Shown here in pieces: positions 1 to 64,000 of a stretch of DNA of 64,000 nt. Within the stretch, counting starts at the first letter, position 1; every line of letters starts with the position of its first letter. Position numbers and translations under genes: made by a program. The DNA lies in NCBI RefSeq assembly GCF_036670015.1, contig NZ_CP137636.1, positions 1,838,501 through 1,902,500 on the forward strand. The letters are read 5' to 3'. The notes under the pieces are model-generated. The model ran no database searches, was not told where the DNA came from, and saw only the letters and a program-made list of their open reading frames with translations. This DNA is from Niallia sp. XMNu-256 (GTDB lineage: Bacteria; Bacillota; Bacilli; Bacillales; Cytobacillaceae).

Positions 1-36
1 CAAAAAAGGATCTCCTACTCGAAGATCCTTTTAGTA
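1..36. terminator. hairpin at window start
   Basis: AAAAGGATC and GATCCTTTT are complementary arms around an 11-base loop. The downstream arm ends in a T run, so this is a probable intrinsic terminator of a gene outside the window. Confidence 0.5.
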
Positions 37-91
37 TATACAATGTTTCCCAAGTTCGATTGGATCCAAAACAGTGATGATGACCGTGACA

Positions 92-451
92 TCGAACGGG
101 ATATTATAATTTACATTTCACTATTTTAAATAGTAATTTCGATTTTCGAATAGGTTTTAACGAATGGCTTAATACTATTCTATTAGTTGGGGTAACTGAA
201 GAAATTGTCTTTAGGGGTTTTTTATTAAGGAAACTTATGGGTTCTTTTAAATTTTGGGTAGCAAATACAATTACATCTTTACTCTTTGTATTTATAAAGG
301 TCTATTTGAATTCCCTTATATTTTAAGCTCCTCAATAACAGCTTTTGCATTGGGTATTATATTTGGGTTTGTATATAAGAAAAGTAATTCTCTTTGGTCA
401 GTAATTATCATTCATTCTTTGTATAATTTATTAGTGTCACTCTTTTACTAA
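92..451 (+). pseudogene. CPBP/CAAX-type intramembrane protease remnant
   Basis: One frame from about 92 reads through the family's EExxxR motif (VTEEIVFRGFLL, about 193-228) and on to SLLFVFI. The protein then continues in another frame (254-451) with YKGLFEFPYILSS and a final IIIHSLYNLL helix. The usual family sequence between these two blocks (a short His-containing stretch) is missing, so a small deletion has broken the frame. The normal amino-terminal membrane segments are also absent. Family members act as membrane proteases or bacteriocin-immunity-type proteins; this copy is very unlikely to work. Family recognition is from the motif only. Confidence 0.6.
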
Positions 452-490
452 TGCGTGGGTTTAATTCAATTAGGTTGGTAAATATTACAC

Positions 491-523
491 AAAAAAAGCT
501 CAGAAAAAAATCTGAGCTTTTTT
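491..523 (+). terminator. intrinsic terminator after the protease remnant
   Basis: AAAAAAGCTCAGA and TCTGAGCTTTTTT form a near-perfect stem followed by T-rich sequence. Confidence 0.75.
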
Positions 524-918
524 ATTTGTCATTCATATTGATAATTAACTGTTAAAACATATGTTAATTATTTTGTTGTTTGTATTGTTTTTAGCGTTTA
601 TCCTCCCGCCAACCGAACCTGTAAAAAAATATGCAGGTTTTTATTGGTACATGTGCATATGCATATTGCTGGTCAGGTACTGAAATAATCCCAATACATC
701 CCCGATTTCCATGTGCTTTTCATTATAGACCCAAACGGTAAACATGGCTGCTCTAACAGAGCAGATCAAATTGTAGATTAAAGGATGAGATTTTAGTTCC
801 TACCCAATTTTTACACTCATTTAAAAAATATAGGTTTCTGCCCCTACGCTTATGGTTAAAAAATCATACACTGTCCTTGAAGATTTGATATTTCTAAAAC
901 TATGAGAGAAGTGATTTT
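524..918. other. gene-free stretch with a short hairpin
   Basis: No supported gene. A hairpin at 616-642 (AACCTG ... CAGGTT followed by T residues) could terminate transcription. The bases just before it (CCAACCGAACC) recur near 21656, so this may be a small dispersed repeat. Confidence 0.4.
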
Positions 919-2787
919 ATGGGAGGAAAAAGTGGATCAAAAAGAAGAGTAGTATCTATGGGAAGAATGAAACCTAATTTTTTTAATCAAAAAGATGTTT
1001 GGGTACCCAAAATTGAAAAAGATCCCATTAATGATTCAACAATGGAATCTCAAGCTAAGGAAAATCACAAAAAACAAAATGTCTATGATTTTATAGTCAT
1101 TGGCGCGGGAACTGCCGGAGGGGTTGTCGCAAAAGAACTATCAGATGATTTCGAGACTTCTGTACTCACACTTGAGCCAGGGACTAATATGAGAGAAGAG
1201 TTAAGCAGCGCCTCCAACGCAGGCTCAGGCGTGTTGGCAACTGATAACAGACACTCATTTAATGTCATGTCTACAATAGAACCAAATATTAATAGTCAGT
1301 TAAGGATTTCAAGTGGTCGAGCAATTGGCGGAAGCTCTGAACATAATGCCATGTATGCAGTTAGAGGAAGTCGTGAACTTTATGATCAATGGGGAGAACT
1401 TGTTGGACCTCAATGGAATTATGATCATGTTAGTTCTTTATTCAAAAAGAACGAGACGTATACAGGTAAATCACAAGAGCCAGATCAACGGGGAACAAAA
1501 GGGCCCATTCACGTTAGACAACAAATTATTCCTGAACGCAAGAATGGACTAACGAAAATATTGGCGCTGGCAACGTCAGAAGTATTGAATATTCCAATTG
1601 TTGAAGATTATAATACTGGTATAAAAGATTGCACATTTTTTAAATCACAGGCTATGAACAAAAGGGTGAACGGAAAATTTATTCGTTCATCAACAGCAAC
1701 TGGATATTTAGGAAATGATGTGGTTACGCCAGGAAATGAGTTCCAACCCGATGAATTTGGGGTTCGTGGAAGACAGCTAACCATTTTCGCAAAAACAACC
1801 GTAAATAAAATTCTCTTTAAACAAAATAGAGGAGTTCATGTGGCAGTCGGTGTTGAGTATGTCAAGAATGGAATAACTGAAAGGGCCTATGCAAACAAAG
1901 GAATTATCCTTTCTGCTGGAAATTTTTCTTCGGTCATCCTTCAACGTTCTGGGATTGGAAGATCTACTGATCTAGCTAAAATTGGTGTACCAACACTGAT
2001 AGAGAGCCCAAATGTGGGACATAATTTCCAAGCTCAATTCACTGGTGGAGTGGGAGTTGAAGTGGAAACGAGTCGTCTTTTAGAATTAATGCAGGCTGAC
2101 CCTGACCTACCATTTCCATTAGGTGCCCATAAAGGAGAAGGTAAAACGGGAGGCCGACGCCTTCAAATTTATAGCAGTGTAACTCCTTCTTTTCTGCCTC
2201 CATCAGTTGTTTTTACGAACAACTGGGCATTTAATAGAAATAAAAGAACAAATATCATGAGTATTGGCCCTTTTGATAATAACCCGAGAAGTAGAGGAAC
2301 GATTCTGGCTGCTCACAGTGATCCTGAAGCTTATCCATCCGTTAACCTCAATCCGTTGCAAGATCAGAATGACTTAGAATTTATGATCGACCAGTATATT
2401 AATATTTACAATATTATGAAGAAGGCGCAACAACTAGACCCTCAGGGCATTTATAAAGTAGTATATCCTTCGGAAGATGTCTTTGAAATAAAAAATGAAG
2501 CGAGAAAAAGAGCAGAGCTTGCTAAATATGTTAGAGCAACGTATCGAAATATTTTTCATTTTGGCGGACAATGTAGGATGGCTAGAAGTATTCAAGAGGG
2601 AGTTGTTGATGGGTATCTAAATGTTTTTGGTACTAAAAACCTAAAAGTTGCAGACCTTTCTATTTCTCCTATTTTACCAGATGGAAATACTTCCCTCCCA
2701 TCGCAAATGATTGGTTTAAATTGTGCGCGGTTTATTAAAAAGGAAGCATTTAATTATAGTAAGTCTGAGTTTGAAGATATATACTGA
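919..2787 (+). CDS. GMC-family FAD-dependent oxidoreductase
   Basis: Flavoprotein of the glucose-methanol-choline family, which oxidises alcohols or sugars with FAD and passes electrons to oxygen or another acceptor. The FAD-binding loop FIVIGAGTAGGVVAKEL lies at about residues 58-74. The family signature GRAIGGSSEHNAMYAVRG is near residues 134-151. The carboxy-terminal domain carries the expected catalytic His (FHFGGQ, His547) and Asn (GNTSLP, Asn590). Length 622 is normal for the family. The first 50 residues are polar and basic without a signal peptide, so the start is not certain: the ribosome site before 919 is weak and an in-frame ATG exists at 958. It stands alone with no cytochrome partner. 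Substrate unknown. Confidence 0.85.
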   Translation: MGGKSGSKRRVVSMGRMKPNFFNQKDVWVPKIEKDPINDSTMESQAKENHKKQNVYDFIVIGAGTAGGVVAKELSDDFETSVLTLEPGTNMREELSSASNAGSGVLATDNRHSFNVMSTIEPNINSQLRISSGRAIGGSSEHNAMYAVRGSRELYDQWGELVGPQWNYDHVSSLFKKNETYTGKSQEPDQRGTKGPIHVRQQIIPERKNGLTKILALATSEVLNIPIVEDYNTGIKDCTFFKSQAMNKRVNGKFIRSSTATGYLGNDVVTPGNEFQPDEFGVRGRQLTIFAKTTVNKILFKQNRGVHVAVGVEYVKNGITERAYANKGIILSAGNFSSVILQRSGIGRSTDLAKIGVPTLIESPNVGHNFQAQFTGGVGVEVETSRLLELMQADPDLPFPLGAHKGEGKTGGRRLQIYSSVTPSFLPPSVVFTNNWAFNRNKRTNIMSIGPFDNNPRSRGTILAAHSDPEAYPSVNLNPLQDQNDLEFMIDQYINIYNIMKKAQQLDPQGIYKVVYPSEDVFEIKNEARKRAELAKYVRATYRNIFHFGGQCRMARSIQEGVVDGYLNVFGTKNLKVADLSISPILPDGNTSLPSQMIGLNCARFIKKEAFNYSKSEFEDIY

Positions 2788-3297
2788 TCGCATATAAGAT
2801 ATCATCATGAACATTTCTTGAGATACAAACAAAACATTTAAAAGATATTCACATGACTTACTGTTTATTAAGGGGCTTTTCTCTACTAATTGTTCCGTCC
2901 TTACAAATTTATCTAGACCTATTTATAATATGACCTCTACTAACTTTTGATGGTTCAGCTACTTATCACTAAGTAAGTCATAAATAGCACTTCATGTATC
3001 CATCATACCTCCAGGGTAAAAGTAAAATCTTTCCTTCCACCTTCGCGGTTCGGGACTGAAACCCTAAAGTTTATACCCATGCATGGCGTTCCTTAGAAAA
3101 GCCTAAATCATAGTGATTTAGGCTTTTATTTTATAGATTATTCATCATGTATCGCCATGACAGCGAATCTACCTACATTACTATTCGGCAATCCTCATTA
3201 TTTTTATCAATACTCGTCACCGACATCATCAAAAAAAATCTCCGAAGTCCTTATCTTCCTCTCTTACTTTCATCTTGTCAGGCTTAACGGGCAGTAA
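2788..3297. other. gene-free stretch with terminator
   Basis: No supported coding sequence. A clean hairpin GCCTAAATCA-TAG-TGATTTAGGC followed by TTTTATTTTA lies at 3101-3131 and is probably a terminator. The same stem sequence returns near 8649, so it is a recurrent terminator type in this genome. Confidence 0.55.
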
Positions 3298-3325
3298 GCC
3301 CCCCACTGATGGAAGTTTCACTTTA
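3298..3325 (+). repeat. solo right end of the 190-bp palindromic repeat family
   Basis: CCCCCACTGATGGAAGTTTC followed by ACTTTA is identical to the right ends of the copies at 15.7 and 23.6 kb. Only this end is present. It abuts the decayed lipoprotein gene on the minus strand and supplies its last stop codon (TAA of TAAAGTGAAAC). Confidence 0.7.
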
Positions 3326-4227
3326 TTTGATTACGTTAATAGAACTCCCATAGGCGACAATCGAGAATTCTTCGTTATAAAATTTTCGACCATCATCATT
3401 CGAAGGTTGCGGTGCCATTGTAAAGCTTGTTGGGTATTCAACAGAAAATCCATAACGAGCATTCTGATAAGTCGTGGATTCAACAACTTCCTCTTATTCT
3501 GTCACTTCTTCTTCGAGCGCTGCCTCGCTGTCCTTTTTCTCTGGATTCGTTTCCGTTTTTAATGTCATTTGATTAGCATAATCCTTATACTCATTTTGGA
3601 TATCATCCGTGTATTGGAGGCCGCTATAATACAGAATGCCATCTTCTATACGAAGGAGATCCGTTATCTGAATATCTTTATTGAATTCGGCGACGACCTC
3701 TCTTTTATGAGTTTCAACATTTATTCTATGATTGTCCCATGTGGAAAGCCTATGATGACTAGCACATGATCATCATCTTCCCAAATGACATCCTTCGGTT
3801 TATTTTCATAGTCCGTAGAGACCAAGACATGTTGGCTTCCATCTTGAAGGTCCACGATAAAAAGATCACTTAACTCCTCCCAACCAAAAGGGGATAGGTA
3901 GGCAGCCTTTTTGCCATTTGGTGACTTCACCGGTTCAGAAGGATCTCGGTCTGATAAAACAATCGGCTTCTCGCCAGGTTTTATTAAATTTACTGTATTT
4001 AATTTCGAGTTTAGTTGAATATCAAAGAGATCCTTCGGGCTTGCCGTTACTTCTTGGTCCTCTTGTGAATTCGTTCCTTCGGTTTTATTCTGAGTAGAGG
4101 GCTCTTGTTGTACAGGATTTTCCGTTTCTTTTTCAGCTGAGGTCTTAGAAGCCGTTTCTTGGGTGTTAGAGCAGGCGCTTACTATCAAGGTAATGGTTAA
4201 TAGTATAAATAGTACATATTTTTTCAA
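3323..4227 (-). pseudogene. decayed DUF4652-type lipoprotein
   Basis: The intact first part (3721-4227) encodes a lipoprotein signal peptide (MKKYVLFILLTITLIVSAC, lipobox Cys19), a polar linker and the start of a DUF4652-like domain (PVKSPNGKKAAYLSPFGWEE, then VLVIIGFPHGT). The frame is then lost. A further stretch follows in a second frame (NVETHKREVVAEF ... SEAALEEEVTE, to 3494), then an in-frame TAA, then EEVVESTTYQNARYGFSVEY up to the repeat at 3325. A short deletion that removed the usual GGN-x-Y segment, one nonsense codon and truncation by the repeat together inactivate it. A truncated lipoprotein of 168 residues may still be made. Family identity rests on recognised motifs. Confidence 0.65.
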
Positions 4228-4666
4228 AAGATTCCCCTCCGTAACAAATAACTAGTAATTTTATCATAAATATATCATATCTGGTGGAGAAATATGGAAA
4301 ATGGTACCTTTTATTTCTATATGAATTCTAGACTTTCAATGACTTTCGAAAATATATCACCGTCTTAATCAACAAACCTGTTACAATAGTACTATAATAC
4401 TTTCTGAGTCATTGAATTGTTTAAAAAGATGTATTTTTAATGAATTAGCTAAACAGATTTTAAGAAATTACCTAAACTTAAGAGACGAAAAAAGTAGTCA
4501 GTTAAATAATACTAATAAAATTCAGACCAAGAAATGCTAAGAAAACTGAAAATCTAGCTATACCTTCCTAAATTGTATCCCCTAATTATAATAAGTTCAT
4601 TGATTTTTCTTTTGTTAGTCATTTTCAGAAACCTAAAAAATAATAATCGAAATACAAAAAGTTGGA
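4228..4666. other. gene-free AT-rich intergenic region
   Basis: It lies between two divergent genes, so it should hold both promoters. I see no clear gene, repeat or strong operator. Confidence 0.4.
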
Positions 4667-4675
4667 GTGAAACCA

Positions 4676-5524
4676 TTGTTAACGATTCAAATAAAACTAG
4701 GAAAAATTTTAAATAATGAAGACATTACAAAGGTATTTGGATGTGCGCCCCAAGGAGGGATGCGCCGTTCCCATAAAACCAATACACTTGTACTAGTGTC
4801 TGATCATACTAAGGCATTATATGAAGATCGTTGGGAAGGCCCGATCCTTCACTATACGGGGATGGGAAGGGAAGGAGACCAAACGTTAACCTCCCAAAAT
4901 TTAACATTAGCCCAATCAAATTCAAATGGTGTTGAGGTTCATTTATTTGAAGTATTTGAACCTCAAAAATATGTGTACATGGGCATTGTTGAATTAGCGG
5001 GAAAGCCATATCAAGAAAAGCAAGTAGACACCTTAGGTCAACATCGTCAAGTTTGGGTATTCCCTCTACAACTAAAGGGGGAGAAGCAGAATGTAGCGAT
5101 TCCTGAAAAGTGGATAAAAACCAAACAAGAGCTTCGCAAGAAAAAGGCTAAAAAGCTTAATGACGCAGAATTAGCCGCTCGAGCAAAAACAATTATCCAT
5201 CATCGTGTAAAAAGGAAAATTACTTCTATCACTTATGAACGGGATCCATATGTATCCGAGTTTGCGAAGCGGTGGGCCAATGGGGTTTGTCAACTGTGTG
5301 AAAAACCGGCGCCTTTTCTTAACAAAAAAGGAGAACCACATCTTCATACCCACCATATCCAATGGTTATCTCGTGGAGGAGAAGATTCCATTGCCAACAC
5401 AATCGCACTTTGTCCGAATTGCCACGATAAAATGCATGTTGTTGATGATCCAACTGATGTTGAAGAATTAAAGAAAAAGGTGCAACAACAGATCAATGAA
5501 ATGAAAGAAGGTGAACAATTTTAA
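4676..5524 (+). CDS. SRA-like/HNH endonuclease (ScoMcrA-like, probable modification-dependent restriction enzyme)
   Basis: The amino-terminal half (GPILHYTGMGREGDQTL and the following LFEVFEPQKYVYMGIVEL) resembles the SRA-like DNA-reading domain found next to HNH nucleases in ScoMcrA-type enzymes. The carboxy-terminal half is a clear HNH nuclease with zinc ligands CQLC and CPNC and the catalytic HTHHIQWLSRGGED segment. Such proteins cut DNA carrying modified bases or phosphorothioate; which modification is read here is unknown. Start choice: the GGAG ribosome site at 4664-4667 overlaps a GTG at 4667, so the in-frame TTG at 4676, 8 bases downstream, is the better start. The stop overlaps the next ATG (TAATG), indicating translational coupling with the DUF2075 gene. 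Confidence 0.75.
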   Translation: MLTIQIKLGKILNNEDITKVFGCAPQGGMRRSHKTNTLVLVSDHTKALYEDRWEGPILHYTGMGREGDQTLTSQNLTLAQSNSNGVEVHLFEVFEPQKYVYMGIVELAGKPYQEKQVDTLGQHRQVWVFPLQLKGEKQNVAIPEKWIKTKQELRKKKAKKLNDAELAARAKTIIHHRVKRKITSITYERDPYVSEFAKRWANGVCQLCEKPAPFLNKKGEPHLHTHHIQWLSRGGEDSIANTIALCPNCHDKMHVVDDPTDVEELKKKVQQQINEMKEGEQF

Positions 5525-7559
5525 TGGAAACAAAATATAAGATTGGAAACCTTTTGCAATTAACGGAAGGGCAATTTATTCGCGACCTCTATTGGCATAC
5601 AGAGCGTAAACAATATACTAGATTTGAAGAGTGCCCAGAAGAAGATCAAAAAAAGATTCTATCATGGGTGGATAGTTTACGATTTTTGAAAAAATATTTC
5701 ACTGAAGCCAATTTGGCTCTTATTCATGATGTCGACATTTATTTCGAATATCAAATTTTTGATTCAACCTGGATAGATGCTGTGATTCTCACAAAAAACA
5801 AATACATGATTTTAGAATTCAAAAGTGGTCAGGATCCTCGCGAGGAAACACTAAAGAGACATCGAATTCAAGTCAACGGATATTATAACAAAGTCACTTT
5901 GTGTAATAAAAATATTTGGGAAGAAGCGCAAAGAAGTCCTGAGTTCAAGGTTCAAAAATATCTCATTTATACTAATCCAGTCATGGCTGGAAGAAATGAA
6001 AAACTAGATTATATAAAAGTGGCCGATGAGTTTAGGGATGTCGTTAAGGAAATAAATGGTCCAGCAAGAGAAGATCAAGTAAAAAAATGGCTTAAATTTA
6101 ATGAGAAACTAGATCTGACAACAGTCGGGGTTATGAAGGATATTTTAAAGAGGGAACTTCTACAGCAAATGTACGTGGATACAGAAAATGTTGCCACTTG
6201 CTCGCAAATCATTGATGAGTTAGCGGAAGATACAAAAAGGAATAATCTTAACTTAATATTTATTAAAGGTGCTCCAGGTACAGGGAAAACGGGAACAGGT
6301 TTTGCGCTTCTTGAAAAATATTTAGATCAGGGAGCCAAATATGTAACAGGCAATGGAAACTTAGCGGGAATTTTTAAACAGATGATTCGAAAAGAAAGAA
6401 TTGGTGGCGCTGAGGCAGCTGCGGTCGGTTCTCTACATAATATCTATGATCTTAAGTATTTCTGTAGAAGGTATCGAGATGGTGATCAAAGGGTCCAAGA
6501 ACCCAGCATTCACAATGATCTATTAATCATCGACGAAGCCCAAAGAATGTGGAATCCATTGCAAATGGCTATTGATAAAAGGGCCAATCATCCGAGAGAA
6601 TATATCGATTATATCATTGAACGGGATGTCTCTGAGGTTTACATCATTTTACATAGTTTAGTTGTTTCCATGATACAAAAAAAGAAGAGTAAAACGATTG
6701 TATTTCTCATGGGATCAGGTCAAGAAATTTATTTAGGGGAAGAAGATGGCGAGGAAACTATTATTAAAGCGATTATCCAGCTTTGTGATGTCATTCATAG
6801 AGGAAGTCGAGATATCCAGGTGAATGTGTTTGTTCCAGATCAAGAAATGGCTATTCAACTAGGCGGGGATACCGTAAATCTTAAAATTAATCATTCCTTA
6901 AAACTAAAGGAAAATAAAAGAAACCATTACAGTCCAGAAGCATTGCCGTTTGTAGAAGCCTTATTGGATGGAAATAAAACACGGGCTAAAAGTCTTGCTA
7001 GAAATTTGAAAGATGCTTATTATCTCTTCAATGATTTTAATTCATCAAAGTCATCCCTTGATTCGGTTGAGGACCTTTTTTCTAAAGGATTCATAATGTG
7101 TAGCTTTGATGCCAGATATAGCAACGGCATTAGTAGTTATCAAATAAATGGTGAGGTTATCCGGGAAATTTCTAATCAAAATCTTTATGATTTTTATATT
7201 AAACAAAATAGCAATCAATTAAAGTCGTTTGCGGGTCAATTTAACTGTCAAGGGTTGGAACTGGATTATCCCATCCTTATTTGGGGAATCTATTAAAAAT
7301 CCGCAATGGAAAATGGGTCATTGACGAACACAAGGAGATCTATCAAATTAGAAACTACTGCAAAAAAGTAAATGAAGTGCTTGATCGAAATCCGTTAATA
7401 CGTCAGAAAGTACCGTACCTTACAGAAAAAGAGATCCGAAAAGTCTTTATCATAAACTGTTTCCGCGTACTCCTTACCCGCAGCAGAATTGCGACATTAC
7501 TATATGTTGAAGATCGAGAAACATATGAGTATTTTAAGGAAATCTTGGAGTTGGAATGA
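5524..7559 (+). pseudogene. nuclease-helicase DUF2075 protein with one frameshift
   Basis: The first 590 residues (5524-7296) hold a PD-(D/E)XK-like nuclease core (Asp85, then Glu98-Phe-Lys100) and a P-loop ATPase of the DUF2075/Schlafen-like type, with Walker A GAPGTGKT at about 249-256 and Walker B LLIIDEAQ near 333-340. The protein ends abruptly at LIWGIY. The rest of the domain, including the expected arginine-finger-like FRVLLTRSR, continues in another frame (7281-7559). One extra G in the GGGG run at 7282-7285 would restore IWGNLLKIRNGKWV and a protein of about 678 residues. This is either a sequencing error or a recent inactivating deletion. No canonical slippery heptamer is visible in the right frame. 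It is coupled to the upstream HNH gene and is probably a partner in DNA defence. Confidence 0.75.
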
Positions 7560-7830
7560 AAATCTGGAGTGACGTTTCATATGTGTGTCCACTTGTATTT
7601 AACTCCTTGAAAACAGCAAGGTTAATTTTAAATATTCACTAATATGTAACCGTTTTCTTCAAAAAAACTGTTATAATAAGGCTATATAACTATGATAATA
7701 GACTTAGAGATTATGTGATATTACCTTAACAGATAGTAAGTTTATAAGTGGGCTTAAGTTTTAAGCAAAGGTTGGCACTTTTACTCGCCTTTTTTTTATA
7801 AAAAAACAGCAAAGAAAAGAGGAAATGATC
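7560..7830. promoter_or_regulatory. upstream region of the Ltp lipoprotein gene
   Basis: A TATAAT hexamer at about 7671 is a plausible -10 element; the -35 is poor. A ribosome site AGAGGA at 7818-7823 lies 7 bases before ATG 7831 and only 1 base before ATG 7825, favouring the later start. Confidence 0.4.
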
Positions 7831-8517
7831 ATGAAAAAGTCACTGATTACTGCTTCTATTATTATTTCAGCTGCTTTAGTTCTCTCTGCCTGCGGAGGAA
7901 CGACCGAAACACCAGTAGATTCTTCTGCAGAGGAAACAATCGCTCCTGTAGAAACAGAACAGACAATAGAGGAGGCCACCGAGCCTACAGAAACGGAACA
8001 AGCAACAGAGGAGGCCACCGAGCTTACAGAAACGGAACAAGTAACAGAGGAGGCCACCGAGCCTGCAGAAACGGAACAAACACCAGAGGAGACAGCCGCC
8101 CCTGCAAAAACAGAGCAAGTACCAGAGCCAGCTAAAGAAGAGGCTGCTCCCGTGAAACCTATAGAGGAGCCTGTAAAAGAATCTAAACCTACTGAAGAAG
8201 TGGTAAAACCAGAAAAAAGCCCAGAGCTTTCAATGGGGCAAAGCAATGCTATTCGACAAGCTAAAAATTATTTGGATTTTACAGCATTTTCACGTACAGG
8301 TTTAATTGAGCAGCTAGAATTTGAAGGGTACTCTAAAGAAGATGCCACCTTTGCAGTTGATAATATCGAAGTAGATTGGATGGAGCAAGCGGCTAAATCG
8401 GCTCAGAACTATTTAGACTTCACAAGTTTCTCAAAGCAAGGCCTAATTGACCAACTTATATTCGAAGGTTTCACTAGTGAACAAGCGGCTCATGGTGCTG
8501 CAGCAGTAGGTTATTAA
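7831..8517 (+). CDS. Ltp-family surface lipoprotein with tandem repeats
   Basis: Signal peptide MKKSLITASIIISAALVLSAC with lipobox LSAC, so it should be anchored to the outer face of the membrane. Residues about 45-96 are four 13-residue repeats rich in Thr and Glu (TEEATEPTETEQ type). A Pro/Lys/Glu-rich stretch follows, likely crossing the cell wall. Two Ltp helix-turn-helix-like modules end the protein (AIRQAKNYLDFTAFSRTGLI and SAQNYLDFTSFSKQGLIDQL, with LEFEGYSKEDA and LIFEGFTSEQA). Ltp modules occur in host cell-surface lipoproteins and in a phage superinfection-exclusion lipoprotein. The actual role here is unknown. Start ATG 7831 is chosen over 7825 by ribosome-site spacing. Confidence 0.85.
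   Translation: MKKSLITASIIISAALVLSACGGTTETPVDSSAEETIAPVETEQTIEEATEPTETEQATEEATELTETEQVTEEATEPAETEQTPEETAAPAKTEQVPEPAKEEAAPVKPIEEPVKESKPTEEVVKPEKSPELSMGQSNAIRQAKNYLDFTAFSRTGLIEQLEFEGYSKEDATFAVDNIEVDWMEQAAKSAQNYLDFTSFSKQGLIDQLIFEGFTSEQAAHGAAAVGY
7964..8119 (+). repeat. four 39-bp tandem repeats inside the Ltp lipoprotein
   Basis: The unit encodes x-x-E-E-A-T-E-P-x-E-T-E-Q. Units 1-3 are nearly identical and unit 4 is diverged (TPEETAAPAKTEQ). The length keeps frame, so copy number can change without breaking the protein. Confidence 0.85.
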
Positions 8518-8867
8518 TAGTTTGAGAACTTTATAAACAACAACTTAATCAGCAATTACGCTTCTTTTATCAGCGATAGTCATAGCTTTTATCTGTTACC
8601 ACTGAGTTTACAAATAGGGGAATATTTTAAAAAGGTGAAAGTAAAAAAGCCTAAATCATCCTTTTTAAGTGAAGATTTAGGCCTTTGCTATTCACCATAT
8701 CGTCCGGTTATGGAATAAAGTAATATATTCTCTCAACCATTAGTTAAAATAAGGAGAAAATCAATATTATCGTTAAACGCAATTTCAATCCCAGTAAAAA
8801 ACTATGTAATGATGATACATTTTCAAAGGCCGTAATCAGTAAGGATCTGACCCTGATCCTGTACCAA
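8518..8867. other. gene-free stretch with terminator hairpin
   Basis: A hairpin at 8649-8685 (GCCTAAATC ... GATTTAGGC, then CTTTGC) is a probable terminator for the lipoprotein. Its arms match those of the terminator near 3101. Nothing else is seen. Confidence 0.5.
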
Positions 8868-9266
8868 CTATTTTTCATTCATCAATTGTTCAACAGCAGG
8901 TACATCCGCTGGTGCCCATTTTAAGGATTCTAAGTTTTCCCGTTTGAGCCAAATGAACGTTGAATGTTCGTTCGCAATGGGGGAGCCCTTTATAATCTTG
9001 CATTTTATTGAAACAAGTTGGATTGTAAAGTTGTCATATTCGTGAATATTTTCATTAAAAACTTGATTATTTGTTTCCGCTTTACACCCTAACTCTTCGT
9101 ATATTTCCCGTTTTAGTGCTGAAAAAATATCTTCACCTTCTTCCACCTTACCACCAGGAAATTCCCATCTATTTGGAATAGACATGAGAGGCGATCTAAG
9201 CGCACATAAGATTTCATCTTGTTCATTTTCGATGATAGCTGCCACAACTTTTATGAGTTTCTTCAT
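8868..9266 (-). CDS. Nudix hydrolase (MutT-like (deoxy)nucleoside triphosphate pyrophosphohydrolase)
   Basis: The complete Nudix box GGKVEEGEDIFSALKREIYEELG is present (G-x5-E-x7-REUxEExG). The length of 132 and the opening KVVAAIIENEQDEILCALRS with WEFPGGKVE are typical of MutT-type enzymes that hydrolyse oxidised or non-canonical nucleotides such as 8-oxo-dGTP or modified dCTP/CTP. Substrate cannot be fixed from sequence. A ribosome site (GGAGG on the minus strand) precedes the ATG. It stands alone, convergent with the upstream lipoprotein gene. Confidence 0.9.
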   Translation of the reverse strand: MKKLIKVVAAIIENEQDEILCALRSPLMSIPNRWEFPGGKVEEGEDIFSALKREIYEELGCKAETNNQVFNENIHEYDNFTIQLVSIKCKIIKGSPIANEHSTFIWLKRENLESLKWAPADVPAVEQLMNEK

Positions 9267-9772
9267 TATTATCCTCCATAATAACTCTAATCATCTTAAT
9301 CCTATTAATTTTGAATGAAATTATTTTTACTATATTTTCTCTCTTACCATTGAAATGAGTTAATTACTGCTTGTTATATTATATACTTCCAATCTTTCTC
9401 GTTCACAATTATGAATAAAAATAATGAAGCCTTTAGTTTTTGAAAGTAGAGTAGAATTTCCAAACAGTACAATGTTAGCCTATGTAACCTTTAAAAATGT
9501 GAATTTACCAAGCTGAACTTGGAAAAGTATTATTGACCGATATTACTTATCTCTATTATAGTAATGGCCATAGGACTTATTAATCCGGTGTGAAAAGATG
9601 TACGCCTAAAGAAATCAATCCTTACCCACCATTTATGCACATCCTTACCCACCATTAGTTTTTAACAACTTTGAAACTTCTAGTTCCCCAATGGCCTGTA
9701 CATGTTTGGGACAGAGATAGACAGCTTTATTAGAGATTGTTCAATTTTTATAAAGAAATAGGGGGTGATTAG
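9267..9772. other. gene-free stretch
   Basis: It separates a leftward and a rightward gene. Two near-identical direct repeats (ATCCTTACCCACCATT) occur at about 9618-9633 and 9641-9656. No gene is supported. Confidence 0.35.
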
Positions 9773-12052
9773 ATGTCAAATGAAATACGTCTTTCAGTAC
9801 GGACACTTGTTGAGTATGTATTCCAAAGCGGAAGCATCGATTCACGGTTTCGCTCCACATCAACGTTACTGGATGGAACAAGAATTCACCAAAAAATTCA
9901 AAAAACGTACCAAGAAACCGACCAGAAAGAGGTTTACCTTCGAACTGAAATTCCGCATCATCATCTTTCCTTCGTAATAGATGGTCGCTGTGATGGGCTT
10001 TTGTTTCACGATGATGAAGTAATCGTGGATGAAATTAAATCCTTTTCTAATACTCTTGACAAGGAAGGCGACGGGTATCCCGTTCACTGGGCACAAGCCA
10101 AAATGTATGCCTATATCTATTCGAAAGACCATGACTTTATGGATATGACAGTTCAGCTTACCTATGTTCATGTGGAATCAGATGAAAAACTCTATTATCG
10201 AAAGAAATTCACTTTTTCAGAGTTAGAGGGGTTTGCTTTAGAAATGATCGAAGGTTACGCGCCATTTGCCATCCAGAAGCATGAACACCGCATCGAGCGA
10301 AATGAAGGGATTAAAGCACTCTCTTTTCCATTTGAAACCTACCGTGCGGGGCAGCGGAAATTAGCAGGAGCCGTATATAAGTCCATTCTAGACGGAAAAA
10401 GTCTATTTGCTCAAGCTCCAACTGGAATTGGTAAGACCATTTCAACTCTCTTTCCAGCTGTAAAGGCAATAGGAGAAGGTCACTTGGATCATATATTTTA
10501 CCTCACAGCAAAAACAATCACCCGAACAACGGCTGAGGAAGCATTCACCAAGATGCGTTCGAGTGGTCTTTGTTTTACTTCCCTTACGATAACGGCAAAG
10601 GATAAGGTTTGTTTTAAAGATGAGACCATTTGCCAAAAAGAGGTTTGTGAATATGCAAATGGTTATTATGATCGAATAAATGAAGCCATTCTTGATATTT
10701 TAAAAAATGAACAGGGGATCACACGAGAAGTGTTGGAAAAGTATGCCCGTAAGCATCAAATCTGTCCGTTTGAATTTTCGATCGATCTTGCCTATGAGGT
10801 AGACGCCGTCATTTGTGATTACAATTATATATTTGATCCGCGTGTCTCCCTGAAGCGGTTGATAGAGGAACAAAAGAAGTCAACCGTTTTATTGGTTGAT
10901 GAGGCACATAATTTGGTTGATCGAGGTCGGGAGATGTTCTCTGCTACCTTACATAAAAAGACATTTCTTCAATTAAAGAAGGAATATAAAGGTACAAGTC
11001 AAGCTATTTATCATTCTGCTAAACAGATAAATGCTTGGTTTATCGCATTAAAAAAGGTGAAAGAACACAATGAGTTTGTGTTGGATGAACTTGAGGATCA
11101 ATTGAAGCAGCTTCTCCTTCCTTTTATGGAGGTTGCTGAACAAGCTTTAAAGACCGATCCATCCTCAAATCTATTAGATGCCTACTATGAAGTGAAGAAT
11201 TTTTTGAAAGTCGTTGAACTTCTTGATGATTCTTACGTTATTTACGGGGAGAAAGAGAAAAGTGATTTGCACATTAAATTATTTTGTATGAATCCGGCCA
11301 GACCCCTTCATCAAATGGGGAAAGGGTTTCGCTCCAAGGTTTTTTTCTCAGCAACGCTTTCGCCGCTCCCGTATTATCAAGATATTTTAGGGGGGCAAAA
11401 AGAAGATTACAAACTTACTCTTCCATCCCCTTTTTCTGCTGAACAGGTAGATGTAGTCATCAAACCATTGTCAACTCGTTATCGGGATCGAGATCACACA
11501 AAGACTGAGATTGTTTCAATCGTACAAACCTTACTTAAAAATCGTCCAGGCAATCATTTAATCTTTTTCCCGTCTTATCAGTATTTGCTTAGCGTATATG
11601 ATCAGTTCCAACAAGAAAATAATGAGATTCATACACTGATTCAACGTACAGGAATGACCGAGGAAGAAAGAGAGGCTTTTTTAGCTGCCTTTAAGCCGAA
11701 TTCAAATGAAACTTTACTAGGATTTGCGGTCTTAGGTGGAATTTTCTCTGAGGGAATCGATTTAATGGGGGATCGTTTAAATGGTGTCGTAATTGTTGGT
11801 GTAGGATTGCCACAGCTAAGTTTTGAACGAAATCTGATCAGGGATTATTTTAACAAACAAGGAAAAAACGGCTACCACTATGCTTATGTGAATCCAGGTA
11901 TGAACAAGGTTCTCCAAGCGGGAGGAAGGCTAATCCGCTCGGAAAAGGACCATGGATCCATAGTCCTCATTGATGATCGCTTTTTGCAACAGCCGTATCA
12001 ACAACTCCTTCCAGAATTATGGAAACAACCGGACAGTTTGCGACCGTTATAA
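9773..12052 (+). CDS. DinG/XPD-type ATP-dependent DNA helicase with amino-terminal nuclease-like domain
   Basis: Superfamily 2 helicase: Walker A APTGIGKT (Ala215-Thr222), DEAH box Asp376-His379, and carboxy-terminal motifs GIFSEGIDLMGDRL and QAGGRLIRSEKD. Cysteines 280, 287, 292 and 331 sit between motif I and DEAH, as in the 4Fe-4S domain of XPD/DinG helicases. The first 150 residues contain FVIDGRCDGLLF and VIVDEIKSFSNTL followed by QAKMYAYIY, a pattern of PD-(D/E)XK nucleases (Asp, Glu-x-Lys). Length 759 is normal for this class. Family members unwind 5'-to-3' and repair damaged or structured DNA. Ribosome site GGGGGTGAT precedes ATG 9773. It stands alone. Confidence 0.85.
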   Translation: MSNEIRLSVRTLVEYVFQSGSIDSRFRSTSTLLDGTRIHQKIQKTYQETDQKEVYLRTEIPHHHLSFVIDGRCDGLLFHDDEVIVDEIKSFSNTLDKEGDGYPVHWAQAKMYAYIYSKDHDFMDMTVQLTYVHVESDEKLYYRKKFTFSELEGFALEMIEGYAPFAIQKHEHRIERNEGIKALSFPFETYRAGQRKLAGAVYKSILDGKSLFAQAPTGIGKTISTLFPAVKAIGEGHLDHIFYLTAKTITRTTAEEAFTKMRSSGLCFTSLTITAKDKVCFKDETICQKEVCEYANGYYDRINEAILDILKNEQGITREVLEKYARKHQICPFEFSIDLAYEVDAVICDYNYIFDPRVSLKRLIEEQKKSTVLLVDEAHNLVDRGREMFSATLHKKTFLQLKKEYKGTSQAIYHSAKQINAWFIALKKVKEHNEFVLDELEDQLKQLLLPFMEVAEQALKTDPSSNLLDAYYEVKNFLKVVELLDDSYVIYGEKEKSDLHIKLFCMNPARPLHQMGKGFRSKVFFSATLSPLPYYQDILGGQKEDYKLTLPSPFSAEQVDVVIKPLSTRYRDRDHTKTEIVSIVQTLLKNRPGNHLIFFPSYQYLLSVYDQFQQENNEIHTLIQRTGMTEEEREAFLAAFKPNSNETLLGFAVLGGIFSEGIDLMGDRLNGVVIVGVGLPQLSFERNLIRDYFNKQGKNGYHYAYVNPGMNKVLQAGGRLIRSEKDHGSIVLIDDRFLQQPYQQLLPELWKQPDSLRPL

Positions 12053-12396
12053 AAACTTGACCATCATCATACTTCTTTTACGCTGTATACTAAATACAAC
12101 ATCCTTGCCAGTTGGGTCAGTGAACCTGTCCCTCTGGCTCACCTCTGACCCAGTCTATAAATTTACGATTTAAAATAATTGAATCAAATGCAATTTCAAG
12201 TTAATCTAAAATAAGCCTCCAGGATGATCTGGGAGGCTTATTTTCTAGTGTTCGCATTCATTGTTAAAATTTTCGGCTTTTAAAAGGTCTTCGTTATGCT
12301 GATCTGAATGGAAAGGTTTACAATGGGGGTTGTGAATTCAAACGTACATATTGTAGATGACGAACAGCTTGTTCAAGGAACGTAAGGGGGATGCAG
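12053..12396. other. intergenic region with repeat and terminator
   Basis: A 40-bp hairpin-like unit at 12113-12152 (GGGTCAG ... CTGACCC around CTGTCCCTCTGG) is related to the sequence at 14868-14898. A strong terminator (AATAAGCCTCC-AGGATGATCT-GGGAGGCTTATTTT) lies at 12210-12246. Confidence 0.6.
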
Positions 12397-13353
12397 ATGA
12401 TTAAATTTGAGAATGTATCAAAAAGGTATGAAGATGGCACGGTTGCGGTTCAATCTTTAGATCTGGAGATCAAACAAGGGGAATTTTTTGTTTTTATTGG
12501 GCCCAGTGGTTGTGGAAAAACGACGACACTGAAGATGATCAATCGGTTGACACCTCTATCAGATGGAACTATTTACATTAAGAACAAAAAAAATAGTGAG
12601 TATGACATCCAGAAGCTACGGTGGGATATTGGCTATGTTCTTCAACAGATAGCCCTTTTTCCCCATATGACGATCGAAGAAAATGTATCGATTGTGCCTG
12701 AGATGAAAAAATGGCCAAAAGAAAAAATAAAGATAAAAGTCACGGAATTGATGAATATGGTAGGCTTGGATCCTGGAACCTATGCCAACCGAAAACCACA
12801 TGAACTATCTGGCGGTCAGCAGCAACGAGTAGGGGTAATTCGGGCACTAGCCGCGGATCCTAAAATCATCTTAATGGACGAGCCTTTTAGTGCTTTAGAT
12901 CCGATCAGCCGTGAAAAACTTCAAGATGACCTGTTGGAACTCAAGAAAACACTCAAAAAGACAACCGTTTTTGTAACCCATGATATGGAGGAAGCGATAA
13001 AACTTGCTGACCGAATTTGTATCATGAAAGAAGGGGAAGTTGTCCAAATCGGGACTCCTCATGAACTTGTTACCAACCCTGCTAACGATTTTGTTAGAGG
13101 ATTCATTGGAAATAAAAGGATAGCTGATTTCAATTTGGAGGATTTATTTTTACCGGTGAACGAAAAAGAAATCGAACAAACATCTTCTGTTCAGGTACCT
13201 TTGTCAACTCCACTGGAACAGATATTAGGGATCCTATCAGAACATGAACAAGTCGCTGTCGAAAATGAAGGGAAAACAATTGGCTTTATTAATCGTAGAT
13301 CTGCTATCCACTATTTATCTAGCAATCTACCGAAAAAGGAGGTTAGCAAATGA
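12397..13353 (+). CDS. quaternary amine/osmoprotectant-type ABC transporter ATPase
   Basis: Cytoplasmic ATPase of an importer of the OpuBA/OpuCA family. Walker A GPSGCGKTT starts at Gly35; the signature ELSGGQQQR and Walker B ILMDEPFSALD follow, with switch His in FVTHDMEEA. The last 70 residues form a single CBS-like segment (PLEQILGILSEHEQVAV ... TIGFINRRSA). Start 12397 is chosen because the AAGGGGG ribosome site abuts the ATG at 12391 but is well spaced from the second ATG. The stop overlaps the start of the permease gene (ATGA), so the two form one operon. Substrates in this family are glycine betaine, carnitine, choline or ergothioneine. Confidence 0.9.
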   Translation: MIKFENVSKRYEDGTVAVQSLDLEIKQGEFFVFIGPSGCGKTTTLKMINRLTPLSDGTIYIKNKKNSEYDIQKLRWDIGYVLQQIALFPHMTIEENVSIVPEMKKWPKEKIKIKVTELMNMVGLDPGTYANRKPHELSGGQQQRVGVIRALAADPKIILMDEPFSALDPISREKLQDDLLELKKTLKKTTVFVTHDMEEAIKLADRICIMKEGEVVQIGTPHELVTNPANDFVRGFIGNKRIADFNLEDLFLPVNEKEIEQTSSVQVPLSTPLEQILGILSEHEQVAVENEGKTIGFINRRSAIHYLSSNLPKKEVSK

Positions 13354-14861
13354 GGGAGTTTGGAGAAGTATTTCAAGATAGAAAAGGGGAGATCGTGAAT
13401 GCCTTAGTGGAACATATCCAGATCTCTTTCATTGCTCTTTTCATTGCCGTTTTGATTGCGATTCCACTTGGCATTTATATAACGAGACATAAAAAAGCAG
13501 CAGAAGGGATCATAGGAATCACATCTGTCATTCAAACCATTCCTTCTTTAGCTCTATTAGGGATTCTTATTCCTTTATTCGGGATTGGTAGAGTGCCTGC
13601 CATCATTGCTTTAGTTGCCTATGCATTATTACCTATTTTAAGAAATACATATACAGGAATAAAGGAAGTTGATCCTTCATTAATCGAAGCGGCCCAGGCG
13701 ATAGGGATGAACTCAAGGAAAAGATTAATCAAAGTGGAGATGCCGCTTGCCATGCCTGTCATCATGGCGGGTATTCGGACAGCCATGGTATTAATCGTAA
13801 GTACCGCCACCCTAGCCGCCTTAATCGGTGCTGGAGGACTCGGAGATATCATCCTATTGGGGATTGATCGAAATAATTCGAATTTGATTCTACTTGGAGC
13901 CATACCAGCTGCATTACTAGCGATCTTATTTGATTATTTACTTAAAAAATTTGAACGACTTTCCTATAAAAAATCATTAATTTCAATTGGGATCGTTGGG
14001 ATTTTGGCTCTCACGATCATGGTGGCTCCGCTAATTAGCAATCAAGACGATAAAATTGTGATCGCTGGTAAACTCGGGTCAGAACCAGAAATTTTAATCA
14101 ATATATATAAAATACTTATTGAGGAAGAGACAGATTTACAGGTAGAATTGAAACCTGGCTTGGGAAAAACGTCATTTGTTTTCAATGCCCTCCAATCGGG
14201 AAGCATTGATCTCTATCCAGAATTTACGGGTACAGCGATTTCTGAGTTTTTAAAAGAAACCGCAAAGAGCACCGACCGTGAGGAAGTGTATAAGCAAGCA
14301 AAAGTAGGATTGATGGAACGATTTAATATGGTCTTACTGGATCCGATGCAATTTAACAATACTTATGCATTGGCCGTATCAAAAGAGCTTGCCGAACAAT
14401 ACGAGTTAGAAACCATTTCAGATGTAAAAGCGATTGAAAATGAAGTGAAAGCTGGGTTTACATTAGAGTTTTCCGATCGAGAAGATGGATATCTGGGCAT
14501 TCAATCTCTGTACGGGATTCAGGTTCCTAATCTCGTTACAATGGAACCGAAACTACGTTATGTTGCCGTAGAATCCGGCGAAATCAATTTAGTTGACGCC
14601 TATTCGACCGACAGCGAGCTGCGCCACTATGAGCTCAAAGTGTTAGAAGATGATCAAAACTTGTTCCCGCCTTATCAAGGTGCACCTTTATTAAGAGAAG
14701 AAACAGCCAAAAAATATCCTGAAATGGTAGAAGCTTTAAATCAACTGGCTGGAAAAATAACGGACGATGAAATGAGAGAAATGAATTACAAAGTGAATGT
14801 AGAAGGTGAAAAACCTTATGATGTTGCAAAAGATTATTTGGAAAAAGAGGGGCTTAAATAA
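13350..14861 (+). CDS. fused permease/substrate-binding protein of the osmoprotectant or ergothioneine ABC importer
   Basis: Residues about 20-215 are a five- to six-helix permease with the family loop (EAAQAIGMNSRKRLIKVEMP) that contacts the ATPase. After one more membrane helix (about 208-228) comes an extracellular binding domain of the OpuAC/OpuCC type (DKIVIAGKLGSEPEILINIY ... FPPYQGAPLLREETAKKYPEM). Fusion of permease and binding protein is seen in some OpuB/OpuC-like importers and in the ergothioneine importer EgtU (EgtUBC, about 500 residues), so the substrate is open. It shares 4 bases with the ATPase gene. A terminator follows. Confidence 0.85.
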   Translation: MREFGEVFQDRKGEIVNALVEHIQISFIALFIAVLIAIPLGIYITRHKKAAEGIIGITSVIQTIPSLALLGILIPLFGIGRVPAIIALVAYALLPILRNTYTGIKEVDPSLIEAAQAIGMNSRKRLIKVEMPLAMPVIMAGIRTAMVLIVSTATLAALIGAGGLGDIILLGIDRNNSNLILLGAIPAALLAILFDYLLKKFERLSYKKSLISIGIVGILALTIMVAPLISNQDDKIVIAGKLGSEPEILINIYKILIEEETDLQVELKPGLGKTSFVFNALQSGSIDLYPEFTGTAISEFLKETAKSTDREEVYKQAKVGLMERFNMVLLDPMQFNNTYALAVSKELAEQYELETISDVKAIENEVKAGFTLEFSDREDGYLGIQSLYGIQVPNLVTMEPKLRYVAVESGEINLVDAYSTDSELRHYELKVLEDDQNLFPPYQGAPLLREETAKKYPEMVEALNQLAGKITDDEMREMNYKVNVEGEKPYDVAKDYLEKEGLK

Positions 14862-14867
14862 GCGTAT

Positions 14868-14898
14868 AGGGTCAGAGGGACAGATCCCTTGACCCAGA
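14868..14898 (+). repeat. short hairpin repeat
   Basis: GGGTCAGAGGGACAGATCCC followed by TTGACCC is a small inverted repeat directly after the transporter stop codon. A relative is at 12113-12152. Confidence 0.5.
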
Positions 14899-14930
14899 TT
14901 TTATTAATTCAATTAAAGCTGTAAACTATG

Positions 14931-14976
14931 AAAAAAGCCGTATATCCCCTTTGAGAAGGGATACACGGCTTTTTTG
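14931..14976 (+). terminator. intrinsic terminator of the ABC transporter operon
   Basis: AAAAAAGCCGTATATCCC pairs with GGGATACACGGCTTTTTT across a short loop. The A and T tracts on both sides could make it bidirectional, serving the convergent GerP-like gene as well. Confidence 0.8.
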
Positions 14977-15138
14977 GCATATTCATTTGGGAGTTCCTAT
15001 CATACCTTTATCTTTGACTCTTTTTAGGGTAAGGGTACTTGTTCCGCAATTCTGTTTCATCAAAATCTCTCAGCAAGATCACTGTGCCGCCCCGAAATAC
15101 TTGAACTAATGATCACTTTACCGATGATTTTAGATTGT

Positions 15139-15417
15139 TCAGCTTGAGGTGACTGAACCAAATGGGTTTGCAGGTGTAGTACTAGGAATGGTGATACTTG
15201 GTGGTGTCGGTGCTGAAATTCCTGTACCAGCTGTTGTTGGACTTGTGATTGTTAAACTAAAACCAGAATTAGTAATGATGAGCATCCCTTCATTCTCAGC
15301 ACCTGCACCTGCAGTTGTTTTTGATAAATTATTTGGAGCTCGGTTAATAATATTGCCAAATTGAACATTAGCAGAACCACTCACATTTTGTATTGAAACA
15401 GAACCGATACATATCAC
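15139..15417 (-). CDS. GerP-like spore germination protein
   Basis: The pattern IGSVSIQNVSGSANVQFGN ... APNNLSKTTAGAGAENEG matches the small GerPA/GerPF family (NVSGSS-x-x-x-x-GD, SKTxAGAGS-x-N-x-G). These proteins are laid down in the spore coat and help nutrient germinants reach their receptors. The start is set at a GTG (15417-15415) because AAAGGGAG lies 8 bases upstream; the open frame continues to an ATG at 15498, but no ribosome site serves it. The resulting protein has 92 residues, with a Thr/Ser/Pro-rich tail (SAPTPPSITIPSTTPANP) that is not usual for GerPF. It sits alone, not in a gerP operon. Confidence 0.6.
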   Translation of the reverse strand: MICIGSVSIQNVSGSANVQFGNIINRAPNNLSKTTAGAGAENEGMLIITNSGFSLTITSPTTAGTGISAPTPPSITIPSTTPANPFGSVTSS

Positions 15418-15541
15418 GTAAATAACTCCCTTTCCAAGTGGAATACCTATTGTACATGCTATGTAAACAAGTTCTAATTGGAATGGACAAATATTCATTT
15501 TAAGTTAAATAAAAGAAATTATTAGGATAATGGGATGTAAG

Positions 15542-15728
15542 ACCCCCACCTCAAGATTCCAATTGCAATAAATGAAGAAAGGTGGGGGAACCATTGCCCA
15601 TAAAGCTTCGAAATAATGAACACAGACTAATACGTCTAAGGCAACGCCTGCTTGACCAGAAAACTGTTGGCCTGTGGCTTTCCATCACTGTGGATGACAA
15701 GAAACCCACTGATGGAAGTTTCACTTTA
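15542..15728 (+). repeat. 190-bp palindromic repeat (IS200/IS605-like end structure), copy 2
   Basis: The left end has a CCCCCACCT ... AGGTGGGGG hairpin. The right end ends in CCCACTGATGGAAGTTTCACTTTA. A shared central stretch (AACACAGACTAA ... CAACG, TGACC) is also present at 60.66 kb. No transposase is encoded. Subterminal hairpins without terminal inverted repeats or evident target duplication suggest a non-autonomous IS200/IS605-type element; that assignment is inferred. Confidence 0.65.
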
Positions 15729-16685
15729 TCCTTAAATGAAAAAGATTAGGGAATTAAGCAGTTAGATCAAAATGAGGCAGAACAAATTTTTAAATGGCCT
15801 AAAATCATGGAGAGATAGAGGTATTAAAAATTACAGTTGACATGCTATTAGAAGGTTTATGGGATCGAGCTGGTTACAAAAGTAATTAAACTGGAACGTA
15901 AAGAAGTAGAGAATCTAAAGAGAACACGTTAAGTTTAATGTACTAGTTAATTACTGTTGGAATCCATCAATCAAAATAAGGGCGGATCTCATGTTTCGAA
16001 CTGAAACAAGAGATCCGTTTTTTTGGAATTAATTGATGTCGAAGTAACAGGGACGCCCCGGATAAAATAAAATATAATCTTAAATTTTTAGAATATGTCG
16101 TTACTATAACACTAGTTTAATACAAAACTTATTTCCGTATATTGACCCTATATTACTATTGTTAAGAAATAAAAGAGTCATATCGTTTTGAAACAAAAGT
16201 ATTGGTTTAGCGCGAAAGAAAAGGCTAACTCAGGAATATTCAATATCTATTTTACTAATGAAAAACTTTTTTAAAAAAATATAACATAATAGTTAAATTT
16301 TTCAGAATATATGTTATAATAACGATAGTTTAGTGTTTAGAACGTTCGTTCTTTATCCTGAGCTAAAACTACTTCAATATAAACTAAAAGAGGTGAGGTT
16401 TTGACACAAAAATAACGAGTTCCTGCTCAATTTGCTTACATAGATATAACTAGATCTTTAGAAATAGGGAAACTTGAAGGTCTAGGTAGATTGTAAAAGT
16501 TACAGGAGATCTTTTTCACTTCGATCATCCTAGAAGCTCTTAGTGCAACCTATTTTCGTTCATTTACTATTTTACTAGCCTTTTACTTAGTAGTTGAAAA
16601 GGTTCCCTTTGTATGCTTCTGCAATTGATAAAGTCCAATGATTTCAATACGTCTTTACTTAACTTGAAAACTATCGTCTAGAAAA
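15729..16685. other. decayed gene-free region
   Basis: About 1 kb without a supported gene. It contains a terminator-like hairpin at 15984-16024 (GGATCTCATGTTTCG ... CAAGAGATCC plus T run) that recurs at 28143, and a short GGGACGCCCCG fragment near 16055 that matches the start of the composite repeats. Broken reading frames suggest dead genes. Confidence 0.45.
15984..16024 (+). terminator. terminator hairpin, repeat copy 1
   Basis: GGATCTC and GAGATCC arms with inner TGTTTCG/TGAAACA pairing, followed by seven T residues. Almost the same sequence occurs at 28143-28184. Confidence 0.7.
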
Positions 16686-16894
16686 TTGACAGCGCTTACT
16701 ATACATACCTTAAAGGACATAGATAAATTATGGACACAATTGGAAACAACAAGACAAGAAGGACATAGTTGTGAGGCTTAAGAAGTGGCTCTTGAATTTT
16801 TGGTGTTGCTGTGCAGGTATACAATTACGAAAATAGGATGATTGCCGGCACTAATATTTTGATAATTGGAAATAGATTAAATATAAACAAATGA
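16686..16894 (+). pseudogene. IclR-family regulator remnant
   Basis: Read across two frames, the sequence gives HTLKDIDKLWTQLETTRQEG, then EEVALE, then FGVAVQVYNYENRMIAGTNI. This follows the effector-domain pattern of IclR regulators (L-x-x-IRxxGY, E-E, G-V-x-x-A-x-P-I-x-D, A-x-x-I). A stop and a frameshift interrupt it, and I cannot recover a DNA-binding domain with confidence. It lies directly upstream of the dehydrogenase operon and was probably its regulator. Confidence 0.5.
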
Positions 16895-16927
16895 TTCGCA
16901 AAGATAGCAAAGAGAGGAGACCCGACT

Positions 16928-17194
16928 ATGGATCAGACTATTATCTGCAGATGTGAAGAAGTAACTTTACATGACATTGAAAATACCGTAAATACATACA
17001 ACTGCTCTGCTCGTGAAGTTAAATTGCGAACGAGAGCTGGCATGGGGCATTGTGGTGGGCGCACATGCAGGCCAGCAGTAGACGCTGTATTAGAGGCAGT
17101 CACAGGCGAAAAAGCGGGACATGATATACCTATGAAAGTCCAACCGCCAGTTAGACCTGTATCACTATCTATTTTGGGGGGACAAATGAAATGA
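16928..17194 (+). CDS. BFD-like [2Fe-2S] protein
   Basis: Small iron-sulfur protein of 88 residues: CRCEEVT at the start and GHCGGRTCRPAV later give the four Cys of the bacterioferritin-associated-ferredoxin-like fold (Cys7, Cys9 and the CGGRTC pair). In amino-acid and opine dehydrogenases this module is often fused to the FAD subunit; here it is a separate gene. A GAGGAGA ribosome site precedes the ATG. It overlaps the next gene by 4 bases (ATGA). It likely carries electrons within the same dehydrogenase complex. Confidence 0.8.
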   Translation: MDQTIICRCEEVTLHDIENTVNTYNCSAREVKLRTRAGMGHCGGRTCRPAVDAVLEAVTGEKAGHDIPMKVQPPVRPVSLSILGGQMK

Positions 17195-17592
17195 AGACGA
17201 ACCGAATAGTAGATCATCCTGTTCTAGGCGAATTGGAGAACCAAAAACCTGTCACTTTTACTTTTGATGGGACAACCTATACAGGTTTTGAAGGGGATAC
17301 CATTGCATCGGCACTTCTAGCAAATGGAATTAGGAAACTCCGTGTTCATGAACAAAGTGGGGCACCGCGAGCGATATATTGTAATATTGGACATTGCTTT
17401 GAGTGCCGTGTCACGGTTAATCAAGCACAAGGCGTTCGTGCATGTATGACACCTATTACAGAGAATATGGTCATCGAAAGTGGCCAATTACAACCAACGC
17501 CATTTGCATCGACACCTGATGAATGGCCGCGCACCTATGCGGATTACGAGAAAAAGAACATGGATAAAAAGGTCGGTGGATCACATGTATGA
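17191..17592 (+). CDS. 2Fe-2S ferredoxin-like subunit (HcnA / D-hydroxyproline dehydrogenase gamma-like)
   Basis: The Fer2_4-type domain has the cysteine pattern CNIGHCFECRV ... RACMTP (C-x4-C-x2-C, then C). The 133-residue length is typical of the small subunit of HcnABC-like and D-hydroxyproline/opine dehydrogenases, where it passes electrons between flavin centres. It overlaps the upstream and downstream genes by a few bases, so the three are made together. The carboxy-terminal tail (KKNMDKKVGGSHV) carries the ribosome site of the next gene. Confidence 0.8.
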   Translation: MKTNRIVDHPVLGELENQKPVTFTFDGTTYTGFEGDTIASALLANGIRKLRVHEQSGAPRAIYCNIGHCFECRVTVNQAQGVRACMTPITENMVIESGQLQPTPFASTPDEWPRTYADYEKKNMDKKVGGSHV

Positions 17593-18775
17593 TGTTGTCA
17601 TAATCGGCGCGGGTCCCGCTGGCTTATCTGCCGCAATCGCATGCCGTGAGTCAGATTTAAATGTTATAGTCATAGATGAATTTCCAAAGCCAGGTGGCAG
17701 GCTGCTTGGACAACTTCACCAAGAGCCAAGCGGGGAATGGTGGAATGGCATTAAAGAAACCCAAATTTTACTAGATAAAGCAGAAAAACTAAACACAACA
17801 ATTAAATGTGGCGTTTCTGCCCATCATATTGAAAAAACAGAACACGGCTATGGGGTTCATACGAATATAGGCGTTCTCAACACGACAAACCTATTGATTG
17901 CTACGGGTGCGGCGGAAACATCTGTCCCTATTCCCGGCTGGACACTTCCTGGTGTCATGTCGATCGGTGCAGCACAAGTAATGACAAACGTACACCGTGT
18001 TCGCGTGGGGAATAAAGGTGTTATTGTTGGTGTCAATGTCTTGTCTGCAGCCATCGCCCGTGAACTCCAACTTGCTGGTATTAAATTACATAGTATGGCT
18101 CTGCCCGTTTCTAACTCTGTCACGAAAAACCATGCCAACCCAAGACGGGTTATGGATGGATTGGTACGCATAGCTCATTTGGCACCTTCCGCTTTCCTTC
18201 GTTTTGGAAGTAAGTTTGCGAAAGCTTCTTGGGTGCGTAATCTCGCTGTCAAATTTTATCCTAAAGGCGGCGTGAAAATGTGGGGAATGCCCATCCATAT
18301 TCGTAAAGCGATCGTTGGAATAAATGGTACAGAAAAAGTAGAATCCGTTACCATGTGCGATATTACCCCTGATGGAGAAATCATTGCAGGCAGTGAAAAA
18401 ACAATTGAGGTCGATTTTGTTTGTATAGCCGGAGGACTTTACCCGCTTGCAGAGCTTGCGGCTGTCGTTGGTTGTCCATTCCAGTATGTCGAAGAGTTAG
18501 GTGGTCATGTTCCAATACATAATGAACAAATGGAAACACCTCTGAAAGGATTATATGTCGCTGGTAATATTACAGGGATCGAAAGTGCAAAAGTTGCTCG
18601 TGCACAAGGATCACTTGCGGGATACTCGATTGCGAAAAACGAAGTCAAAATCCAACAAGCCATGCAAGATGTCAAATCAGTCCGTGATTCAGCAACCATC
18701 CAATTCCACCCAGCTATTGTTGAAGGGCGCGAGAAGGTTCAAAAGTCATTTCAAGAGTATAGAGATGCAAACTAA
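17585..18775 (+). CDS. FAD/NAD(P)-dependent oxidoreductase subunit (HcnB-like / dehydrogenase alpha)
   Basis: Starts MYDVVIIGAGPAGLSAAIAC, the FAD-binding Rossmann loop. A second nucleotide-binding region (GNKGVIVGVNVLSAAIAREL) and the flavin motif GLYVAGNITGIESAKVARAQG near the end complete a pyridine-nucleotide-disulfide-reductase-like fold. Length 396. Start 17585 lies where the FAD motif demands; the open frame extends 35 codons upstream inside the previous gene and is not used. The family alpha subunit often carries a BFD domain at its end; here that domain is the separate gene at 16928. Substrate unknown, probably an amino or imino acid. Confidence 0.85.
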   Translation: MYDVVIIGAGPAGLSAAIACRESDLNVIVIDEFPKPGGRLLGQLHQEPSGEWWNGIKETQILLDKAEKLNTTIKCGVSAHHIEKTEHGYGVHTNIGVLNTTNLLIATGAAETSVPIPGWTLPGVMSIGAAQVMTNVHRVRVGNKGVIVGVNVLSAAIARELQLAGIKLHSMALPVSNSVTKNHANPRRVMDGLVRIAHLAPSAFLRFGSKFAKASWVRNLAVKFYPKGGVKMWGMPIHIRKAIVGINGTEKVESVTMCDITPDGEIIAGSEKTIEVDFVCIAGGLYPLAELAAVVGCPFQYVEELGGHVPIHNEQMETPLKGLYVAGNITGIESAKVARAQGSLAGYSIAKNEVKIQQAMQDVKSVRDSATIQFHPAIVEGREKVQKSFQEYRDAN

Positions 18776-18815
18776 GCCTTCAACTGAAACAATTTTAAAT
18801 AAGGAGGATTTTGGA

Positions 18816-19997
18816 ATGTCAAAGAAAAATCATACAGAAGTCGCTATTATTGGTGGGGGGATTGTCGGTTGTGCGATCGCTTATTATGTTGCAAAATCAG
18901 GGATCGATTGTATGTTAATCGAAAAAAATGATATTGCAAGCGGCACCTCCTCACGCTGTGATGGAAACGTTACAATTGTGGATAAAGACCCTGGGTTTGA
19001 TAGTTTAATGTCTTGGAAAAGTCAGGAATTGATGATTGAATTGAGCCATGAACTGGATTTGCCATTTGAATATCGAGCACTTGGCAGTTTGCTTGTTTGT
19101 GAAAATGATAGAGAAATGGAAGCGGCGAAAGAATGGGTGGACATTCAAAATGCTGCTGGCTTGAAATTCAAATTACTCGATCGAGAGGATCTTCGGCAAG
19201 AATCCCCTTACTTTGCAGATGATATTCCAGGCGGGTTAGAATGTGAAACGGACTCACTTATCAATCCATATCTATTTTGCTACTCGCTAATAGAGAAGGC
19301 AAAGCAGTATGGACTTCAATTGCAAACCCAATCGGAAGTCATAAATATTACTAAGAATGATTATTTTACTATTGAAACGTCAAATGGAACCTTTACGGCA
19401 AAGAAAGTGGTCAATGCGGCTGGCGTTTGGGCACCTTTCATCGGAAAAATGCTTGAACTTGATATCCCAATTATTCCAAGAAAAGGACATATTATGGTCG
19501 GGGCCAGACAAAAGCCGGTCATGATGCGAAACGTCATGGAATTTGGTTACTTGATGAACAAATTTGGCCGAGAGCGAATTGCCGATGAAAGAACGGAGAA
19601 ACACGGTGTCGCTTTAGTGCTTGAGCCGACGGAAAGCCAGAATTTCTTACTCGGAAGCAGCCGCCAATTCGTCGGGTATGATGGAAGAATTGATATCAAT
19701 GTAGTGGAAACCATGGCAAGAAGAGCGATGCGTTTCTATCCGAAATTGAATGATTTCACGATGATCCGTGCGTATACGGGTTTTAGACCATGGACATCCG
19801 ATCATTTGCCAATCGTTTCAGAAGTTGATGAAATTCCTGGGTATTTCATTGCTGCAGGGCATGAAGGGGATGGAATCAGTTTAGCGACCGTTACAGGGAA
19901 ATTAATTGACGAATTGATTCGCGGGGTCTCTGAAACAATTATTCCAACAACCCCATTACGATATGATCGTTTTGCTAAAAAGCCTGTTTTACAATGA
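18816..19997 (+). CDS. DAO-family FAD-dependent amino/imino acid dehydrogenase (HcnC-like / beta subunit)
   Basis: Glycine oxidase/D-amino-acid-oxidase fold: EVAIIGGGIVGCAIAYYVAK near the start, catalytic-domain features VNAAGVWAPFIGKM and a final GYFIAAGHEGDGISLATVTGK. Length 393. AAGGAGGA lies 7 bases before ATG 18816. Together with the three upstream genes it forms a heteromeric membrane-linked or cytosolic dehydrogenase like D-hydroxyproline dehydrogenase or hydrogen cyanide synthase. In Bacillaceae, cyanide production is not established for such operons, and an amino-acid catabolic role is more likely. The stop codon TGA is part of a dispersed repeat starting TGAAACATGGGG. Confidence 0.85.
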   Translation: MSKKNHTEVAIIGGGIVGCAIAYYVAKSGIDCMLIEKNDIASGTSSRCDGNVTIVDKDPGFDSLMSWKSQELMIELSHELDLPFEYRALGSLLVCENDREMEAAKEWVDIQNAAGLKFKLLDREDLRQESPYFADDIPGGLECETDSLINPYLFCYSLIEKAKQYGLQLQTQSEVINITKNDYFTIETSNGTFTAKKVVNAAGVWAPFIGKMLELDIPIIPRKGHIMVGARQKPVMMRNVMEFGYLMNKFGRERIADERTEKHGVALVLEPTESQNFLLGSSRQFVGYDGRIDINVVETMARRAMRFYPKLNDFTMIRAYTGFRPWTSDHLPIVSEVDEIPGYFIAAGHEGDGISLATVTGKLIDELIRGVSETIIPTTPLRYDRFAKKPVLQ

Positions 19998-20162
19998 AAC
20001 ATGGGGACGGTTCTCACGTTTCATTCTTGAATAATGGATGGTAAAGAATTTCTATAAAGTAGACCGCTAAATAAGGGGAAAAAATTTAATTTACCTCTAA
20101 TTGAAAGCAAATATTTAAGATTTGTATTAGAAATGAAGAGCTGGAACCGTCCTAGCGTTTTA
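19995..20162. repeat. inverted-repeat-bounded short element
   Basis: A unit TGAAACATGGGGACGGTTCT + CACGTTTCA at 19995-20022 and an inverted relative (GAGCTGGAACCGTCCTAGCG near 20138) bound 168 bp without genes. The unit recurs at 29.5, 42.0, 43.3, 45.1, 52.2, 54.8 and 63.9 kb. Confidence 0.6.
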
Positions 20163-20206
20163 ATAGTAACCTCTACAAACCAGCATAGAAACTGATCATT
20201 CTATTT

Positions 20207-20243
20207 AGAGCGCAATTCTTCAGCAAGAATTGCGCTCTTTCTT
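20207..20243 (+). terminator. intrinsic terminator
   Basis: AGAGCGCAATTCTT and AAGAATTGCGCTCT pair perfectly around CAGC, followed by a T-rich tail. A similar CAGC-loop hairpin ends the sulfur operon at 58835. Confidence 0.85.
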
Positions 20244-20401
20244 TAGGGAAGGTCCGTTTGACGTATCACAAAATCTTGTTTTACGTATCAGACGAAATTT
20301 AAATAAAGCTTCAGCGAGCACTGCTAGGTATTGTTCGCTGACATGGATTAGCTGCACATAAAACGAACCATAAAACATGGAGTTTAAACAGCATCATATG
20401 A

Positions 20402-20629
20402 CTATATTCTCTTTTTAACATCTTCTCTTATTGATTCAATAATATAATCAGATAAATCCGCTGGTAAGGACGAACCATCTTTAAAAATCCAAGTATTAAT
20501 GATTTCAAGGTCTGCTTTTTTGAAAGTAATGCTGTACTCATTATTTTGATAAGCAAAATTAGTTGTCACATGCTCTTCACCATTAAATTCATCATCAATA
20601 ATCATGTTATTTATTTGATAAGGCTTCAT
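20402..20629 (-). CDS. hypothetical protein, 75 residues
   Basis: Soluble acidic protein without membrane segments or Cys motifs. Alternating short hydrophobic stretches (HVTTNFAYQNNEYSITFKKA) suggest a small beta-sheet protein. A strong ribosome site GAGGAGATC lies just upstream of its ATG, which supports it being real. Not recognised. It lies convergent with the dehydrogenase operon, with the terminator at 20207-20243 between them. Confidence 0.55.
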   Translation of the reverse strand: MKPYQINNMIIDDEFNGEEHVTTNFAYQNNEYSITFKKADLEIINTWIFKDGSSLPADLSDYIIESIREDVKKRI

Positions 20630-20971
20630 GAATGATCTCCTCGTTTAACTTTTTTAATTATAGACTTAGCTTTAATCAGGATGGTTATTCACTAATAAAA
20701 ATCAACCTGCACAGATGATTATAAAAGCAGCTCATCCATTACTTATGTAACGCACGATGGCTTTGAAGTTAAGCAAATAATTACAAAACTTTTTTCGATA
20801 CTTGGTGTATTTGAAACAAGTGGTTTCGAAACTTGGTCATTTCCAACATTCCTCCATATGAAAGTAAGAAAGCTATGTCTCATTATTGATGTAAGTTTAA
20901 GCTTTTTATGTAATAATTAATTTCTAGAAATGGAAAGTTACAATTCATGAGTATGGAAAGTGGGGAACAGA
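20630..20971. other. gene-free intergenic region between divergent genes
   Basis: AT-rich, expected to hold two promoters. No repeat or gene is supported. Confidence 0.35.
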
Positions 20972-21412
20972 ATGGCAACAGGAATACATACAGTAGAAGT
21001 TCCAGTAGATGTACAAGCGGTGTGGGATTATGTCAGTGATCTTGAAAAGTGGGCAACGACAGTACCAGCCTACAAAGAACATAAAATCATAAATGACAAG
21101 GAATCTATTTGGACATTTGAAGGTAGTGTAAAAGGGATTAAAAAAACAATACGAGCGCAAGTAAATATTACGGAATGGAATGAACCTTCGAATATTAAGT
21201 TTGAAATAAAAGGTTTATCCGATAATTTTACCGGGAGCGGTCAGTTTACCGCAGAAGAGGTTAATGGTAAAACAATCATGACTTGTACGGTGGAAGTCCA
21301 TGCTGGCGGATTATCGGGTGCGGTGTTATCACCCATTATTAAATGGGCCGTACCAAAAGTAGCCACTCGTTTTACAGAGTCGATTGCAAATAAAATTGTA
21401 GTTTTCTCATAG
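20972..21412 (+). CDS. SRPBCC/CoxG-like protein
   Basis: The sequence HTVEVPVDVQAVWDYVSDLE followed by WATTVPAYKE and a carboxy-terminal amphipathic helix (LSPIIKWAVPKVATRFTESI) is typical of the CoxG subfamily of START/SRPBCC ligand-binding proteins. CoxG helps recruit or mature carbon-monoxide-dehydrogenase-type enzymes at the membrane, but no molybdenum hydroxylase genes are in the window, so the role is open. Start 20972 follows a GTGGGGA ribosome site; the open frame begins four codons earlier. Length 146. Confidence 0.75.
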   Translation: MATGIHTVEVPVDVQAVWDYVSDLEKWATTVPAYKEHKIINDKESIWTFEGSVKGIKKTIRAQVNITEWNEPSNIKFEIKGLSDNFTGSGQFTAEEVNGKTIMTCTVEVHAGGLSGAVLSPIIKWAVPKVATRFTESIANKIVVFS

Positions 21413-21527
21413 TTTTCAGAAACAGAAACATCGATTCATTTTGAGATCAAATAAGGAATCAAACGCTTGGATTTTAAATTAACAGGTTCGGATATTGGGA
21501 GAAAATAGTAAATAACAGTGGAATTAA

Positions 21528-21560
21528 AGACACAATTCGCATATGAATTCGTGTCTTTCT
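21528..21560 (+). terminator. intrinsic terminator after the CoxG-like gene
   Basis: GACACAATTC-GCATAT-GAATTCGTGTC forms a nearly complete stem followed by TTTCTCTTT. Confidence 0.6.
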
Positions 21561-21709
21561 CTTTGTTGTTATATCAATAAATATTTTACTTTAATCTATA
21601 ATTTAGTACATTAATTAACACATGAATTTACATTACTTTTAAGGTGTTTTTCCCAGCCAACCGAACCCGTATATCCAGGCGTTTTGATTTTCATAACATT
21701 TGTTTTTTA

Positions 21710-22123
21710 TTATTTTAAATAACCTCTTCTAGTTCCGTATCTTCTTCGGTAAACGAATTTTCTTAAATCAACGTCTTTTAAATTTCCGTCATAACACAAG
21801 AAGAGTAAAGATTGCAGCTCTTTATAGTTCTCCATGACAAAAAGAGCAAACTCTTTTCGTTCGCTCTTCATTTTCAATTTCATTTCTTCCTTTGAAAGAA
21901 TGTTGTCAAGCTTGTCTTGGTAATAGCCCTTTGTATCTTCCCATTTATCTTTACGATTCACCAAAATATCCTGACCATACTTAGGTAATTTTTCAATCAC
22001 AAGGTCGATATATCCCTCTGACCACATTAACATTTTATCCTTTTCTGGAAGCTCAAGCACCATTCTTAATAATTCCGTTTCATCCATATCTTTTTCAATT
22101 GCATATTTTCCGACACGATTCAT
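21710..22123 (-). CDS. hypothetical protein, 137 residues
   Basis: Charged, helical, no signal peptide. The last third (EFALFVMENYKELQSLLFLC ... FVYRRR) vaguely recalls the helical carboxy-terminal domain of T4 Rnl1-like RNA ligases, but the ligase lysine motif KxDG is absent, so a ligase call is not justified. A GAGGTGGG ribosome site lies just before the ATG, supporting a real start rather than a fragment. Neighbours give no functional hint. Confidence 0.45.
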   Translation of the reverse strand: MNRVGKYAIEKDMDETELLRMVLELPEKDKMLMWSEGYIDLVIEKLPKYGQDILVNRKDKWEDTKGYYQDKLDNILSKEEMKLKMKSERKEFALFVMENYKELQSLLFLCYDGNLKDVDLRKFVYRRRYGTRRGYLK

Positions 22124-22269
22124 TTTCCCACCTCAAATAGGAACCTTTTGGTCTTAGTTTGCAACAAAATAACCAAATTAAGTGAGGAAGTATTTTCCGG
22201 ACCTCTATCAAATGATTGGATGGAGATGAAGAATATAAAAAGGTTAGCACGTTGATAAATGTTTGAATG

Positions 22270-22302
22270 AAGTTTCTTATCTACTTATGTTGATAAGAAA
22301 CT
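22270..22302. terminator. hairpin downstream of the germinant receptor operon
   Basis: AAGTTTCTTATC and GATAAGAAACTT are perfect inverted arms. The T tract is weak, so a terminator role is only probable. Confidence 0.5.
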
Positions 22303-22322
22303 TCATTGATTAAATAAAGGGG

Positions 22323-23411
22323 TCATTTTAACTTTTTCCTCCTTATGAGTGCAACACATAAGAGGAAAATTGGAATGACTAGCTGAACCGATAAGAAATA
22401 ATAAGGCATTGTTGTACCCATCCCTCGAATCATTTCTCCAAACGAGGGGACTGACCAAACTGAAAATAAAATAATTAAAAAACCAATCGGTAATACAAAG
22501 GGTTTATAACTGGGCAGTGCCAACCATTGGGATGTACCAAGTACAAGCATGTAAAAAAAGGCGGAAAGTTGTACAAATGCACCAAGAACCCAAAAGGCGA
22601 GAACGATTGACTCAATATGCTCAAAAAAAGAACCAATACTGATATATCTTGCTGCCTCAAACACAGGGAAATGGAGGTTAGAAATAATTTTTCCAAATAA
22701 AAATAGATTTCCTAGATTAATAAATACCATCGTTAACACACAGGCAATGACAGAAAACATCCCCCATTTCAACACCTTTTGGCGCTTCGTTAACAACGGA
22801 ATCAGGAATGACATCAAGGAAAATTGACTTAGCCAGGCATGTGGTGCAATAGATCCTTTAAGGGAAGGCATGATCCCATCTTGCAAAATGGGAAAAATGT
22901 TTTTTACATTTAAGTCAGGAATCAGAAAGACATAGATCAGGATATAGAGAGCGAAAACAACCGGCAAAAAGATGAGAGCACACCTTCCAATGGTCTCAAT
23001 GCCCCCGTGAACAGCAATGGCACACGAAAGGGCAATACTACCGGTAACCACAATGATCGGCGTTTTATGTAAGAATGCACTTTCGATAAACTCACCATAT
23101 TCTCTAAAGGCAAGAGCCGTATTGTGTAATAGAAAAAACAGGTAAATGAACGCGACGATTTTGCCAAGGAACCGCCCGAGAATCATCTCACCATATTCAA
23201 TAAGTGTTTTCCCTGGGTATAGCTTAGAGAGCTTTATAATAATCATAACGATCAGAAAGCCACTCAAAGAACCCCATATGGGTGACAACCATAAATCACG
23301 CTTTGCATGTTGGGCGGTGATATATGGTATGTAAAGAATGGCCGTGGCTACAACAGTTGAATACATTATAAGGGCTAGTTCCAAGTAGGAGATTCTACCT
23401 TTTTCAATCAT
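22323..23411 (-). CDS. GerAB/GerKB-type spore germination permease subunit
   Basis: Ten or more hydrophobic segments, 362 residues, with the family opening RISYLELALIMYSTVVATAI. This is the amino-acid-permease-like (APC superfamily) B subunit of a germinant receptor in the spore inner membrane, where it binds nutrient germinants. It belongs with the A, C and small D genes upstream on the minus strand, but a 190-bp repeat element separates it from them. Whether it is still transcribed with them cannot be told from the sequence. A SigG promoter is expected upstream of the A gene. Confidence 0.85.
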   Translation of the reverse strand: MIEKGRISYLELALIMYSTVVATAILYIPYITAQHAKRDLWLSPIWGSLSGFLIVMIIIKLSKLYPGKTLIEYGEMILGRFLGKIVAFIYLFFLLHNTALAFREYGEFIESAFLHKTPIIVVTGSIALSCAIAVHGGIETIGRCALIFLPVVFALYILIYVFLIPDLNVKNIFPILQDGIMPSLKGSIAPHAWLSQFSLMSFLIPLLTKRQKVLKWGMFSVIACVLTMVFINLGNLFLFGKIISNLHFPVFEAARYISIGSFFEHIESIVLAFWVLGAFVQLSAFFYMLVLGTSQWLALPSYKPFVLPIGFLIILFSVWSVPSFGEMIRGMGTTMPYYFLSVQLVIPIFLLCVALIRRKKLK

Positions 23412-23450
23412 GGTTGTTCATTCCTTTTCTAAAACGAGTCTATTTATCAG

Positions 23451-23638
23451 GCTCCACCTCAAGATTCTACGTATAATAAAAGAAGATTGGTGGGGGAATC
23501 AACTGCCCGTAAAGCTCCGATTGGTGAAATAAGATTTATCTTTGGGCTTTAGCCCTAAGATAAATCAATCAGGCTTGGCGTGACTAACCATCAGTAGGGG
23601 GATGAAGGAAAACCCCCACTGATGGAAGTTTCACTTTA
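23451..23638 (+). repeat. 190-bp palindromic repeat, copy 3 (inside the ger operon)
   Basis: The left end has a CTCCACCTCAAGATTCTACG and GGTGGGGG hairpin. The right end has a perfect hairpin CCATCAGT-GGGGG / CCCCCACTGATGG, then AAGTTTCACTTTA. The middle (AAGATTTATCTTTGG ... CCTAAGATAAATC) differs from the other copies. Its right end overlaps the stop codon of the small ger gene. Confidence 0.75.
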
Positions 23639-23854
23639 CCAAAGCGGTTTAAATGAGCTGTAAATGAATTCAATTAATTGCCCAGGTCCCGGCATTTCTG
23701 GAAAAATGATGAGTAAAACAGCAAGAATCCAGTTCACCAGCATCAACGAAAGAAAAGCTGCTTTTACTTTTCTGCTATTTTTCTTTAATTTGGGCCATTG
23801 ATATAAAATGATCAGCATCCAGATAACGGTTACTCCTAATACCCCTCCAATCAT
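23636..23854 (-). CDS. small two-helix Ger operon protein (GerKD-like), probably shortened
   Basis: 72 residues with two membrane helices (GVLGVTVIWMLIILYQW and AAFLSLMLVNWILAVLLIIF) and the conserved end PGPGQLIEFIYSSFKPL. Such D subunits accompany many GerA-type receptors and modulate germination. The gene overlaps the C subunit by one base (TGATG). The stop TAA comes from the last bases of the inserted repeat, so the natural carboxy terminus, usually several residues longer, has been replaced. Confidence 0.75.
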   Translation of the reverse strand: MIGGVLGVTVIWMLIILYQWPKLKKNSRKVKAAFLSLMLVNWILAVLLIIFPEMPGPGQLIEFIYSSFKPLW

Positions 23855-25053
23855 CAGTGTTCAACACCTTTATTTTTTTCACCAGTTGCCAAACCGGTTC
23901 TTTCAACTTTTACCCTCGTATCAAAAGACACATCCACTTCTGGGAAAATTTCATTCCATTCTTCTCTCTTTTGTTTCCATATCTGTGGATATTTTCTTTG
24001 AAATTCATCTGCAAAGCCGAAAACATCAGCCTGTAACTTTTTTTGTACTAATGAGAAGGCTAAGCGTTCTCTTGCTTCAATTTCATTAATCACCTTTTGT
24101 TCGACTTTGTTTATGATCTTTGGATCAAATAAGTCTAGTTTGGTCGTGTTTTGTACAACTTCAAGGTCTGCGTTTGTTTTGATGTTTATTCTCCAATGAT
24201 TATTCTTAATGGAAGGGGTCAACTTTGTTTGGCTTCTTAATAAATTTAAGGAAATGTAGCCTTGTTCGTTTTCAATATTAATGGTAATCACACCTGATTT
24301 AATCTCATTTCTTGGCCAAAGAATCCCTCTTATTTCTTTATCATCTAATTTTCCTACCATTTTTCCTTCTTTTAAAATGGCGGTCCCTTTAATGATTGGT
24401 ACTTCCTTTGACTTTGAATCCATTTGAGATGGGGGTAGGTTTTCAACATAAGGAAGTACGGCTGCATTTGATTCACCCGATAGCATCTCTGATAAATCCT
24501 TCACAGTTACTTTTACCCCTATATCTGTTTGGACGATTTTGCGTAGTTGTTTTGCGGTGTCTCTTTCCAATTCAGGCATCGCCCCCAAAACCTTCTTAGG
24601 CCTTTCTTTCGAAACAAAAACGTTGGCACGTATCCGAGGTTCCGAGTGCCGCATCCAAAAGTCAATGTGTTCACTTATTCCTTCCTTTGCTAACTTTTCA
24701 CCGATGATGAGTACCTCATTTTGCCCCCAAAAAATCTCCCTTGTTAGTACTACCTGGAGTTGTGCCATCGCATCCGCAATGGTTTCTCCTTCAGCTGATC
24801 GAACAAATGACTGTCCGCCGCTAGACCCGCCGCCGGACATTCCGGATTGTCCGCCTTGTGAGCCTTGCGGGATATAGATTTGGGCCGATAATTCGACATT
24901 ATTGTCTTTGCCCTTATCGATTCCCGCTGCCAGAATGAGAGCTAAATCATTTACCTCTGTGCGGTCCCAGCATCCTGTTAGGAAAATGGAGGTCAGGCAA
25001 AGCAGAAGCGTAAAAGTTATCGCCTTTTTAATCAGTCTGATCATATTACTCAC
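23854..25053 (-). CDS. GerAC/GerKC-type germinant receptor lipoprotein
   Basis: 399 residues. Lipoprotein signal (ITFTLLLCLTSIFLTGCWDR) with the hallmark GCWDRxEVNDLALILAAGID of the Ger(x)C family. A Gly/Ser-rich insert (GGQSGMSGGGSSGGQS) follows near residue 70. Carboxy-terminal helices match the family. It is the lipid-anchored C subunit facing the outer side of the spore inner membrane. It overlaps the A gene by 4 bases and the D gene by 1 base. Confidence 0.92.
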   Translation of the reverse strand: MSNMIRLIKKAITFTLLLCLTSIFLTGCWDRTEVNDLALILAAGIDKGKDNNVELSAQIYIPQGSQGGQSGMSGGGSSGGQSFVRSAEGETIADAMAQLQVVLTREIFWGQNEVLIIGEKLAKEGISEHIDFWMRHSEPRIRANVFVSKERPKKVLGAMPELERDTAKQLRKIVQTDIGVKVTVKDLSEMLSGESNAAVLPYVENLPPSQMDSKSKEVPIIKGTAILKEGKMVGKLDDKEIRGILWPRNEIKSGVITINIENEQGYISLNLLRSQTKLTPSIKNNHWRINIKTNADLEVVQNTTKLDLFDPKIINKVEQKVINEIEARERLAFSLVQKKLQADVFGFADEFQRKYPQIWKQKREEWNEIFPEVDVSFDTRVKVERTGLATGEKNKGVEH

Positions 25054-26627
25054 TTTTCTTCTCCACCTTTGCTTGGACCGGGCTTTAAATGACTGGACTG
25101 ACGCCTTAGGTGACCAGCATCCTTTGAAAAAAATTCAGGACGTGTCTCCATGGCCGACCAGGGGGCTCGTATCAGGACATCCTTCAAGTTTTGCATCTTC
25201 AGGGGTGCGATTGGATTGAAATAAGGTACACCAAAGGACTTTAGAGTACACATATGTGCGACAATTGAGGTAATACCGAGCATAACTCCTAATAACCCTA
25301 ACATTCCAGCCAAGATCATAATGGGAAAGCGCAGGATTCGAATGGATATGCCGGTTGCGTATCTTGGCAATAAGAAAGATGCGATACCGGTAATCGCGAC
25401 GACCATAACCATCGGTTGTGAAACCAGTCCTGCTGCCGTCGCTGCTTGTCCAATAACTAGGGCTCCGACAATACTCACAGCAGCACCAACCTGTTTTGGT
25501 AACCTCACACCTGCTTCCCTTAGTGCCTCAAAAGTGACTTCCATGATAAACGCTTCCACCAATGCAGGAAAAGGGATTTGTTCACGGCTTTGAGCGATGG
25601 TTAAGAGCAGGGTGGTTGGAAGCATTTCTTGATGAAACGTTAAGATCGCCACATATGCGGATGGTGCAAGCAAAGCAATAAACAAGAATAGGTATCTCAG
25701 CCAACGAATAAGCGTACTAATGTAAAAATGATTATAGTAATCTTCGGGTGCCTGTAGAAGACTTGCGAACGTACAAGGTGCAATTAAGGTAATCGGTGTG
25801 CCGTCAATCAGGATCACAACACGCCCTTCCAGAAGGGAGGAAGCTGCAACATCCGGCCGTTCCGTTGTTAAAACTTGGGGGAAGGGAGAATACGGATGAT
25901 CGACAATCAATTCCTCAATGTATCCACTTTCTAAAATCCCATCTATTTTGATTCGCTTTATCCTGCTCATCACTTCATCCACTAATTCGTTGTCGGCAAT
26001 GCCTTCAATATAAGCAACCACAACTTGTGTTTCTGTGTAACCGCCAATATCCATTTGTTTCATTTTTAATAACGGATGACGAATTCTCCTCCGTAAAAGG
26101 GAGGTGTTGACTCTTACCGTTTCAATAAAACCTTCTCTTGGTCCGCGTATAACCGGTTCCGCTTCGGGTTCGGCAATACTGCGTTTTTCAAACTTTGATA
26201 GCCCGATCGAAATTCCTTTTGTTTCGTTTTCAATTAGAATGATGGAGTTGCCAATTGAAACTTGTTTAAAAACATCATTAATGGAGGTAAAGTCCTTCAC
26301 ATCGGTAACTGATATTTGATTTTTTATGATTTCAAATGTTACACGTTGTTCTTGGTTTTTCATCTGATTAAGCGACGCAAGCACAAGCTGATCGATCGCT
26401 TCCGTATTTGCAAGTCCATCAATGTAAAGAAGAACCGCTTTCATACTGCTGCCGATATTAAATTCACGAAAAACTACATCAGAGCAATCTTTATAAGCTG
26501 ATTTTAGGATATCTATATTTTTATTTAACTCCGAATGGAGAGGGATCTCTTGTAAGCTATCCAATGATTTATTTAATTGTATATTTGAAAAATAATCTTT
26601 CTTTGTCCGTCTCCCCAACAATTTCAT
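25050..26627 (-). CDS. GerAA/GerKA-type germinant receptor subunit
   Basis: 525 residues: a soluble amino-terminal domain in two parts (about 1-270), then a membrane domain with the family's ERPDVAASSLLEGRVVILID and EVTFEALREAGVRLPKQVG blocks. It forms the ligand-gated ion-channel-like oligomer of the receptor in the spore inner membrane. First gene of the minus-strand operon A-C-D-(repeat)-B. The ribosome site before the ATG is poor (GGGGTACC), as is frequent for sporulation genes. Confidence 0.92.
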   Translation of the reverse strand: MKLLGRRTKKDYFSNIQLNKSLDSLQEIPLHSELNKNIDILKSAYKDCSDVVFREFNIGSSMKAVLLYIDGLANTEAIDQLVLASLNQMKNQEQRVTFEIIKNQISVTDVKDFTSINDVFKQVSIGNSIILIENETKGISIGLSKFEKRSIAEPEAEPVIRGPREGFIETVRVNTSLLRRRIRHPLLKMKQMDIGGYTETQVVVAYIEGIADNELVDEVMSRIKRIKIDGILESGYIEELIVDHPYSPFPQVLTTERPDVAASSLLEGRVVILIDGTPITLIAPCTFASLLQAPEDYYNHFYISTLIRWLRYLFLFIALLAPSAYVAILTFHQEMLPTTLLLTIAQSREQIPFPALVEAFIMEVTFEALREAGVRLPKQVGAAVSIVGALVIGQAATAAGLVSQPMVMVVAITGIASFLLPRYATGISIRILRFPIMILAGMLGLLGVMLGITSIVAHMCTLKSFGVPYFNPIAPLKMQNLKDVLIRAPWSAMETRPEFFSKDAGHLRRQSSHLKPGPSKGGEEK

Positions 26628-26760
26628 TAACTGGTACCCCTTGGTAAATTTTAAGAGTATTCTTTGCCTATTCTGTTAGGATTATGCAAGCTACACGTTT
26701 ATACCTTCAATCCTTATTTCATCCTATCTACATAACGGGGTGTTTTAATTAAGAAAATTA

Positions 26761-26810
26761 AGAGTCAAATCTTTCAACCCTGACAATAACAGGTTGATCG
26801 ATTTGACTCT
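26761..26810. terminator. hairpin between ger operon and C45 gene
   Basis: AGAGTCAAATC and GATTTGACTCT form perfect arms, with an inner CAACCCTG/CAGGTTG pairing. It lies between two minus-strand genes and would end transcription from the C45 gene. Confidence 0.6.
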
Positions 26811-26898
26811 ATCAATAATAGATTATTATTAATACAGAGGAGGAATTCCATAGAAGCTTGTTTTTTGCGTTCTTGATCCTTCCTATGATTCTTACCAT

Positions 26899-27942
26899 TT
26901 ATATGTTTATAAAAGGTAGGGTCGTATCAAGCTCACCTCTGACCTGTTTGATGCTAATCTTTTCTCCACTAAGCCATCGATCAAAATCAAAGATAACCGG
27001 CCGTCTGTCTCCACCAAGGGCAAACCAGGTTTTTCTACTATTCGGGAAATAACCCGCTGTATGCAAGGTTCCCGCCCATGTTCCATACTTTTTTGAGAAT
27101 ACCCCTTTGTCCGTACCGTTCATCAGTTGAAAAGCGGTGTTGGCATCTAGAGAATGATTTTCCTGACGCTTTATTGCTTGATATCTTTGGAGAGAGTCGT
27201 CAATACGGTAACGATTCTCATGAGTTAATATTTCAAAGTGATTGGTACAGATATTGGCCTGGTGGATGATCACTTCTCTTGGAGAGGCTTCGACAACGAT
27301 AGACTTTCCGGTTTGATCAAGCAGCACGTAGCTGAACGAACGACGATGAGGAATTTCTTTCAGAAGTGAAGTGGCTTCCTCAACATTGGCGCATGTTTCT
27401 AAAACCATCCGTCCAATCATATTGCAAATAAACCCGCTATCTGATCTCACACGATTGATGAGGTTATATCCCATCGTTAATCCTTTTTCGTTCATCCCAT
27501 CTGTACGCCCTGTTATTTGCATAGATGGACCCATCGTTGCATAGCCCTGGTCTGTCGGTTGATAGAGAACATATCGACCTTCATAGGAGAGGGGATCCTG
27601 ATCATAGTTTCGCATAAGAAAATCGGTATTTGTGAAAATGGAGCAACCACTTTTCCCATATTCAAGATAATAGCCTCCAAATTGAAGAATGGTGTCGTCC
27701 ATCTTCATATTTAAAGAATCTGACAAACCTATTAACTCATCCCAAATTCCGGGAGCATAGGAAAGAATCATGTTTTTAACTTCTGTTTCATCAATCGAAT
27801 AATTGTATTTTATGGATGGCTTGCTCCAAAACTTTTCTCGATTTGCAAGAAGACGAGAATCTTTTAGTAACCCACCTTGCTTATAGCCAAAGTCATAATG
27901 ATTTCCTCGAAACTGAATGACATCACTATATACATTTATCAT
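26899..27942 (-). CDS. C45-family autoproteolytic acyltransferase/hydrolase, copy 1
   Basis: 347 residues. N-terminal-nucleophile hydrolase of the isopenicillin-N acyltransferase (C45) family: the predicted nucleophile lies in GKSGCSIFT (Cys100), where the precursor would be cleaved, followed by MRNYDQDP, and NEKGLTMGYNLINR further on. Members hydrolyse or transfer acyl groups on amides. ATG 27942 is preferred over TTG 27945 because GGAGG is then 7 bases away. About 87% identical to the protein at 42152-43195; both are on the minus strand and bracket the amine-oxygenase island. A natural substrate cannot be named. Confidence 0.8.
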   Translation of the reverse strand: MINVYSDVIQFRGNHYDFGYKQGGLLKDSRLLANREKFWSKPSIKYNYSIDETEVKNMILSYAPGIWDELIGLSDSLNMKMDDTILQFGGYYLEYGKSGCSIFTNTDFLMRNYDQDPLSYEGRYVLYQPTDQGYATMGPSMQITGRTDGMNEKGLTMGYNLINRVRSDSGFICNMIGRMVLETCANVEEATSLLKEIPHRRSFSYVLLDQTGKSIVVEASPREVIIHQANICTNHFEILTHENRYRIDDSLQRYQAIKRQENHSLDANTAFQLMNGTDKGVFSKKYGTWAGTLHTAGYFPNSRKTWFALGGDRRPVIFDFDRWLSGEKISIKQVRGELDTTLPFINI

Positions 27943-28388
27943 CAATTTTCCTCCAGTTACCGTCCGGTAAAGAAATTTTACAAGACGAAGGGAAGAAAAT
28001 CAAAATATAGAGTGTCTTCACAGAAAGGATCTTATAATGGAAAACATCATTACAGTGATCCTGCTGAATTCTGGGTTTATATGCTTAATGTAAAGTGGTT
28101 ACAGTTGTTAACCATAAATCAAGTGTTATAAAAAATAAGGGCGGATCTTATGTTTCGAACTGCGACAAGAGATCCGTCTTTTTGTGGTTAATCGTGTCTA
28201 TATGAAACATCCATTACGCCAATTGATTATTTGGTAGTATAATATAGAAAAATAGAAGAACTTGGAGCGGTTATTATAAGGCTGAATTTAATACTATTTT
28301 AAGAAAAGATGACAGAAATAGTAATGGAACATCTACTACTAGATTTGATGGCAGTAGATTAAGAGATATGTAAGGAGGTTAGGTTAAT
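27943..28388. other. intergenic region with terminator repeat
   Basis: The first 85 bases resemble the upstream region of the second C45 gene, so the duplication extends past the coding sequence. A terminator-like hairpin lies at 28143-28184. No gene is supported. Confidence 0.5.
28143..28184 (+). terminator. terminator hairpin, repeat copy 2
   Basis: GGATCTTATGTTTCG ... CAAGAGATCC and a T-rich tail. Nearly identical to 15984-16024. Confidence 0.65.
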
Positions 28389-29483
28389 TTGTATGACTCT
28401 CTTTCTTTAGAGGAACGAAACGAATTATTATCCCTTGTGACACCAGAGCAAAGGGAATTTTTAGAGAATAATGTAAAACGAGGTCGCACCACTATTTTTG
28501 CTCGATTCATGACTTCCGAAAAGGTACAGGCGATCAGGAAAACGGATGAAATTGAATTAACGGATGAAGAAAAAGAGGTGGTAGGCTGGAAAATTGTGAA
28601 TTACCATGATTATGGCAGTCGTATCGGTACTTGTGCTTGTAATCGATCCATACGGTATGAATTCACTGTAGAACATACGATAACGAAAAAAAGAATTACT
28701 TATAGTAAAGAACATTTAGCTGAATTTTTAAGCCTTAAAATACGGGATATTGATGAAGTCATGAATCAGATCTGGGAATTCGATCTCGAATTAGATGAAT
28801 TGTTAATAAAAATAAGAGATAAAGATTATGGCTATGAAGTTTTAGATGTTTTAAACGGAAAAATAGAAATTCCTAAGGATATTCAAGAGCATGTAGATCA
28901 CCAGATCCCTTTATTAGATAACCAGCTAAAACGCCTTGTTAGAGAAGCGGAAAAAATAGAGGAAGAGGAAGCGAGAGAAAGCCGGAGAAAACAGCGTGAG
29001 AATGCGAAGAGAGCTGAAAAAGAGCAAATGGAAGAATCTTTAGCTCAGGAGAAATTTATCCATGAGCAAAGAGAGGCTTACCAAAAAGCTCAAAAATTAG
29101 TAGAAGAAAGATTGGATTTCAAACAAAAGGAAAGACAGGAGAGAGAACAAAAGCTAGTAGAAGAAGTACAGACGGAGCTTCCTGTTCATTCCACGATTGG
29201 TGAGATGGCTTATATTCTTGTGAAACACGGAGTTTCTAGCGCAACTAAAATCAGTCATATGATAAGGGATCACTATCATGCTGATAAAGAACTTTCCAAA
29301 GGGATTTATAATAGACCTAGAATGTATCCGGAAGTTTTAAGAGCTTTAATAAAGTATTCAGAACAAGGGAAGATATTTTTTGACAAGGAATCGTCAAGTG
29401 TACAGGATTGTATTTTTATCTTTAATCAGGAAGAACAGGTTGAAGAACATACCATGATTGAGATGCAGACGACTTTATTTTAA
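28389..29483 (+). CDS. DUF3895-like protein with coiled-coil
   Basis: 364 residues starting at TTG, with AAGGAGG 10 bases upstream. The amino-terminal part has HDYGSRIGTCACNRSIRYEF, which looks like a small Cys-containing domain. Residues about 185-270 are a strongly charged coiled coil (REAEKIEEEEARESRRKQRE region). The last 100 residues (TIGEMAYILVKHGVSSATKI ... MYPEVLRALIKYSEQGK) match what I recall of DUF3895, a Bacillus domain of unknown role with winged-helix-like character. Function unknown. The gene ends at a dispersed GTGAAAC repeat. Confidence 0.6.
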   Translation: MYDSLSLEERNELLSLVTPEQREFLENNVKRGRTTIFARFMTSEKVQAIRKTDEIELTDEEKEVVGWKIVNYHDYGSRIGTCACNRSIRYEFTVEHTITKKRITYSKEHLAEFLSLKIRDIDEVMNQIWEFDLELDELLIKIRDKDYGYEVLDVLNGKIEIPKDIQEHVDHQIPLLDNQLKRLVREAEKIEEEEARESRRKQRENAKRAEKEQMEESLAQEKFIHEQREAYQKAQKLVEERLDFKQKERQEREQKLVEEVQTELPVHSTIGEMAYILVKHGVSSATKISHMIRDHYHADKELSKGIYNRPRMYPEVLRALIKYSEQGKIFFDKESSSVQDCIFIFNQEEQVEEHTMIEMQTTLF

Positions 29484-29608
29484 GTGAAACGCTGGGCCGG
29501 TTCTAATATGTTTCAAAAACGGGTTCTTCAATAGGTATTGTTATCTTTCGAGCACTGATTACCATAATTGATGGGCAAACGAAACGCGAGAACCGTCCCC
29601 ATGTTTCA
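29484..29608. repeat. inverted-repeat-bounded short element
   Basis: GTGAAACGCTGGGCCGGTTC at the left and GAAACGCGAGAACCGTCCCC at the right are inverted relatives of the 30-bp unit. They enclose about 65 bp of non-coding DNA. Confidence 0.6.
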
Positions 29609-29630
29609 AAGAAAGGTGAAATAGGAAAAA

Positions 29631-30800
29631 ATGAGGGTTCGTTTTTGGATTTTAGTTATTATGGTAGCAGTGTCAGGGTTCTCACAAGGAATGTTGCTTC
29701 CTCTCATTGCTATTATTTTTGAACAAGATGGGGTATCATCTTCCATCAATGGGCTTCATGCAACTGGACTTTATATTGGAATGTTAATTGCTTCGCCTTT
29801 TATGGAGGCTCCATTACGGAAGTTTGGCTATAAACCTCTTATTTTAATTGGGGGATTAATCGTTGTCTTGTCATTAGCTTTATTTCCATTATGGAAATCG
29901 ATTGTATTTTGGTTTTTGTTACGTTTATTGATTGGAATTGGCGATAACATGCTGCATTTTGGTACGCAAACATGGATTACTGATTTCTCACCGATTCATA
30001 AAAGAGGCCGTAATATTTCCGTTTACGGTTTATTTTTTGGCCTTGGATTTGCAGTAGGGCCTTTAATAACGCGTTTTGTCGTGTATCATGAATTTCTTCC
30101 ATTTATGGTTTCATCCGCAATCAGCTTATTAATATGGCTAACGGTCTTTTTTCTAAAAAATGAATTTCCAGAGAAAACAGTAGAGAAAAATTCATTGCTT
30201 GACACGTTCCGTCGATTTAAACAAGCATGGAAATTTGGTTGGATTGCTTTTTTATTTCCATTTAGTTATGGCTTTTTAGAAGCATCTCTAAATGGAAATT
30301 TTCCCGTATATGCGTTGAGAGTCGGCATTGATATCCATGCTGTATCCATCCTTCTGCCAGCATTTGCCCTAGGGAGTATTGTTTTTCAATTACCTTTAGG
30401 AATGTTAAGCGATCACTATGGTCGGAGAAATATTCTGATGCTTGCTTTATTGATCGGGATAGGATCGTTTATTACAGCAGGTGTCTTTCGTGAATCAGTA
30501 ATTGGCTTATTTATCTGTTTCTTCATAGCAGGGATGCTTGTCGGTTCTACTTACTCTTTAGGGATTTCCTATATGGCGGATTTACTGCCAAGAAACCTTC
30601 TCCCAGCTGGTAATATCATGTGTAGTATTTTATATAGCTTTGGTAGTATTGGTGGACCTTTTGTAGGAGGATTAGTATTGGAGTATTTAGAAGGCGGCCT
30701 CTTTTATACAATAAGTTTCATTCTACTGTTGGTTTTTATCCCACTTCTTTTCTTTAAACAAAAATATGATTGGAAAGAGGTTTATAAGTCGGTATCCTGA
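29631..30800 (+). CDS. MFS transporter (YfkF-like)
   Basis: 389 residues with about 12 hydrophobic helices. The loop between helices 2 and 3 (EAPLRKFGYKPLILIGG) and the second-half equivalent GMLSDHYGRRNILMLALL are major-facilitator signatures. The helix after residue 95 contains RLLIGIGDNMLHFGTQTWI, resembling drug/sugar efflux members of Bacillus. Export substrate unknown. The ribosome site AAGAAAGGTGAAATAGG is modest. It lies alone between two repeat elements. Confidence 0.8.
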   Translation: MRVRFWILVIMVAVSGFSQGMLLPLIAIIFEQDGVSSSINGLHATGLYIGMLIASPFMEAPLRKFGYKPLILIGGLIVVLSLALFPLWKSIVFWFLLRLLIGIGDNMLHFGTQTWITDFSPIHKRGRNISVYGLFFGLGFAVGPLITRFVVYHEFLPFMVSSAISLLIWLTVFFLKNEFPEKTVEKNSLLDTFRRFKQAWKFGWIAFLFPFSYGFLEASLNGNFPVYALRVGIDIHAVSILLPAFALGSIVFQLPLGMLSDHYGRRNILMLALLIGIGSFITAGVFRESVIGLFICFFIAGMLVGSTYSLGISYMADLLPRNLLPAGNIMCSILYSFGSIGGPFVGGLVLEYLEGGLFYTISFILLLVFIPLLFFKQKYDWKEVYKSVS

Positions 30801-30820
30801 TTAATAACGTCAGAGACTGA

Positions 30821-31044
30821 GTCACAGTGACGCCTCGAAAAGTTTCACAGATAGAGTCAAATAGGCCATACTTGATTGTAAAAGGTGTGGCCTATTTGAT
30901 TGTTTGTATCTAAATATCCGTAAATGATTAAAAGGAAGGCTTGTTCACGAAAGAATCTTATTGATGACCCTATTATTTGAAAATGTCTACGAAACAATTA
31001 AGGTAAGCATTTTTTCAGCAGTCTCGAACGGTCCCCATGTTTCA
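30821..31044 (+). repeat. composite repeat, full-length copy 1
   Basis: Starts GTCACAGTGACGCCTCG. It includes a stem AGGCCATAC-CTTGATTGTAAAAG-GTGTGGCCT and ends with CGAACGGTCCCCATGTTTCA. About 224 bp. Related to 42028, 54719 and 62354, of which the last is also full length. Confidence 0.65.
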
Positions 31045-31158
31045 TTGAAATACGATCATAAATCAAAAAGAAAGCCGATTTTACTAGTAGTTAAACCAAT
31101 CACACTTTTATAAAATAAACTATTTGGAAATAGAATTCCGTTCGTTTATTTATATCAC

Positions 31159-31875
31159 TTAGTTCATAAGTTGTTTTATTTGCAAATAAGTTCTGGAATA
31201 ATATAGATGCTCTTCCATCGCTTTTTTAGCATTGATGTCATCTTTTTCAATAATACACTCAATCAAATCTATTAAACCGATTAAAATAAATTTTTTCTCT
31301 TCTTCTTGAATATTAGGTGTCCGTTGGTGATACGTCTTAATAATTGCAGTCATGATGGCTTCTGTTAAATGATTATATGTACATTTTGCAAGTAGAACAT
31401 GTACAGAGCTATCAATAGCTAACATTTCTTCTACTGAAAGATTTTTGGTACGAATATCAGACAAACATTTCTCTAAATAAAGTAGGTCTTTGTCTGTTCT
31501 TCTTAATGCAGCTAATCCAGCGGCAGGGATTTCAATTAGCTTTCTTAATTCAAAAATATCAGGATGTGTGATTGTTTTTGAATGGAGAGAGAGCATGATT
31601 AATTCATAAATGTTGTTGCTGACTTTTTCTGGTAAGAAATCTCTCACTTTATAACCACCTACTTGACCGTTAAAAGGCTCAATCACCTTTTGGCTTGTCA
31701 AGTACATAAAGGCTTCTTTCATGGTCGGCCTGCTCACACCAAATTGTTTGGCAAGGCTCAGTTGTGATGGTAGAGGATCACCTGGCTTAAACTTACCTTC
31801 CACAATCATCTGACGAATGGAATTGGCAATTTGTTCTGGGATGGATAATAGTTCAACCTCACTAGACCATAACAT
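31159..31875 (-). CDS. FadR-subfamily GntR transcriptional regulator
   Basis: Winged-helix DNA-binding domain at the start (PEQIANSIRQMIVEGKFKPG, then LAKQFGVSRPTMKEAFMYL) followed by an all-helical FCD effector domain of about 150 residues. It is divergent from the M24-HyuAB genes and is very likely their regulator. FCD domains bind small organic acids or metal, so the inducer would be a pathway metabolite. ATG 31875 follows GAAGG; a TTG at 31881 with AAGGAG upstream is an alternative start. Confidence 0.88.
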   Translation of the reverse strand: MLWSSEVELLSIPEQIANSIRQMIVEGKFKPGDPLPSQLSLAKQFGVSRPTMKEAFMYLTSQKVIEPFNGQVGGYKVRDFLPEKVSNNIYELIMLSLHSKTITHPDIFELRKLIEIPAAGLAALRRTDKDLLYLEKCLSDIRTKNLSVEEMLAIDSSVHVLLAKCTYNHLTEAIMTAIIKTYHQRTPNIQEEEKKFILIGLIDLIECIIEKDDINAKKAMEEHLYYSRTYLQIKQLMN

Positions 31876-31997
31876 ATACAACCTTCACACTCCTTATTAT
31901 GATTCGATTATTAGAATGATCTTATGACTTATACACAATTACACAAGGCCGTTTAACTACAAATAATAGAATGTTCGCTTTCTTTCATCCTCCCAGG

Positions 31998-32014
31998 TGT
32001 AAAAATTTTTTACA
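31998..32014. promoter_or_regulatory. candidate GntR operator
   Basis: TGTAAAAATTTTTTACA is a perfect 17-base palindrome in the divergent control region between the regulator and the M24 gene. GntR-family proteins bind such odd-length palindromes. It lies 122 bases from the regulator start. Confidence 0.45.
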
Positions 32015-32226
32015 ATCGATTCGATAGGGTGCAAAGTTTTCTTACAATAAAACGGGTTGCTTTAAGACTTAACTTTCTGTAAATTTAAAACATAACAACG
32101 AGGTGGTAGAAACTAGAGTTAAAATATGAATGATTTACTTCTAGGAAACCACTATGGTCAAATTATTCTGAATATAATTATTTTTCTATTAATAACATTA
32201 TTAATTTTATAGGAGAGGTGTTTGTT

Positions 32227-33399
32227 ATGTCAACTATCCAATCAATTGAAAGTAATAAAAAAGAAATTATGAATCAACGCTGGAACAGGCTTGAAAAAGA
32301 AATGGAAGCATCAGGCTTAGATGCCGTGATAATTTATGGAAAAGGGATAATTACACAATATGGAAATTTATATTACTTTGGAGGGTATTACCCGATATTA
32401 AGACACGGCTTTGTTATCAAAATAAAGGGACAAGAGCCGATTGTTTACTACAATACAAGAGCCGATTATTATTTAGCAAAAGAAAAAGGGACGATAAACG
32501 ATGTGCGTTATGTTGGAACTGGGGATGTGATTCAAGCAGAAGATCCGCTGCTAGTTGAAATTACACAAGTAATTAATGAAACATTACCTAAAAAAATTGG
32601 TGTTGTCGGTCTGAAAGAAAGTATGAATATTAAACAGTATGAGTACTTAATGAATCATATAAAAGGTGAAGTGGTAGATGGTACAGCCATGATCGCTAAA
32701 ATAAAAAGTGTTAAATCTCCAGAAGAAATAGAAATGATTAGACTTTCATTTGATCTTGCTGAGAAAAGTTTTGCAGCTTTTGAAAAAGCGATCCAGCCAG
32801 GAAAAACATGTGCAGAAATTGCTGGTGAAGTTGAAAAGATTGCACGGGGAAATGGGGCCATCGACACATTAGTTTTTATTGAGGAAGGACCATATTTCCT
32901 GCGTAAGCCGACAAATACAACCATCAGTGAAAATGCCCTTGTCACCTGTTATGTGGAATTAATCGATGAAAATGGATATTGGGTTGAAAAGGGCGCTATC
33001 TTTGCAGTTGGAGAGATCAGTGAAGAAATGAAAGCGCATGCAGATGCTTGTGTTCAAGCGATGGAAGAGGTGAAAAAGGTAATAAAACCGGGCAACACCG
33101 TATCTGATCTTGCGAATGCGATTCATCAGCATATCAATCATCTTAACGTCAAAGTCGGAATCTGGCATGGACATGGGGTAGGTGTCGACCATGACTTACC
33201 TGTTATTTCAGATAACGGGACAGATGTGATTGAAGAGGGAATGGTTCTAAGTGTTCATCCAAATTTCGCTAATGAAAAAGAAGAATTCGGTGCAAGTATT
33301 GCGGATGTGTTTATCGTCCAGGAGAACGGTGCTGAATCGTTAAGTAAACTTCCTTATATGACTTATCTAGCGCAAAAGGAGAGTGAAAGAATTGGATAA
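32227..33399 (+). CDS. M24-family (creatinase/Xaa-Pro dipeptidase-like) hydrolase
   Basis: 390 residues with the pita-bread fold: amino-terminal RNase-H-like domain and carboxy-terminal domain with HGHGVGVDHDLPVI and EGMVLSVHPNF. The two Asp that normally bind metal (in D-x-x-G-Y ... D) appear replaced: the region reads CYVELIDENGYWVEKGAIFAVG. This resembles metal-free members such as creatinase, which hydrolyse C-N bonds of amidino compounds, rather than aminopeptidases. ATG 32227 is chosen, 9 bases after AGGAGAGG; the open frame begins at GTG 32218. Its stop overlaps the HyuA start. Confidence 0.75.
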   Translation: MSTIQSIESNKKEIMNQRWNRLEKEMEASGLDAVIIYGKGIITQYGNLYYFGGYYPILRHGFVIKIKGQEPIVYYNTRADYYLAKEKGTINDVRYVGTGDVIQAEDPLLVEITQVINETLPKKIGVVGLKESMNIKQYEYLMNHIKGEVVDGTAMIAKIKSVKSPEEIEMIRLSFDLAEKSFAAFEKAIQPGKTCAEIAGEVEKIARGNGAIDTLVFIEEGPYFLRKPTNTTISENALVTCYVELIDENGYWVEKGAIFAVGEISEEMKAHADACVQAMEEVKKVIKPGNTVSDLANAIHQHINHLNVKVGIWHGHGVGVDHDLPVISDNGTDVIEEGMVLSVHPNFANEKEEFGASIADVFIVQENGAESLSKLPYMTYLAQKESERIG

Positions 33400-35521
33400 A
33401 TTTACAATTGGCATTGACGTTGGTGGTACATTTACAGATTTATTATTGATTAATATGAATACAAAAGAACAGATAATTGATAAAACCTCCTCCACACCAG
33501 CAGATCCATCAATCGGTGTAATAAATGGACTTAGTAATCTCGCTCAAAAGATAGGAGTTACAACTCAGGAACTATTGGAGAATACAAGTTTAATCGTACA
33601 TGGTACAACGGTTACAACAAATGCTGTATTAACAAATAGAGGAGCAAAGACAGGATTATTAACGACAAAAGGCTTTCGTGATGTTTTGCAGATGAGAAGA
33701 GGGGTTAGAAGTAAACAACATCTTTACAATAATAAATACAAGGCTCCCGATCCATTAGTGACACGGGACTTAGTTGTCGGCATTGATGAACGGACGGATG
33801 CAGATGGAAAAATAATCAAAGGGGTTAAAGAGCAAGAAATCATTGAAGCATTAGATTGGTTTAAGGAAGAAGGGGTCGAATCCATTGCAATTTGTTATAT
33901 GCATTCTTACGCCAATCCAGAAAATGAAGTGATGACGAAACAAATCGTAGAAAAATATATTCCTGAAGCGTATGTCACCATATCAACGGATGTTTCCTCC
34001 ATTATTCGTTTGTACAACCGAGTTAGCACATCTGCCATGAATGCTTATGTAGGCCCCATTTTAAACACGTACATGGATCAGTTAATGGGAAAACTTGAAT
34101 CAAAAGGCTTTACGAATGGTGAGCTCTTAATCATGCAATCAAATGGCGGTGTTACAAATCCTGTCACGGTTTCTAAATTACCAGCTACTACCGTATTATC
34201 TGGTCCAGCGGCAGGGCCTGTGTCTGGAAGCGCATTTGCTAAAGCGTCTGGATTTGATAAAGCTATCGTTGTTGACATGGGAGGAACTTCGTTTGAGGCA
34301 TCCATTATAGAAGATGGTGAAGTCAATATCGGAAAAGAGGGGGAAATTAACCGTAATTTAATTTCCTTGCCAATGGTATCGATTCATACCATTGGATCGG
34401 GTGGGGGAAGTGTTGCTTGGATTGACTCTGGTGGTTTACTACAAGTTGGTCCGCAAAGTGCAGGAGCCTCGCCTGGTCCAGCATGTTATGGACGAGGGGG
34501 ACAATTGCCGACTTGTTCGGATGCTAATTTGCTATTAGGATATTTGAATCCAGGCTTTTTTCTGGGCGGAGGCATGTCACTAGATCTTGATTTGGCCACA
34601 AAGGCTGTGAATCAACATATCGCAGTTCCTTTAAATATGAGCGTTGAAGAAGCTGCTAAGGGAATCTATCAAATTTCCAATTTAAATATGGCTAATGGGA
34701 TTAAAGAGGTTACCATTCAAAATGGACAAGATCCTCGAAACTTCCCATTGGTTGTAGCCGGCGGTGCTGGGCCGATCCATGCGGCTATGATTGCAAGAGA
34801 ACTTGAAATTTCGGAGATCATTATCCCAACATTTTCATCTGTACTATGTGCAGTTGGGATGCTTGCCTCACAATTACGACATGATTATGTGAGAAGTTTC
34901 CACAAAACATGGGATGCTGCTCACTTTACAGACATCGTGTCTATATTGGCCGACGATAGAGAGGAAGGAACACAAGCATTAATCGCTGAAGGAGTTTCCA
35001 AAGAGAAACAAATGATAAAGATCGGGCTAGATATGAGGTATGTTGGACAGCACTACGAAGTGACGATTGAAGTAGACGAGGATATTATTTTAACTAATGA
35101 CAAGGAATTAGTAGAAAATGAGTTTCATAGAGAACATGAAAAATTATTTGGTTTTGACTTAAGAGGACACGAAATAGAGATTATCAATATTCGGTTATCA
35201 TGTCGTGGGGATTTCGTACAATTTTCACCTAGAATCATTGAATCAATGAATCCAGACGAGGAACTTTTAGTGAAGCAATATCGACACATGTTCGAACCTG
35301 TCCAAAAAACAATGGTAAAGGCTCCAGTCTTTGATGGGGATCATATGAAGGCAGGCGCATATATAGAAGGTCCAGCTATTGTGGAATTAACAACAACGAC
35401 CATTATTATTCCAAGTGAATTTGAAATGAAATTAGATATGAATGGGAATTTTATCATGGTCGACACAGCCTCTATTGTGAAACATTTAAACTTGCCATTT
35501 GTTACAACAAAAATTAACTAA
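33392..35521 (+). CDS. hydantoinase/oxoprolinase A subunit (HyuA-like)
   Basis: About 709 residues. ATP-binding actin-like fold with FTIGIDVGGTFTDLLLI at the start and HGTTVTTNAVLTNRGAKTGL. The middle has VVDMGGTSFEASIIEDGE and IGSGGGSVAWID. This is the ATP-dependent subunit of N-methylhydantoinase, 5-oxoprolinase or related carboxylases. TTG 33392 is the best start, 8 bases after AAGGAGAG, overlapping the M24 stop by 8 bases (TTGGATAA). It acts with the HyuB-like product. Substrate is likely a cyclic amide or similar; inferred from family only. Confidence 0.88.
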   Translation: MDKFTIGIDVGGTFTDLLLINMNTKEQIIDKTSSTPADPSIGVINGLSNLAQKIGVTTQELLENTSLIVHGTTVTTNAVLTNRGAKTGLLTTKGFRDVLQMRRGVRSKQHLYNNKYKAPDPLVTRDLVVGIDERTDADGKIIKGVKEQEIIEALDWFKEEGVESIAICYMHSYANPENEVMTKQIVEKYIPEAYVTISTDVSSIIRLYNRVSTSAMNAYVGPILNTYMDQLMGKLESKGFTNGELLIMQSNGGVTNPVTVSKLPATTVLSGPAAGPVSGSAFAKASGFDKAIVVDMGGTSFEASIIEDGEVNIGKEGEINRNLISLPMVSIHTIGSGGGSVAWIDSGGLLQVGPQSAGASPGPACYGRGGQLPTCSDANLLLGYLNPGFFLGGGMSLDLDLATKAVNQHIAVPLNMSVEEAAKGIYQISNLNMANGIKEVTIQNGQDPRNFPLVVAGGAGPIHAAMIARELEISEIIIPTFSSVLCAVGMLASQLRHDYVRSFHKTWDAAHFTDIVSILADDREEGTQALIAEGVSKEKQMIKIGLDMRYVGQHYEVTIEVDEDIILTNDKELVENEFHREHEKLFGFDLRGHEIEIINIRLSCRGDFVQFSPRIIESMNPDEELLVKQYRHMFEPVQKTMVKAPVFDGDHMKAGAYIEGPAIVELTTTTIIIPSEFEMKLDMNGNFIMVDTASIVKHLNLPFVTTKIN

Positions 35522-35533
35522 GGAGGGGAAAAA

Positions 35534-37246
35534 ATGGATTCCATCATCGTATCCGTCATATCCAATCGTTTAAGAGCAATCGGAAGACAAATGGGAGCGG
35601 TTATTGAAAGAAGTGCACATTCGCCTTTACTTGTGGAGGGACGAGACTTCTCTTTAGGTATCTACACAGCATCTGGAGTATTAATTGAACAGACAGAGTA
35701 TATTCCAATTTTGGGTTATGCTGCTGCGCCTGGAGTCAAGGCAGTCGTAGAATATTTCAAGGGAGATGTTCATGAGGGAGATGTATTTCTTCATAATGAT
35801 CCATTTACAGGAGGTAATCAAAACTCAGACTGGAAAGTGATGAAACCTGTATTTTTTGAAGGAAAATTATTTGGCTGGACTGTTATTACTGCTCATCAGG
35901 CCGATGTAGGCGGAGCCGTACCAGGATCCTATAATCCATATGCTACCGATCTATGGCAGGAAGGCATTCGGATCACCCCTGTAAGAATATTTAGCAAAGG
36001 GAAAAAAATAAAGGATGTTTGGGATCTTATAATGGGAAATATTAGACTTCCGGTCGTTGGGGACGATATTCTCGCTATGATCGGCGGATGTACCGTAGGG
36101 GAAAAAGAACTCGTCAAACTCATTGATCAGTATAGTATGAATACCGTTAACGAGGCGATTGCTGAAATCTTTGATTCTACTGAAAAAATGGCAAAGGTAA
36201 TTATTAATCAGATTCCAAACGGGGTTTACGATGGGGAATGGTTAGTAATGGATGATGGTTTTGATCATGAAGCAGAGATGAAGATCAAAGTAAGAGTAAC
36301 CGTGGAAGATGATCATATGCATTTTGATTTTAGCGGGACATCTCCACAGACGAAAGGCTATGTAAATGCCCCATTGCCTGTAACGATTTCTTCTGTCATG
36401 ATTTCCTTTTTCATGCTGACGGAACAAGAGATCGCTCATAATGAGGCAATTCAAAGATGCATCAGTGTCCATGTTCCTGAAGGGACGATGTTAAACCCTA
36501 AATTCCCAGCTGCATCAGGTTTTGGTAACCACTTAAGTGATCAAATTTGTTCCGCTATTTTCATCGCACTTTCTAAAGCGTTACCTGAGCAAGTGACTGC
36601 AGGCTGGAATTCATTGTTATGTGCCATTATAAATGGAACAGATGAAAAAAGGCAAAAACCTTTTGTCGATATTCTTTTGAATGGAAGTAAAGGGGGAAGT
36701 GGTGGAACGAAAGGTGCGGATGGATATGATCATATTGGTTTAATTGCTTCAGGAGGTGCTTTGGCGGCTCAGGATCCTGAAATGTTTGAGCTCACATTGC
36801 CTGTTACTCTTCAAAAATATGAATATGCCAAAGATTCTTGTGGTGCTGGTGAATGGAGGGGAGGTTTAGGAGTAGAAGTTGAATTTTCCATCAATGCGGA
36901 TGGTGTTCAAGCGAGTGTGTTTGGCGACGGAGGGAACGAAGCCACCGCGGCTCCTGGTATTCTTGGAGGAACAAATGGTGCGGTGAACACGATTGTCCTT
37001 GAATATCCAGATGGTCGAACCTACAAAAGCTTTACGAAAGATTTGATTTCCGATATTCCAAAAGGGACAATTTACAAACAGCTTGCAGGCGGAGGCGGAG
37101 GTTACGGAGATCCCAAAAAACGTCCAGCAGATATCGTAGCCAAAGAGGTCCGATATGGATATATTTCAAAGGAATACGCGAAAGAAAAATATGGGGTTGT
37201 GATTTCTAATGAGAAGAAGGGTGAAATCGTAGAGATATTAAGATGA
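35534..37246 (+). CDS. hydantoinase/oxoprolinase B subunit (HyuB-like)
   Basis: 570 residues with the family blocks IERSAHSPLLVEGRDFSLGI, HNDPFTGGNQNSDW and GGGGGYGDPKKRPADIVAKE at the end. It partners the A subunit in ATP-driven opening of a ring or carboxylation. AAGGAGGGG lies well placed before the ATG, 12 bases after hyuA. The stop TGA is followed at once by a hairpin (AGTGAAACTTC ... GTGGGGGGCATCCCCCAC) that belongs to the palindromic repeat family and probably terminates or attenuates the transcript before the Rieske genes. Confidence 0.9.
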   Translation: MDSIIVSVISNRLRAIGRQMGAVIERSAHSPLLVEGRDFSLGIYTASGVLIEQTEYIPILGYAAAPGVKAVVEYFKGDVHEGDVFLHNDPFTGGNQNSDWKVMKPVFFEGKLFGWTVITAHQADVGGAVPGSYNPYATDLWQEGIRITPVRIFSKGKKIKDVWDLIMGNIRLPVVGDDILAMIGGCTVGEKELVKLIDQYSMNTVNEAIAEIFDSTEKMAKVIINQIPNGVYDGEWLVMDDGFDHEAEMKIKVRVTVEDDHMHFDFSGTSPQTKGYVNAPLPVTISSVMISFFMLTEQEIAHNEAIQRCISVHVPEGTMLNPKFPAASGFGNHLSDQICSAIFIALSKALPEQVTAGWNSLLCAIINGTDEKRQKPFVDILLNGSKGGSGGTKGADGYDHIGLIASGGALAAQDPEMFELTLPVTLQKYEYAKDSCGAGEWRGGLGVEVEFSINADGVQASVFGDGGNEATAAPGILGGTNGAVNTIVLEYPDGRTYKSFTKDLISDIPKGTIYKQLAGGGGGYGDPKKRPADIVAKEVRYGYISKEYAKEKYGVVISNEKKGEIVEILR

Positions 37247-37290
37247 AGTGAAACTTCTTTCAGTTAGTGGGGGGCATCCCCCACTGACTG
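37247..37290 (-). repeat. solo right end of the palindromic repeat, acting as a hairpin
   Basis: AGTGAAACTTC, then AGTTAGTGGGGG-GCAT-CCCCCACTGACT. This is the inverse of the right end seen at 3298, 15700 and 23610, with a shorter loop. It begins directly after the HyuB stop codon. Confidence 0.6.
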
Positions 37291-37438
37291 AGGGTTAATC
37301 ACGCAGAGCATGATAAAATTCTTGTCTAACTGATTTAATGTTGAAGTATTCTCTATTGATAGATCAAGGTTAAATAATTAATTCGTTTAATTTACAGAAT
37401 ATTATGTCTGTTTTAACAAAACGATAGGGGGATGAATC

Positions 37439-38755
37439 ATGAATTGGGAATATTTTGTGCAAGAAGATAGAGTACACCAGTCGGTTTATACAGATCCAAA
37501 CATATTTCAGGAGGAAATCGTTAAAATCTTTGGTCACAATTGGGTCTATTTGGCTCATGAAAGTGAAATTCCAAATCCGAATGATTTTAAAACAGGCTAT
37601 TTAGGAAAAAGGCCGATTATTATTACTCGGGACAGAAATGGAGACATTCACTCTTTTCTGAATCGGTGTATGCATAGGGGAGCAACGATTTGCCGGGTCG
37701 AGAAAGGTTCAGCAAAGCAATTTACATGCCCTTATCATGGATGGGCCTACAGCAATGATGGCCGTTTGGCAGGAGTACCTTGGCCAAAAGGATACGGGCC
37801 CAACTTTAACAAGTCAGAATTTGATTTAATCGACGTCCGGGTTGAAAGTTATAAAGGATTTATCTTTGGGACCTTGAATCAAGAGGCTCCTGATTTAATC
37901 GATTATTTAGGCAATGCAAGCCCATTACTCGATCAATGGATTGAGCATAATGGAAGTCCGGAGAAACTGATCGTGCGAAACAATGCTCACAGAATGGTAT
38001 TAAATGGAAATTGGAAGTTTGTATACGATAATGCAGGGGACGGATACCATGTCGCCTTTTCCCATCGTTCCTTATTAGCCATCGACCAGCGCTATGAGCA
38101 AGAAAAAGACAATGAAGATAACGGAAAGGATATGGTGTACTTTAAAAATGGTCCCGATGAAGGGCCGATGTATGTCCAGTATCTCGGAAATGGTCATATC
38201 TTTTTAGATCAGCGCCCTGCCTATGGAAATAAAAAAACTGGTGATCTATGGAAACAGCAGCGCCCGCAACCTGGTAGGGAATATTTTGAAGGAAAGTTAA
38301 TCAAGGAATATGGAGAGGAAAAAGCTTATCAATTTCTTGATCGAGCCGTTGGGGCACAGATGAATTTATCCATTTTTCCAAACTTGCTTCTCATAGGGAA
38401 TCAAATCCAAGTCATTGAACCCATTGCAGTCGACAAAACCCAAATTTCCTGGTACGCCACCACCGTGGAAGATTTACCAGATGAAATCAATCAATTACGG
38501 ATGAGATCCCAAGAGGATTTTCCTGCCTTTGGTGAACCGGATGATGTAACTAATTTTGCTGAATGTCACAGGGGAGTGTCGATCCCAGAAGTGGAGTGGG
38601 TCATGTTAAATCGGGGCTTTGATAATCAACATCAATGGAATGTAGATGATAAAGGAATTATTACGGCTCCAGTAACAGACGAAACTCCGATGAGAGGATA
38701 TTTCCAAGAGTGGAAAAAGAGGTTAAGCGCGAGTAAGAAGGAGTTGAAAGTATGA
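37439..38755 (+). CDS. Rieske non-heme iron oxygenase, large (alpha) subunit
   Basis: 438 residues. Rieske [2Fe-2S] ligands CMH (Cys77, His79) and CPYH (Cys97, His100). The catalytic domain shows DGYHVAFSH, giving the bridging Asp201 and iron ligands His204 and His209. Such subunits form the catalytic core that adds oxygen to an aromatic ring or removes an N-/O-substituent. A ribosome site with GGGGGATG precedes the ATG. It overlaps the small-subunit gene by 4 bases. Its closest pathway analogue by neighbourhood is aniline dioxygenase (AtdA3/TdnA1); substrate is not proven. No reductase gene follows. Confidence 0.9.
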   Translation: MNWEYFVQEDRVHQSVYTDPNIFQEEIVKIFGHNWVYLAHESEIPNPNDFKTGYLGKRPIIITRDRNGDIHSFLNRCMHRGATICRVEKGSAKQFTCPYHGWAYSNDGRLAGVPWPKGYGPNFNKSEFDLIDVRVESYKGFIFGTLNQEAPDLIDYLGNASPLLDQWIEHNGSPEKLIVRNNAHRMVLNGNWKFVYDNAGDGYHVAFSHRSLLAIDQRYEQEKDNEDNGKDMVYFKNGPDEGPMYVQYLGNGHIFLDQRPAYGNKKTGDLWKQQRPQPGREYFEGKLIKEYGEEKAYQFLDRAVGAQMNLSIFPNLLLIGNQIQVIEPIAVDKTQISWYATTVEDLPDEINQLRMRSQEDFPAFGEPDDVTNFAECHRGVSIPEVEWVMLNRGFDNQHQWNVDDKGIITAPVTDETPMRGYFQEWKKRLSASKKELKV

Positions 38756-39348
38756 GAAATGAGGGAAGTCTAGACACGGCTTATTATTCTTACTATATAG
38801 ATGATGAATTTTATGATCAACTTACACAAGATATTGAAAGTTTTTATGGTGATTTTAAGCCCTTACAAGATCGGAGCATAGAGGATGAATGCAGGAGGTT
38901 GATCTACAAAGAGGCCCGATTGCTTGACGAGTTGAAGTTAGATGAAGTGTTGGACCTATATAGCAATCAATGTTTATATTGGATTCCGATTACACCTGGG
39001 GGTGGTGACCCAAGGAAAGAAGTATCCCACGCTTTTGATGATCGAAGACGGTTAGAAGACCGGATTTACAGATTGAAAACAGGCTATGCCCATTCCCAGA
39101 TTCCGATGTCAAGAACGCGTAGAATGCTGACCAATATCGAATTTTCACAAGGAAATCACGTTAATGAGGTGCGAGTCCGTGCTAATTTTATCCTCTATGA
39201 GTTACGGACAGGAACCGTAAGAAGCTATGCAGGATGGTACGGATATAAGGTAATAAAAGAAAATCAAGAATGGAAAAAAGTCGACCTCAAGATGGTCAAT
39301 TTAATCGATTGTGATCAAGGTCATGAGAATTTGACTTTTATGCTCTAA
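38752..39348 (+). CDS. Rieske oxygenase small (beta) subunit
   Basis: 198 residues of the SnoaL/NTF2-like cone fold typical of ring-hydroxylating beta subunits: EARLLDELKLDEVLDLYSNQ, then YWIPITPG, and RTRRMLTNIEF. The beta subunit stabilises the alpha3beta3 hexamer. ATGA overlap with the alpha gene ensures coupled expression. The length fits AtdA4/TdnA2-like proteins. Confidence 0.85.
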   Translation: MRNEGSLDTAYYSYYIDDEFYDQLTQDIESFYGDFKPLQDRSIEDECRRLIYKEARLLDELKLDEVLDLYSNQCLYWIPITPGGGDPRKEVSHAFDDRRRLEDRIYRLKTGYAHSQIPMSRTRRMLTNIEFSQGNHVNEVRVRANFILYELRTGTVRSYAGWYGYKVIKENQEWKKVDLKMVNLIDCDQGHENLTFML

Positions 39349-39393
39349 TGGATCCATTCCTATACAAGGCGGTGTCTAGAAATGGAGGGTGAA

Positions 39394-39660
39394 ATGAACG
39401 ATTCCTTTTTTCAAAAAGAAAGTTATGAATCTATGAAAAAGAAATATGAAAAAATGCTCGAACGGCAGCAGCCCTATGAAAAGTTAGTTGACCTTATGAA
39501 GCAAATTAATGTATGGGATTATAGCATCTATGACGAGACCCCTGGCGACGATTGGGTAGCTCTTGATCGAAAAGATTACGAACAAATCGTTACCCTCATG
39601 CAGGAGTTTTATCAGATTAGTCCCTGGAAGGAAAAGATTGAAAGAAGAATAGATTCATAA
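39394..39660 (+). CDS. unknown 88-residue protein of the Rieske cluster
   Basis: Start ATG 39394 with GGAGGGTG 5 bases upstream; the open frame begins at 39382. Acidic and helical, with Trp/Tyr-rich VWDYSIYDETPGDDWVALDR in the middle flanked by two amphipathic helices. No Cys, no signal peptide, no family I recognise. It sits between the oxygenase beta subunit and the amidotransferase on the same strand, so it should take part in the same pathway, perhaps as an oxygenase or ligase accessory factor. That role is a guess. Confidence 0.65.
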   Translation: MNDSFFQKESYESMKKKYEKMLERQQPYEKLVDLMKQINVWDYSIYDETPGDDWVALDRKDYEQIVTLMQEFYQISPWKEKIERRIDS

Positions 39661-39690
39661 AAAAAGTGTAACGCAGAAGAAGGTGTTGAT

Positions 39691-40470
39691 ATGAAACCGT
39701 TAGTTGGAATTGTGGGGATTGTTTACGATCTAGAAACACCCTTGAATCATGAGGTTAGAAAAGCTGGGGCTGATCGCACAGGATTTACTACTGAACATAC
39801 TCTTTACACAAACCATTGTTATCATAAGCTTTTTCATCAATTAGATTGCCATTTGCTTGTGATTTCTCCTGAAAGTGATCCGGAAATAATAACCCGTTTG
39901 GATATGCTGTTGATTCCCGGCGGCCCTGATATTAATCCGGCAATTTATGGTCAAGAACTCCATCCAGAAACACAATATGATCCTCTTAGAGATGTTTTTG
40001 AAAAAAAAGCGATCGAGATTGCGATCGAAAAAAAGATTCCTCTATTAGGTGTATGCAGGGGGTTTCAGATGATCAATGCTGCATTGGGAGGGACGCTTAC
40101 ACAACATTTGCCTGAGTGGTCTACGGACGTTCAGCATCGTCCGGAGGTAGGGCCTCAACTTCATTCACACACCGTTACAATGGAGGGATGGCTAAAGGGA
40201 TTGTTTGGAAATGAAATGAAAGTAAACTCCTGGCATCATCAAGGAATCGATATATTAGCACCAGAACTGGAGGCTTTGGCGTGGTCCTCAGAGGGACTGA
40301 TTGAAGCCTATCAATCTACCGATCATTTGTCTCCTATTTTTGCGGTTCAATGGCATCCAGAACTTCTGCAGGATAAGGAAAGTCTTTTACTAGTATCTCG
40401 TTTTTTAGAACAAACATTATTCAATAAAAAACAATCCAATCTATCATATAAAGGGAGCTGGTACTTTTGA
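39691..40470 (+). CDS. class-I glutamine amidotransferase-like gamma-glutamyl hydrolase (PuuD/AtdA2-like)
   Basis: 259 residues with the Cys nucleophile in LLGVCRGFQMINAALGG and the catalytic His-x-Glu in WHPELL. This is the GATase1 class seen in PuuD (gamma-glutamyl-GABA hydrolase) and in AtdA2/TdnT of aniline clusters, where it is thought to break excess gamma-glutamyl-anilide. It lies directly before the GS-like ligase, overlapping it by 4 bases, an arrangement shared with those pathways. Start ATG 39691 follows GAAGGTG. Confidence 0.85.
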   Translation: MKPLVGIVGIVYDLETPLNHEVRKAGADRTGFTTEHTLYTNHCYHKLFHQLDCHLLVISPESDPEIITRLDMLLIPGGPDINPAIYGQELHPETQYDPLRDVFEKKAIEIAIEKKIPLLGVCRGFQMINAALGGTLTQHLPEWSTDVQHRPEVGPQLHSHTVTMEGWLKGLFGNEMKVNSWHHQGIDILAPELEALAWSSEGLIEAYQSTDHLSPIFAVQWHPELLQDKESLLLVSRFLEQTLFNKKQSNLSYKGSWYF

Positions 40471-41975
40471 CTAAGACGGTGAGCATAGGTAAAAAAGGTT
40501 TTATTGACATGCATGGGTTATGGACGGATGAGCAAAAAGAAGCAGCTGAGCGAATTAAAGCAACGATAAAGGAACAAGATATTCGCCTAATTCGTGTAGC
40601 ATGGACAGACCAACACGGGATCTCTAGAGCTAAAGCGATGACGGTTGACGGGTTTCTAGGTGTTCTCGAGAGTGGTTTGGAATTTAACACGGGTCCTCTT
40701 TTCTTTGATAGCGGAAGTGATATCGTCTTTAATCCATTTATGGAAGGCGGAGGATTTGATCTTGAGGAAATGAATGGATGCCCTAATTACCGACTTGTCC
40801 CTGACCCATTAACATTTAAAATTTTACCTTGGGCACCGAATACCGCATGGATTTTAACGGATGCTTATTTAAAAAGCGGAAAACCACTTCCGTTTGATAG
40901 CCGAGGAATTTTACGAAAAGCCATAAATGACTTTAGAAATGCTGGATATGATTTTATTGCAGGAATTGAAGTGGAGTGGACGCTAACGAAAGTAGAGGAT
41001 GAGCGATTACGTCCAGAACTCTTGGGGGCACCTGGTTTCCCGGCCGAAACTCCTTTAGTTATGCCTGCAGCAAGAGGATATCAGTATCATTTGGAGGCAC
41101 ATCTTGATGAGATGAATGAGATTATTCATATCATTGCGGACAATCTTCAAAAGTTGGGACTTCCTTTAAGTACGATTGAAGATGAGTGGGGACCGAGTCA
41201 ATTGGAATTTACGTTTAGTCCGATGTCCGGTTTGGAGGCTGCGGATGCGATGCTTCTTTTTAGAACGGCCGTGAAACAAATTTGTAAACGTCATGGTTAT
41301 ATTGCCTCGTTCATGTGCCGACCCCAATTACCGGGATTCTTCTCTTCTGGTTGGCATTTGCACCAATCGATTCGAAGTTTAGAAACAGGTGAAAATCTGT
41401 TAAATCCGACTAATGACGGAGATGTAATTTCTGAGATTGGTAAACATTATATTGGAGGATTATTAAAACATGCACGTGCAGCAAGTGTCTTTACAACACC
41501 TACGATCAATGGATATAAACGTCTCAAACCAAATTCTCTTGCTCCAGATCGAGCTGGCTGGGGAGATGATAACAGAGGCACCATGATTCGAGTGATCGGC
41601 TCACCTGGTGAAGGAAATACCCGTTTTGAAAATCGGATCGGTGAACCCGCAGCAAATCCATATTTATATCTAGCTTCTCAAGTAATGGCTGGGCTGCAAG
41701 GCATTCAAACACAATGCGATCCAGGGATCCCAAGCAGAGAGGCTTATAATGAAGATCGCGAACCACTGCCGCGTAACTTAATGGAAGCGGTTGAAGCTTT
41801 AAAACAAGATGACTTGTATTCTAGCAAAATGGGAGACTTATTTATTAACTATATTTCGAGAATGAAAGAAAATGAATATACACGTTACGAAAGGTTTATT
41901 CAAGATCACAATATTGAGAATTCTAATGACATTGTGACGGAATGGGAACAGAGAGAGTATTTTGAAATTTTCTAA
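40467..41975 (+). CDS. glutamine-synthetase-like gamma-glutamylamide ligase (AtdA1/PuuA-like)
   Basis: 502 residues from TTG 40467, with AAGGGAGC 9 bases upstream. Glutamine synthetase fold: beta-grasp segment RLIRVAWTDQHGISRAKAM, then AGIEVEWTL, SGWHLHQSI and NRIGEPAANPYLYLAS, equivalent to the ATP, glutamate and metal sites. The amino-terminal extension and length resemble AtdA1/TdnQ and PuuA rather than housekeeping GlnA. Predicted reaction: ATP-dependent joining of glutamate to an amine, giving a gamma-glutamylamide for the Rieske oxygenase. Amine unknown. Confidence 0.85.
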   Translation: MTKTVSIGKKGFIDMHGLWTDEQKEAAERIKATIKEQDIRLIRVAWTDQHGISRAKAMTVDGFLGVLESGLEFNTGPLFFDSGSDIVFNPFMEGGGFDLEEMNGCPNYRLVPDPLTFKILPWAPNTAWILTDAYLKSGKPLPFDSRGILRKAINDFRNAGYDFIAGIEVEWTLTKVEDERLRPELLGAPGFPAETPLVMPAARGYQYHLEAHLDEMNEIIHIIADNLQKLGLPLSTIEDEWGPSQLEFTFSPMSGLEAADAMLLFRTAVKQICKRHGYIASFMCRPQLPGFFSSGWHLHQSIRSLETGENLLNPTNDGDVISEIGKHYIGGLLKHARAASVFTTPTINGYKRLKPNSLAPDRAGWGDDNRGTMIRVIGSPGEGNTRFENRIGEPAANPYLYLASQVMAGLQGIQTQCDPGIPSREAYNEDREPLPRNLMEAVEALKQDDLYSSKMGDLFINYISRMKENEYTRYERFIQDHNIENSNDIVTEWEQREYFEIF

Positions 41976-41987
41976 TTAATTTTAATG

Positions 41988-42014
41988 CAACACGGGGACG
42001 GTTCTCGCGTTTCA
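41988..42014 (+). repeat. 30-bp dispersed unit
   Basis: AACACGGGGACGGTTCTCGC followed by GTTTCA, just after the ligase gene and before the composite repeat. Confidence 0.6.
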
Positions 42015-42027
42015 AAATAGAGACTGC

Positions 42028-42150
42028 GTCACAGTGACGCCCCGAAAAATCTCGTTTCATAAAATGTTTCACAGATTGAGTCGAATAGGCCATACCTGGT
42101 GATAACAGGTGTGGCCTATTTTGATTGTTTGTGAAACGTCCCCATGTTTC
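42028..42150 (+). repeat. composite repeat, internally deleted copy
   Basis: GTCACAGTGACGCCCCGAAA at the left, the stem AGGCCATACCTGG ... CAGGTGTGGCCT in the middle, and GAAACGTCCCCATGTTTC at the right. It lacks the 100-bp central-right portion found in the copies at 30821 and 62354. Confidence 0.7.
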
Positions 42151-42151
42151 T

Positions 42152-43195
42152 TTACATATTTCCAAAGGGTATGGTAGTATCAAGCTCGCCTCTCACCCGC
42201 TTAACATTGATCTTTTCTCCAATAAGCCATTGTTCAAAATCAAAGATAACAGGTAACCTGTCTCCTCCAAGGGCAAACCAGGCTTTTCTACTATTCGGGA
42301 AATAACCAGCTGTATGCAAAGTTCCCGCCCATGCTCTATATTTTTTTGAGAATACACCTTTTTCCGTGCCATTCATCAATTGAAAAGCGGTTTTAGCATT
42401 TAATAAATGATTTTCCTGGCGTTTTATTGCTTGATATCTTTGGAGAGAATCCTCCATCTGGTAACGATTCTCATGAGTTAATACTTTAAAGTGGTTGGTA
42501 CAAATATTGGACTGATAGACAATTACTTCTCTTGGAGAGGCTTCGACTACGATGGACTTTCCGGTTTGATCAAGCAGCACATAGCTGAATGAACGACGAT
42601 GGGGAATATCTTTCAGAAGTGAAGTGGCTTCTTCAACAGTGGCACACGTTTCTAACACAATCCGTCCAATCATATTGCATATAAACCCGGAATCTGATCT
42701 TACACGATTGATTAGGTTATATCCCATAGCTAATCCTTTTTCGTTCATTCCATCTGTACGCCCAGTGATTTGCATAGATGGACCTATCGTTGCATAGCCC
42801 TCATCTGTGGGATGATAGAGAACATACCGACCTTCATAGGAGAGGGGATCCTGATCATAATTTCGAATAAGAAATTCGGTACCTGTGAATATGGAACAAC
42901 CGCTCTTCCCATATTCAAGATAATAGCCGCCAAATTGAAGGATGGTTTCGCTCATATTCATTTTCAAAGAATCTGATAAACCCATTAACTCAGCCCAGAT
43001 TCCAGGAGCAAAGGAAAGAATCATGTTTTTAACTTCTGTTTCATCTATCGAATAATTATATTTAATGGATGGCTTGCTCCAAAACTTTTCTCGATTTGCA
43101 AGAATACGAGAGTCTTTAAGTAGCTCACCTTGCCTATAGCCAAAATCATAATGATTTCCTCGAAACTGAATAACATCGCTGTATACGTTTATCAC
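42152..43195 (-). CDS. C45-family autoproteolytic acyltransferase/hydrolase, copy 2
   Basis: Paralogue of 26899-27942, about 87% identical over its full length, with the same nucleophile context GKSGCSIFT and MNEKGLAMGYNLINR. Start: GTG 43195 is the equivalent of the ATG in copy 1 and lies 7 bases after GGAGG; an ATG is 3 bases further upstream. It is convergent with the amine ligase. Because the family cleaves amides, it could act on a pathway intermediate such as a glutamylamide or N-acyl amine, but no motif proves this. Confidence 0.8.
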   Translation of the reverse strand: MINVYSDVIQFRGNHYDFGYRQGELLKDSRILANREKFWSKPSIKYNYSIDETEVKNMILSFAPGIWAELMGLSDSLKMNMSETILQFGGYYLEYGKSGCSIFTGTEFLIRNYDQDPLSYEGRYVLYHPTDEGYATIGPSMQITGRTDGMNEKGLAMGYNLINRVRSDSGFICNMIGRIVLETCATVEEATSLLKDIPHRRSFSYVLLDQTGKSIVVEASPREVIVYQSNICTNHFKVLTHENRYQMEDSLQRYQAIKRQENHLLNAKTAFQLMNGTEKGVFSKKYRAWAGTLHTAGYFPNSRKAWFALGGDRLPVIFDFEQWLIGEKINVKRVRGELDTTIPFGNM

Positions 43196-43317
43196 CATTT
43201 TTCCTCCAGTTTCCGTTCAATAAAGAAATTCTACTAGACGAAGGTTGGGAAATCAAAATATAGAATACTTCACTGCCATTTCCTTCAAAGTAGTAATTCA
43301 ACATCCATTCCAATAAA

Positions 43318-43349
43318 AATGAAACAAGAGAATCGTCCCCATGTTTCAC
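43318..43349. repeat. 30-bp dispersed unit
   Basis: AATGAAACAAGAGAATCGTC followed by CCCATGTTTCA, a member of the GAACCGTCCCC family, in the non-coding region between the C45 gene and the ThDP enzyme. Confidence 0.55.
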
Positions 43350-43511
43350 ACGCATGTTTCACAGTACGACACGACTTAATCCTCATTTTACCTTGCATTT
43401 ACAAAATGAGGATTAATCGGTGCTATTTCGGGAAAAAACCATATGAATGAAAAATAAATAGATGCTTTATCCCGGCAGGTTGGAAAGTTCTATCAAGGAG
43501 GTTCATATGTT

Positions 43512-45128
43512 ATGGAAAAAACAGAGCGAACGGTTGCTGAATTGATGTTGGATCAATTGTCTTTGTTTGGAGTACAACGGATATATGGGGTAGTGGGCGA
43601 TGCTACCATCGGGTTCATCGATGCAATGGCCAAGCAGGATAAAATTAAATTCATTGCGGTCAAGCATGAGTCGACAGCTGCTTTTATGGCGTCTGCGGAA
43701 GCAAAGCTGACAGGTAGGCTAGGAGTGTGTACCGCGACGATGGGGCCTGGTGCAACGAATCTGCTAAATGGGCTCGGTGATGCACATTTAGACAAAGCAC
43801 CGGTACTCGCAATCACTGGACAGGCACCCAGCAATAAAATTGGCACGGAATATACGCAGTATATTGACCAGCAGGAACTTATGAAGCCTTTTGCTGCTTA
43901 TTCAGCTAATCTAGCCAGTCCAGATGCGACGATTGAAGTTCTTCAAAAAGCAGCGCGAACATCACTTGGACAGCAGGTTGTAACCCATTTGTCCGTTCCG
44001 AAGGATATCTTCACGATGCCGGCTACAGGGGAACCGCGACCATTCCCGGATGTTATAGAAGGTACTTCTATCTTCACGAAAGAAAGCTTGGAACAGGTAA
44101 CAGAAATGATGAAAACAGCCAAGCGGCCAATGATCCTTGCAGGCTCCGGAGCCTCTTCCGCTTCAGAGGAGTTAGAGAAACTTGCTGATGTGTGGGGAGC
44201 CGGCATCCTAGTAAGCTTAGGAGGGAAAGGATTGTTCGACGAATCTTCCCCTCAAGTTTTGCAAGGGATTGGCGAAGGCGGCAATCCTTATGCCTCCGAA
44301 TTATTTAAGGAGGCAGATGTGGTCCTTCTTGCGGGCACGACATGGTGGCCGGAAGGGTATGTGCCAACGGATTCACGGATTATCCAAATTGATCGCCACT
44401 TCGATAAGTTTGTAAAAGACATCCCAGCAGAACTTGGAATCATCGGAAAAACAGAAGAAGTCCTTCCATTCTTAACGGAGAGCCTGCAAGGATTCTCCCG
44501 TTCTGAAGATTGGTTAGCTCGTTGCCAGGAAGTAAAAGAGAAATGGGCCAAGCAAAATGAGAAGGAAGGCAGTACAGCGGGTTATCCTGCCCATCCTGCA
44601 CGAATTATCCACGCCCTTGACCGAACAGTGGAACCGGACGCGATTCTTGCACTGGATACAGGGGATAATACAGTATGGATGAATCGTAACTTCCGGCAAA
44701 AAGAACAAACTGTTTTATTCTCCGGTTACTGGCGGACAATGGGCTTTGGTCTTCCAGCCGCAATGGCCGCTAAGCTTGTAAAACCTGAAAAACAAGTCGT
44801 TGCGGTAGTGGGGGACGGAGGACTTCAAATGGTGCTTGCTGATTTATTAACAGCTGTCCGCTATGAACTCAATATTACAGTCGTTGTCTTAAATAATGAG
44901 ACCCTGCAAATGGAGAGAGATAAAATCAAAGCTGAAAAGAAGAAAGAAGTAGGGGTAGATTTAACCAACCCTGACTTTATAAAATTAGCAGAAGCCTGCG
45001 GATGGAAAGGATTACGCGCCACCTCTGACACCGAGCTGGAATCAGTGCTGCAAGAAGCACTCAATACAAATGCTCCCACACTGGTCGACATACACACAGC
45101 CCAGGTGTACTTCCCGGAAACTGAATAA
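43512..45128 (+). CDS. thiamine-diphosphate enzyme, pyruvate oxidase-like
   Basis: 538 residues of the acetolactate synthase/pyruvate oxidase superfamily. The amino-terminal Pyr domain has the catalytic Glu in AVKHESTAAFMASAEAKLTG. The PP domain has the ThDP/Mg motif VVGDGGLQMVLADLLTAVRY ... VVLNN. The opening (VAELMLDQLSLFGVQRIYGV) resembles YdaP/PoxB-type pyruvate oxidases, which decarboxylate pyruvate to acetate or acetyl phosphate using FAD. Acetolactate synthase is less likely because no small subunit follows. AAGGAGG lies 10 bases upstream. Its 3' end runs into a repeat hairpin. Confidence 0.8.
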   Translation: MEKTERTVAELMLDQLSLFGVQRIYGVVGDATIGFIDAMAKQDKIKFIAVKHESTAAFMASAEAKLTGRLGVCTATMGPGATNLLNGLGDAHLDKAPVLAITGQAPSNKIGTEYTQYIDQQELMKPFAAYSANLASPDATIEVLQKAARTSLGQQVVTHLSVPKDIFTMPATGEPRPFPDVIEGTSIFTKESLEQVTEMMKTAKRPMILAGSGASSASEELEKLADVWGAGILVSLGGKGLFDESSPQVLQGIGEGGNPYASELFKEADVVLLAGTTWWPEGYVPTDSRIIQIDRHFDKFVKDIPAELGIIGKTEEVLPFLTESLQGFSRSEDWLARCQEVKEKWAKQNEKEGSTAGYPAHPARIIHALDRTVEPDAILALDTGDNTVWMNRNFRQKEQTVLFSGYWRTMGFGLPAAMAAKLVKPEKQVVAVVGDGGLQMVLADLLTAVRYELNITVVVLNNETLQMERDKIKAEKKKEVGVDLTNPDFIKLAEACGWKGLRATSDTELESVLQEALNTNAPTLVDIHTAQVYFPETE

Positions 45129-45198
45129 TGCAACATGGGGACGGTTCTCACGTTTTAAAATTGTCTTTTTGAAACATGATTACCGTCCCCGCTGTTTT
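45129..45198. repeat. 67-bp inverted pair of the dispersed unit
   Basis: ACATGGGGACGGTTCTCACG and, inverted, GAAACATGATTACCGTCCCC are separated by about 15 bases, so the RNA would fold into one long hairpin. It follows the ThDP gene's stop codon directly and may end its transcript. Confidence 0.65.
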
Positions 45199-45792
45199 CT
45201 AATAGACTGATTTATATTTGTGATTAGTTTAATAGGGAGGTTTAATCTATTTAAGATTGCTGGCAAGGTGTCCACCGATAAAATATTGATAATAATAAAT
45301 TGAATTTCAACGGATGATCGACTCGGAACTAATCAGCAAATTAAAGAATTTCTATTAACATCATTTGTAATTGAAATGACAGACACATATGACAGTTGTG
45401 TTTGAGTTTTTCATAATTTCATGTGTAGTCCATATTCACTTACCCATTTAAACCAAGTATAACAGGTGAAAATTAGGCAAAATCATTAAGGAGAGTGGTG
45501 AATGGAAACAGAAGTTTATTATTAAATTACTTACTGTTAAGCAGAGTATTAATATGTGGACAAAGATAAAAGCAAAATGGAGAGTTTTAAAGAGAATATT
45601 TTTGAAAACACGTTATGATTACACACTTTGTTTAGGACTAAATAAAACTTAAACTGTAAGTAATTATCGTTAGTCATCATTCTCTCTACTTCCATTATAC
45701 TACTATTAATCAATCATTTATAGACTACTCTTTTTATAATTCTTAATCTATACTCTTACATACAAATCTAAAAGGATAAGGGGTTAATATTT
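45199..45792. other. gene-free AT-rich region
   Basis: No supported gene, only the promoter region of arr. Broken short frames suggest relic DNA. Confidence 0.35.
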
Positions 45793-46209
45793 ATGAGTGA
45801 TAAAAAAGACGTTCTTGATAAGGGTCCTTTCTTTCATGGTACTAAAGCAGAATTAAGAATTGGAGATCTATTAGAACCACAACACTTATCAAATTACCAA
45901 GATAAGAAATCTAACTATATATATTTTACTGCCACATTAGAAGCTGCTAAATGGGGGGCTGAGTTAGCAGCTTCTGAATTAAAAGAAAGAATTTATATTG
46001 TTGAGCCGTTAGGAGATTTTGAAAATGATCCGAACTTAACAGACAAGAAATTTCCTGGTAATCCAACACGTTCTTATCGGTCTAAATTGCCTTTGAAAAT
46101 AATAGCTGAATTAAGTTCATGGGAAAGGCATACTGATGAAGAGATAAATCATATGCTGTCATCATTAAAGAAGTTACGCGAACAAGGAAAAGCTGTAATA
46201 TATGATTAA
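45793..46209 (+). CDS. arr: NAD+-rifampin ADP-ribosyltransferase (Arr)
   Basis: 138 residues, full length for Arr. It transfers ADP-ribose from NAD+ to rifamycins and so inactivates them. Recognised by FFHGTKAELRIGDLL (His15), SNYIYFTATLEAAKWGAELA, IYIVEPLGDFENDPNLTDKK and FPGNPTRSYRS, which are nearly invariant in the family. It stands alone with a modest ribosome site (AAAAGGATAAGGGG) about 10 bases upstream. Chromosomal arr genes are known in Bacillaceae, so it need not be recently acquired; no mobile element flanks it directly. Confidence 0.92.
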   Translation: MSDKKDVLDKGPFFHGTKAELRIGDLLEPQHLSNYQDKKSNYIYFTATLEAAKWGAELAASELKERIYIVEPLGDFENDPNLTDKKFPGNPTRSYRSKLPLKIIAELSSWERHTDEEINHMLSSLKKLREQGKAVIYD

Positions 46210-46784
46210 TCCTCAAAATCTATAAAGTCATGACTGAATCGAACCAAAGCTCAATTTTACTTTCGCCCCTGTATTTCGATTCAAAATGTGAAAAAACAGA
46301 GCTAACCTGTTACCAAAAACTCGCCTAATTTTCAAAATCTGTACAAATAAAATGCCAAACTCATCCCCTCAATCCATGAGGGGTTCTTTTTCAATAATGT
46401 ATTCTCCGGAAAACAACCTTTAAACTTTATTAAAAAAAGTGGTATCTAATGGATGAAGAATCTATGGAAAAATTGAATATATTTGATAGGTGCTAGCCTG
46501 GTTTTAAAAAATTGCCCTTATAGAACAATTTTTAGGAGAGTAATTATGAAAACATTTAGTTTATGATCAATAGCCTTTATCATTTAAGTATTATTTTCAT
46601 TTGGATTAAACTGGATAATTGAGGGTTATTTTCAACCGATAGCTCTTATAGGAATTATTTTTTTATAGACACGAATGCAGCAGTAAAAAAACGAAGATAA
46701 ACACTACAACTTGTAGAGATTCATCTTCGTTTTCATTTAGAAGGGGCATGATTGATAGCCCCTTGAACTGTTATGTGTAACATC
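46210..46784. other. gene-free region with terminators
   Basis: A hairpin CCCCTCAATCCATGAGGGG followed by TTCTTTTTC lies at 46366-46393 and probably ends the arr transcript. A second hairpin, ACGAAGAT ... ATCTTCGTTTT, at 46689-46733 faces the convergent lipoprotein gene. Remaining sequence has only broken frames. Confidence 0.5.
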
Positions 46785-47534
46785 TTAAATCTTAATATCA
46801 ATCGTAGCATTTTTCTTTAACTCTTCAACCTGCTTAGCGAGTTTTTCCTGCTGTTTTTGCTGTTCAAGAGTTTGTACGATTTGTGGTTTTATTTCTTCAA
46901 GTTTTGGAACTTCTTGTCCTGTACTCTTTCCTTGTTCCACATATTGATCATACATTTTTTGAATTTCTTTATCGGTTATTTCTCCAGCCGGCACTTCTTT
47001 CTCAACATACTGTTGAATTTTAATATCGTCAGCGATTTGAGTTTCTAGCGTCTTTATATCTATGCCGGATTCTTTAAGAGCGGTTTTGTATTCTTTTTCT
47101 GTTTTAAACTGTTTTTTTATTTCATCCAGCTGCTTATTAATTTCTGCCTCTGAAGCTTTAATGCTTTTTTTATCTGCCTCTTGAAGAAGAAGAGTTTGTC
47201 CGACTAAGAGGTCAATTGTTTGATTTTTTGCTTGCTCTGCAGTTTCTTTAGAAGTTGGATCTAGTCCCATTTGCAGCATTTGTCCTTGAATCGCTGCCAA
47301 AACAGTATTATAGTCACTACCTAATATTTCTTTATCATTCACTATGACAACCGTTTTATTTTCATCAATTTGCTGTTCTTCTAATTTCTTTTGCATTTCT
47401 TCCATTTGTTGATCGGTTTCTTCTGTTTTTGCTTTATCATCATTTTTAGCATCTGTACTTTCTTCATTTCCCCCACAAGCCACTAAAACAACGGCGATTA
47501 GACCGCTTATTAATGTAAGCATTATTTTTTTCAT
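46785..47534 (-). CDS. SurA N-terminal-domain lipoprotein (chaperone-like)
   Basis: 249 residues with lipoprotein signal MKKIMLTLISGLIAVVLVAC. An acidic linker is followed by a SurA-N-like helical domain (VVIVNDKEILGSDYNTVLAA, QTIDLLVGQTLLLQEADKKS). No parvulin isomerase domain is present, unlike PrsA. The final half is charged and helical. It likely acts on the outside of the membrane as a folding helper for exported proteins. GGAGATCG precedes the ATG. Convergent with the region after arr. Confidence 0.8.
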   Translation of the reverse strand: MKKIMLTLISGLIAVVLVACGGNEESTDAKNDDKAKTEETDQQMEEMQKKLEEQQIDENKTVVIVNDKEILGSDYNTVLAAIQGQMLQMGLDPTSKETAEQAKNQTIDLLVGQTLLLQEADKKSIKASEAEINKQLDEIKKQFKTEKEYKTALKESGIDIKTLETQIADDIKIQQYVEKEVPAGEITDKEIQKMYDQYVEQGKSTGQEVPKLEEIKPQIVQTLEQQKQQEKLAKQVEELKKNATIDIKI

Positions 47535-47791
47535 AACGATCTCCTTCTTTAAGCTAGAAGTATAATTTTTCTAAAAAAATCATCTAGTGCGCATTATATA
47601 GGTAATCCTACGAAAAAGAAACAGTATGCGCTCTTTTTTAATATTTATTACAGGAATGAAACATTTGATCATGATACGTTTTTTCCTTATGGCAGTACCG
47701 ATGCAAAGTAATTTTACAGTATTAAATCATTGTTTTAGAATTCGAGGGTAGGGTATTTAAATAAAGGATGAATTGAAGGAGGGAAATTACA

Positions 47792-48121
47792 ATGACACAT
47801 GAACAATATCAGTCTGTAATTGAAGCACTTCATGAATGTATGGTTGCGTGTAATCATTGTTATGATGCTTGTTTGAAAGAAGAAGATGTCAAAATGATGG
47901 TAGAGTGTATTCGTCTTGATAGAGAGTGTGCGGATTTTTGTGTTTACTTTGAACAGGCACTAGGCAGAGGAACACCCTTTATTTCTGAATTGGCAAAAGT
48001 ATGTGCAGAAATTTGTGAAGCATGCGGCAATGAATGCAAAAAACACAACCACGACCACTGTCAGAAATGTGCCGATGCATGTTTTAAATGTGCGGAAGCC
48101 TGCCGAAGTCTAGTTGCTTAA
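47792..48121 (+). CDS. four-helix-bundle copper-binding protein (YhjQ/Csp-like)
   Basis: 109 residues with 13 or more Cys on helices: ECMVACNHCYDACLKEEDVK, MVECIRLDRECADFC, KVCAEICEACGNECKKHNHD and CQKCADACFKCAEACRS. This is the pattern of the DUF326/copper storage protein family, which binds many Cu(I) ions through Cys lining the bundle. Cytosolic, as there is no signal peptide. GAAGGAGGG lies ideally before the ATG. The intrinsic terminator at 48200 follows. Metal-dependent control is likely, but no operator is seen. Confidence 0.9.
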   Translation: MTHEQYQSVIEALHECMVACNHCYDACLKEEDVKMMVECIRLDRECADFCVYFEQALGRGTPFISELAKVCAEICEACGNECKKHNHDHCQKCADACFKCAEACRSLVA

Positions 48122-48199
48122 ATCTTGAATGAATAAATCGCTTTTAGTTTTACAGCAATGATGAAAAAATAAAACTAACTATTGATAATAGCAACAATT

Positions 48200-48223
48200 A
48201 AAGGAGGGCAATAGCCCTCCTTT
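48200..48223 (+). terminator. intrinsic terminator of the copper protein gene
   Basis: AAAGGAGGGC-AATA-GCCCTCCTTT is a perfect stem-loop. Confidence 0.8.
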
Positions 48224-48367
48224 GCTATGCCTAATTTAAAATAAGGTTACACCATTAACGGGGCAGTTATTTCTAAGAAGGAGAAGTTTCCCTTTTTGTT
48301 GAAGTTATAGTAAACAAATCAATCGTTTATGGTGATTAGGACAAACGGGAGGGAGTTAGGGGATGAA

Positions 48368-48793
48368 ATGAAGAATAAAACGAACTTGAAAACAATTAAC
48401 TGGATTATTTTCATAATCGTTGTATTGACGGCAATTATTACTGCGATTATCACAATATATGACCTATATAACACACCTGCTTTTGGTGAAGCTGCCCAGT
48501 CTCGGGTAGAATTCCGTTGGGGGACACTCCACATGATCATCTCTATTGCTATACTGATTCTTTCTATATTTTTAGCAATAGGTTGGAAACGATTATTTCC
48601 ATTTAATGTTCCTATTGCTATCATTCTAGTTGGCTTTTGTTATTTGTTATTTTTTCTTACATTTACGGTTGGATGGGTCGCTATACAAGGCATGCTTGGT
48701 TTCTTTATCGCTTTTCTAGTAGGGGGAATTCTATTAATTTCTTATTCCATTTCCTTTTTAATTCACTATCGCAAAACGACAAATAAGAGTTAA
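48368..48793 (+). CDS. hypothetical four-helix membrane protein
   Basis: 141 residues from ATG 48368, chosen because AGGGG lies 6 bases upstream; the open frame starts 13 codons earlier. Four hydrophobic segments (WIIFIIVVLTAIITAIITIY, MIISIAILILSIFLAI, IAIILVGFCYLLFFLTF and FFIAFLVGGILLISYSI). No family recognised. A hairpin AAGCGATTGTT ... AACAGTCGCTT at 48896-48923 may be its terminator. Confidence 0.65.
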   Translation: MKNKTNLKTINWIIFIIVVLTAIITAIITIYDLYNTPAFGEAAQSRVEFRWGTLHMIISIAILILSIFLAIGWKRLFPFNVPIAIILVGFCYLLFFLTFTVGWVAIQGMLGFFIAFLVGGILLISYSISFLIHYRKTTNKS

Positions 48794-48989
48794 TCATTTA
48801 AGGCAGCAAGGTTGATCGAACCTGGCTTTTATAGAGTATTTAACTTAAAGGAACAGGGCTGTTAAAAGTTTATAAAAAATGCACTAACCATGAGGAAGCG
48901 ATTGTTCAATAACAGTCGCTTTAATTTATGTGGGCAGCGAGGATGCCACGGCGCAGGAGATATTCACATTCTAAAAAGTGATAATTTCT

Positions 48990-49169
48990 TTATTTTCTGT
49001 GTAATAATTTTTCATATTCGTTTAATAGTTTATTTAAAGCTTGACTCATTGATAAAACTTCTTCATCAAGAAAATCTAAATTCTTATTGTAAGCTGTTTG
49101 AACCATTTCTTCACGAAGTAGGCGGATTTGATTCCAAAGTTCTTTCTCTTTATCAAATTTCTCATTCAT
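48990..49169 (-). CDS. Spo0E-like aspartyl-phosphate phosphatase
   Basis: 59 residues from ATG 49169 (GTG at 49175 is an alternative). Two helices with the family signature LSMSQALNKLLNEYEKLL, equivalent to SQ-x-LD-x-L-x-x-Y. These small proteins dephosphorylate Spo0A~P and delay sporulation. The canonical Asp of SQELD is Asn here (SQALN), which may weaken or alter function. Ribosome site weak (GGTG). Confidence 0.7.
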   Translation of the reverse strand: MNEKFDKEKELWNQIRLLREEMVQTAYNKNLDFLDEEVLSMSQALNKLLNEYEKLLHRK

Positions 49170-49372
49170 TTTCACACCAACTATATGATAAATTTTTAAA
49201 CATTATATAGTGTGTCGTTAATGCACAGCTATTATGTATTAAATGCATAACCGGTAGGTTCTTTACTATTATAAGAACAGTTTTGAAATTAGCGTCGGTG
49301 GCAATTGTACATAACGTGAATTACTTTTCTTATTTAGGTATCTGGACGTTAAGTTTGAAGAAAGGAGTATTA

Positions 49373-49406
49373 AAAAAAGTGCCGAGGATATCCATCTTCC
49401 CCAGCA
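49373..49406 (-). terminator. terminator after the DUF2935 gene
   Basis: On the minus strand, GTGCTGGGGA pairs with TCCTCGGCAC (with G-U pairs) and is followed by seven T residues. Confidence 0.65.
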
Positions 49407-49432
49407 CCACTTATTAATCTGAGTATATCCTT

Positions 49433-50230
49433 TTACTCTTTAATTCGTGGTTTAGTAGGATCACAGTTTGGTGGGTTCAGGTTTGCTGATTCACTTAACT
49501 TCATCAAATAATAACATTCTTCGCGAAACATATGGTCCGCCATTAATGGGGCAAATGTCCCTAATGCTTGATTGCTTAGCTCTAGTTCTTCTATTTCTTG
49601 TAAAAATCCTTGAAATAATTTTATTTCTAACTGGGTGTCTGAATTGAATTTTGTCAATGCAGGAAACTCAGTTACATTCGTTCTTAAATATCCTGCCATT
49701 TCTACCGCTTTTAAGTAAAAACCTTCAAAATGCTTCGTAAATGAATCACTTTTTTTCCTTAATCTCTTTTCCACACTGTCTAATTTGGATGAAATTGCTT
49801 CTGAATGTCCAGCCGCATCTAATAACCAAATAAGATGATGGTGTAGTTCATGATAAATAGGCGGTACTTTCCCTGCTTTTAAATGTTTTAAAATCCGCAA
49901 ATATTCTTCTAATTCATTTATCATATGATTGATAAAGGTGGGGGAAAGGTGAATTTTGATTTTCCCGATAAGGTGTTTCCTTAATAATTCTAATTTAAAT
50001 TCTCGAAGTTTTAGTACCTCTACCTCAGCTTTTGTTGCTAACTGCATGGAATCGCTGGATTTGGCATGATCTAGAAGTGTATCAAACACTCGAATAAATC
50101 TTGAGGCTTTTTCAATTTCCTCTTTTTGAACAGGTGCTAATGCTTCATAAATAAACCTAGAATGATCGCCTAAGATTTGAAGCCAAAATCGATGTTCAAA
50201 TCTTGCTGTATTTTCAAACACATCATTCAT
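49433..50230 (-). CDS. DUF2935 (ferritin-like, two-repeat) protein
   Basis: 265 residues with two related helical halves. The first has FEHRFWLQILGDHSRFI and HHHLIWLLDAAGHSEAI, and the second HFEGFYLKAVEMAGYLR and MADHMFREECYYLMKLSES. Repeated Glu/His positions suggest metal binding as in ferritin-like DUF2935 proteins of Bacillus. Function unknown. ATG 50230 is chosen because AAGGGGG lies 8 bases upstream; an ATG two codons earlier is too close. Confidence 0.8.
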   Translation of the reverse strand: MNDVFENTARFEHRFWLQILGDHSRFIYEALAPVQKEEIEKASRFIRVFDTLLDHAKSSDSMQLATKAEVEVLKLREFKLELLRKHLIGKIKIHLSPTFINHMINELEEYLRILKHLKAGKVPPIYHELHHHLIWLLDAAGHSEAISSKLDSVEKRLRKKSDSFTKHFEGFYLKAVEMAGYLRTNVTEFPALTKFNSDTQLEIKLFQGFLQEIEELELSNQALGTFAPLMADHMFREECYYLMKLSESANLNPPNCDPTKPRIKE

Positions 50231-50665
50231 CCTCATGCCCCCTTGCTATAAATGCCCATATCTTTCTGATGTTTATGTCCTCAATACAGGGAAAATTCTT
50301 AAATCATGTATGTTATATTCCATATAAAAAAATAGGAAGGATTGTACTTAGAATAAAGGGCTAGGGTTCAAGATGTACGAGCTATTTTCAGCAACCAAGG
50401 ATCTTCAGCAATTTGACGCAATCTTTGAATGAGGATAAGTGCTCTTTTTCCTTTTAAGGGCCAATTGTTAAAAATGCTTTTTCATAGAATTATTTCTTAA
50501 ATTCTGTTCAACTATAGAAGAGGTTAATTGCAGAACGAACATTTTATATATCAAATGGGGAGTTTGAGAAAAAGGACAGTTAATTTGCGCAGGAGGAATG
50601 CGGCATAACTTCGTGTCCTATATAAAATTAAAATTATTTATTTTTGGGGGGAGGTAAACAATAAA
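50231..50665. other. gene-free intergenic region between divergent genes
   Basis: AT-rich, with no supported gene or repeat. It should hold the promoters of the DUF2935 and EamA genes. Confidence 0.35.
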
Positions 50666-51625
50666 ATGAGCATTAATCAACGCTCATCCTTTCTAGGTGT
50701 AATGTTTGGTATGATCGCAGGGGCAGCTTGGGGGTTAGCCTTTCTTATTCCGAATGTGCTATCCAGTTTTTCATCATTGGAAATTACTTTAGGACGCTAC
50801 CTTATGTATGGCTTATATTCTCTGCTATTATTCTTGATATACAAAAAAAATCCTCTACATATTCCATCAAGAGTATGGTCTAAAGCATTGCTTTATGCTT
50901 TTACTGGAAATATTGGCTACTTCTTTTTTCTAGTGTTAGGAATCAAATATGCAGGAGCTACCATTACCACGTTGATAATTGGAACTTTACCAATAGTCAT
51001 CAGCTTTGTTGGAAATCTACTAAATAAAGAATTTCCTTTTAAAATCATGATGATTCCTGCATGTTTGATATTAATAGGGATCTTTCTATTGTATAGCAGT
51101 GAGCAAGGAGATGTTAGCAGCATAACTGGCTCAAAAAGTAGTCTTTTGTTTGGATTCCTATGTTGTTTCATTGCTCTTGCCTTGTGGACATGGTATGGAA
51201 TCTCTAATGCCAATTTTCTCAAAAAAGAAACGGAGGTTTCTCCAGATCTTTTTTCCACGATCGTTGGTGTTCAAACGCTAACATTAGTTTTAATCGTTCT
51301 GCTTATAAGTAAGCTAACAAATCAGCAATTAATCGGTAACCTTTTAGTGAAGGATTCCTTTGTTCATTATTTGGTTGGGATTATTCTTTTAGGGATTATT
51401 GCTTCTTGGGTAGCAACATGGGCATGGAATCAAACGTCTATTCGATTAACTGTCTCCATGGCTGGGATGATGATTGTGTTTGAGACCATTTTTGGGTTAC
51501 TTTATACATATTTCTATTACACAACATTTCCTTCAATTTTAGAATGGATCAGTATCTTCTTTATTCTTCTAGGTGTAACATTTGGAATTTGGAGAATCAA
51601 TAAATATAAAAAACCTGACAATTAG
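50666..51625 (+). CDS. EamA/DMT-family transporter
   Basis: 319 residues, ten hydrophobic helices in two EamA repeats (first GMIAGAAWGLAFLIPNVLSS, second ALWTWYGISNANFLK onward). Family members export amino acids, metabolites or drugs. A GGGGGGAGG ribosome site lies about 11 bases upstream of the ATG. A hairpin at 51687-51720 (GCGCTATCCTTA ... TAAGGAGATGCGC, then T-rich) ends the gene. Confidence 0.85.
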   Translation: MSINQRSSFLGVMFGMIAGAAWGLAFLIPNVLSSFSSLEITLGRYLMYGLYSLLLFLIYKKNPLHIPSRVWSKALLYAFTGNIGYFFFLVLGIKYAGATITTLIIGTLPIVISFVGNLLNKEFPFKIMMIPACLILIGIFLLYSSEQGDVSSITGSKSSLLFGFLCCFIALALWTWYGISNANFLKKETEVSPDLFSTIVGVQTLTLVLIVLLISKLTNQQLIGNLLVKDSFVHYLVGIILLGIIASWVATWAWNQTSIRLTVSMAGMMIVFETIFGLLYTYFYYTTFPSILEWISIFFILLGVTFGIWRINKYKKPDN

Positions 51626-52153
51626 TAAACGAATAGAGTCTGTATGAACTCTTTAGTTTAAGAAGCAAAGGGCAGTAATTTATCGGGCGCTATCCTTAAA
51701 ATAAGGAGATGCGCTCATTTTTCATTTAAGGGCTATTTTCTGGCGATTTCAGCATATTATGGTTTCTGCCTCTTTTTGTCTATATTTCTACTCCAAAAAA
51801 GGTATGTAACACTAATTTCGAAAAAAATAAAAAATGAGAAACTTCCCCTCGTTTCGCCCAAACAGGTGTGATAATAATGATCTGGGTGAAGATTAATAAG
51901 AAAAAAGCTTTATTGGTTTCCTCAAGTAAATTATACTTATTAAAGTTCCCCAGTTGTTTCTTTTTGGTTCTGAACAACGGAAATCCTTTACAGAATATTC
52001 ACAAATAAAAATGTACCGATTTATTTAGTGGAAAAAGGGTATATAGTTAACGAAATTAAAAATCACACGTTGTAGAGCCCCGAAAGACAACCCTTTTATC
52101 GAGACCGTTGTTGCTTCTCTAATAAGCTTTTGATCGGATTCAACACAGGGGAT
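51626..52153. other. gene-free stretch
   Basis: Contains the terminator at 51687-51720 noted for the EamA gene. The remaining 430 bases have no supported gene. Confidence 0.4.
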
Positions 52154-52220
52154 AACATGGAGATGGTTGTCATGTTTTAAGTTTCTTTTTTGAAACATGA
52201 GAACCGTCCCCATGTTTCAT
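52154..52220. repeat. 67-bp inverted pair of the dispersed unit
   Basis: AACATGGAGATGGTTGTCAT and, inverted, ATGAGAACCGTCCCCATGTT around TTAAGTTTCTTTTTTG. The RNA would form a long hairpin just before the SGNH hydrolase start. Confidence 0.7.
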
Positions 52221-52244
52221 AGTTAAATGATTGGTGGTATCAAT

Positions 52245-53231
52245 GTGAAGCGACAAAATATATTTATCACGCTTGCTTGTCTGCTTATTTTGTGCCTGCT
52301 TCCTTTCTTATATTTTTCACATTTTACTCAAACGAAGCAAGTGAGTGAGAAAGCTCAAGTATTAGCGATGGAGGAAAAGCAGCAGGATGTTATAAATCAG
52401 ACTGAGAATAATAAGGAAGTGAACGAGAAGGAAGTAGTTAAGATGGTTCCTGCAGCAGAAGCAGAGGTACAGCAACCAGCAGATGAGGAAGAAAGCAGTC
52501 AAACCATTACGAAAGAAATAAAAGAAAAGGTTAGGGAAGTAATTAAAGGAACAATAAATTTATTTAAAAAGGATCTCAGGATTGTCTCCATTGGTGATTC
52601 ATTAACAGAAGGGAGCGGGGATGAAACAGAAAACGGCGGTTATGTCGGAATTCTTAATCATACATTTGAAGATAATCAATTAAATATTAAGATTGAAAAC
52701 CATGGGAAAAGAGGGAACCGTACAGATCATCTCGTTAAACGGCTAGACCAAAAAAACATCGCCTCTTCAATTAAAAAGGCGGACATAGTTTTAATAACGA
52801 TTGGTGCTAACGATATTATGAAGGTGGTAAAGGACAACTTTTCAAACCTTACAATGGAACCCTTCAATAGTGAAATCGGAGAGTATCAGGAGAGGTTAAG
52901 AGCTATTTTTCATAAAATGAAGGAACTAAATCCAGATGTCCATATTTATTTAATTGGATTTTATAATCCTTTTGAACAATATTTTAGTCACATCGAGGGA
53001 TTAGGAGTGATTGTGACGAACTGGAACGAGGCTGGAAAAGCGGTTACAGAAGAATTTGAACATGTCAGCTTTATTCCAACATCAGACCTTTTTGTTCCAT
53101 CCGATACCGAACTTTTAGCAGAAGATCAGTTTCATCCAAACACAACCGGTTACAAACTTATGGCTCAGCGCATACTTGAAGAAATGGATGAAATTGAGAT
53201 TGACACAGAAATGGCAAGTACAAATAATTAG
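52245..53231 (+). CDS. SGNH/GDSL hydrolase (YpmR-like)
   Basis: 328 residues from GTG 52245, with GGTGG 7 bases upstream; an in-frame ATG at 52227 lies within repeat-adjacent sequence. One amino-terminal membrane helix (IFITLACLLILCLLPFLYF) anchors an acidic linker and an extracellular SGNH domain: SIGDSLTEGSG (Ser nucleophile), GKRGNRTDHL (Gly), ITIGANDIM (Asn) and DQFHPNTTGY (Asp, His). Such enzymes de-esterify lipids or cell-envelope polymers. Close in layout to B. subtilis YpmR. Confidence 0.85.
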   Translation: MKRQNIFITLACLLILCLLPFLYFSHFTQTKQVSEKAQVLAMEEKQQDVINQTENNKEVNEKEVVKMVPAAEAEVQQPADEEESSQTITKEIKEKVREVIKGTINLFKKDLRIVSIGDSLTEGSGDETENGGYVGILNHTFEDNQLNIKIENHGKRGNRTDHLVKRLDQKNIASSIKKADIVLITIGANDIMKVVKDNFSNLTMEPFNSEIGEYQERLRAIFHKMKELNPDVHIYLIGFYNPFEQYFSHIEGLGVIVTNWNEAGKAVTEEFEHVSFIPTSDLFVPSDTELLAEDQFHPNTTGYKLMAQRILEEMDEIEIDTEMASTNN

Positions 53232-53307
53232 AAGCAACAAAAAATGTTTGCAATAGAAAAACGACCCTAGTAAATGATTAAACTGGGAATAGTAATGGAG
53301 TGAGGAT

Positions 53308-53448
53308 ATGACGAAAGCTAAAGGTAAAAGCGGAATAGGCCAAGGTACCGGAAAGAAGGGATGGAATCGTTGGCAGGCTAGTGCCAATCGGTTCAAAAGT
53401 GCCAAGCCTTATAAAAGCAAAAGCACTAAAAAGTCGGGTCAGTCGTAA
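53308..53448 (+). CDS. small basic protein, 46 residues
   Basis: ATG 53308 with GGAGTGAGG 4-8 bases upstream, TAA at 53446. Composition is Lys/Gly/Ser-rich (KAKGKSGIGQGTGKKGWNRW), with no membrane segment. A clean terminator directly follows, so it is very likely a real short gene. Basic Gly-rich peptides of this size in spore formers can be nucleic-acid-binding or spore proteins; no family is recognised. Confidence 0.6.
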   Translation: MTKAKGKSGIGQGTGKKGWNRWQASANRFKSAKPYKSKSTKKSGQS

Positions 53449-53461
53449 CAAAAATGAAAAG

Positions 53462-53490
53462 GAAACATTACCCGATGTTTCTTTTTTATT
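53462..53490 (+). terminator. terminator of the small basic protein gene
   Basis: GAAACAT-TACCCG-ATGTTTC followed by TTTTTTATT. Confidence 0.8.
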
Positions 53491-53595
53491 AGGTTTAGAT
53501 TGTAAGTACAAAAATAATTTAGAAAAAACGGGTAGTAAGGAAACGGGGAAAAGAGGTTAACACCGCATTGTCCGTCTGTTTCAAATAGCTTGTAT

Positions 53596-53609
53596 GTGAC
53601 ATTTGTCAC
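53596..53609. promoter_or_regulatory. candidate operator upstream of the desaturase gene
   Basis: GTGACATTTGTCAC is a perfect 14-base palindrome about 90 bases before the desaturase start. In B. subtilis the des promoter is activated by phosphorylated DesR at inverted sites; that this is a DesR site is inferred from position only. Confidence 0.4.
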
Positions 53610-53696
53610 ACCGAAGATATGACGCTTGCTACTAACATATTAGATTTTTTTACTATATGATTGGAATTACGATGAAAAAGGAAGGGAATTTAAAAT

Positions 53697-54728
53697 ATGA
53701 CTTTACAAAATACAAATAGTTTGAAAAAACAAGTAGCTCCGTTTGAAAAGTCAACGACAAAAGAAAGCATATGGCAAATCATCAACACGGTTGTGCCTTT
53801 TATAATATTATGGTTTTTGGCATATATAAGCCTCTCTGTTTCCTATTGGTTAGCGTTAGTCCCAATTGTGCTGGCTGCTGGATTTTTAGTTAGAATTTTT
53901 ATTATTTTTCATGATTGCACGCACAATTCATTTTTTAAGAGTCGAAGTGCCAACCGAGCTGTTGGAACCGCGATGGGCGTCTTAACATTATTTCCTTTTG
54001 ATCGCTGGGGAAATGAGCATGCGATTCATCATGCAACTAGTGGGAACTTAGATAAACGTGGAACGGGTGATATTTGGACTCTTACTGTAGAAGAATATAA
54101 AGCAGCACCCTTAAAACTTCGGTTAGCCTACCGTTTTTACCGCAACCCATTCGTCATGTTCGGGCTAGGACCGATTTATCAATTTGGAATTAACAATCGA
54201 TTTAACCGTAAAGCTGCTAAAAAGAAAGAACGTATGAACACCTATTTAACCAATGTTCTGATTGTGGCATTGATGGGATTGCTTTGCTGGGCAGTCGGCT
54301 GGCAGACATTTCTTCTGATCCACGGGTCGATTTTCATGATATCCGGTTCAGCCGGCATTTGGTTGTTTTATGTACAGCACACGTTTGAAGATTCTTATTT
54401 CGAAGAAGATCAAGAATGGGAGTATGTGAAAGCAGCTGTAGAAGGAAGTTCTTTTTATAAGCTTCCAAAGATATTCCAATTCTTAACTGGTAACATTGGA
54501 TTTCACCATGTTCATCATTTAAGTCCAAGAGTTCCCAATTATAAACTAGAAGAAGCACATAACACGACGCCACCCTTACAAAACGTGCCAACGATTACCC
54601 TTGCGACAAGTTTAAAGTCGCTTCGCTTTCGCCTCTGGGACGAGAAAAATAAGAACTTCGTAAGCTTTAAAGACGTCAAAACACTAGAGAAAAAACAAGT
54701 TTCGGTTAAAAAGCTGTCGTCACTGTGA
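53697..54728 (+). CDS. des: acyl-lipid desaturase (Des-like)
   Basis: 343 residues. Membrane di-iron desaturase with three His boxes: HDCTHNSF (from His72), HAIHH (from His108) and HHVHH (from His270). It introduces a cis double bond into phospholipid acyl chains at low temperature; delta-5 specificity is known for the B. subtilis homologue. Several membrane helices lie between the boxes. GGAAGGGA precedes the ATG. The last residues (KKLSSL) run into the composite repeat, whose bases supply the stop TGA, so the natural carboxy terminus may be altered. Confidence 0.88.
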   Translation: MTLQNTNSLKKQVAPFEKSTTKESIWQIINTVVPFIILWFLAYISLSVSYWLALVPIVLAAGFLVRIFIIFHDCTHNSFFKSRSANRAVGTAMGVLTLFPFDRWGNEHAIHHATSGNLDKRGTGDIWTLTVEEYKAAPLKLRLAYRFYRNPFVMFGLGPIYQFGINNRFNRKAAKKKERMNTYLTNVLIVALMGLLCWAVGWQTFLLIHGSIFMISGSAGIWLFYVQHTFEDSYFEEDQEWEYVKAAVEGSSFYKLPKIFQFLTGNIGFHHVHHLSPRVPNYKLEEAHNTTPPLQNVPTITLATSLKSLRFRLWDEKNKNFVSFKDVKTLEKKQVSVKKLSSL

Positions 54729-54845
54729 CGCCCCGAAAAATCTTGTTTCACAATATGTTTCACAGCGGATAGATTCAACTAGGCCACACCTGATTAGAGC
54801 AGGTGTGGCCTATTTTGAAACGTCGGGACGGTTCTCGCGTTTCAT
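54719..54845 (+). repeat. composite repeat, internally deleted copy
   Basis: GTCACTGTGACGCCCCGAAA at the left, the stem AGGCCACACCTG ... CAGGTGTGGCCT, then TGAAACGTCGGGACGGTTCT and CGCGTTTCAT at the right. Its start overlaps the last codons of the desaturase gene. Confidence 0.7.
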
Positions 54846-54950
54846 TCACTTAAAAATTTGATTAAATAAGGCATGGAAAAGAAATTACGTGGTAATTTAT
54901 AAGTATAAAAGAAAAGTCGAATATATAATAAGATATAGGAAAGTGATTGT

Positions 54951-55337
54951 ATGGACAGTAAAAGTAGAGAACTAGATGATCACAGCCAAACAGTAGATTC
55001 AAAATTTATTCAACAACATTTAGCCAATGAACGTACATTTTTAGCTTGGGTACGTACAGCGATTGCCATTATAGGAGTAGGGTTTTTAGTCACAAATTTA
55101 CATTTTACTTTAAAGTCCAGCCTTTCTGCTGCAAGTGATCTCATTGCAACTTTTATTGGACTTTCTTCTGTAGGACTAGGAATTTTAACCATTATTTTAG
55201 CAACGGCATCCTACTTTAAAAAAGTGAAGGCCATTAATCAACAAACGTTCCAAACACCTAAAATAACGGTTTTAGCACTCTGTATATTTATTGCCATGAT
55301 TGCACTAGTCTTAGCTTTTTACTTTTTAATTGTTTGA
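54951..55337 (+). CDS. DUF202 (YidH-like) membrane protein
   Basis: 128 residues. The DUF202 signature HLANERTFLAWVRTAIAIIG is at residues 24-43, followed by two further hydrophobic helices. Members are small inner-membrane proteins of unknown role. AGGAAAGTGA lies about 5 bases before the ATG. A strong terminator follows. Confidence 0.85.
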   Translation: MDSKSRELDDHSQTVDSKFIQQHLANERTFLAWVRTAIAIIGVGFLVTNLHFTLKSSLSAASDLIATFIGLSSVGLGILTIILATASYFKKVKAINQQTFQTPKITVLALCIFIAMIALVLAFYFLIV

Positions 55338-55362
55338 GATGATAAGTTAACTTTGAAAATAA

Positions 55363-55399
55363 AGATACAAAACCTGTTTGGGGTTTTGTATCTTTTGTC
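55363..55399 (+). terminator. intrinsic terminator of the DUF202 gene
   Basis: AAAGATACAAAACC and GGTTTTGTATCTTTT form a perfect stem around a short loop. Confidence 0.85.
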
Positions 55400-55418
55400 A
55401 ATTTTAAAGAAAAAGTGA

Positions 55419-55448
55419 TTGACTTTTATACCTATTGGGGTATATGAT
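55419..55448 (+). promoter_or_regulatory. promoter of the sulfur operon with embedded CstR/CsoR-like operator
   Basis: TTGACT (55419) and TATGAT (55443) are separated by 18 bases. Between and over them lies TATACCTATTGGGGTATA (55427-55444), with perfect TATACC/GGTATA arms. This is the form of site bound by the persulfide sensor CstR or the copper sensor CsoR. Binding would block RNA polymerase. The downstream persulfide genes favour CstR. Confidence 0.7.
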
Positions 55449-55516
55449 GGTTTCAGAAATTGAAATAATCAGTGACAACATCACGCCACTAAAAAGTATA
55501 TTTTTTTGATTATTTA

Positions 55517-55534
55517 TATACCCATACAGGTAGT
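55517..55534 (+). promoter_or_regulatory. second CstR-like operator
   Basis: TATACCCATACAGGTAGT keeps the TATACC-N6-GGTA core with two mismatches in the right arm. It lies between the promoter and the start of the reductase gene. Confidence 0.5.
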
Positions 55535-55578
55535 GGTTTAATTAATAATAACTTAGACGAGTATAGGAGGAGTTTTAT

Positions 55579-57522
55579 ATGACACAGAAAATCATCATTG
55601 TTGGTGGAGTAGCTGGTGGAGCCACAGCAGCCGCAAAGTTAAGAAGAATTAGTGAAGAAGTCGAAATTGTGTTAGTCGAACGAGGAGAATACATTTCCTT
55701 TGCCAATTGTGGCTTGCCTTATTACATTGGTGAAACCATCAAGGAACGGAGTAAATTATTAGTTCAAACCGTTGAAGGAATGTCAGAGCGCTTTAATATG
55801 GATATTCGCAATTTAAGTGAAGTCGTAAGCATTGACCCAGAAAATAAAAAGGTTACGATTAAAAATTTAAAAACGAATGAAGTCTATGATGAAACGTATG
55901 ACAAATTATTATTATCTCCTGGAGCAAAACCAATTGTGCCGCTAATTCTAGGATTAGAAGAAAATAAAACGTTGTTTACTTTAAGAAATATCCCTGATAC
56001 AGATAAAATCAAGAACTATGTTGACAAGCAAAAGCCTCAAAAAGCCGTTGTGGTAGGAGGCGGATTTATTGGGATTGAAATGGCGGAAAATTTAGTCGAA
56101 CGAGGAATCGAAGTGACGATTGTCGAAATGGCTAATCAAGTCATGGCACCGATTGATATTGAAATGGCTAGCATTCTACACACTCATTTGCGAGAAAAAG
56201 GGATTAACCTAATTCTAGAAAATGGCGTTGACTCTTTTGCCGATCACGGTCAAAAAGTCATTTTATCGGATGGAATAGAAATTGAAACCGATATGACGAT
56301 TCTTTCAATCGGAGTTCGACCTGAAAATGAATTAGCCAAAACAGCGAATCTTCAATTAGGAGAACGCGGGGGTATCGTGGTTAATGAATATTTACAAACT
56401 TCTAATGAAGATATTTACGCTGTTGGAGATGCGGTTGAAGTGGTTGATTACATCAATGGTCAAAAGACGATGATTCCACTTGCTGGTCCTGCTAACCGCC
56501 AAGGTCGGATTGCGGCTAACAATATGATGGGAAAAAGGGAGAAATACCAAGGGACACTTGGAACATCAGTTGCCAAAGTATTTGATTTAACGGTTGCTTC
56601 AACTGGTAATAATGAGAAAACATTAAAACGTTTAGGAACTCCTTATGAAGTCATTCATATTCATCCAAGCTCACATGCGGGATACTATCCTGGTGCGGCA
56701 CAAATTTCATTAAAACTGATTTTCAATAAAGATACAGGAAAAATCTTTGGCGCTCAAGCGATTGGGGCAGAAGGTGCGGAAAAACGGATCGACGTAATTG
56801 CGACAGCGATCAAGGGCGGATTAACGGTAGAAGACTTAACGAATTTAGAATTGTCCTATGCGCCGCCTTATTCATCTGCAAAAGATCCTGTTAATATGGC
56901 TGGTTATGTGGCCACAAATCTAATAGATGGAGAATTAGAACAAATACAATGGCATGAAGTAGATAAAATCGTGGAAGCAGGCGGTCTTTTAATTGATGTT
57001 CGTGAACCAATGGAACGTGAATTTGGGTTTATTAAAGGATCGATTAATATTCCGTTAAATGATCTTAGAGATCGATTAAACGAAGTACCAAAAGACAAAA
57101 CGATTTATGTCAGCTGTCAAGTTGGTTTACGTGGCTATTTAGCAAGTCGAATTTTGAAAAATCATGGATACAATGTTAAAAACGTGGATGGAGGCTGGAA
57201 AACCTATTCATCTGTTTATGGTACCAATGTTCACGCGGATGTTGAAACAACAACGAATGATTTAGGAGAAACGGTTATTCAAAAAGAAGCGGATATCAGA
57301 GTAGATAAAGTAGTGGATGTAACGGGATTAACATGTCCAATGCCGGTTGTGAAATTAAAAAAAGGAATAGAAACGATTGAAAGTAATCAAGTATTAGAAC
57401 TCGACGTAACAGACAGAGGAACATTAAATGATTTGCCTGCCTGGTCAAAAAATGCTGGACATAGCCTGATCAAAACAGAACAAGATGGGTCAGTAATTAA
57501 ATTTTGGATTAAAAAAGGTTAA
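55579..57522 (+). CDS. CoA-disulfide reductase/persulfide reductase fused to rhodanese and TusA domains
   Basis: 647 residues. Residues 1-440: FAD/NAD(P)H disulfide reductase with IIIVGGVAGGATAAAKLRRI and the single redox Cys44 (FANCGLPYYIGE) of CoADR enzymes. About 450-550: rhodanese domain with active Cys513 (CQVGLRG). About 580-647: TusA domain with Cys586 (GLTCPMPVVKLK). The protein should reduce CoA-persulfide or polysulfide and pass sulfur between its domains, removing excess persulfide in the cytosol. First gene of the sulfur operon, behind two CstR-like sites. AGGAGGAG precedes the ATG. Confidence 0.92.
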   Translation: MTQKIIIVGGVAGGATAAAKLRRISEEVEIVLVERGEYISFANCGLPYYIGETIKERSKLLVQTVEGMSERFNMDIRNLSEVVSIDPENKKVTIKNLKTNEVYDETYDKLLLSPGAKPIVPLILGLEENKTLFTLRNIPDTDKIKNYVDKQKPQKAVVVGGGFIGIEMAENLVERGIEVTIVEMANQVMAPIDIEMASILHTHLREKGINLILENGVDSFADHGQKVILSDGIEIETDMTILSIGVRPENELAKTANLQLGERGGIVVNEYLQTSNEDIYAVGDAVEVVDYINGQKTMIPLAGPANRQGRIAANNMMGKREKYQGTLGTSVAKVFDLTVASTGNNEKTLKRLGTPYEVIHIHPSSHAGYYPGAAQISLKLIFNKDTGKIFGAQAIGAEGAEKRIDVIATAIKGGLTVEDLTNLELSYAPPYSSAKDPVNMAGYVATNLIDGELEQIQWHEVDKIVEAGGLLIDVREPMEREFGFIKGSINIPLNDLRDRLNEVPKDKTIYVSCQVGLRGYLASRILKNHGYNVKNVDGGWKTYSSVYGTNVHADVETTTNDLGETVIQKEADIRVDKVVDVTGLTCPMPVVKLKKGIETIESNQVLELDVTDRGTLNDLPAWSKNAGHSLIKTEQDGSVIKFWIKKG

Positions 57523-57539
57523 TTTTTTTTAAGGAATTT

Positions 57540-57557
57540 AATACCTATGCGGGTATA
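57540..57557 (+). promoter_or_regulatory. third CstR-like operator, inside the operon
   Basis: AATACCTATGCGGGTATA has ATACC-N6-GGTAT arms and lies between the reductase and the DsrE-like gene, about 30 bases before the ribosome site. It suggests a second regulated promoter. Confidence 0.5.
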
Positions 57558-57585
57558 CGTATAAAAATGTTTTGGAGGTAATGAT

Positions 57586-58065
57586 ATGTCTGAAAAGAAA
57601 AAAACAACGATTATTTTATTTAGTGGTGATTATGATAAAGCAATGGCAGCTTATATTATTGCAAATGGGGCGGCTGCTTATGATCATGAAGTAACCATTT
57701 TTCACACATTTTGGGGCTTAAATGCTCTTCGCAAAGATGAAAACCTTCAAGTGAAAAAAGGCTTTATAGAAAAAATGTTTGGCAAAGTGATGCCAAGAGG
57801 CGTAGATAAAATGGGCCTATCCAAAATGAATTTTGCCGGATTTGGTCCGAAAATGATTAAGGATATTATGAAAAAACACAATGTGATGCCTCTTCCGCAA
57901 TTAATCGAATTGGCTCAAGAGCAAGATGTAAAATTAGTGGCTTGTACGATGACAATGGATTTGTTGGGTCTACAAAAAGAAGAATTGCTAGATAACATTG
58001 AATATGCTGGAGTTGCTGCGTATTTGGCAGATGCTCAAGAGGGAAATGTGAATCTATTTATTTAA
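57586..58065 (+). CDS. DsrE/DsrF-like sulfur carrier protein
   Basis: 159 residues. The DsrE fold with IILFSGDYDKAMAAYIIANG at the start and a single Cys in VACTMTMDLLGL, the likely sulfur-carrying residue. Similar proteins (YrkE type, DsrE2) lie next to rhodanese and TusA genes in Bacillota sulfide-oxidation or persulfide clusters. Cytosolic. TGGAGG lies 7 bases before the ATG. Confidence 0.85.
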   Translation: MSEKKKTTIILFSGDYDKAMAAYIIANGAAAYDHEVTIFHTFWGLNALRKDENLQVKKGFIEKMFGKVMPRGVDKMGLSKMNFAGFGPKMIKDIMKKHNVMPLPQLIELAQEQDVKLVACTMTMDLLGLQKEELLDNIEYAGVAAYLADAQEGNVNLFI

Positions 58066-58104
58066 CCGAGTAGGAATTATTAACTGATATAGGAGGAATT
58101 ATAC

Positions 58105-58467
58105 TTGGAATACATGAATTATATTCTCATTGCTCTTTTTCTATTCTTGATCATTCAACGTATATTTCCAATAAAAGGCGTTAGAAATATATCCACAGCA
58201 CAGTTAAAAAGTGAATTAAAAGATAAGAACAAGCAGTTTATTGATGTTCGGACGTCTGGAGAGTTTAAAGGGAGACATATTAAAGAATTTAAAAATATTC
58301 CTTTGCAGCAACTCGCTCAAAAAGCAGAGAAAGAACTACAAAAGGATAAAGAAGTTGTTGTGATTTGTCAAAGTGGAATGAGAAGCCAAAAGGCTAGTAA
58401 AATTCTAAAAAAATTAGGATTTACAAAAGTGACGAATGTTAAAGGCGGTATGAGTTCTTGGATTTAG
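58105..58467 (+). CDS. membrane-anchored rhodanese
   Basis: 120 residues from TTG 58105, with GGAGGAA 7 bases upstream (ATG 58114 is possible but badly spaced). A short amino-terminal membrane helix (YILIALFLFLIIQRIF) precedes a rhodanese domain with DVRTSGEFKGRHI and active loop CQSGMRS. It should transfer sulfane sulfur near the membrane, working with the other genes of the operon. Confidence 0.85.
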   Translation: MEYMNYILIALFLFLIIQRIFPIKGVRNISTAQLKSELKDKNKQFIDVRTSGEFKGRHIKEFKNIPLQQLAQKAEKELQKDKEVVVICQSGMRSQKASKILKKLGFTKVTNVKGGMSSWI

Positions 58468-58486
58468 TAAAAACCAGGAGGACGAT

Positions 58487-58783
58487 ATGATGAGAGAAGT
58501 AACTGCAAAAGAAGTAGAAACATGGTTGAATGAAGGAAAGACATTAAATCTCATTGATGTACGAGAAGTGGATGAAGTGAAAGCTGGTAAAATTCCAGGC
58601 GCTATAAACATCCCTTTAGGGTTAGTAGAGTTTCGTATGCATGAGTTAGATCAATCAAAAGAATACATCATGGTTTGTCGTTCAGGAGCTAGAAGCAGCC
58701 GGGCAACACAATTTCTCGAAAGCTATGGATTTAAAGTGATCAATATGGCTGGAGGAATTCTTGTGTGGGAAGGGAAAATGTGA
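58487..58783 (+). CDS. single-domain rhodanese
   Basis: 98 residues, cytosolic. LIDVREVDEVKAGKIPGAIN and active loop CRSGARSSRA define a rhodanese. AGGAGG lies 5 bases before ATG 58487 (8 before a second ATG at 58490). Last gene of the operon; the terminator at 58835 follows. Confidence 0.88.
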   Translation: MMREVTAKEVETWLNEGKTLNLIDVREVDEVKAGKIPGAINIPLGLVEFRMHELDQSKEYIMVCRSGARSSRATQFLESYGFKVINMAGGILVWEGKM

Positions 58784-58834
58784 TTTTTCTTTGTACATTT
58801 AAGATTGAGATCAATCTCTAGTTATTCCATGATC

Positions 58835-58866
58835 GGCGCACTTCTTCAGCAAGAAATGCGCTTTTC
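58835..58866 (+). terminator. terminator of the sulfur operon
   Basis: GCGCACTTCTT-CAGC-AAGAAATGCGC followed by TTTTC; one mismatch in the stem. Confidence 0.75.
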
Positions 58867-60113
58867 TATATGAATCGGCCATTTTTGTAGAACAATGCCT
58901 TTAAAAGGCTACCGTCAGGAAAATGCGGATTTACAGAACTAAGCCCATTTTCAAGACAATTCTCCCGACTTTAACAACGTTAAGATCGTTTTAGTGGTCA
59001 AAAGAAATTTAATGAGATTATTTTCTCCGAATTAAGATGGTATTCTCCAATAATTTATATGTATTGGTTAATTGGGACGATTTTCATAGGCTTTGCCTTT
59101 AATGATTTTTAAAGAAAAGGTAGTTGACATGATAAATGAATTTATGGTATTATAATAAATTTTTTAATAAATAATATATATGTTAATCTTAACATTGTTT
59201 ATCCAATTTACGGAGTAGGTATAATTAAAGCCATAGAAGAAAAGGAGATCTCAGGAAAAAATAACAGTACTATGTCATAAAAATGTTAATCAGTAATATG
59301 CAAGTCATGATCCCCACGGGTAAACTATTGAGTTCAAATATACGCCCGATTACTGACATAATTGCATTGAAATACATCACACACATTTTTCAGCATGGAG
59401 AGTCAGATAAATTACTGCCGTAGAAACAAAGGTATAAAGTGAACATGGATAAATTAAAAACGGGTAAAACACTAGAGGGTGCTGAAGTTGTACGTGATTT
59501 AATGCGTATGAAGAAAGAGAAAGCACTTAACTTAATACAAGTGAGAAAAAAATGTTAGATAACGCACATGAATTGTTGATTAGTGAACTGGGACTCATTA
59601 AAGGGATCACTGATAATCAAATAAAAAGCTTCTGTTAAGGTTAATTATAATTAATGTATTGTATTTTTCGTAAATATCCTGATTTTTTGAGAAAATGATT
59701 ATTATAAAAAGTAAATCAATTCAAAAACATTCATCTTCTTCAACTCACTTTTAGACATTAACCTCTTATGTTCTTTCTACAATCTAATCCATCTATATTA
59801 TTTGAATTTCTTATACGTACATTTCAAAGGTTCATCAAATAACTTAATAAAATAGTCACTTGATTTTTTGCAATCCTGATTCACACTGGCGCGGACAAGG
59901 AGCCGTAAGGATGGAAGAGAGGTAGGGCTTTCATTGTTTTAGGTATACAATATGTCAAATTTATCAAAAAATTAGTGCTATAAATATAGTCATGAAAAGA
60001 CCGGATTATTCAGTGTAGATCGATCAATCCAGTCTTTTTAACAATTGTTAAATAAAGAAGCGCCAGAATAGGCGCCTTCGTTTATTGAATCCGCTGAAAC
60101 GACAATTCCAACA
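58867..60113. other. decayed region with short relic frames and terminators
   Basis: About 1.2 kb without a well-supported gene. Three short frames in a row look like pieces of dead genes: 59283-59423 (MLISNMQVMIPTGKLLSSNI and on), 59445-59555 (MDKLKTGKTLEGAEVVRDLM and on) and one from ATG 59554 (MLDNAHELLISELGLIKGIT). None has a good ribosome site and I recognise no family. Hairpins at 59998-60037 (AGAC-GGATT / AATCC-GTCT plus T run) and 60057-60082 (GCGCC pair) are probable terminators. Confidence 0.4.
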
Positions 60114-60413
60114 CTATAACTTCCATTCTGGAACTTCGATGTCTTGTTGTTTCTCATATTCCTTCATATTTAAATATGAGTTTCCTAGTTTACTTACAAT
60201 GTATCCTTGAGGGCTTGTTGTTACTACGTTACCAGTTAACTCGTCTAATTTGATCTTTGCAAACATGTTAGCTACATTTGTTAAACTGGCAATCGTGTCC
60301 ATTAATTGAGGGTCGTCATTGTTGTACCTTTGAGATATGGAGTAAATATAATCAAGTTTATTTCTAATATGTTGGATTGTTTCAATTTCAAACAGTTCCT
60401 GTTCCTTTTTCAT
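60114..60413 (-). CDS. hypothetical protein, 99 residues
   Basis: Start ATG 60413 is set by AAGGAG 10 bases upstream; the frame runs 18 codons further without a ribosome site. Helical, acidic, no Cys, no membrane segment (QELFEIETIQHIRNKLDYIY, then SLTNVANMFAKIKLDELTG). Not recognised. The hairpin at 60057-60082 may terminate it. Confidence 0.6.
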   Translation of the reverse strand: MKKEQELFEIETIQHIRNKLDYIYSISQRYNNDDPQLMDTIASLTNVANMFAKIKLDELTGNVVTTSPQGYIVSKLGNSYLNMKEYEKQQDIEVPEWKL

Positions 60414-60549
60414 AAATTTCAACTCCTTAATAATAAGCATATGATTAAGAAGCGAATATCGAACCAAATATGAAAATAAATGATTAGGTCATTTTACTTT
60501 GTTAAATTTAAGTAATTCCAAACCAAAAAAGGAAAGAGTTAGGAATTCT

Positions 60550-60621
60550 ATGAAACAGATTGTCATTTTAATGGGAATGATGTTTTTTATTTTTATACCA
60601 ACACAATTTTTAAAAAGATAA
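60550..60621 (+). pseudogene. short hydrophobic frame truncated by a repeat
   Basis: ATG 60550 with AGGAA upstream encodes 23 residues of a membrane helix (MKQIVILMGMMFFIFIPTQF plus three). Its stop TAA comes from the first bases of the palindromic repeat copy 4. It may be the first part of a destroyed membrane protein gene, or nothing. Confidence 0.25.
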
Positions 60622-60769
60622 AAGAAGATAGGTGGGGGATAACTGACCGGAAAGTTCCGAAAGTTGAACACAGACTAAATACACCTACGGCAACGTCTAT
60701 GTGACCGGCATCCTGTGGTCCAAGGCTTTCCATAAGTGGGGGATGAAAGAAAACCCCCACTCTATCTGG
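60620..60769 (+). repeat. palindromic repeat, copy 4 (partial)
   Basis: The left hairpin half GATAGGTGGGGGATAACTGA, the shared centre AACACAGACTAA ... CAACG and the right hairpin GTGGGGGATGAAAGAAAACC + CCCAC are present. The final CTGATGGAAGTTTC is replaced by TCTATCTGG. It abuts the DUF3231 gene end. Confidence 0.65.
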
Positions 60770-61763
60770 TTAAATCGTTCCTATCAAGCATTTGTGGTGG
60801 CTCTTCAATCCAACCATTTTTGACCATGATTTTCCCGCCATCCTGCCCATAAGTGAATATATCTTTAGCTTCACCAATCATTTTTAATGGGAGGTCACTT
60901 CGTAAACTAAATGCTGTTCCTAAGGCATTGCTTCCCAAACCAAAGCTGCAAAACAGGCTGGTACAGTACATCATCAGTTTATCTGAAAAAGGAGCTACTT
61001 TTGAGTCGGTTGCATTTGCCCCCCATGTTGAAGGTGGCTGAATATCACTTTGAAGAAATAATTGCGTATTATCAGTTACAATTTTTTTAGCTAATTCTTT
61101 GCCTTTTATGAAGTATTTTTTTACTTCAGGTTCATTAGCCACTTGTGCGAACCCTGTAATTAATTGCATGCCAATAATATTTGATTCTATTGCATGATAT
61201 AAATGTGCTACTTCTACTGTATTCAATGCACGTTTTTCAGAAAACAAGTTAAAACCACTCATATAATTTGTTCCTTCTACAAATTCCACAGACTTTGGCA
61301 TAGTTACAGCAGGCGGTCGTGGTAAAACATCTTTCTCTTGCAAATAGTCCACACATTCATCATAACTACTTTGGGTAAACTCAGTTAATTCTTTATAAAG
61401 AAGAACGATATCTTTTCGATAGGCCATATTTAGATGAAGTGTATGTAATCCCATACTTATTTCTTGAAGAAGACGAAGAAACATAATATCAAACATGTTT
61501 TCATACAGCTTAGGTACGCCAGTATTAACATCTTGCTCTGTGAATCCGATAGGAATGACGGCACCTTCATTTTTAAAGATCGCTTTTATATCTTCAATAT
61601 AGTTAATAACTTTCATATGGGTATTTTGCATAATTTCTTTAGCCCGATTGTCATCTGCCTGTTCTATAAAATATTCAAGCATTCTTTGTATCATTGTTTT
61701 TTCTTGATAGGTCATCCATAATGTTCCTAATTCACTTGAGGTCAACGGCTGTTTTTGAGTCAT
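60762..61763 (-). CDS. DUF3231 protein
   Basis: 333 residues of the DUF3231 family, made of two similar helical halves (SSELGTLWMTYQEKTMIQRM ... and TNYMSGFNLFSEKRALNTVE ...). The ferritin-like helices contain His/Glu positions. Members are common in Bacillus; roles are poorly known, some linked to spore coat. ATG 61763 lies 7 bases after GGAGG; an ATG 3 bases upstream also fits. The last codons (DLTR, stop TAG) overlap the edge of repeat copy 4, so the true end may have been changed. Confidence 0.8.
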   Translation of the reverse strand: MTQKQPLTSSELGTLWMTYQEKTMIQRMLEYFIEQADDNRAKEIMQNTHMKVINYIEDIKAIFKNEGAVIPIGFTEQDVNTGVPKLYENMFDIMFLRLLQEISMGLHTLHLNMAYRKDIVLLYKELTEFTQSSYDECVDYLQEKDVLPRPPAVTMPKSVEFVEGTNYMSGFNLFSEKRALNTVEVAHLYHAIESNIIGMQLITGFAQVANEPEVKKYFIKGKELAKKIVTDNTQLFLQSDIQPPSTWGANATDSKVAPFSDKLMMYCTSLFCSFGLGSNALGTAFSLRSDLPLKMIGEAKDIFTYGQDGGKIMVKNGWIEEPPQMLDRNDLTR

Positions 61764-61808
61764 CATAAATCCTCCAATTTCATTTTTACATATAATATGC
61801 ACTTTAAA

Positions 61809-62270
61809 TTAAACTTTAAATCGCATTAAAAGATACCTTATAAAATTCCCAATCAATAATCCTGGGATTAAAGACAAAATTGGAAGCCACACGGGTCCGA
61901 TTAAACTTTGTCCTAATTGAAATGTAGGAGAGTAAATAAGCCCAATGGTTACAAAATAAGCCCCAAATACAAAAGGTAGAAATGAAAAAGCGGGAGTTTC
62001 TCCTTCGGCATCTTTATAAGCATCCCACATAGCAAACATATATAGACAGGGGTAGAACATTAGCCATTGGTAATTTGTTGCTTCAATTGCTTCTCTAATA
62101 TTGCCTTGAAAGCTATATATTATTACCAAGTTGAAATGACTATTAACATTAACAAGTAACTCTAAAATAATGAAAACGATTCCTTTCAAGAATCTTTTGT
62201 TTAATAACTGAGCAAAGCCTGGAAGAGCTATACTCCATAGAATCGCTTCTAACTTACCAGTCATAATCAT
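61809..62270 (-). CDS. hypothetical membrane protein, 153 residues
   Basis: About four hydrophobic segments (ILWSIALPGFAQLLNKRFL, IVFIILELLVNVN, FSFLPFVFGAYFVTIGLIY and LPILSLIPGLLIGNFI). The GxxQxxNKRxxKG pattern near the start recalls small Bacillus TM2/DUF5683-like membrane proteins. AAGGA lies before the ATG. It is followed by the DUF3231 gene on the same strand (46-base gap), so the two may be co-transcribed. Function unknown. Confidence 0.65.
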   Translation of the reverse strand: MIMTGKLEAILWSIALPGFAQLLNKRFLKGIVFIILELLVNVNSHFNLVIIYSFQGNIREAIEATNYQWLMFYPCLYMFAMWDAYKDAEGETPAFSFLPFVFGAYFVTIGLIYSPTFQLGQSLIGPVWLPILSLIPGLLIGNFIRYLLMRFKV

Positions 62271-62353
62271 ATTGTCCTTATAAGTTGTAATAGGTTCAGT
62301 ATTTCCCAGGTAAGGTAAACTATGTAGGAGAAGAGATTATTTTTCTTGTGGTG

Positions 62354-62576
62354 GTCACTGGGACGCCCCGAAAAATCTTGTTTCACTGAATGTTTCACGT
62401 AACTATACCTAATTATCACAGGTGTGGCCAATTTTGATTGTTTTGAAACTAACTATACTTTTCAAACGTAGATGAATAAGGGGAGGCTTGTACATTGGTT
62501 GCCCTATGTTTTGTAAATGTCTACAAAACAATTCAGTAAGCACTTAATCGGTAGTCCCGAACCGTCCTCCTGTTTC
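62354..62576 (+). repeat. composite repeat, full-length copy 2
   Basis: GTCACTGGGACGCCCCGAAA at the left and CGAACCGTCCTCCTGTTTCC at the right. The middle matches the 30821 copy (AATGTCTACAAAACAATT, GTAAGCA). About 223 bp, no gene inside. Confidence 0.65.
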
Positions 62577-62692
62577 CTCAAGTACGGGGCGAACAGAACT
62601 GGAATTTGATATCAGGCCTAAGGTTCTCTTTCATATTGTGATATCGTGCTGTTTCTGGTACATTTTATCTATAACCGGTCGGAGGTATCCTT

Positions 62693-63928
62693 ATGAACTA
62701 CAAGGAAAGATATCAAATCTTATTTAATAAAATTAATCAATATAATACTACCGAAGGAATAGGGATCACAAGGATTGCCTACACGAGTGAAGAACAAACG
62801 TGTACGCATGCTTTTATGCGAATGTGTAAATTAGAAAACATGGACATCAGGATGGACGCTTGTGGAAATGTGATTGCTAGAAGAGAAGGAAAACAAAATT
62901 CTCTTCCGCCCGTTGTCATGGGATCTCATTTGGATACGGTGTATCAAGGCGGTCAATACGATGGGGTAGTAGGTGTGACAGCGGCTTTGGAAGTCGTGAA
63001 AAGATTAAATGAAAAAGGTATTGAAACAGAGCACCCCATCGAAATTATTTCTTTTGCCTGTGAAGAATCTGCCCGTTTTGGTGTATCAACAGTTGGGAGT
63101 AAAGCGATGGCAGGTTTAATCGATAAGGAGAAATATCGAAACTTACAAGATCGTGATGGGATCACAATGGAAAAGGCATTTTCCTTATGTGCACTTGACT
63201 TTGATAGCATTCATGAAGCGAGTCGAGTGAATGAACAGTTTAAGGCTTTTTTTGAATTACATATTGAACAAGGTCCTATATTAATAAACAATCAGAAAAA
63301 GATTGGAATTGTGACAGGAATTGCTGCGCCAGTGAGACTGATCATAAAAATAATTGGAAAAGCATCCCATTCTGGAACAACACCGATGGATATGAGGCAG
63401 GATGCTCTCTTAGGTGCCGCTGAAATCGCTTTGGCTCTTGAAAAAGTGGCCAAACATGAACAAAAAAATGGAACAGTCGCGACGGTAGGTGTAATGGATA
63501 TTCAAGCAGGTGCCATGAATGTAGTACCTGGTGAAGTGGAAATGAAGGTAGATATTCGATCCACTTCGATCGAATCACGAGATACAGTATTGAACGAACT
63601 ATACGAAACCATTTCTTTAGTGAAAAATAAAAGAAACCTTGACATTCAAAGTACGGTGATTAGCAAAGAAGAACCAGCATTGCTTTCTTCTGAACTGAAC
63701 GAAACATTAACAAACATATGTGAAGAAAAAGGATACCCTTTTCAATTAATGCCAAGCGGAGCAGGGCACGACGCAATGAATATGGCAAAGCTCTGTCCAA
63801 CTGGACTTATCTTTATCCCATCAGTAGACGGACTTAGTCACCATCCAAATGAATATACCGACATCGATGATATATTAATGGGCATAGACATACTAGAAGA
63901 AGCCATCCTTCATTACGCCAAAAAATGA
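62693..63928 (+). CDS. M20-family Zn-dependent amidase (N-carbamoyl-amino acid hydrolase / allantoate amidohydrolase type)
   Basis: 411 residues. Metal ligands in GSHLDTVYQGGQYDGVVGV (His79, Asp), EESARFG, HIEQGP and the late His of VDGLSHHPNE. A dimerisation domain with KIIGKASHSGTTPMDMRQDA lies in the middle. Members hydrolyse N-carbamoyl amino acids, allantoate or ureidoglycine-like compounds. Carbamoylases often work after hydantoinases, and HyuAB-like genes are in this window, but 25 kb away, so the link is weak. GGAGGT lies 7 bases before the ATG. The stop TGA starts a dispersed repeat. Confidence 0.85.
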   Translation: MNYKERYQILFNKINQYNTTEGIGITRIAYTSEEQTCTHAFMRMCKLENMDIRMDACGNVIARREGKQNSLPPVVMGSHLDTVYQGGQYDGVVGVTAALEVVKRLNEKGIETEHPIEIISFACEESARFGVSTVGSKAMAGLIDKEKYRNLQDRDGITMEKAFSLCALDFDSIHEASRVNEQFKAFFELHIEQGPILINNQKKIGIVTGIAAPVRLIIKIIGKASHSGTTPMDMRQDALLGAAEIALALEKVAKHEQKNGTVATVGVMDIQAGAMNVVPGEVEMKVDIRSTSIESRDTVLNELYETISLVKNKRNLDIQSTVISKEEPALLSSELNETLTNICEEKGYPFQLMPSGAGHDAMNMAKLCPTGLIFIPSVDGLSHHPNEYTDIDDILMGIDILEEAILHYAKK

Positions 63929-63955
63929 AACGTCGGGACGGTTCTCGCGTTTCAT
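63926..63955 (+). repeat. 30-bp dispersed unit at the end of the amidase gene
   Basis: TGAAACGTCGGGACGGTTCT + CGCGTTTCAT, identical to the right part of the composite repeat ending at 54845. Its first three bases are the stop codon of the amidase gene. Confidence 0.7.
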
Positions 63956-64000
63956 TCAGAATCGTGGTCATAGTTCGCTACGAAGAGTTTTGAAAAACCA

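Follow-up and report, generated by a model that had tools for sequence, protein, structure and literature searches.

A putative aromatic-amine gamma-glutamylation and dioxygenation island joined to an M24-HyuAB module in a Bacillota genome

An island in the genome of Niallia sp. XMNu-256 appears fairly likely to encode a two-stage catabolic route, in which gamma-glutamylation and dioxygenation of an aromatic amine, here in a member of the Bacillota, are fed by an M24-HyuAB module. The island lies in a stretch of 64,000 nucleotides, hereafter the window. Gene content, family membership, conserved residues, conserved linkage and ring-cleavage genes are read directly in the sequences. The predicted amine glutamylation and dioxygenation (stage 2) are well supported by homology; the preceding release of the amine would be the task of M24-HyuAB (stage 1). 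The features, in window coordinates, are the following.

31159..31881, minus strand: GntR/FCD regulator, divergent (Pfam GntR 55.6 bits, FCD 47 bits)
32218..33399, plus strand: M24-family protein (creatinase/prolidase fold) with altered metal site (Pfam M24 91.8 bits)
33383..35521, plus strand: HyuA, ATP-dependent lactamase/hydantoinase subunit A (Pfam Hydantoinase_A 314.8 bits)
35534..37246, plus strand: HyuB, subunit B (Pfam Hydantoinase_B 480.4 bits)
37247..37438, plus strand: 192-bp gap with a strong hairpin, from HyuB to Rieske alpha (RNA fold)
37439..38755, plus strand: Rieske oxygenase alpha, aniline-dioxygenase group (Pfam Rieske and Ring_hydroxyl_A)
38752..39348, plus strand: Rieske oxygenase beta (Pfam Ring_hydroxyl_B 91.4 bits)
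39382..39660, plus strand: orf92, small conserved protein of 92 aa (no match in the Pfam scan)
39691..40470, plus strand: GATase1/peptidase C26, putative gamma-glutamylamide hydrolase with an AtdA2/TdnT-like role (Pfam Peptidase_C26 165.4 bits)
40467..41975, plus strand: GS-like gamma-glutamyl-arylamine ligase, predicted GoaS/AtdA1 role (best PDB match NpaA1)

The genes named in an earlier sequence-only reading (Rieske alpha and beta, GATase1, GS-like ligase, M24, HyuA, HyuB and the divergent regulator) all lie where it had placed them and pass the Pfam cut-offs. That list lacked orf92 (39382-39660), which has homologues in 13 other such clusters. The tight spacing described at the time is found within each half of the run, but not at the HyuB-Rieske alpha join, where the gap contains a 17-pair hairpin, G-U pairs counted. 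The RNA fold of the whole gap has -56.1 kcal/mol (z -5.4 relative to 200 shuffled sequences). Because of this 192-bp gap and its hairpin, the M24-to-GS run may be made of two transcription units. No T run was found directly 3' of the hairpin stem in the gap. Promoter and terminator scans scored at chance (40 vs 39.3 and 9 vs 8.7 expected, respectively), and an operator search in the 31882-32217 gap returned short A+T-rich inverted repeats, and nothing more. The GntR/FCD regulator is likely a local repressor; a GntR-type relative flanks M24 or core genes in loci L011, L021, L022, L125, L126 and L163. C45 acyltransferase twins, one at each flank, were considered as pathway members and are treated as mere neighbours, since no C45 match (E 1e-4) was found in the stretches of six relatives.

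The closest PDB entry to the ligase is 8wwu (NpaA1, a 1-naphthylamine glutamylase), at 524 bits; the next distinct sequence scores 183. Tunnel residues F80, F91 and W241, as well as E238 and E240, are retained (residue roles after PMC11335346). The ligase is about 50% identical to its counterpart in the GS-GAT-Rieske-reductase cluster on Delftia plasmid pNB8c, and falls with this counterpart and NpaA1 in a clade of 22 (support 100/99) in a tree having four distant GS rows as outgroup. GlnA identity was rejected (TIGR00653, 219.4 vs a cut-off of 429.15), the match to NpaA1 being stronger. PuuA and isopropylamine-type ligases belong to the GS-like superfamily (PMC11335346), and the ligase might act on an aliphatic amine or polyamine in PuuA/IpuC-like fashion, the Rieske enzyme oxidising an aliphatic gamma-glutamylamide. 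The PuuA-type model (gamma-glutamylputrescine synthetase, NF045547) does score the ligase, at 216.2 bits, but its cut-off is 650 and the NpaA1 match is again stronger. Retention of the aromatic tunnel residues, and the ring-cleavage genes that adjoin the sets of relatives, also make an aliphatic substrate very improbable.

Both motifs claimed for Rieske alpha are real, C-x-H-x17-C-x2-H at residues 77-100 and D-x2-H-x4-H at residues 201-209. Identity to the protein is 44.8-62.4% in 21 plasmid rows and falls to 38.1% in the next row of near-full length; one partial match reaches 43.5% over 47% of the query. All nine records opened among those 21 carry a ligase gene in the same cluster. Benzoate/anthranilate oxygenase identity was dismissed (260 vs a cut-off of 780.95; 227.5 vs 671.9), and both Rieske alpha and beta are nearest to aniline-type plasmid clusters. 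The deepest splits of the Rieske alpha tree are unresolved where long outgroup branches meet, and two relatives are placed differently by the GS and the Rieske tree. Ligase and Rieske protein thus group with aniline-type clusters, and not with GlnA, PuuA or benzoate/anthranilate oxygenases, in agreement with the earlier proposal that an amine would be degraded via a gamma-glutamylamide, as in Atd/Tdn/Dca.

The GATase1 features the nucleophile motif GVCRG at residue 120. Its matches to plasmid-cluster (AtdA2-type) GATases are weak and short; it is 33.5% identical to a C26-type gene product of Corynebacterium occultum, and more distant from the ligase-adjacent GAT gene of that bacterium. The orf92 family counts 14 members including that of the window, all in GS-Rieske clusters (Bacillota 11, Actinomycetota 3). 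The AlphaFold model of orf92 predicts a long N-terminal helix, at low confidence (pLDDT 67.8).

A single run of genes for a GS-like ligase, a GATase and both Rieske subunits likens the island to the AtdA1-A5, TdnQTA1A2B, DcaQTA1A2B and NpaA1-A5 clusters. Compared with JS3066 (Npa) and Delftia pNB8c, ligase and alpha are 47.5-50.2% and 44.8-49.7% identical, respectively, and the key ligase residues are kept. In contrast to Atd, Tdn, Dca and Npa, the window genes reside in a Bacillota host, are arranged in the order alpha-beta-orf92-GAT-GS, with no reductase in the run, include a GATase of the C26 type and the extra orf92, and are joined to M24-HyuA-HyuB. Aniline-type clusters occur also in actinomycetes, as in plasmids pCOCCU of Corynebacterium occultum, pDK2035-69 of Dietzia kunjamensis and pDND3A of Rhodococcus gordoniae, and as the cad genes of Rhodococcus. 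The order alpha-beta-orf92-GAT-GS is common to the window and the Corynebacterium and Dietzia clusters, and orf92 is found in all three plasmid clusters, with catA nearby. Their ligases are 47-49% identical to that of the window. Unlike the window, the actinomycete clusters encode a 2Fe-2S protein and a FAD reductase downstream of the ligase, and the stretches read gave no HyuAB match. Bacillus piscicola and Alteribacillus persepolensis share the five-gene order of the window, in a block whose ligase is 70-72% and whose alpha is 64-65% identical; M24-HyuAB, in contrast, does not adjoin this block in the stretch examined. The amine part is of a known kind; the pairing with M24-HyuAB and the altered hydrolase look new. 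As had been supposed, the full gene set is without a described pathway, as far as the open-licence literature shows.

Compared with the best prolidase chain, 1pv9, the M24 protein features Y245 (E247 nearby), E257, H319, H347 and A362 at the positions that we take to be the prolidase metal ligands. H319 is kept, and the other four of the five D-D-H-E-E dinuclear ligands differ. Since the metal ligands are mostly lost, a hydrolase role for M24 is a guess. HyuA and HyuB belong to the fold family of CapAB caprolactamase and N-methylhydantoinase, and the ATP motifs of HyuA are intact (DVGGTFTD at 12, DMGGT at 298, GASPGP at 361; motifs after PMC8453981). HyuA scores 664.5 bits with the caprolactamase-alpha model and HyuB 378.2 with CapB, each under the equivalog cut-off of 1000. 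Other differences from CapAB are the M24 partner and the HyuB metal site, D38-Q96-D99-H121, in which the Asp-His-Asp-His tetrad is incomplete, Gln aligning with CapB His99; both caprolactamase and N-methylhydantoinase have His at the position equivalent to Gln96.

The Gln residue is present in 10/10 HyuB of the window's clade (nine linked, one second copy), whereas all 32 other HyuB that retain the other three ligands have His. The comparison included 62 rows. Twenty Gln rows correspond to 10 distinct proteins, stretches of the same gene being merged by eye, and 37 His rows were reduced to 32 once blastn had revealed five duplicates. The other five rows are second HyuB proteins whose site is degenerate (SQTQ, AQTQ or AKTQ), and they were left out of the count. 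The Ala mutant at the corresponding His ligand of caprolactamase is dead (PMC8453981), and therefore HyuB may catalyse something other than ring hydrolysis. A hydantoin-like or lactam substrate may be used upstream of the amine stage.

The sequence-only reading had suggested that HyuAB could act on cyclised 5-oxoproline. HyuAB would then be a 5-oxoprolinase recycling glutamate, gamma-glutamylamides or glutamine cyclising to 5-oxoproline, and the island one pathway without an upstream stage. HyuA and HyuB do fall in the oxoprolinase/hydantoinase superfamily, and a LamB/YcsF gene (5-oxoprolinase subunit A type) adjoins the set in genome G286 (L125), although no such neighbour was seen for the set in its sister G364. 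However, the amine clusters of Bacillus piscicola, Alteribacillus and nine plasmid records are without HyuAB in the stretches examined, two other LamB/YcsF genes reside in the Niallia genome, and HyuB carries Gln where the 32 proteins above carry His. The suggestion is not supported, and glutamate recycling by HyuAB seems unlikely.

Of 193 family genomes, seven contain relatives of the ligase (at least 50% identical), Rieske alpha (at least 61%) and HyuA (at least 48%), the same seven in each case, and M24-HyuA-HyuB was in the same run as the Rieske/GS genes in all nine such sets read. The gene set is thus conserved in other Bacillaceae, and its recurrence indicates more than a chance assembly. 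A phylum-wide sample of 398 genomes gave a match (E 1e-120) in one, the window's own. Linked sets span two HyuAB subclades, in which HyuA is about 48% identical, and the Gln change is common to both. In Bacillus sp. MM2020_1, M24-HyuAB is accompanied by an ABC transporter, and no Rieske gene appears up to the contig end. This operon and the Bacillus piscicola and Alteribacillus blocks indicate that HyuAB can stand apart from the amine genes and is found next to uptake genes, in favour of the proposed order of stages. Alternatively, M24-HyuAB could be an independent creatinine/hydantoin or lactam module, a mere neighbour of a separate aniline-type Rieske-GS operon. The hairpin-bearing gap at the join fits such an arrangement, as do the two separate forms just described and the sarcosine-oxidase-like and N-carbamoylase-like genes found elsewhere in the window. 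Mere neighbourhood nevertheless seems rather unlikely, given the sharing of clade HyuA, GS and Rieske alpha by the same seven genomes and the nine-out-of-nine linkage across two subclades, both with the Gln change.

No reductase gene was found by Pfam among the ten scanned proteins of the run and flanks, whereas the classical cluster includes an AtdA5/TdnB-type reductase. In the host genome the best match to the Delftia reductase (28-36% identity) lies inside a phenol-hydroxylase operon, and the Corynebacterium FAD reductase has its best match there at 32%. Among the relatives, locus L010 encodes a catechol 2,3-dioxygenase that passes its cut-off, together with meta-pathway-like genes that do not pass theirs; L011 and L012 have intradiol dioxygenase and CoA transferase genes, L012 additionally maleylacetate reductase and thiolase. 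The host genome contains four catechol 2,3-dioxygenase homologues, 64-84% identical to that of L010 and at least 91 kb from the island. No intradiol dioxygenase was detected in it by PF00775, and ring opening in the host should therefore proceed by meta cleavage.

Under the two-stage route, HyuA would phosphorylate a cyclic substrate (an amide, imide or ureide), HyuB, its metal site altered, would open the ring, and the metal-poor M24 would break a further C-N bond, handing an aromatic amine to stage 2. There the GS-like ligase would couple L-glutamate and the amine at the expense of ATP. Rieske alpha and beta, receiving electrons from a reductase encoded elsewhere, would dioxygenate the gamma-glutamyl-arylamide at the amine-bearing carbon, and the product would shed the glutamyl amide to yield a catechol, opened in turn by the host's catechol 2,3-dioxygenases, whose genes lie outside the island. 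Surplus glutamylamide would be hydrolysed by GATase1, orf92 may be an accessory of the amine stage, and the divergent GntR regulator probably controls the route. We infer the succession of the two stages, the substrate and each reaction proposed for this organism; no gene in the window identifies the substrate. A bolder, tentative reading combines the unusual parts. Clade M24-HyuAB might be a new enzyme system (ATP-driven HyuAB, remodelled Asp-Gln-Asp-His site, metal-poor M24) that acts on a natural product or xenobiotic of the cyclic N-aryl type and frees its aromatic amine, as a dedicated feed of gamma-glutamylation and Rieske oxidation, with orf92 an undescribed component of Gram-positive aniline-type dioxygenases.

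In the literature found, gamma-glutamylation-dependent amine oxidation has so far been reported in Proteobacteria and Actinomycetota; its genes are now seen in Bacillota, where they branch apart from the plasmid-borne forms and are coupled to a hydrolase module whose active site is changed. If the proposal is true, a single locus would take a bound aromatic amine through to ring cleavage, HyuAB and M24 would perform fresh chemistry, and orf92 would be a candidate for a missing component of Gram-positive aniline dioxygenases.

Gene calls and a Pfam scan confirmed all the genes named by the sequence-only reading, in the positions it gave, and added one that it had missed, orf92 (92 aa, 39382-39660), which lies between the Rieske beta and GATase1 genes and has no match in the Pfam scan. 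The tight spacing reported for the run holds within each block, as M24 and HyuA overlap by 17 bp, HyuA and HyuB are 12 bp apart, and 4-bp overlaps join Rieske alpha to beta and GATase to the GS-like ligase, but not at the HyuB/Rieske alpha join, where 192 bp intervene. This gap contains a 17-pair hairpin (G-U pairs counted), with no T run directly after the stem; the fold of the whole gap has a z of -5.4 (200 shuffles). Because of the hairpin gap, the island is better split into two blocks, M24-HyuA-HyuB and alpha-beta-orf92-GATase-ligase.

Two C45-family acyltransferase genes (26899-27945 and 42152-43198, minus strand), 87.6% identical over 1124 bp, form direct repeats on either side of the island, spaced by 15 kb; recombination between them could drive its loss or amplification. 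The gap 3' of the ligase gene (41976-42151) hosts two hairpins and near-inverted ends of the GGGGACGGTTCT / GTCCCC type, noted by eye, resembling a small mobile REP-type element. A rifampin ADP-ribosyltransferase (ARR) gene, over its NCBIfam cut-off, is found at 45793-46209 (+). An M20 gene of the N-carbamoylase/allantoate amidohydrolase type (62693-63928, +), ~25 kb from HyuB, could serve ureide breakdown. Three overlapping ORFs (17191-19997, +), two weakly similar to sarcosine-oxidase alpha and glycine oxidase, reside near a betaine-type ABC transporter, as it appears by eye.

The best PDB match of the ligase is 8wwu (524 bits; 183 bits for the next distinct sequence). 8WWU is NpaA1, described as glutamylating 1-naphthylamine and anilines, a step required ahead of dioxygenation (PMC11335346). 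Once the residue numbers of that paper are shifted by 15 to fit the 8wwu chain, NpaA1 E232, E234, W235, F75 and F86 correspond to E238, E240, W241, F80 and F91 of the window ligase; M81 and V201 are replaced by I86 and Y207. Residues E238, E240, F80, F91 and Y207 are invariant in seven family ligases, in which position 241 is Trp, Phe or Leu; AtdA1 is reported to have Leu at the equivalent place (PMC11335346). An IQ-TREE phylogeny of 22 ligases, with 4 distant rows as outgroup, joins the window ligase to those of Bacillus piscicola and Alteribacillus persepolensis (100/100); these belong to a single clade (100/99) that also holds NpaA1 and the ligases of Delftia, Rhodococcus, Dietzia and Corynebacterium. 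Searched by tblastn, plasmids gave 47 records, the best 30 of which are at 46.1-53.4% identity; the matches listed include plasmids of Delftia, Comamonas, Achromobacter and Variovorax, and JS3066 at 47.5%.

Rieske alpha had also been assigned to aniline-type clusters, in agreement with the plasmid data: among the best 60 of 126 records, 21 rows (62.4-44.8%) are set apart from the next (38.1% and below), and all 9 records opened out of these 21 carry a ligase gene in the same cluster. A wider plasmid list yielded one partial match, covering 47% of the query at 43.5% identity. The alpha tree groups the window sequence with those of Niallia endozanthoxylica and Bacillus sp. V3B (97/92); its deepest splits, where long outgroup branches meet, are not resolved. 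Since the ligases of these two are more distant from the window ligase, though their alphas group with that of the window, ligase and oxygenase lineages seem to have been exchanged. By sequence, the GATase is the weakest tie of the island to the classical cluster; its matches to plasmid GATases are short or weak, the best (33.5%) being the second, C26-type gene of Corynebacterium occultum. In three related loci (L009:10891-11619, L125:1-615, L126:19128-19877) a class-II amidotransferase-like gene follows orf92 where GATase1 was not seen, and perhaps substitutes for it; Pfam GATase_4 is matched in L009 and L126, and the L125 gene, cut by the end of the stretch, was assigned by eye. On plasmid pn1 of Nostoc sp. 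UHCC 0926 (L167:9122-12802) Rieske beta, Rieske alpha and GS-like ligase genes adjoin, with no annotation in the table; alpha and ligase are 62% and 52% identical to those of the window.

Orf92 is present in 14 clusters, 11 from Bacillota and 3 from Actinomycetota. A profile built from these has no other match among the collected loci, including five proteobacterial plasmid clusters, one alphaproteobacterial MAG cluster and two Nostoc stretches. Residues Y50, W58, P81, W82 and R89 are invariant in 13 aligned rows, and a low-confidence model predicts a long helix and a small C-terminal part. One Rhodococcus aniline cluster is listed with seven genes, no orf92-like protein being named in the excerpts describing it (PMC11596033).

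Among 193 genomes of the family, the ligase (E 1e-100 or better) is found in 7, window included, the other six at 50-64% identity. Rieske alpha (E 1e-60) is found in 13, but at 61% or more only in the same 7; in the other six it is 36% identical across most of its length, or 45-49% within ~212 residues. HyuA (E 1e-150) is found in 11; the 8 copies at 48% or more reside only in the same 7 genomes, the rest being at 37-40%. The chance of drawing the same 7 of 193 is ~6e-13, though genes that are linked were not drawn independently. Across 397 sampled genomes of the order, two further HyuA at 48% (genomes G286 and G364) both belong to full sets, and the five next-best HyuA stretches opened (37-42%) hold no Rieske or GS relative. 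M24-HyuA-HyuB accompanies the Rieske/GS genes in 9/9 linked sets (the window and genomes G003, G004, G012, G111, G142, G143, G286, G364), and the neighbourhood is hence conserved. The ligase (E 1e-120) was found in 1 of 398 genomes of the phylum sample, the window's own. A pattern-based scan gave 74 loci; 47% identity is reached by 7 Bacillaceae and one alphaproteobacterial MAG.

The three ATP motifs of HyuA are intact. Metal ligands of the caprolactamase subunit CapB are Asp41, His99, Asp102 and His124, and Ala at each is reported to abolish activity (PMC8453981); the corresponding HyuB residues in the window are D38, Q96, D99 and H121. In the HyuB rows taken from the loci collected, Gln replaces His99 in all 10 distinct proteins of the clade (nine linked to Rieske/GS genes, and a second copy in Bacillus sp. 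MM2020_1), which split into two subclades sharing about 39-40% identity. His occupies the position in 32/32 other distinct HyuB which keep the remaining three ligands, and five degenerate second-HyuB rows have neither residue. No M24, Rieske, GS or GAT relative was found beside the 32 His-type HyuB (nine stretches of 18-20 kb, the rest of ~5 kb). The HyuA tree unites a Corynebacterium plasmid HyuA with both linked subclades (100/99) but does not resolve the order within this group; because the Corynebacterium HyuB has His, the Gln may have arisen once or twice. Alignment of the M24 protein to prolidases scores only 70 bits, and four of the five expected metal-ligand positions of prolidase differ, one change being Asp to Glu; E247, E257, H319, H347 and D363 are invariant in six aligned M24 from both subclades. 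These active-site changes speak for a specialised chemistry, rather than that of an ordinary lactamase and aminopeptidase.

In L010, the locus of G012, a catechol 2,3-dioxygenase scores above cut-off (421.9 vs 320.2), and semialdehyde dehydrogenase-like (624.3 vs 693.25) and hydratase-like (329.7 vs 408.8) proteins are both under it. Bacillus sp. EB106 (L012) features, besides a thiolase and two CoA transferase genes, an intradiol dioxygenase with PnpC as best PDB match (171 bits) and a maleylacetate reductase, which scores 348 bits against two structures of that name and 433.5 against an iron-containing alcohol dehydrogenase; Neobacillus kokaensis (L011) has an intradiol dioxygenase and CoA transferase genes. 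Taken together, these genes fit hydroxyquinol cleavage, which would imply an aminophenol-type amine there. Enzymes with catechol, chlorocatechol or hydroxyquinol in their names also match the EB106 dioxygenase; a catechol route is another possibility for the two loci. This pairing recurs on a plasmid of Stutzerimonas stutzeri CSW02, a strain reported to degrade paracetamol, where the maleylacetate reductase is annotated. Because the window's genome has four homologues of the L010 dioxygenase (64-84% identity) and no intradiol dioxygenase was found in it, catechol and then meta cleavage would be expected in this host. The nearest homologue, ~91 kb downstream, adjoins the following operon.

L145:6461-12111 (window's own genome, C1 ~1967-1973 kb): phenol-hydroxylase operon, with two Phenol_Hydrox proteins and a Fer2-FAD-NAD reductase, a catechol 2,3-dioxygenase and a ferredoxin

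Whereas a reductase gene is a classical feature of the Atd/Tdn/Dca/Npa clusters, none was found among the ten scanned proteins of the run and its flanks; the Fer2-FAD-NAD reductase of this operon is a candidate electron donor for the orphan Rieske oxygenase. Read from its proteins, the amine block has the chemistry of the Atd/Tdn/Dca/Npa clusters. Among the open-licence PMC titles and abstracts listed, none links genes of the hydantoinase type with oxidation of the aniline type; one FluG paper (PMC6478659) contains both words. A Bacillus megaterium dichloroaniline degrader is described as working via other routes (PMC4539516), and the sections available on paracetamol and toluenediamine degraders mention no GS-like ligase (PMC9420511, PMC7118221).

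The blocks also occur apart. B. piscicola and A. persepolensis have alpha-beta-orf92-GATase-ligase ordered as in the window, and HyuAB was not found beside them (10 kb upstream in each, 10 and 2.3 kb downstream). Downstream of the second M24-HyuA-HyuB of MM2020_1 (G142), 82-88% identical to that of the window, come an ABC transporter and a GntR gene instead of Rieske genes, and the contig ends there. N. endozanthoxylica and V3B have a similar transporter in the HyuB-alpha interval, and a Transp_cyt_pur permease lies 3' of HyuB in L009, L010, L012, L125 (from G286) and L126; no such transporter separates the blocks in the window or L011. The separate occurrence of the modules, and the transporters adjoining HyuAB, favour a scheme in which uptake and hydrolysis come before amine oxidation.
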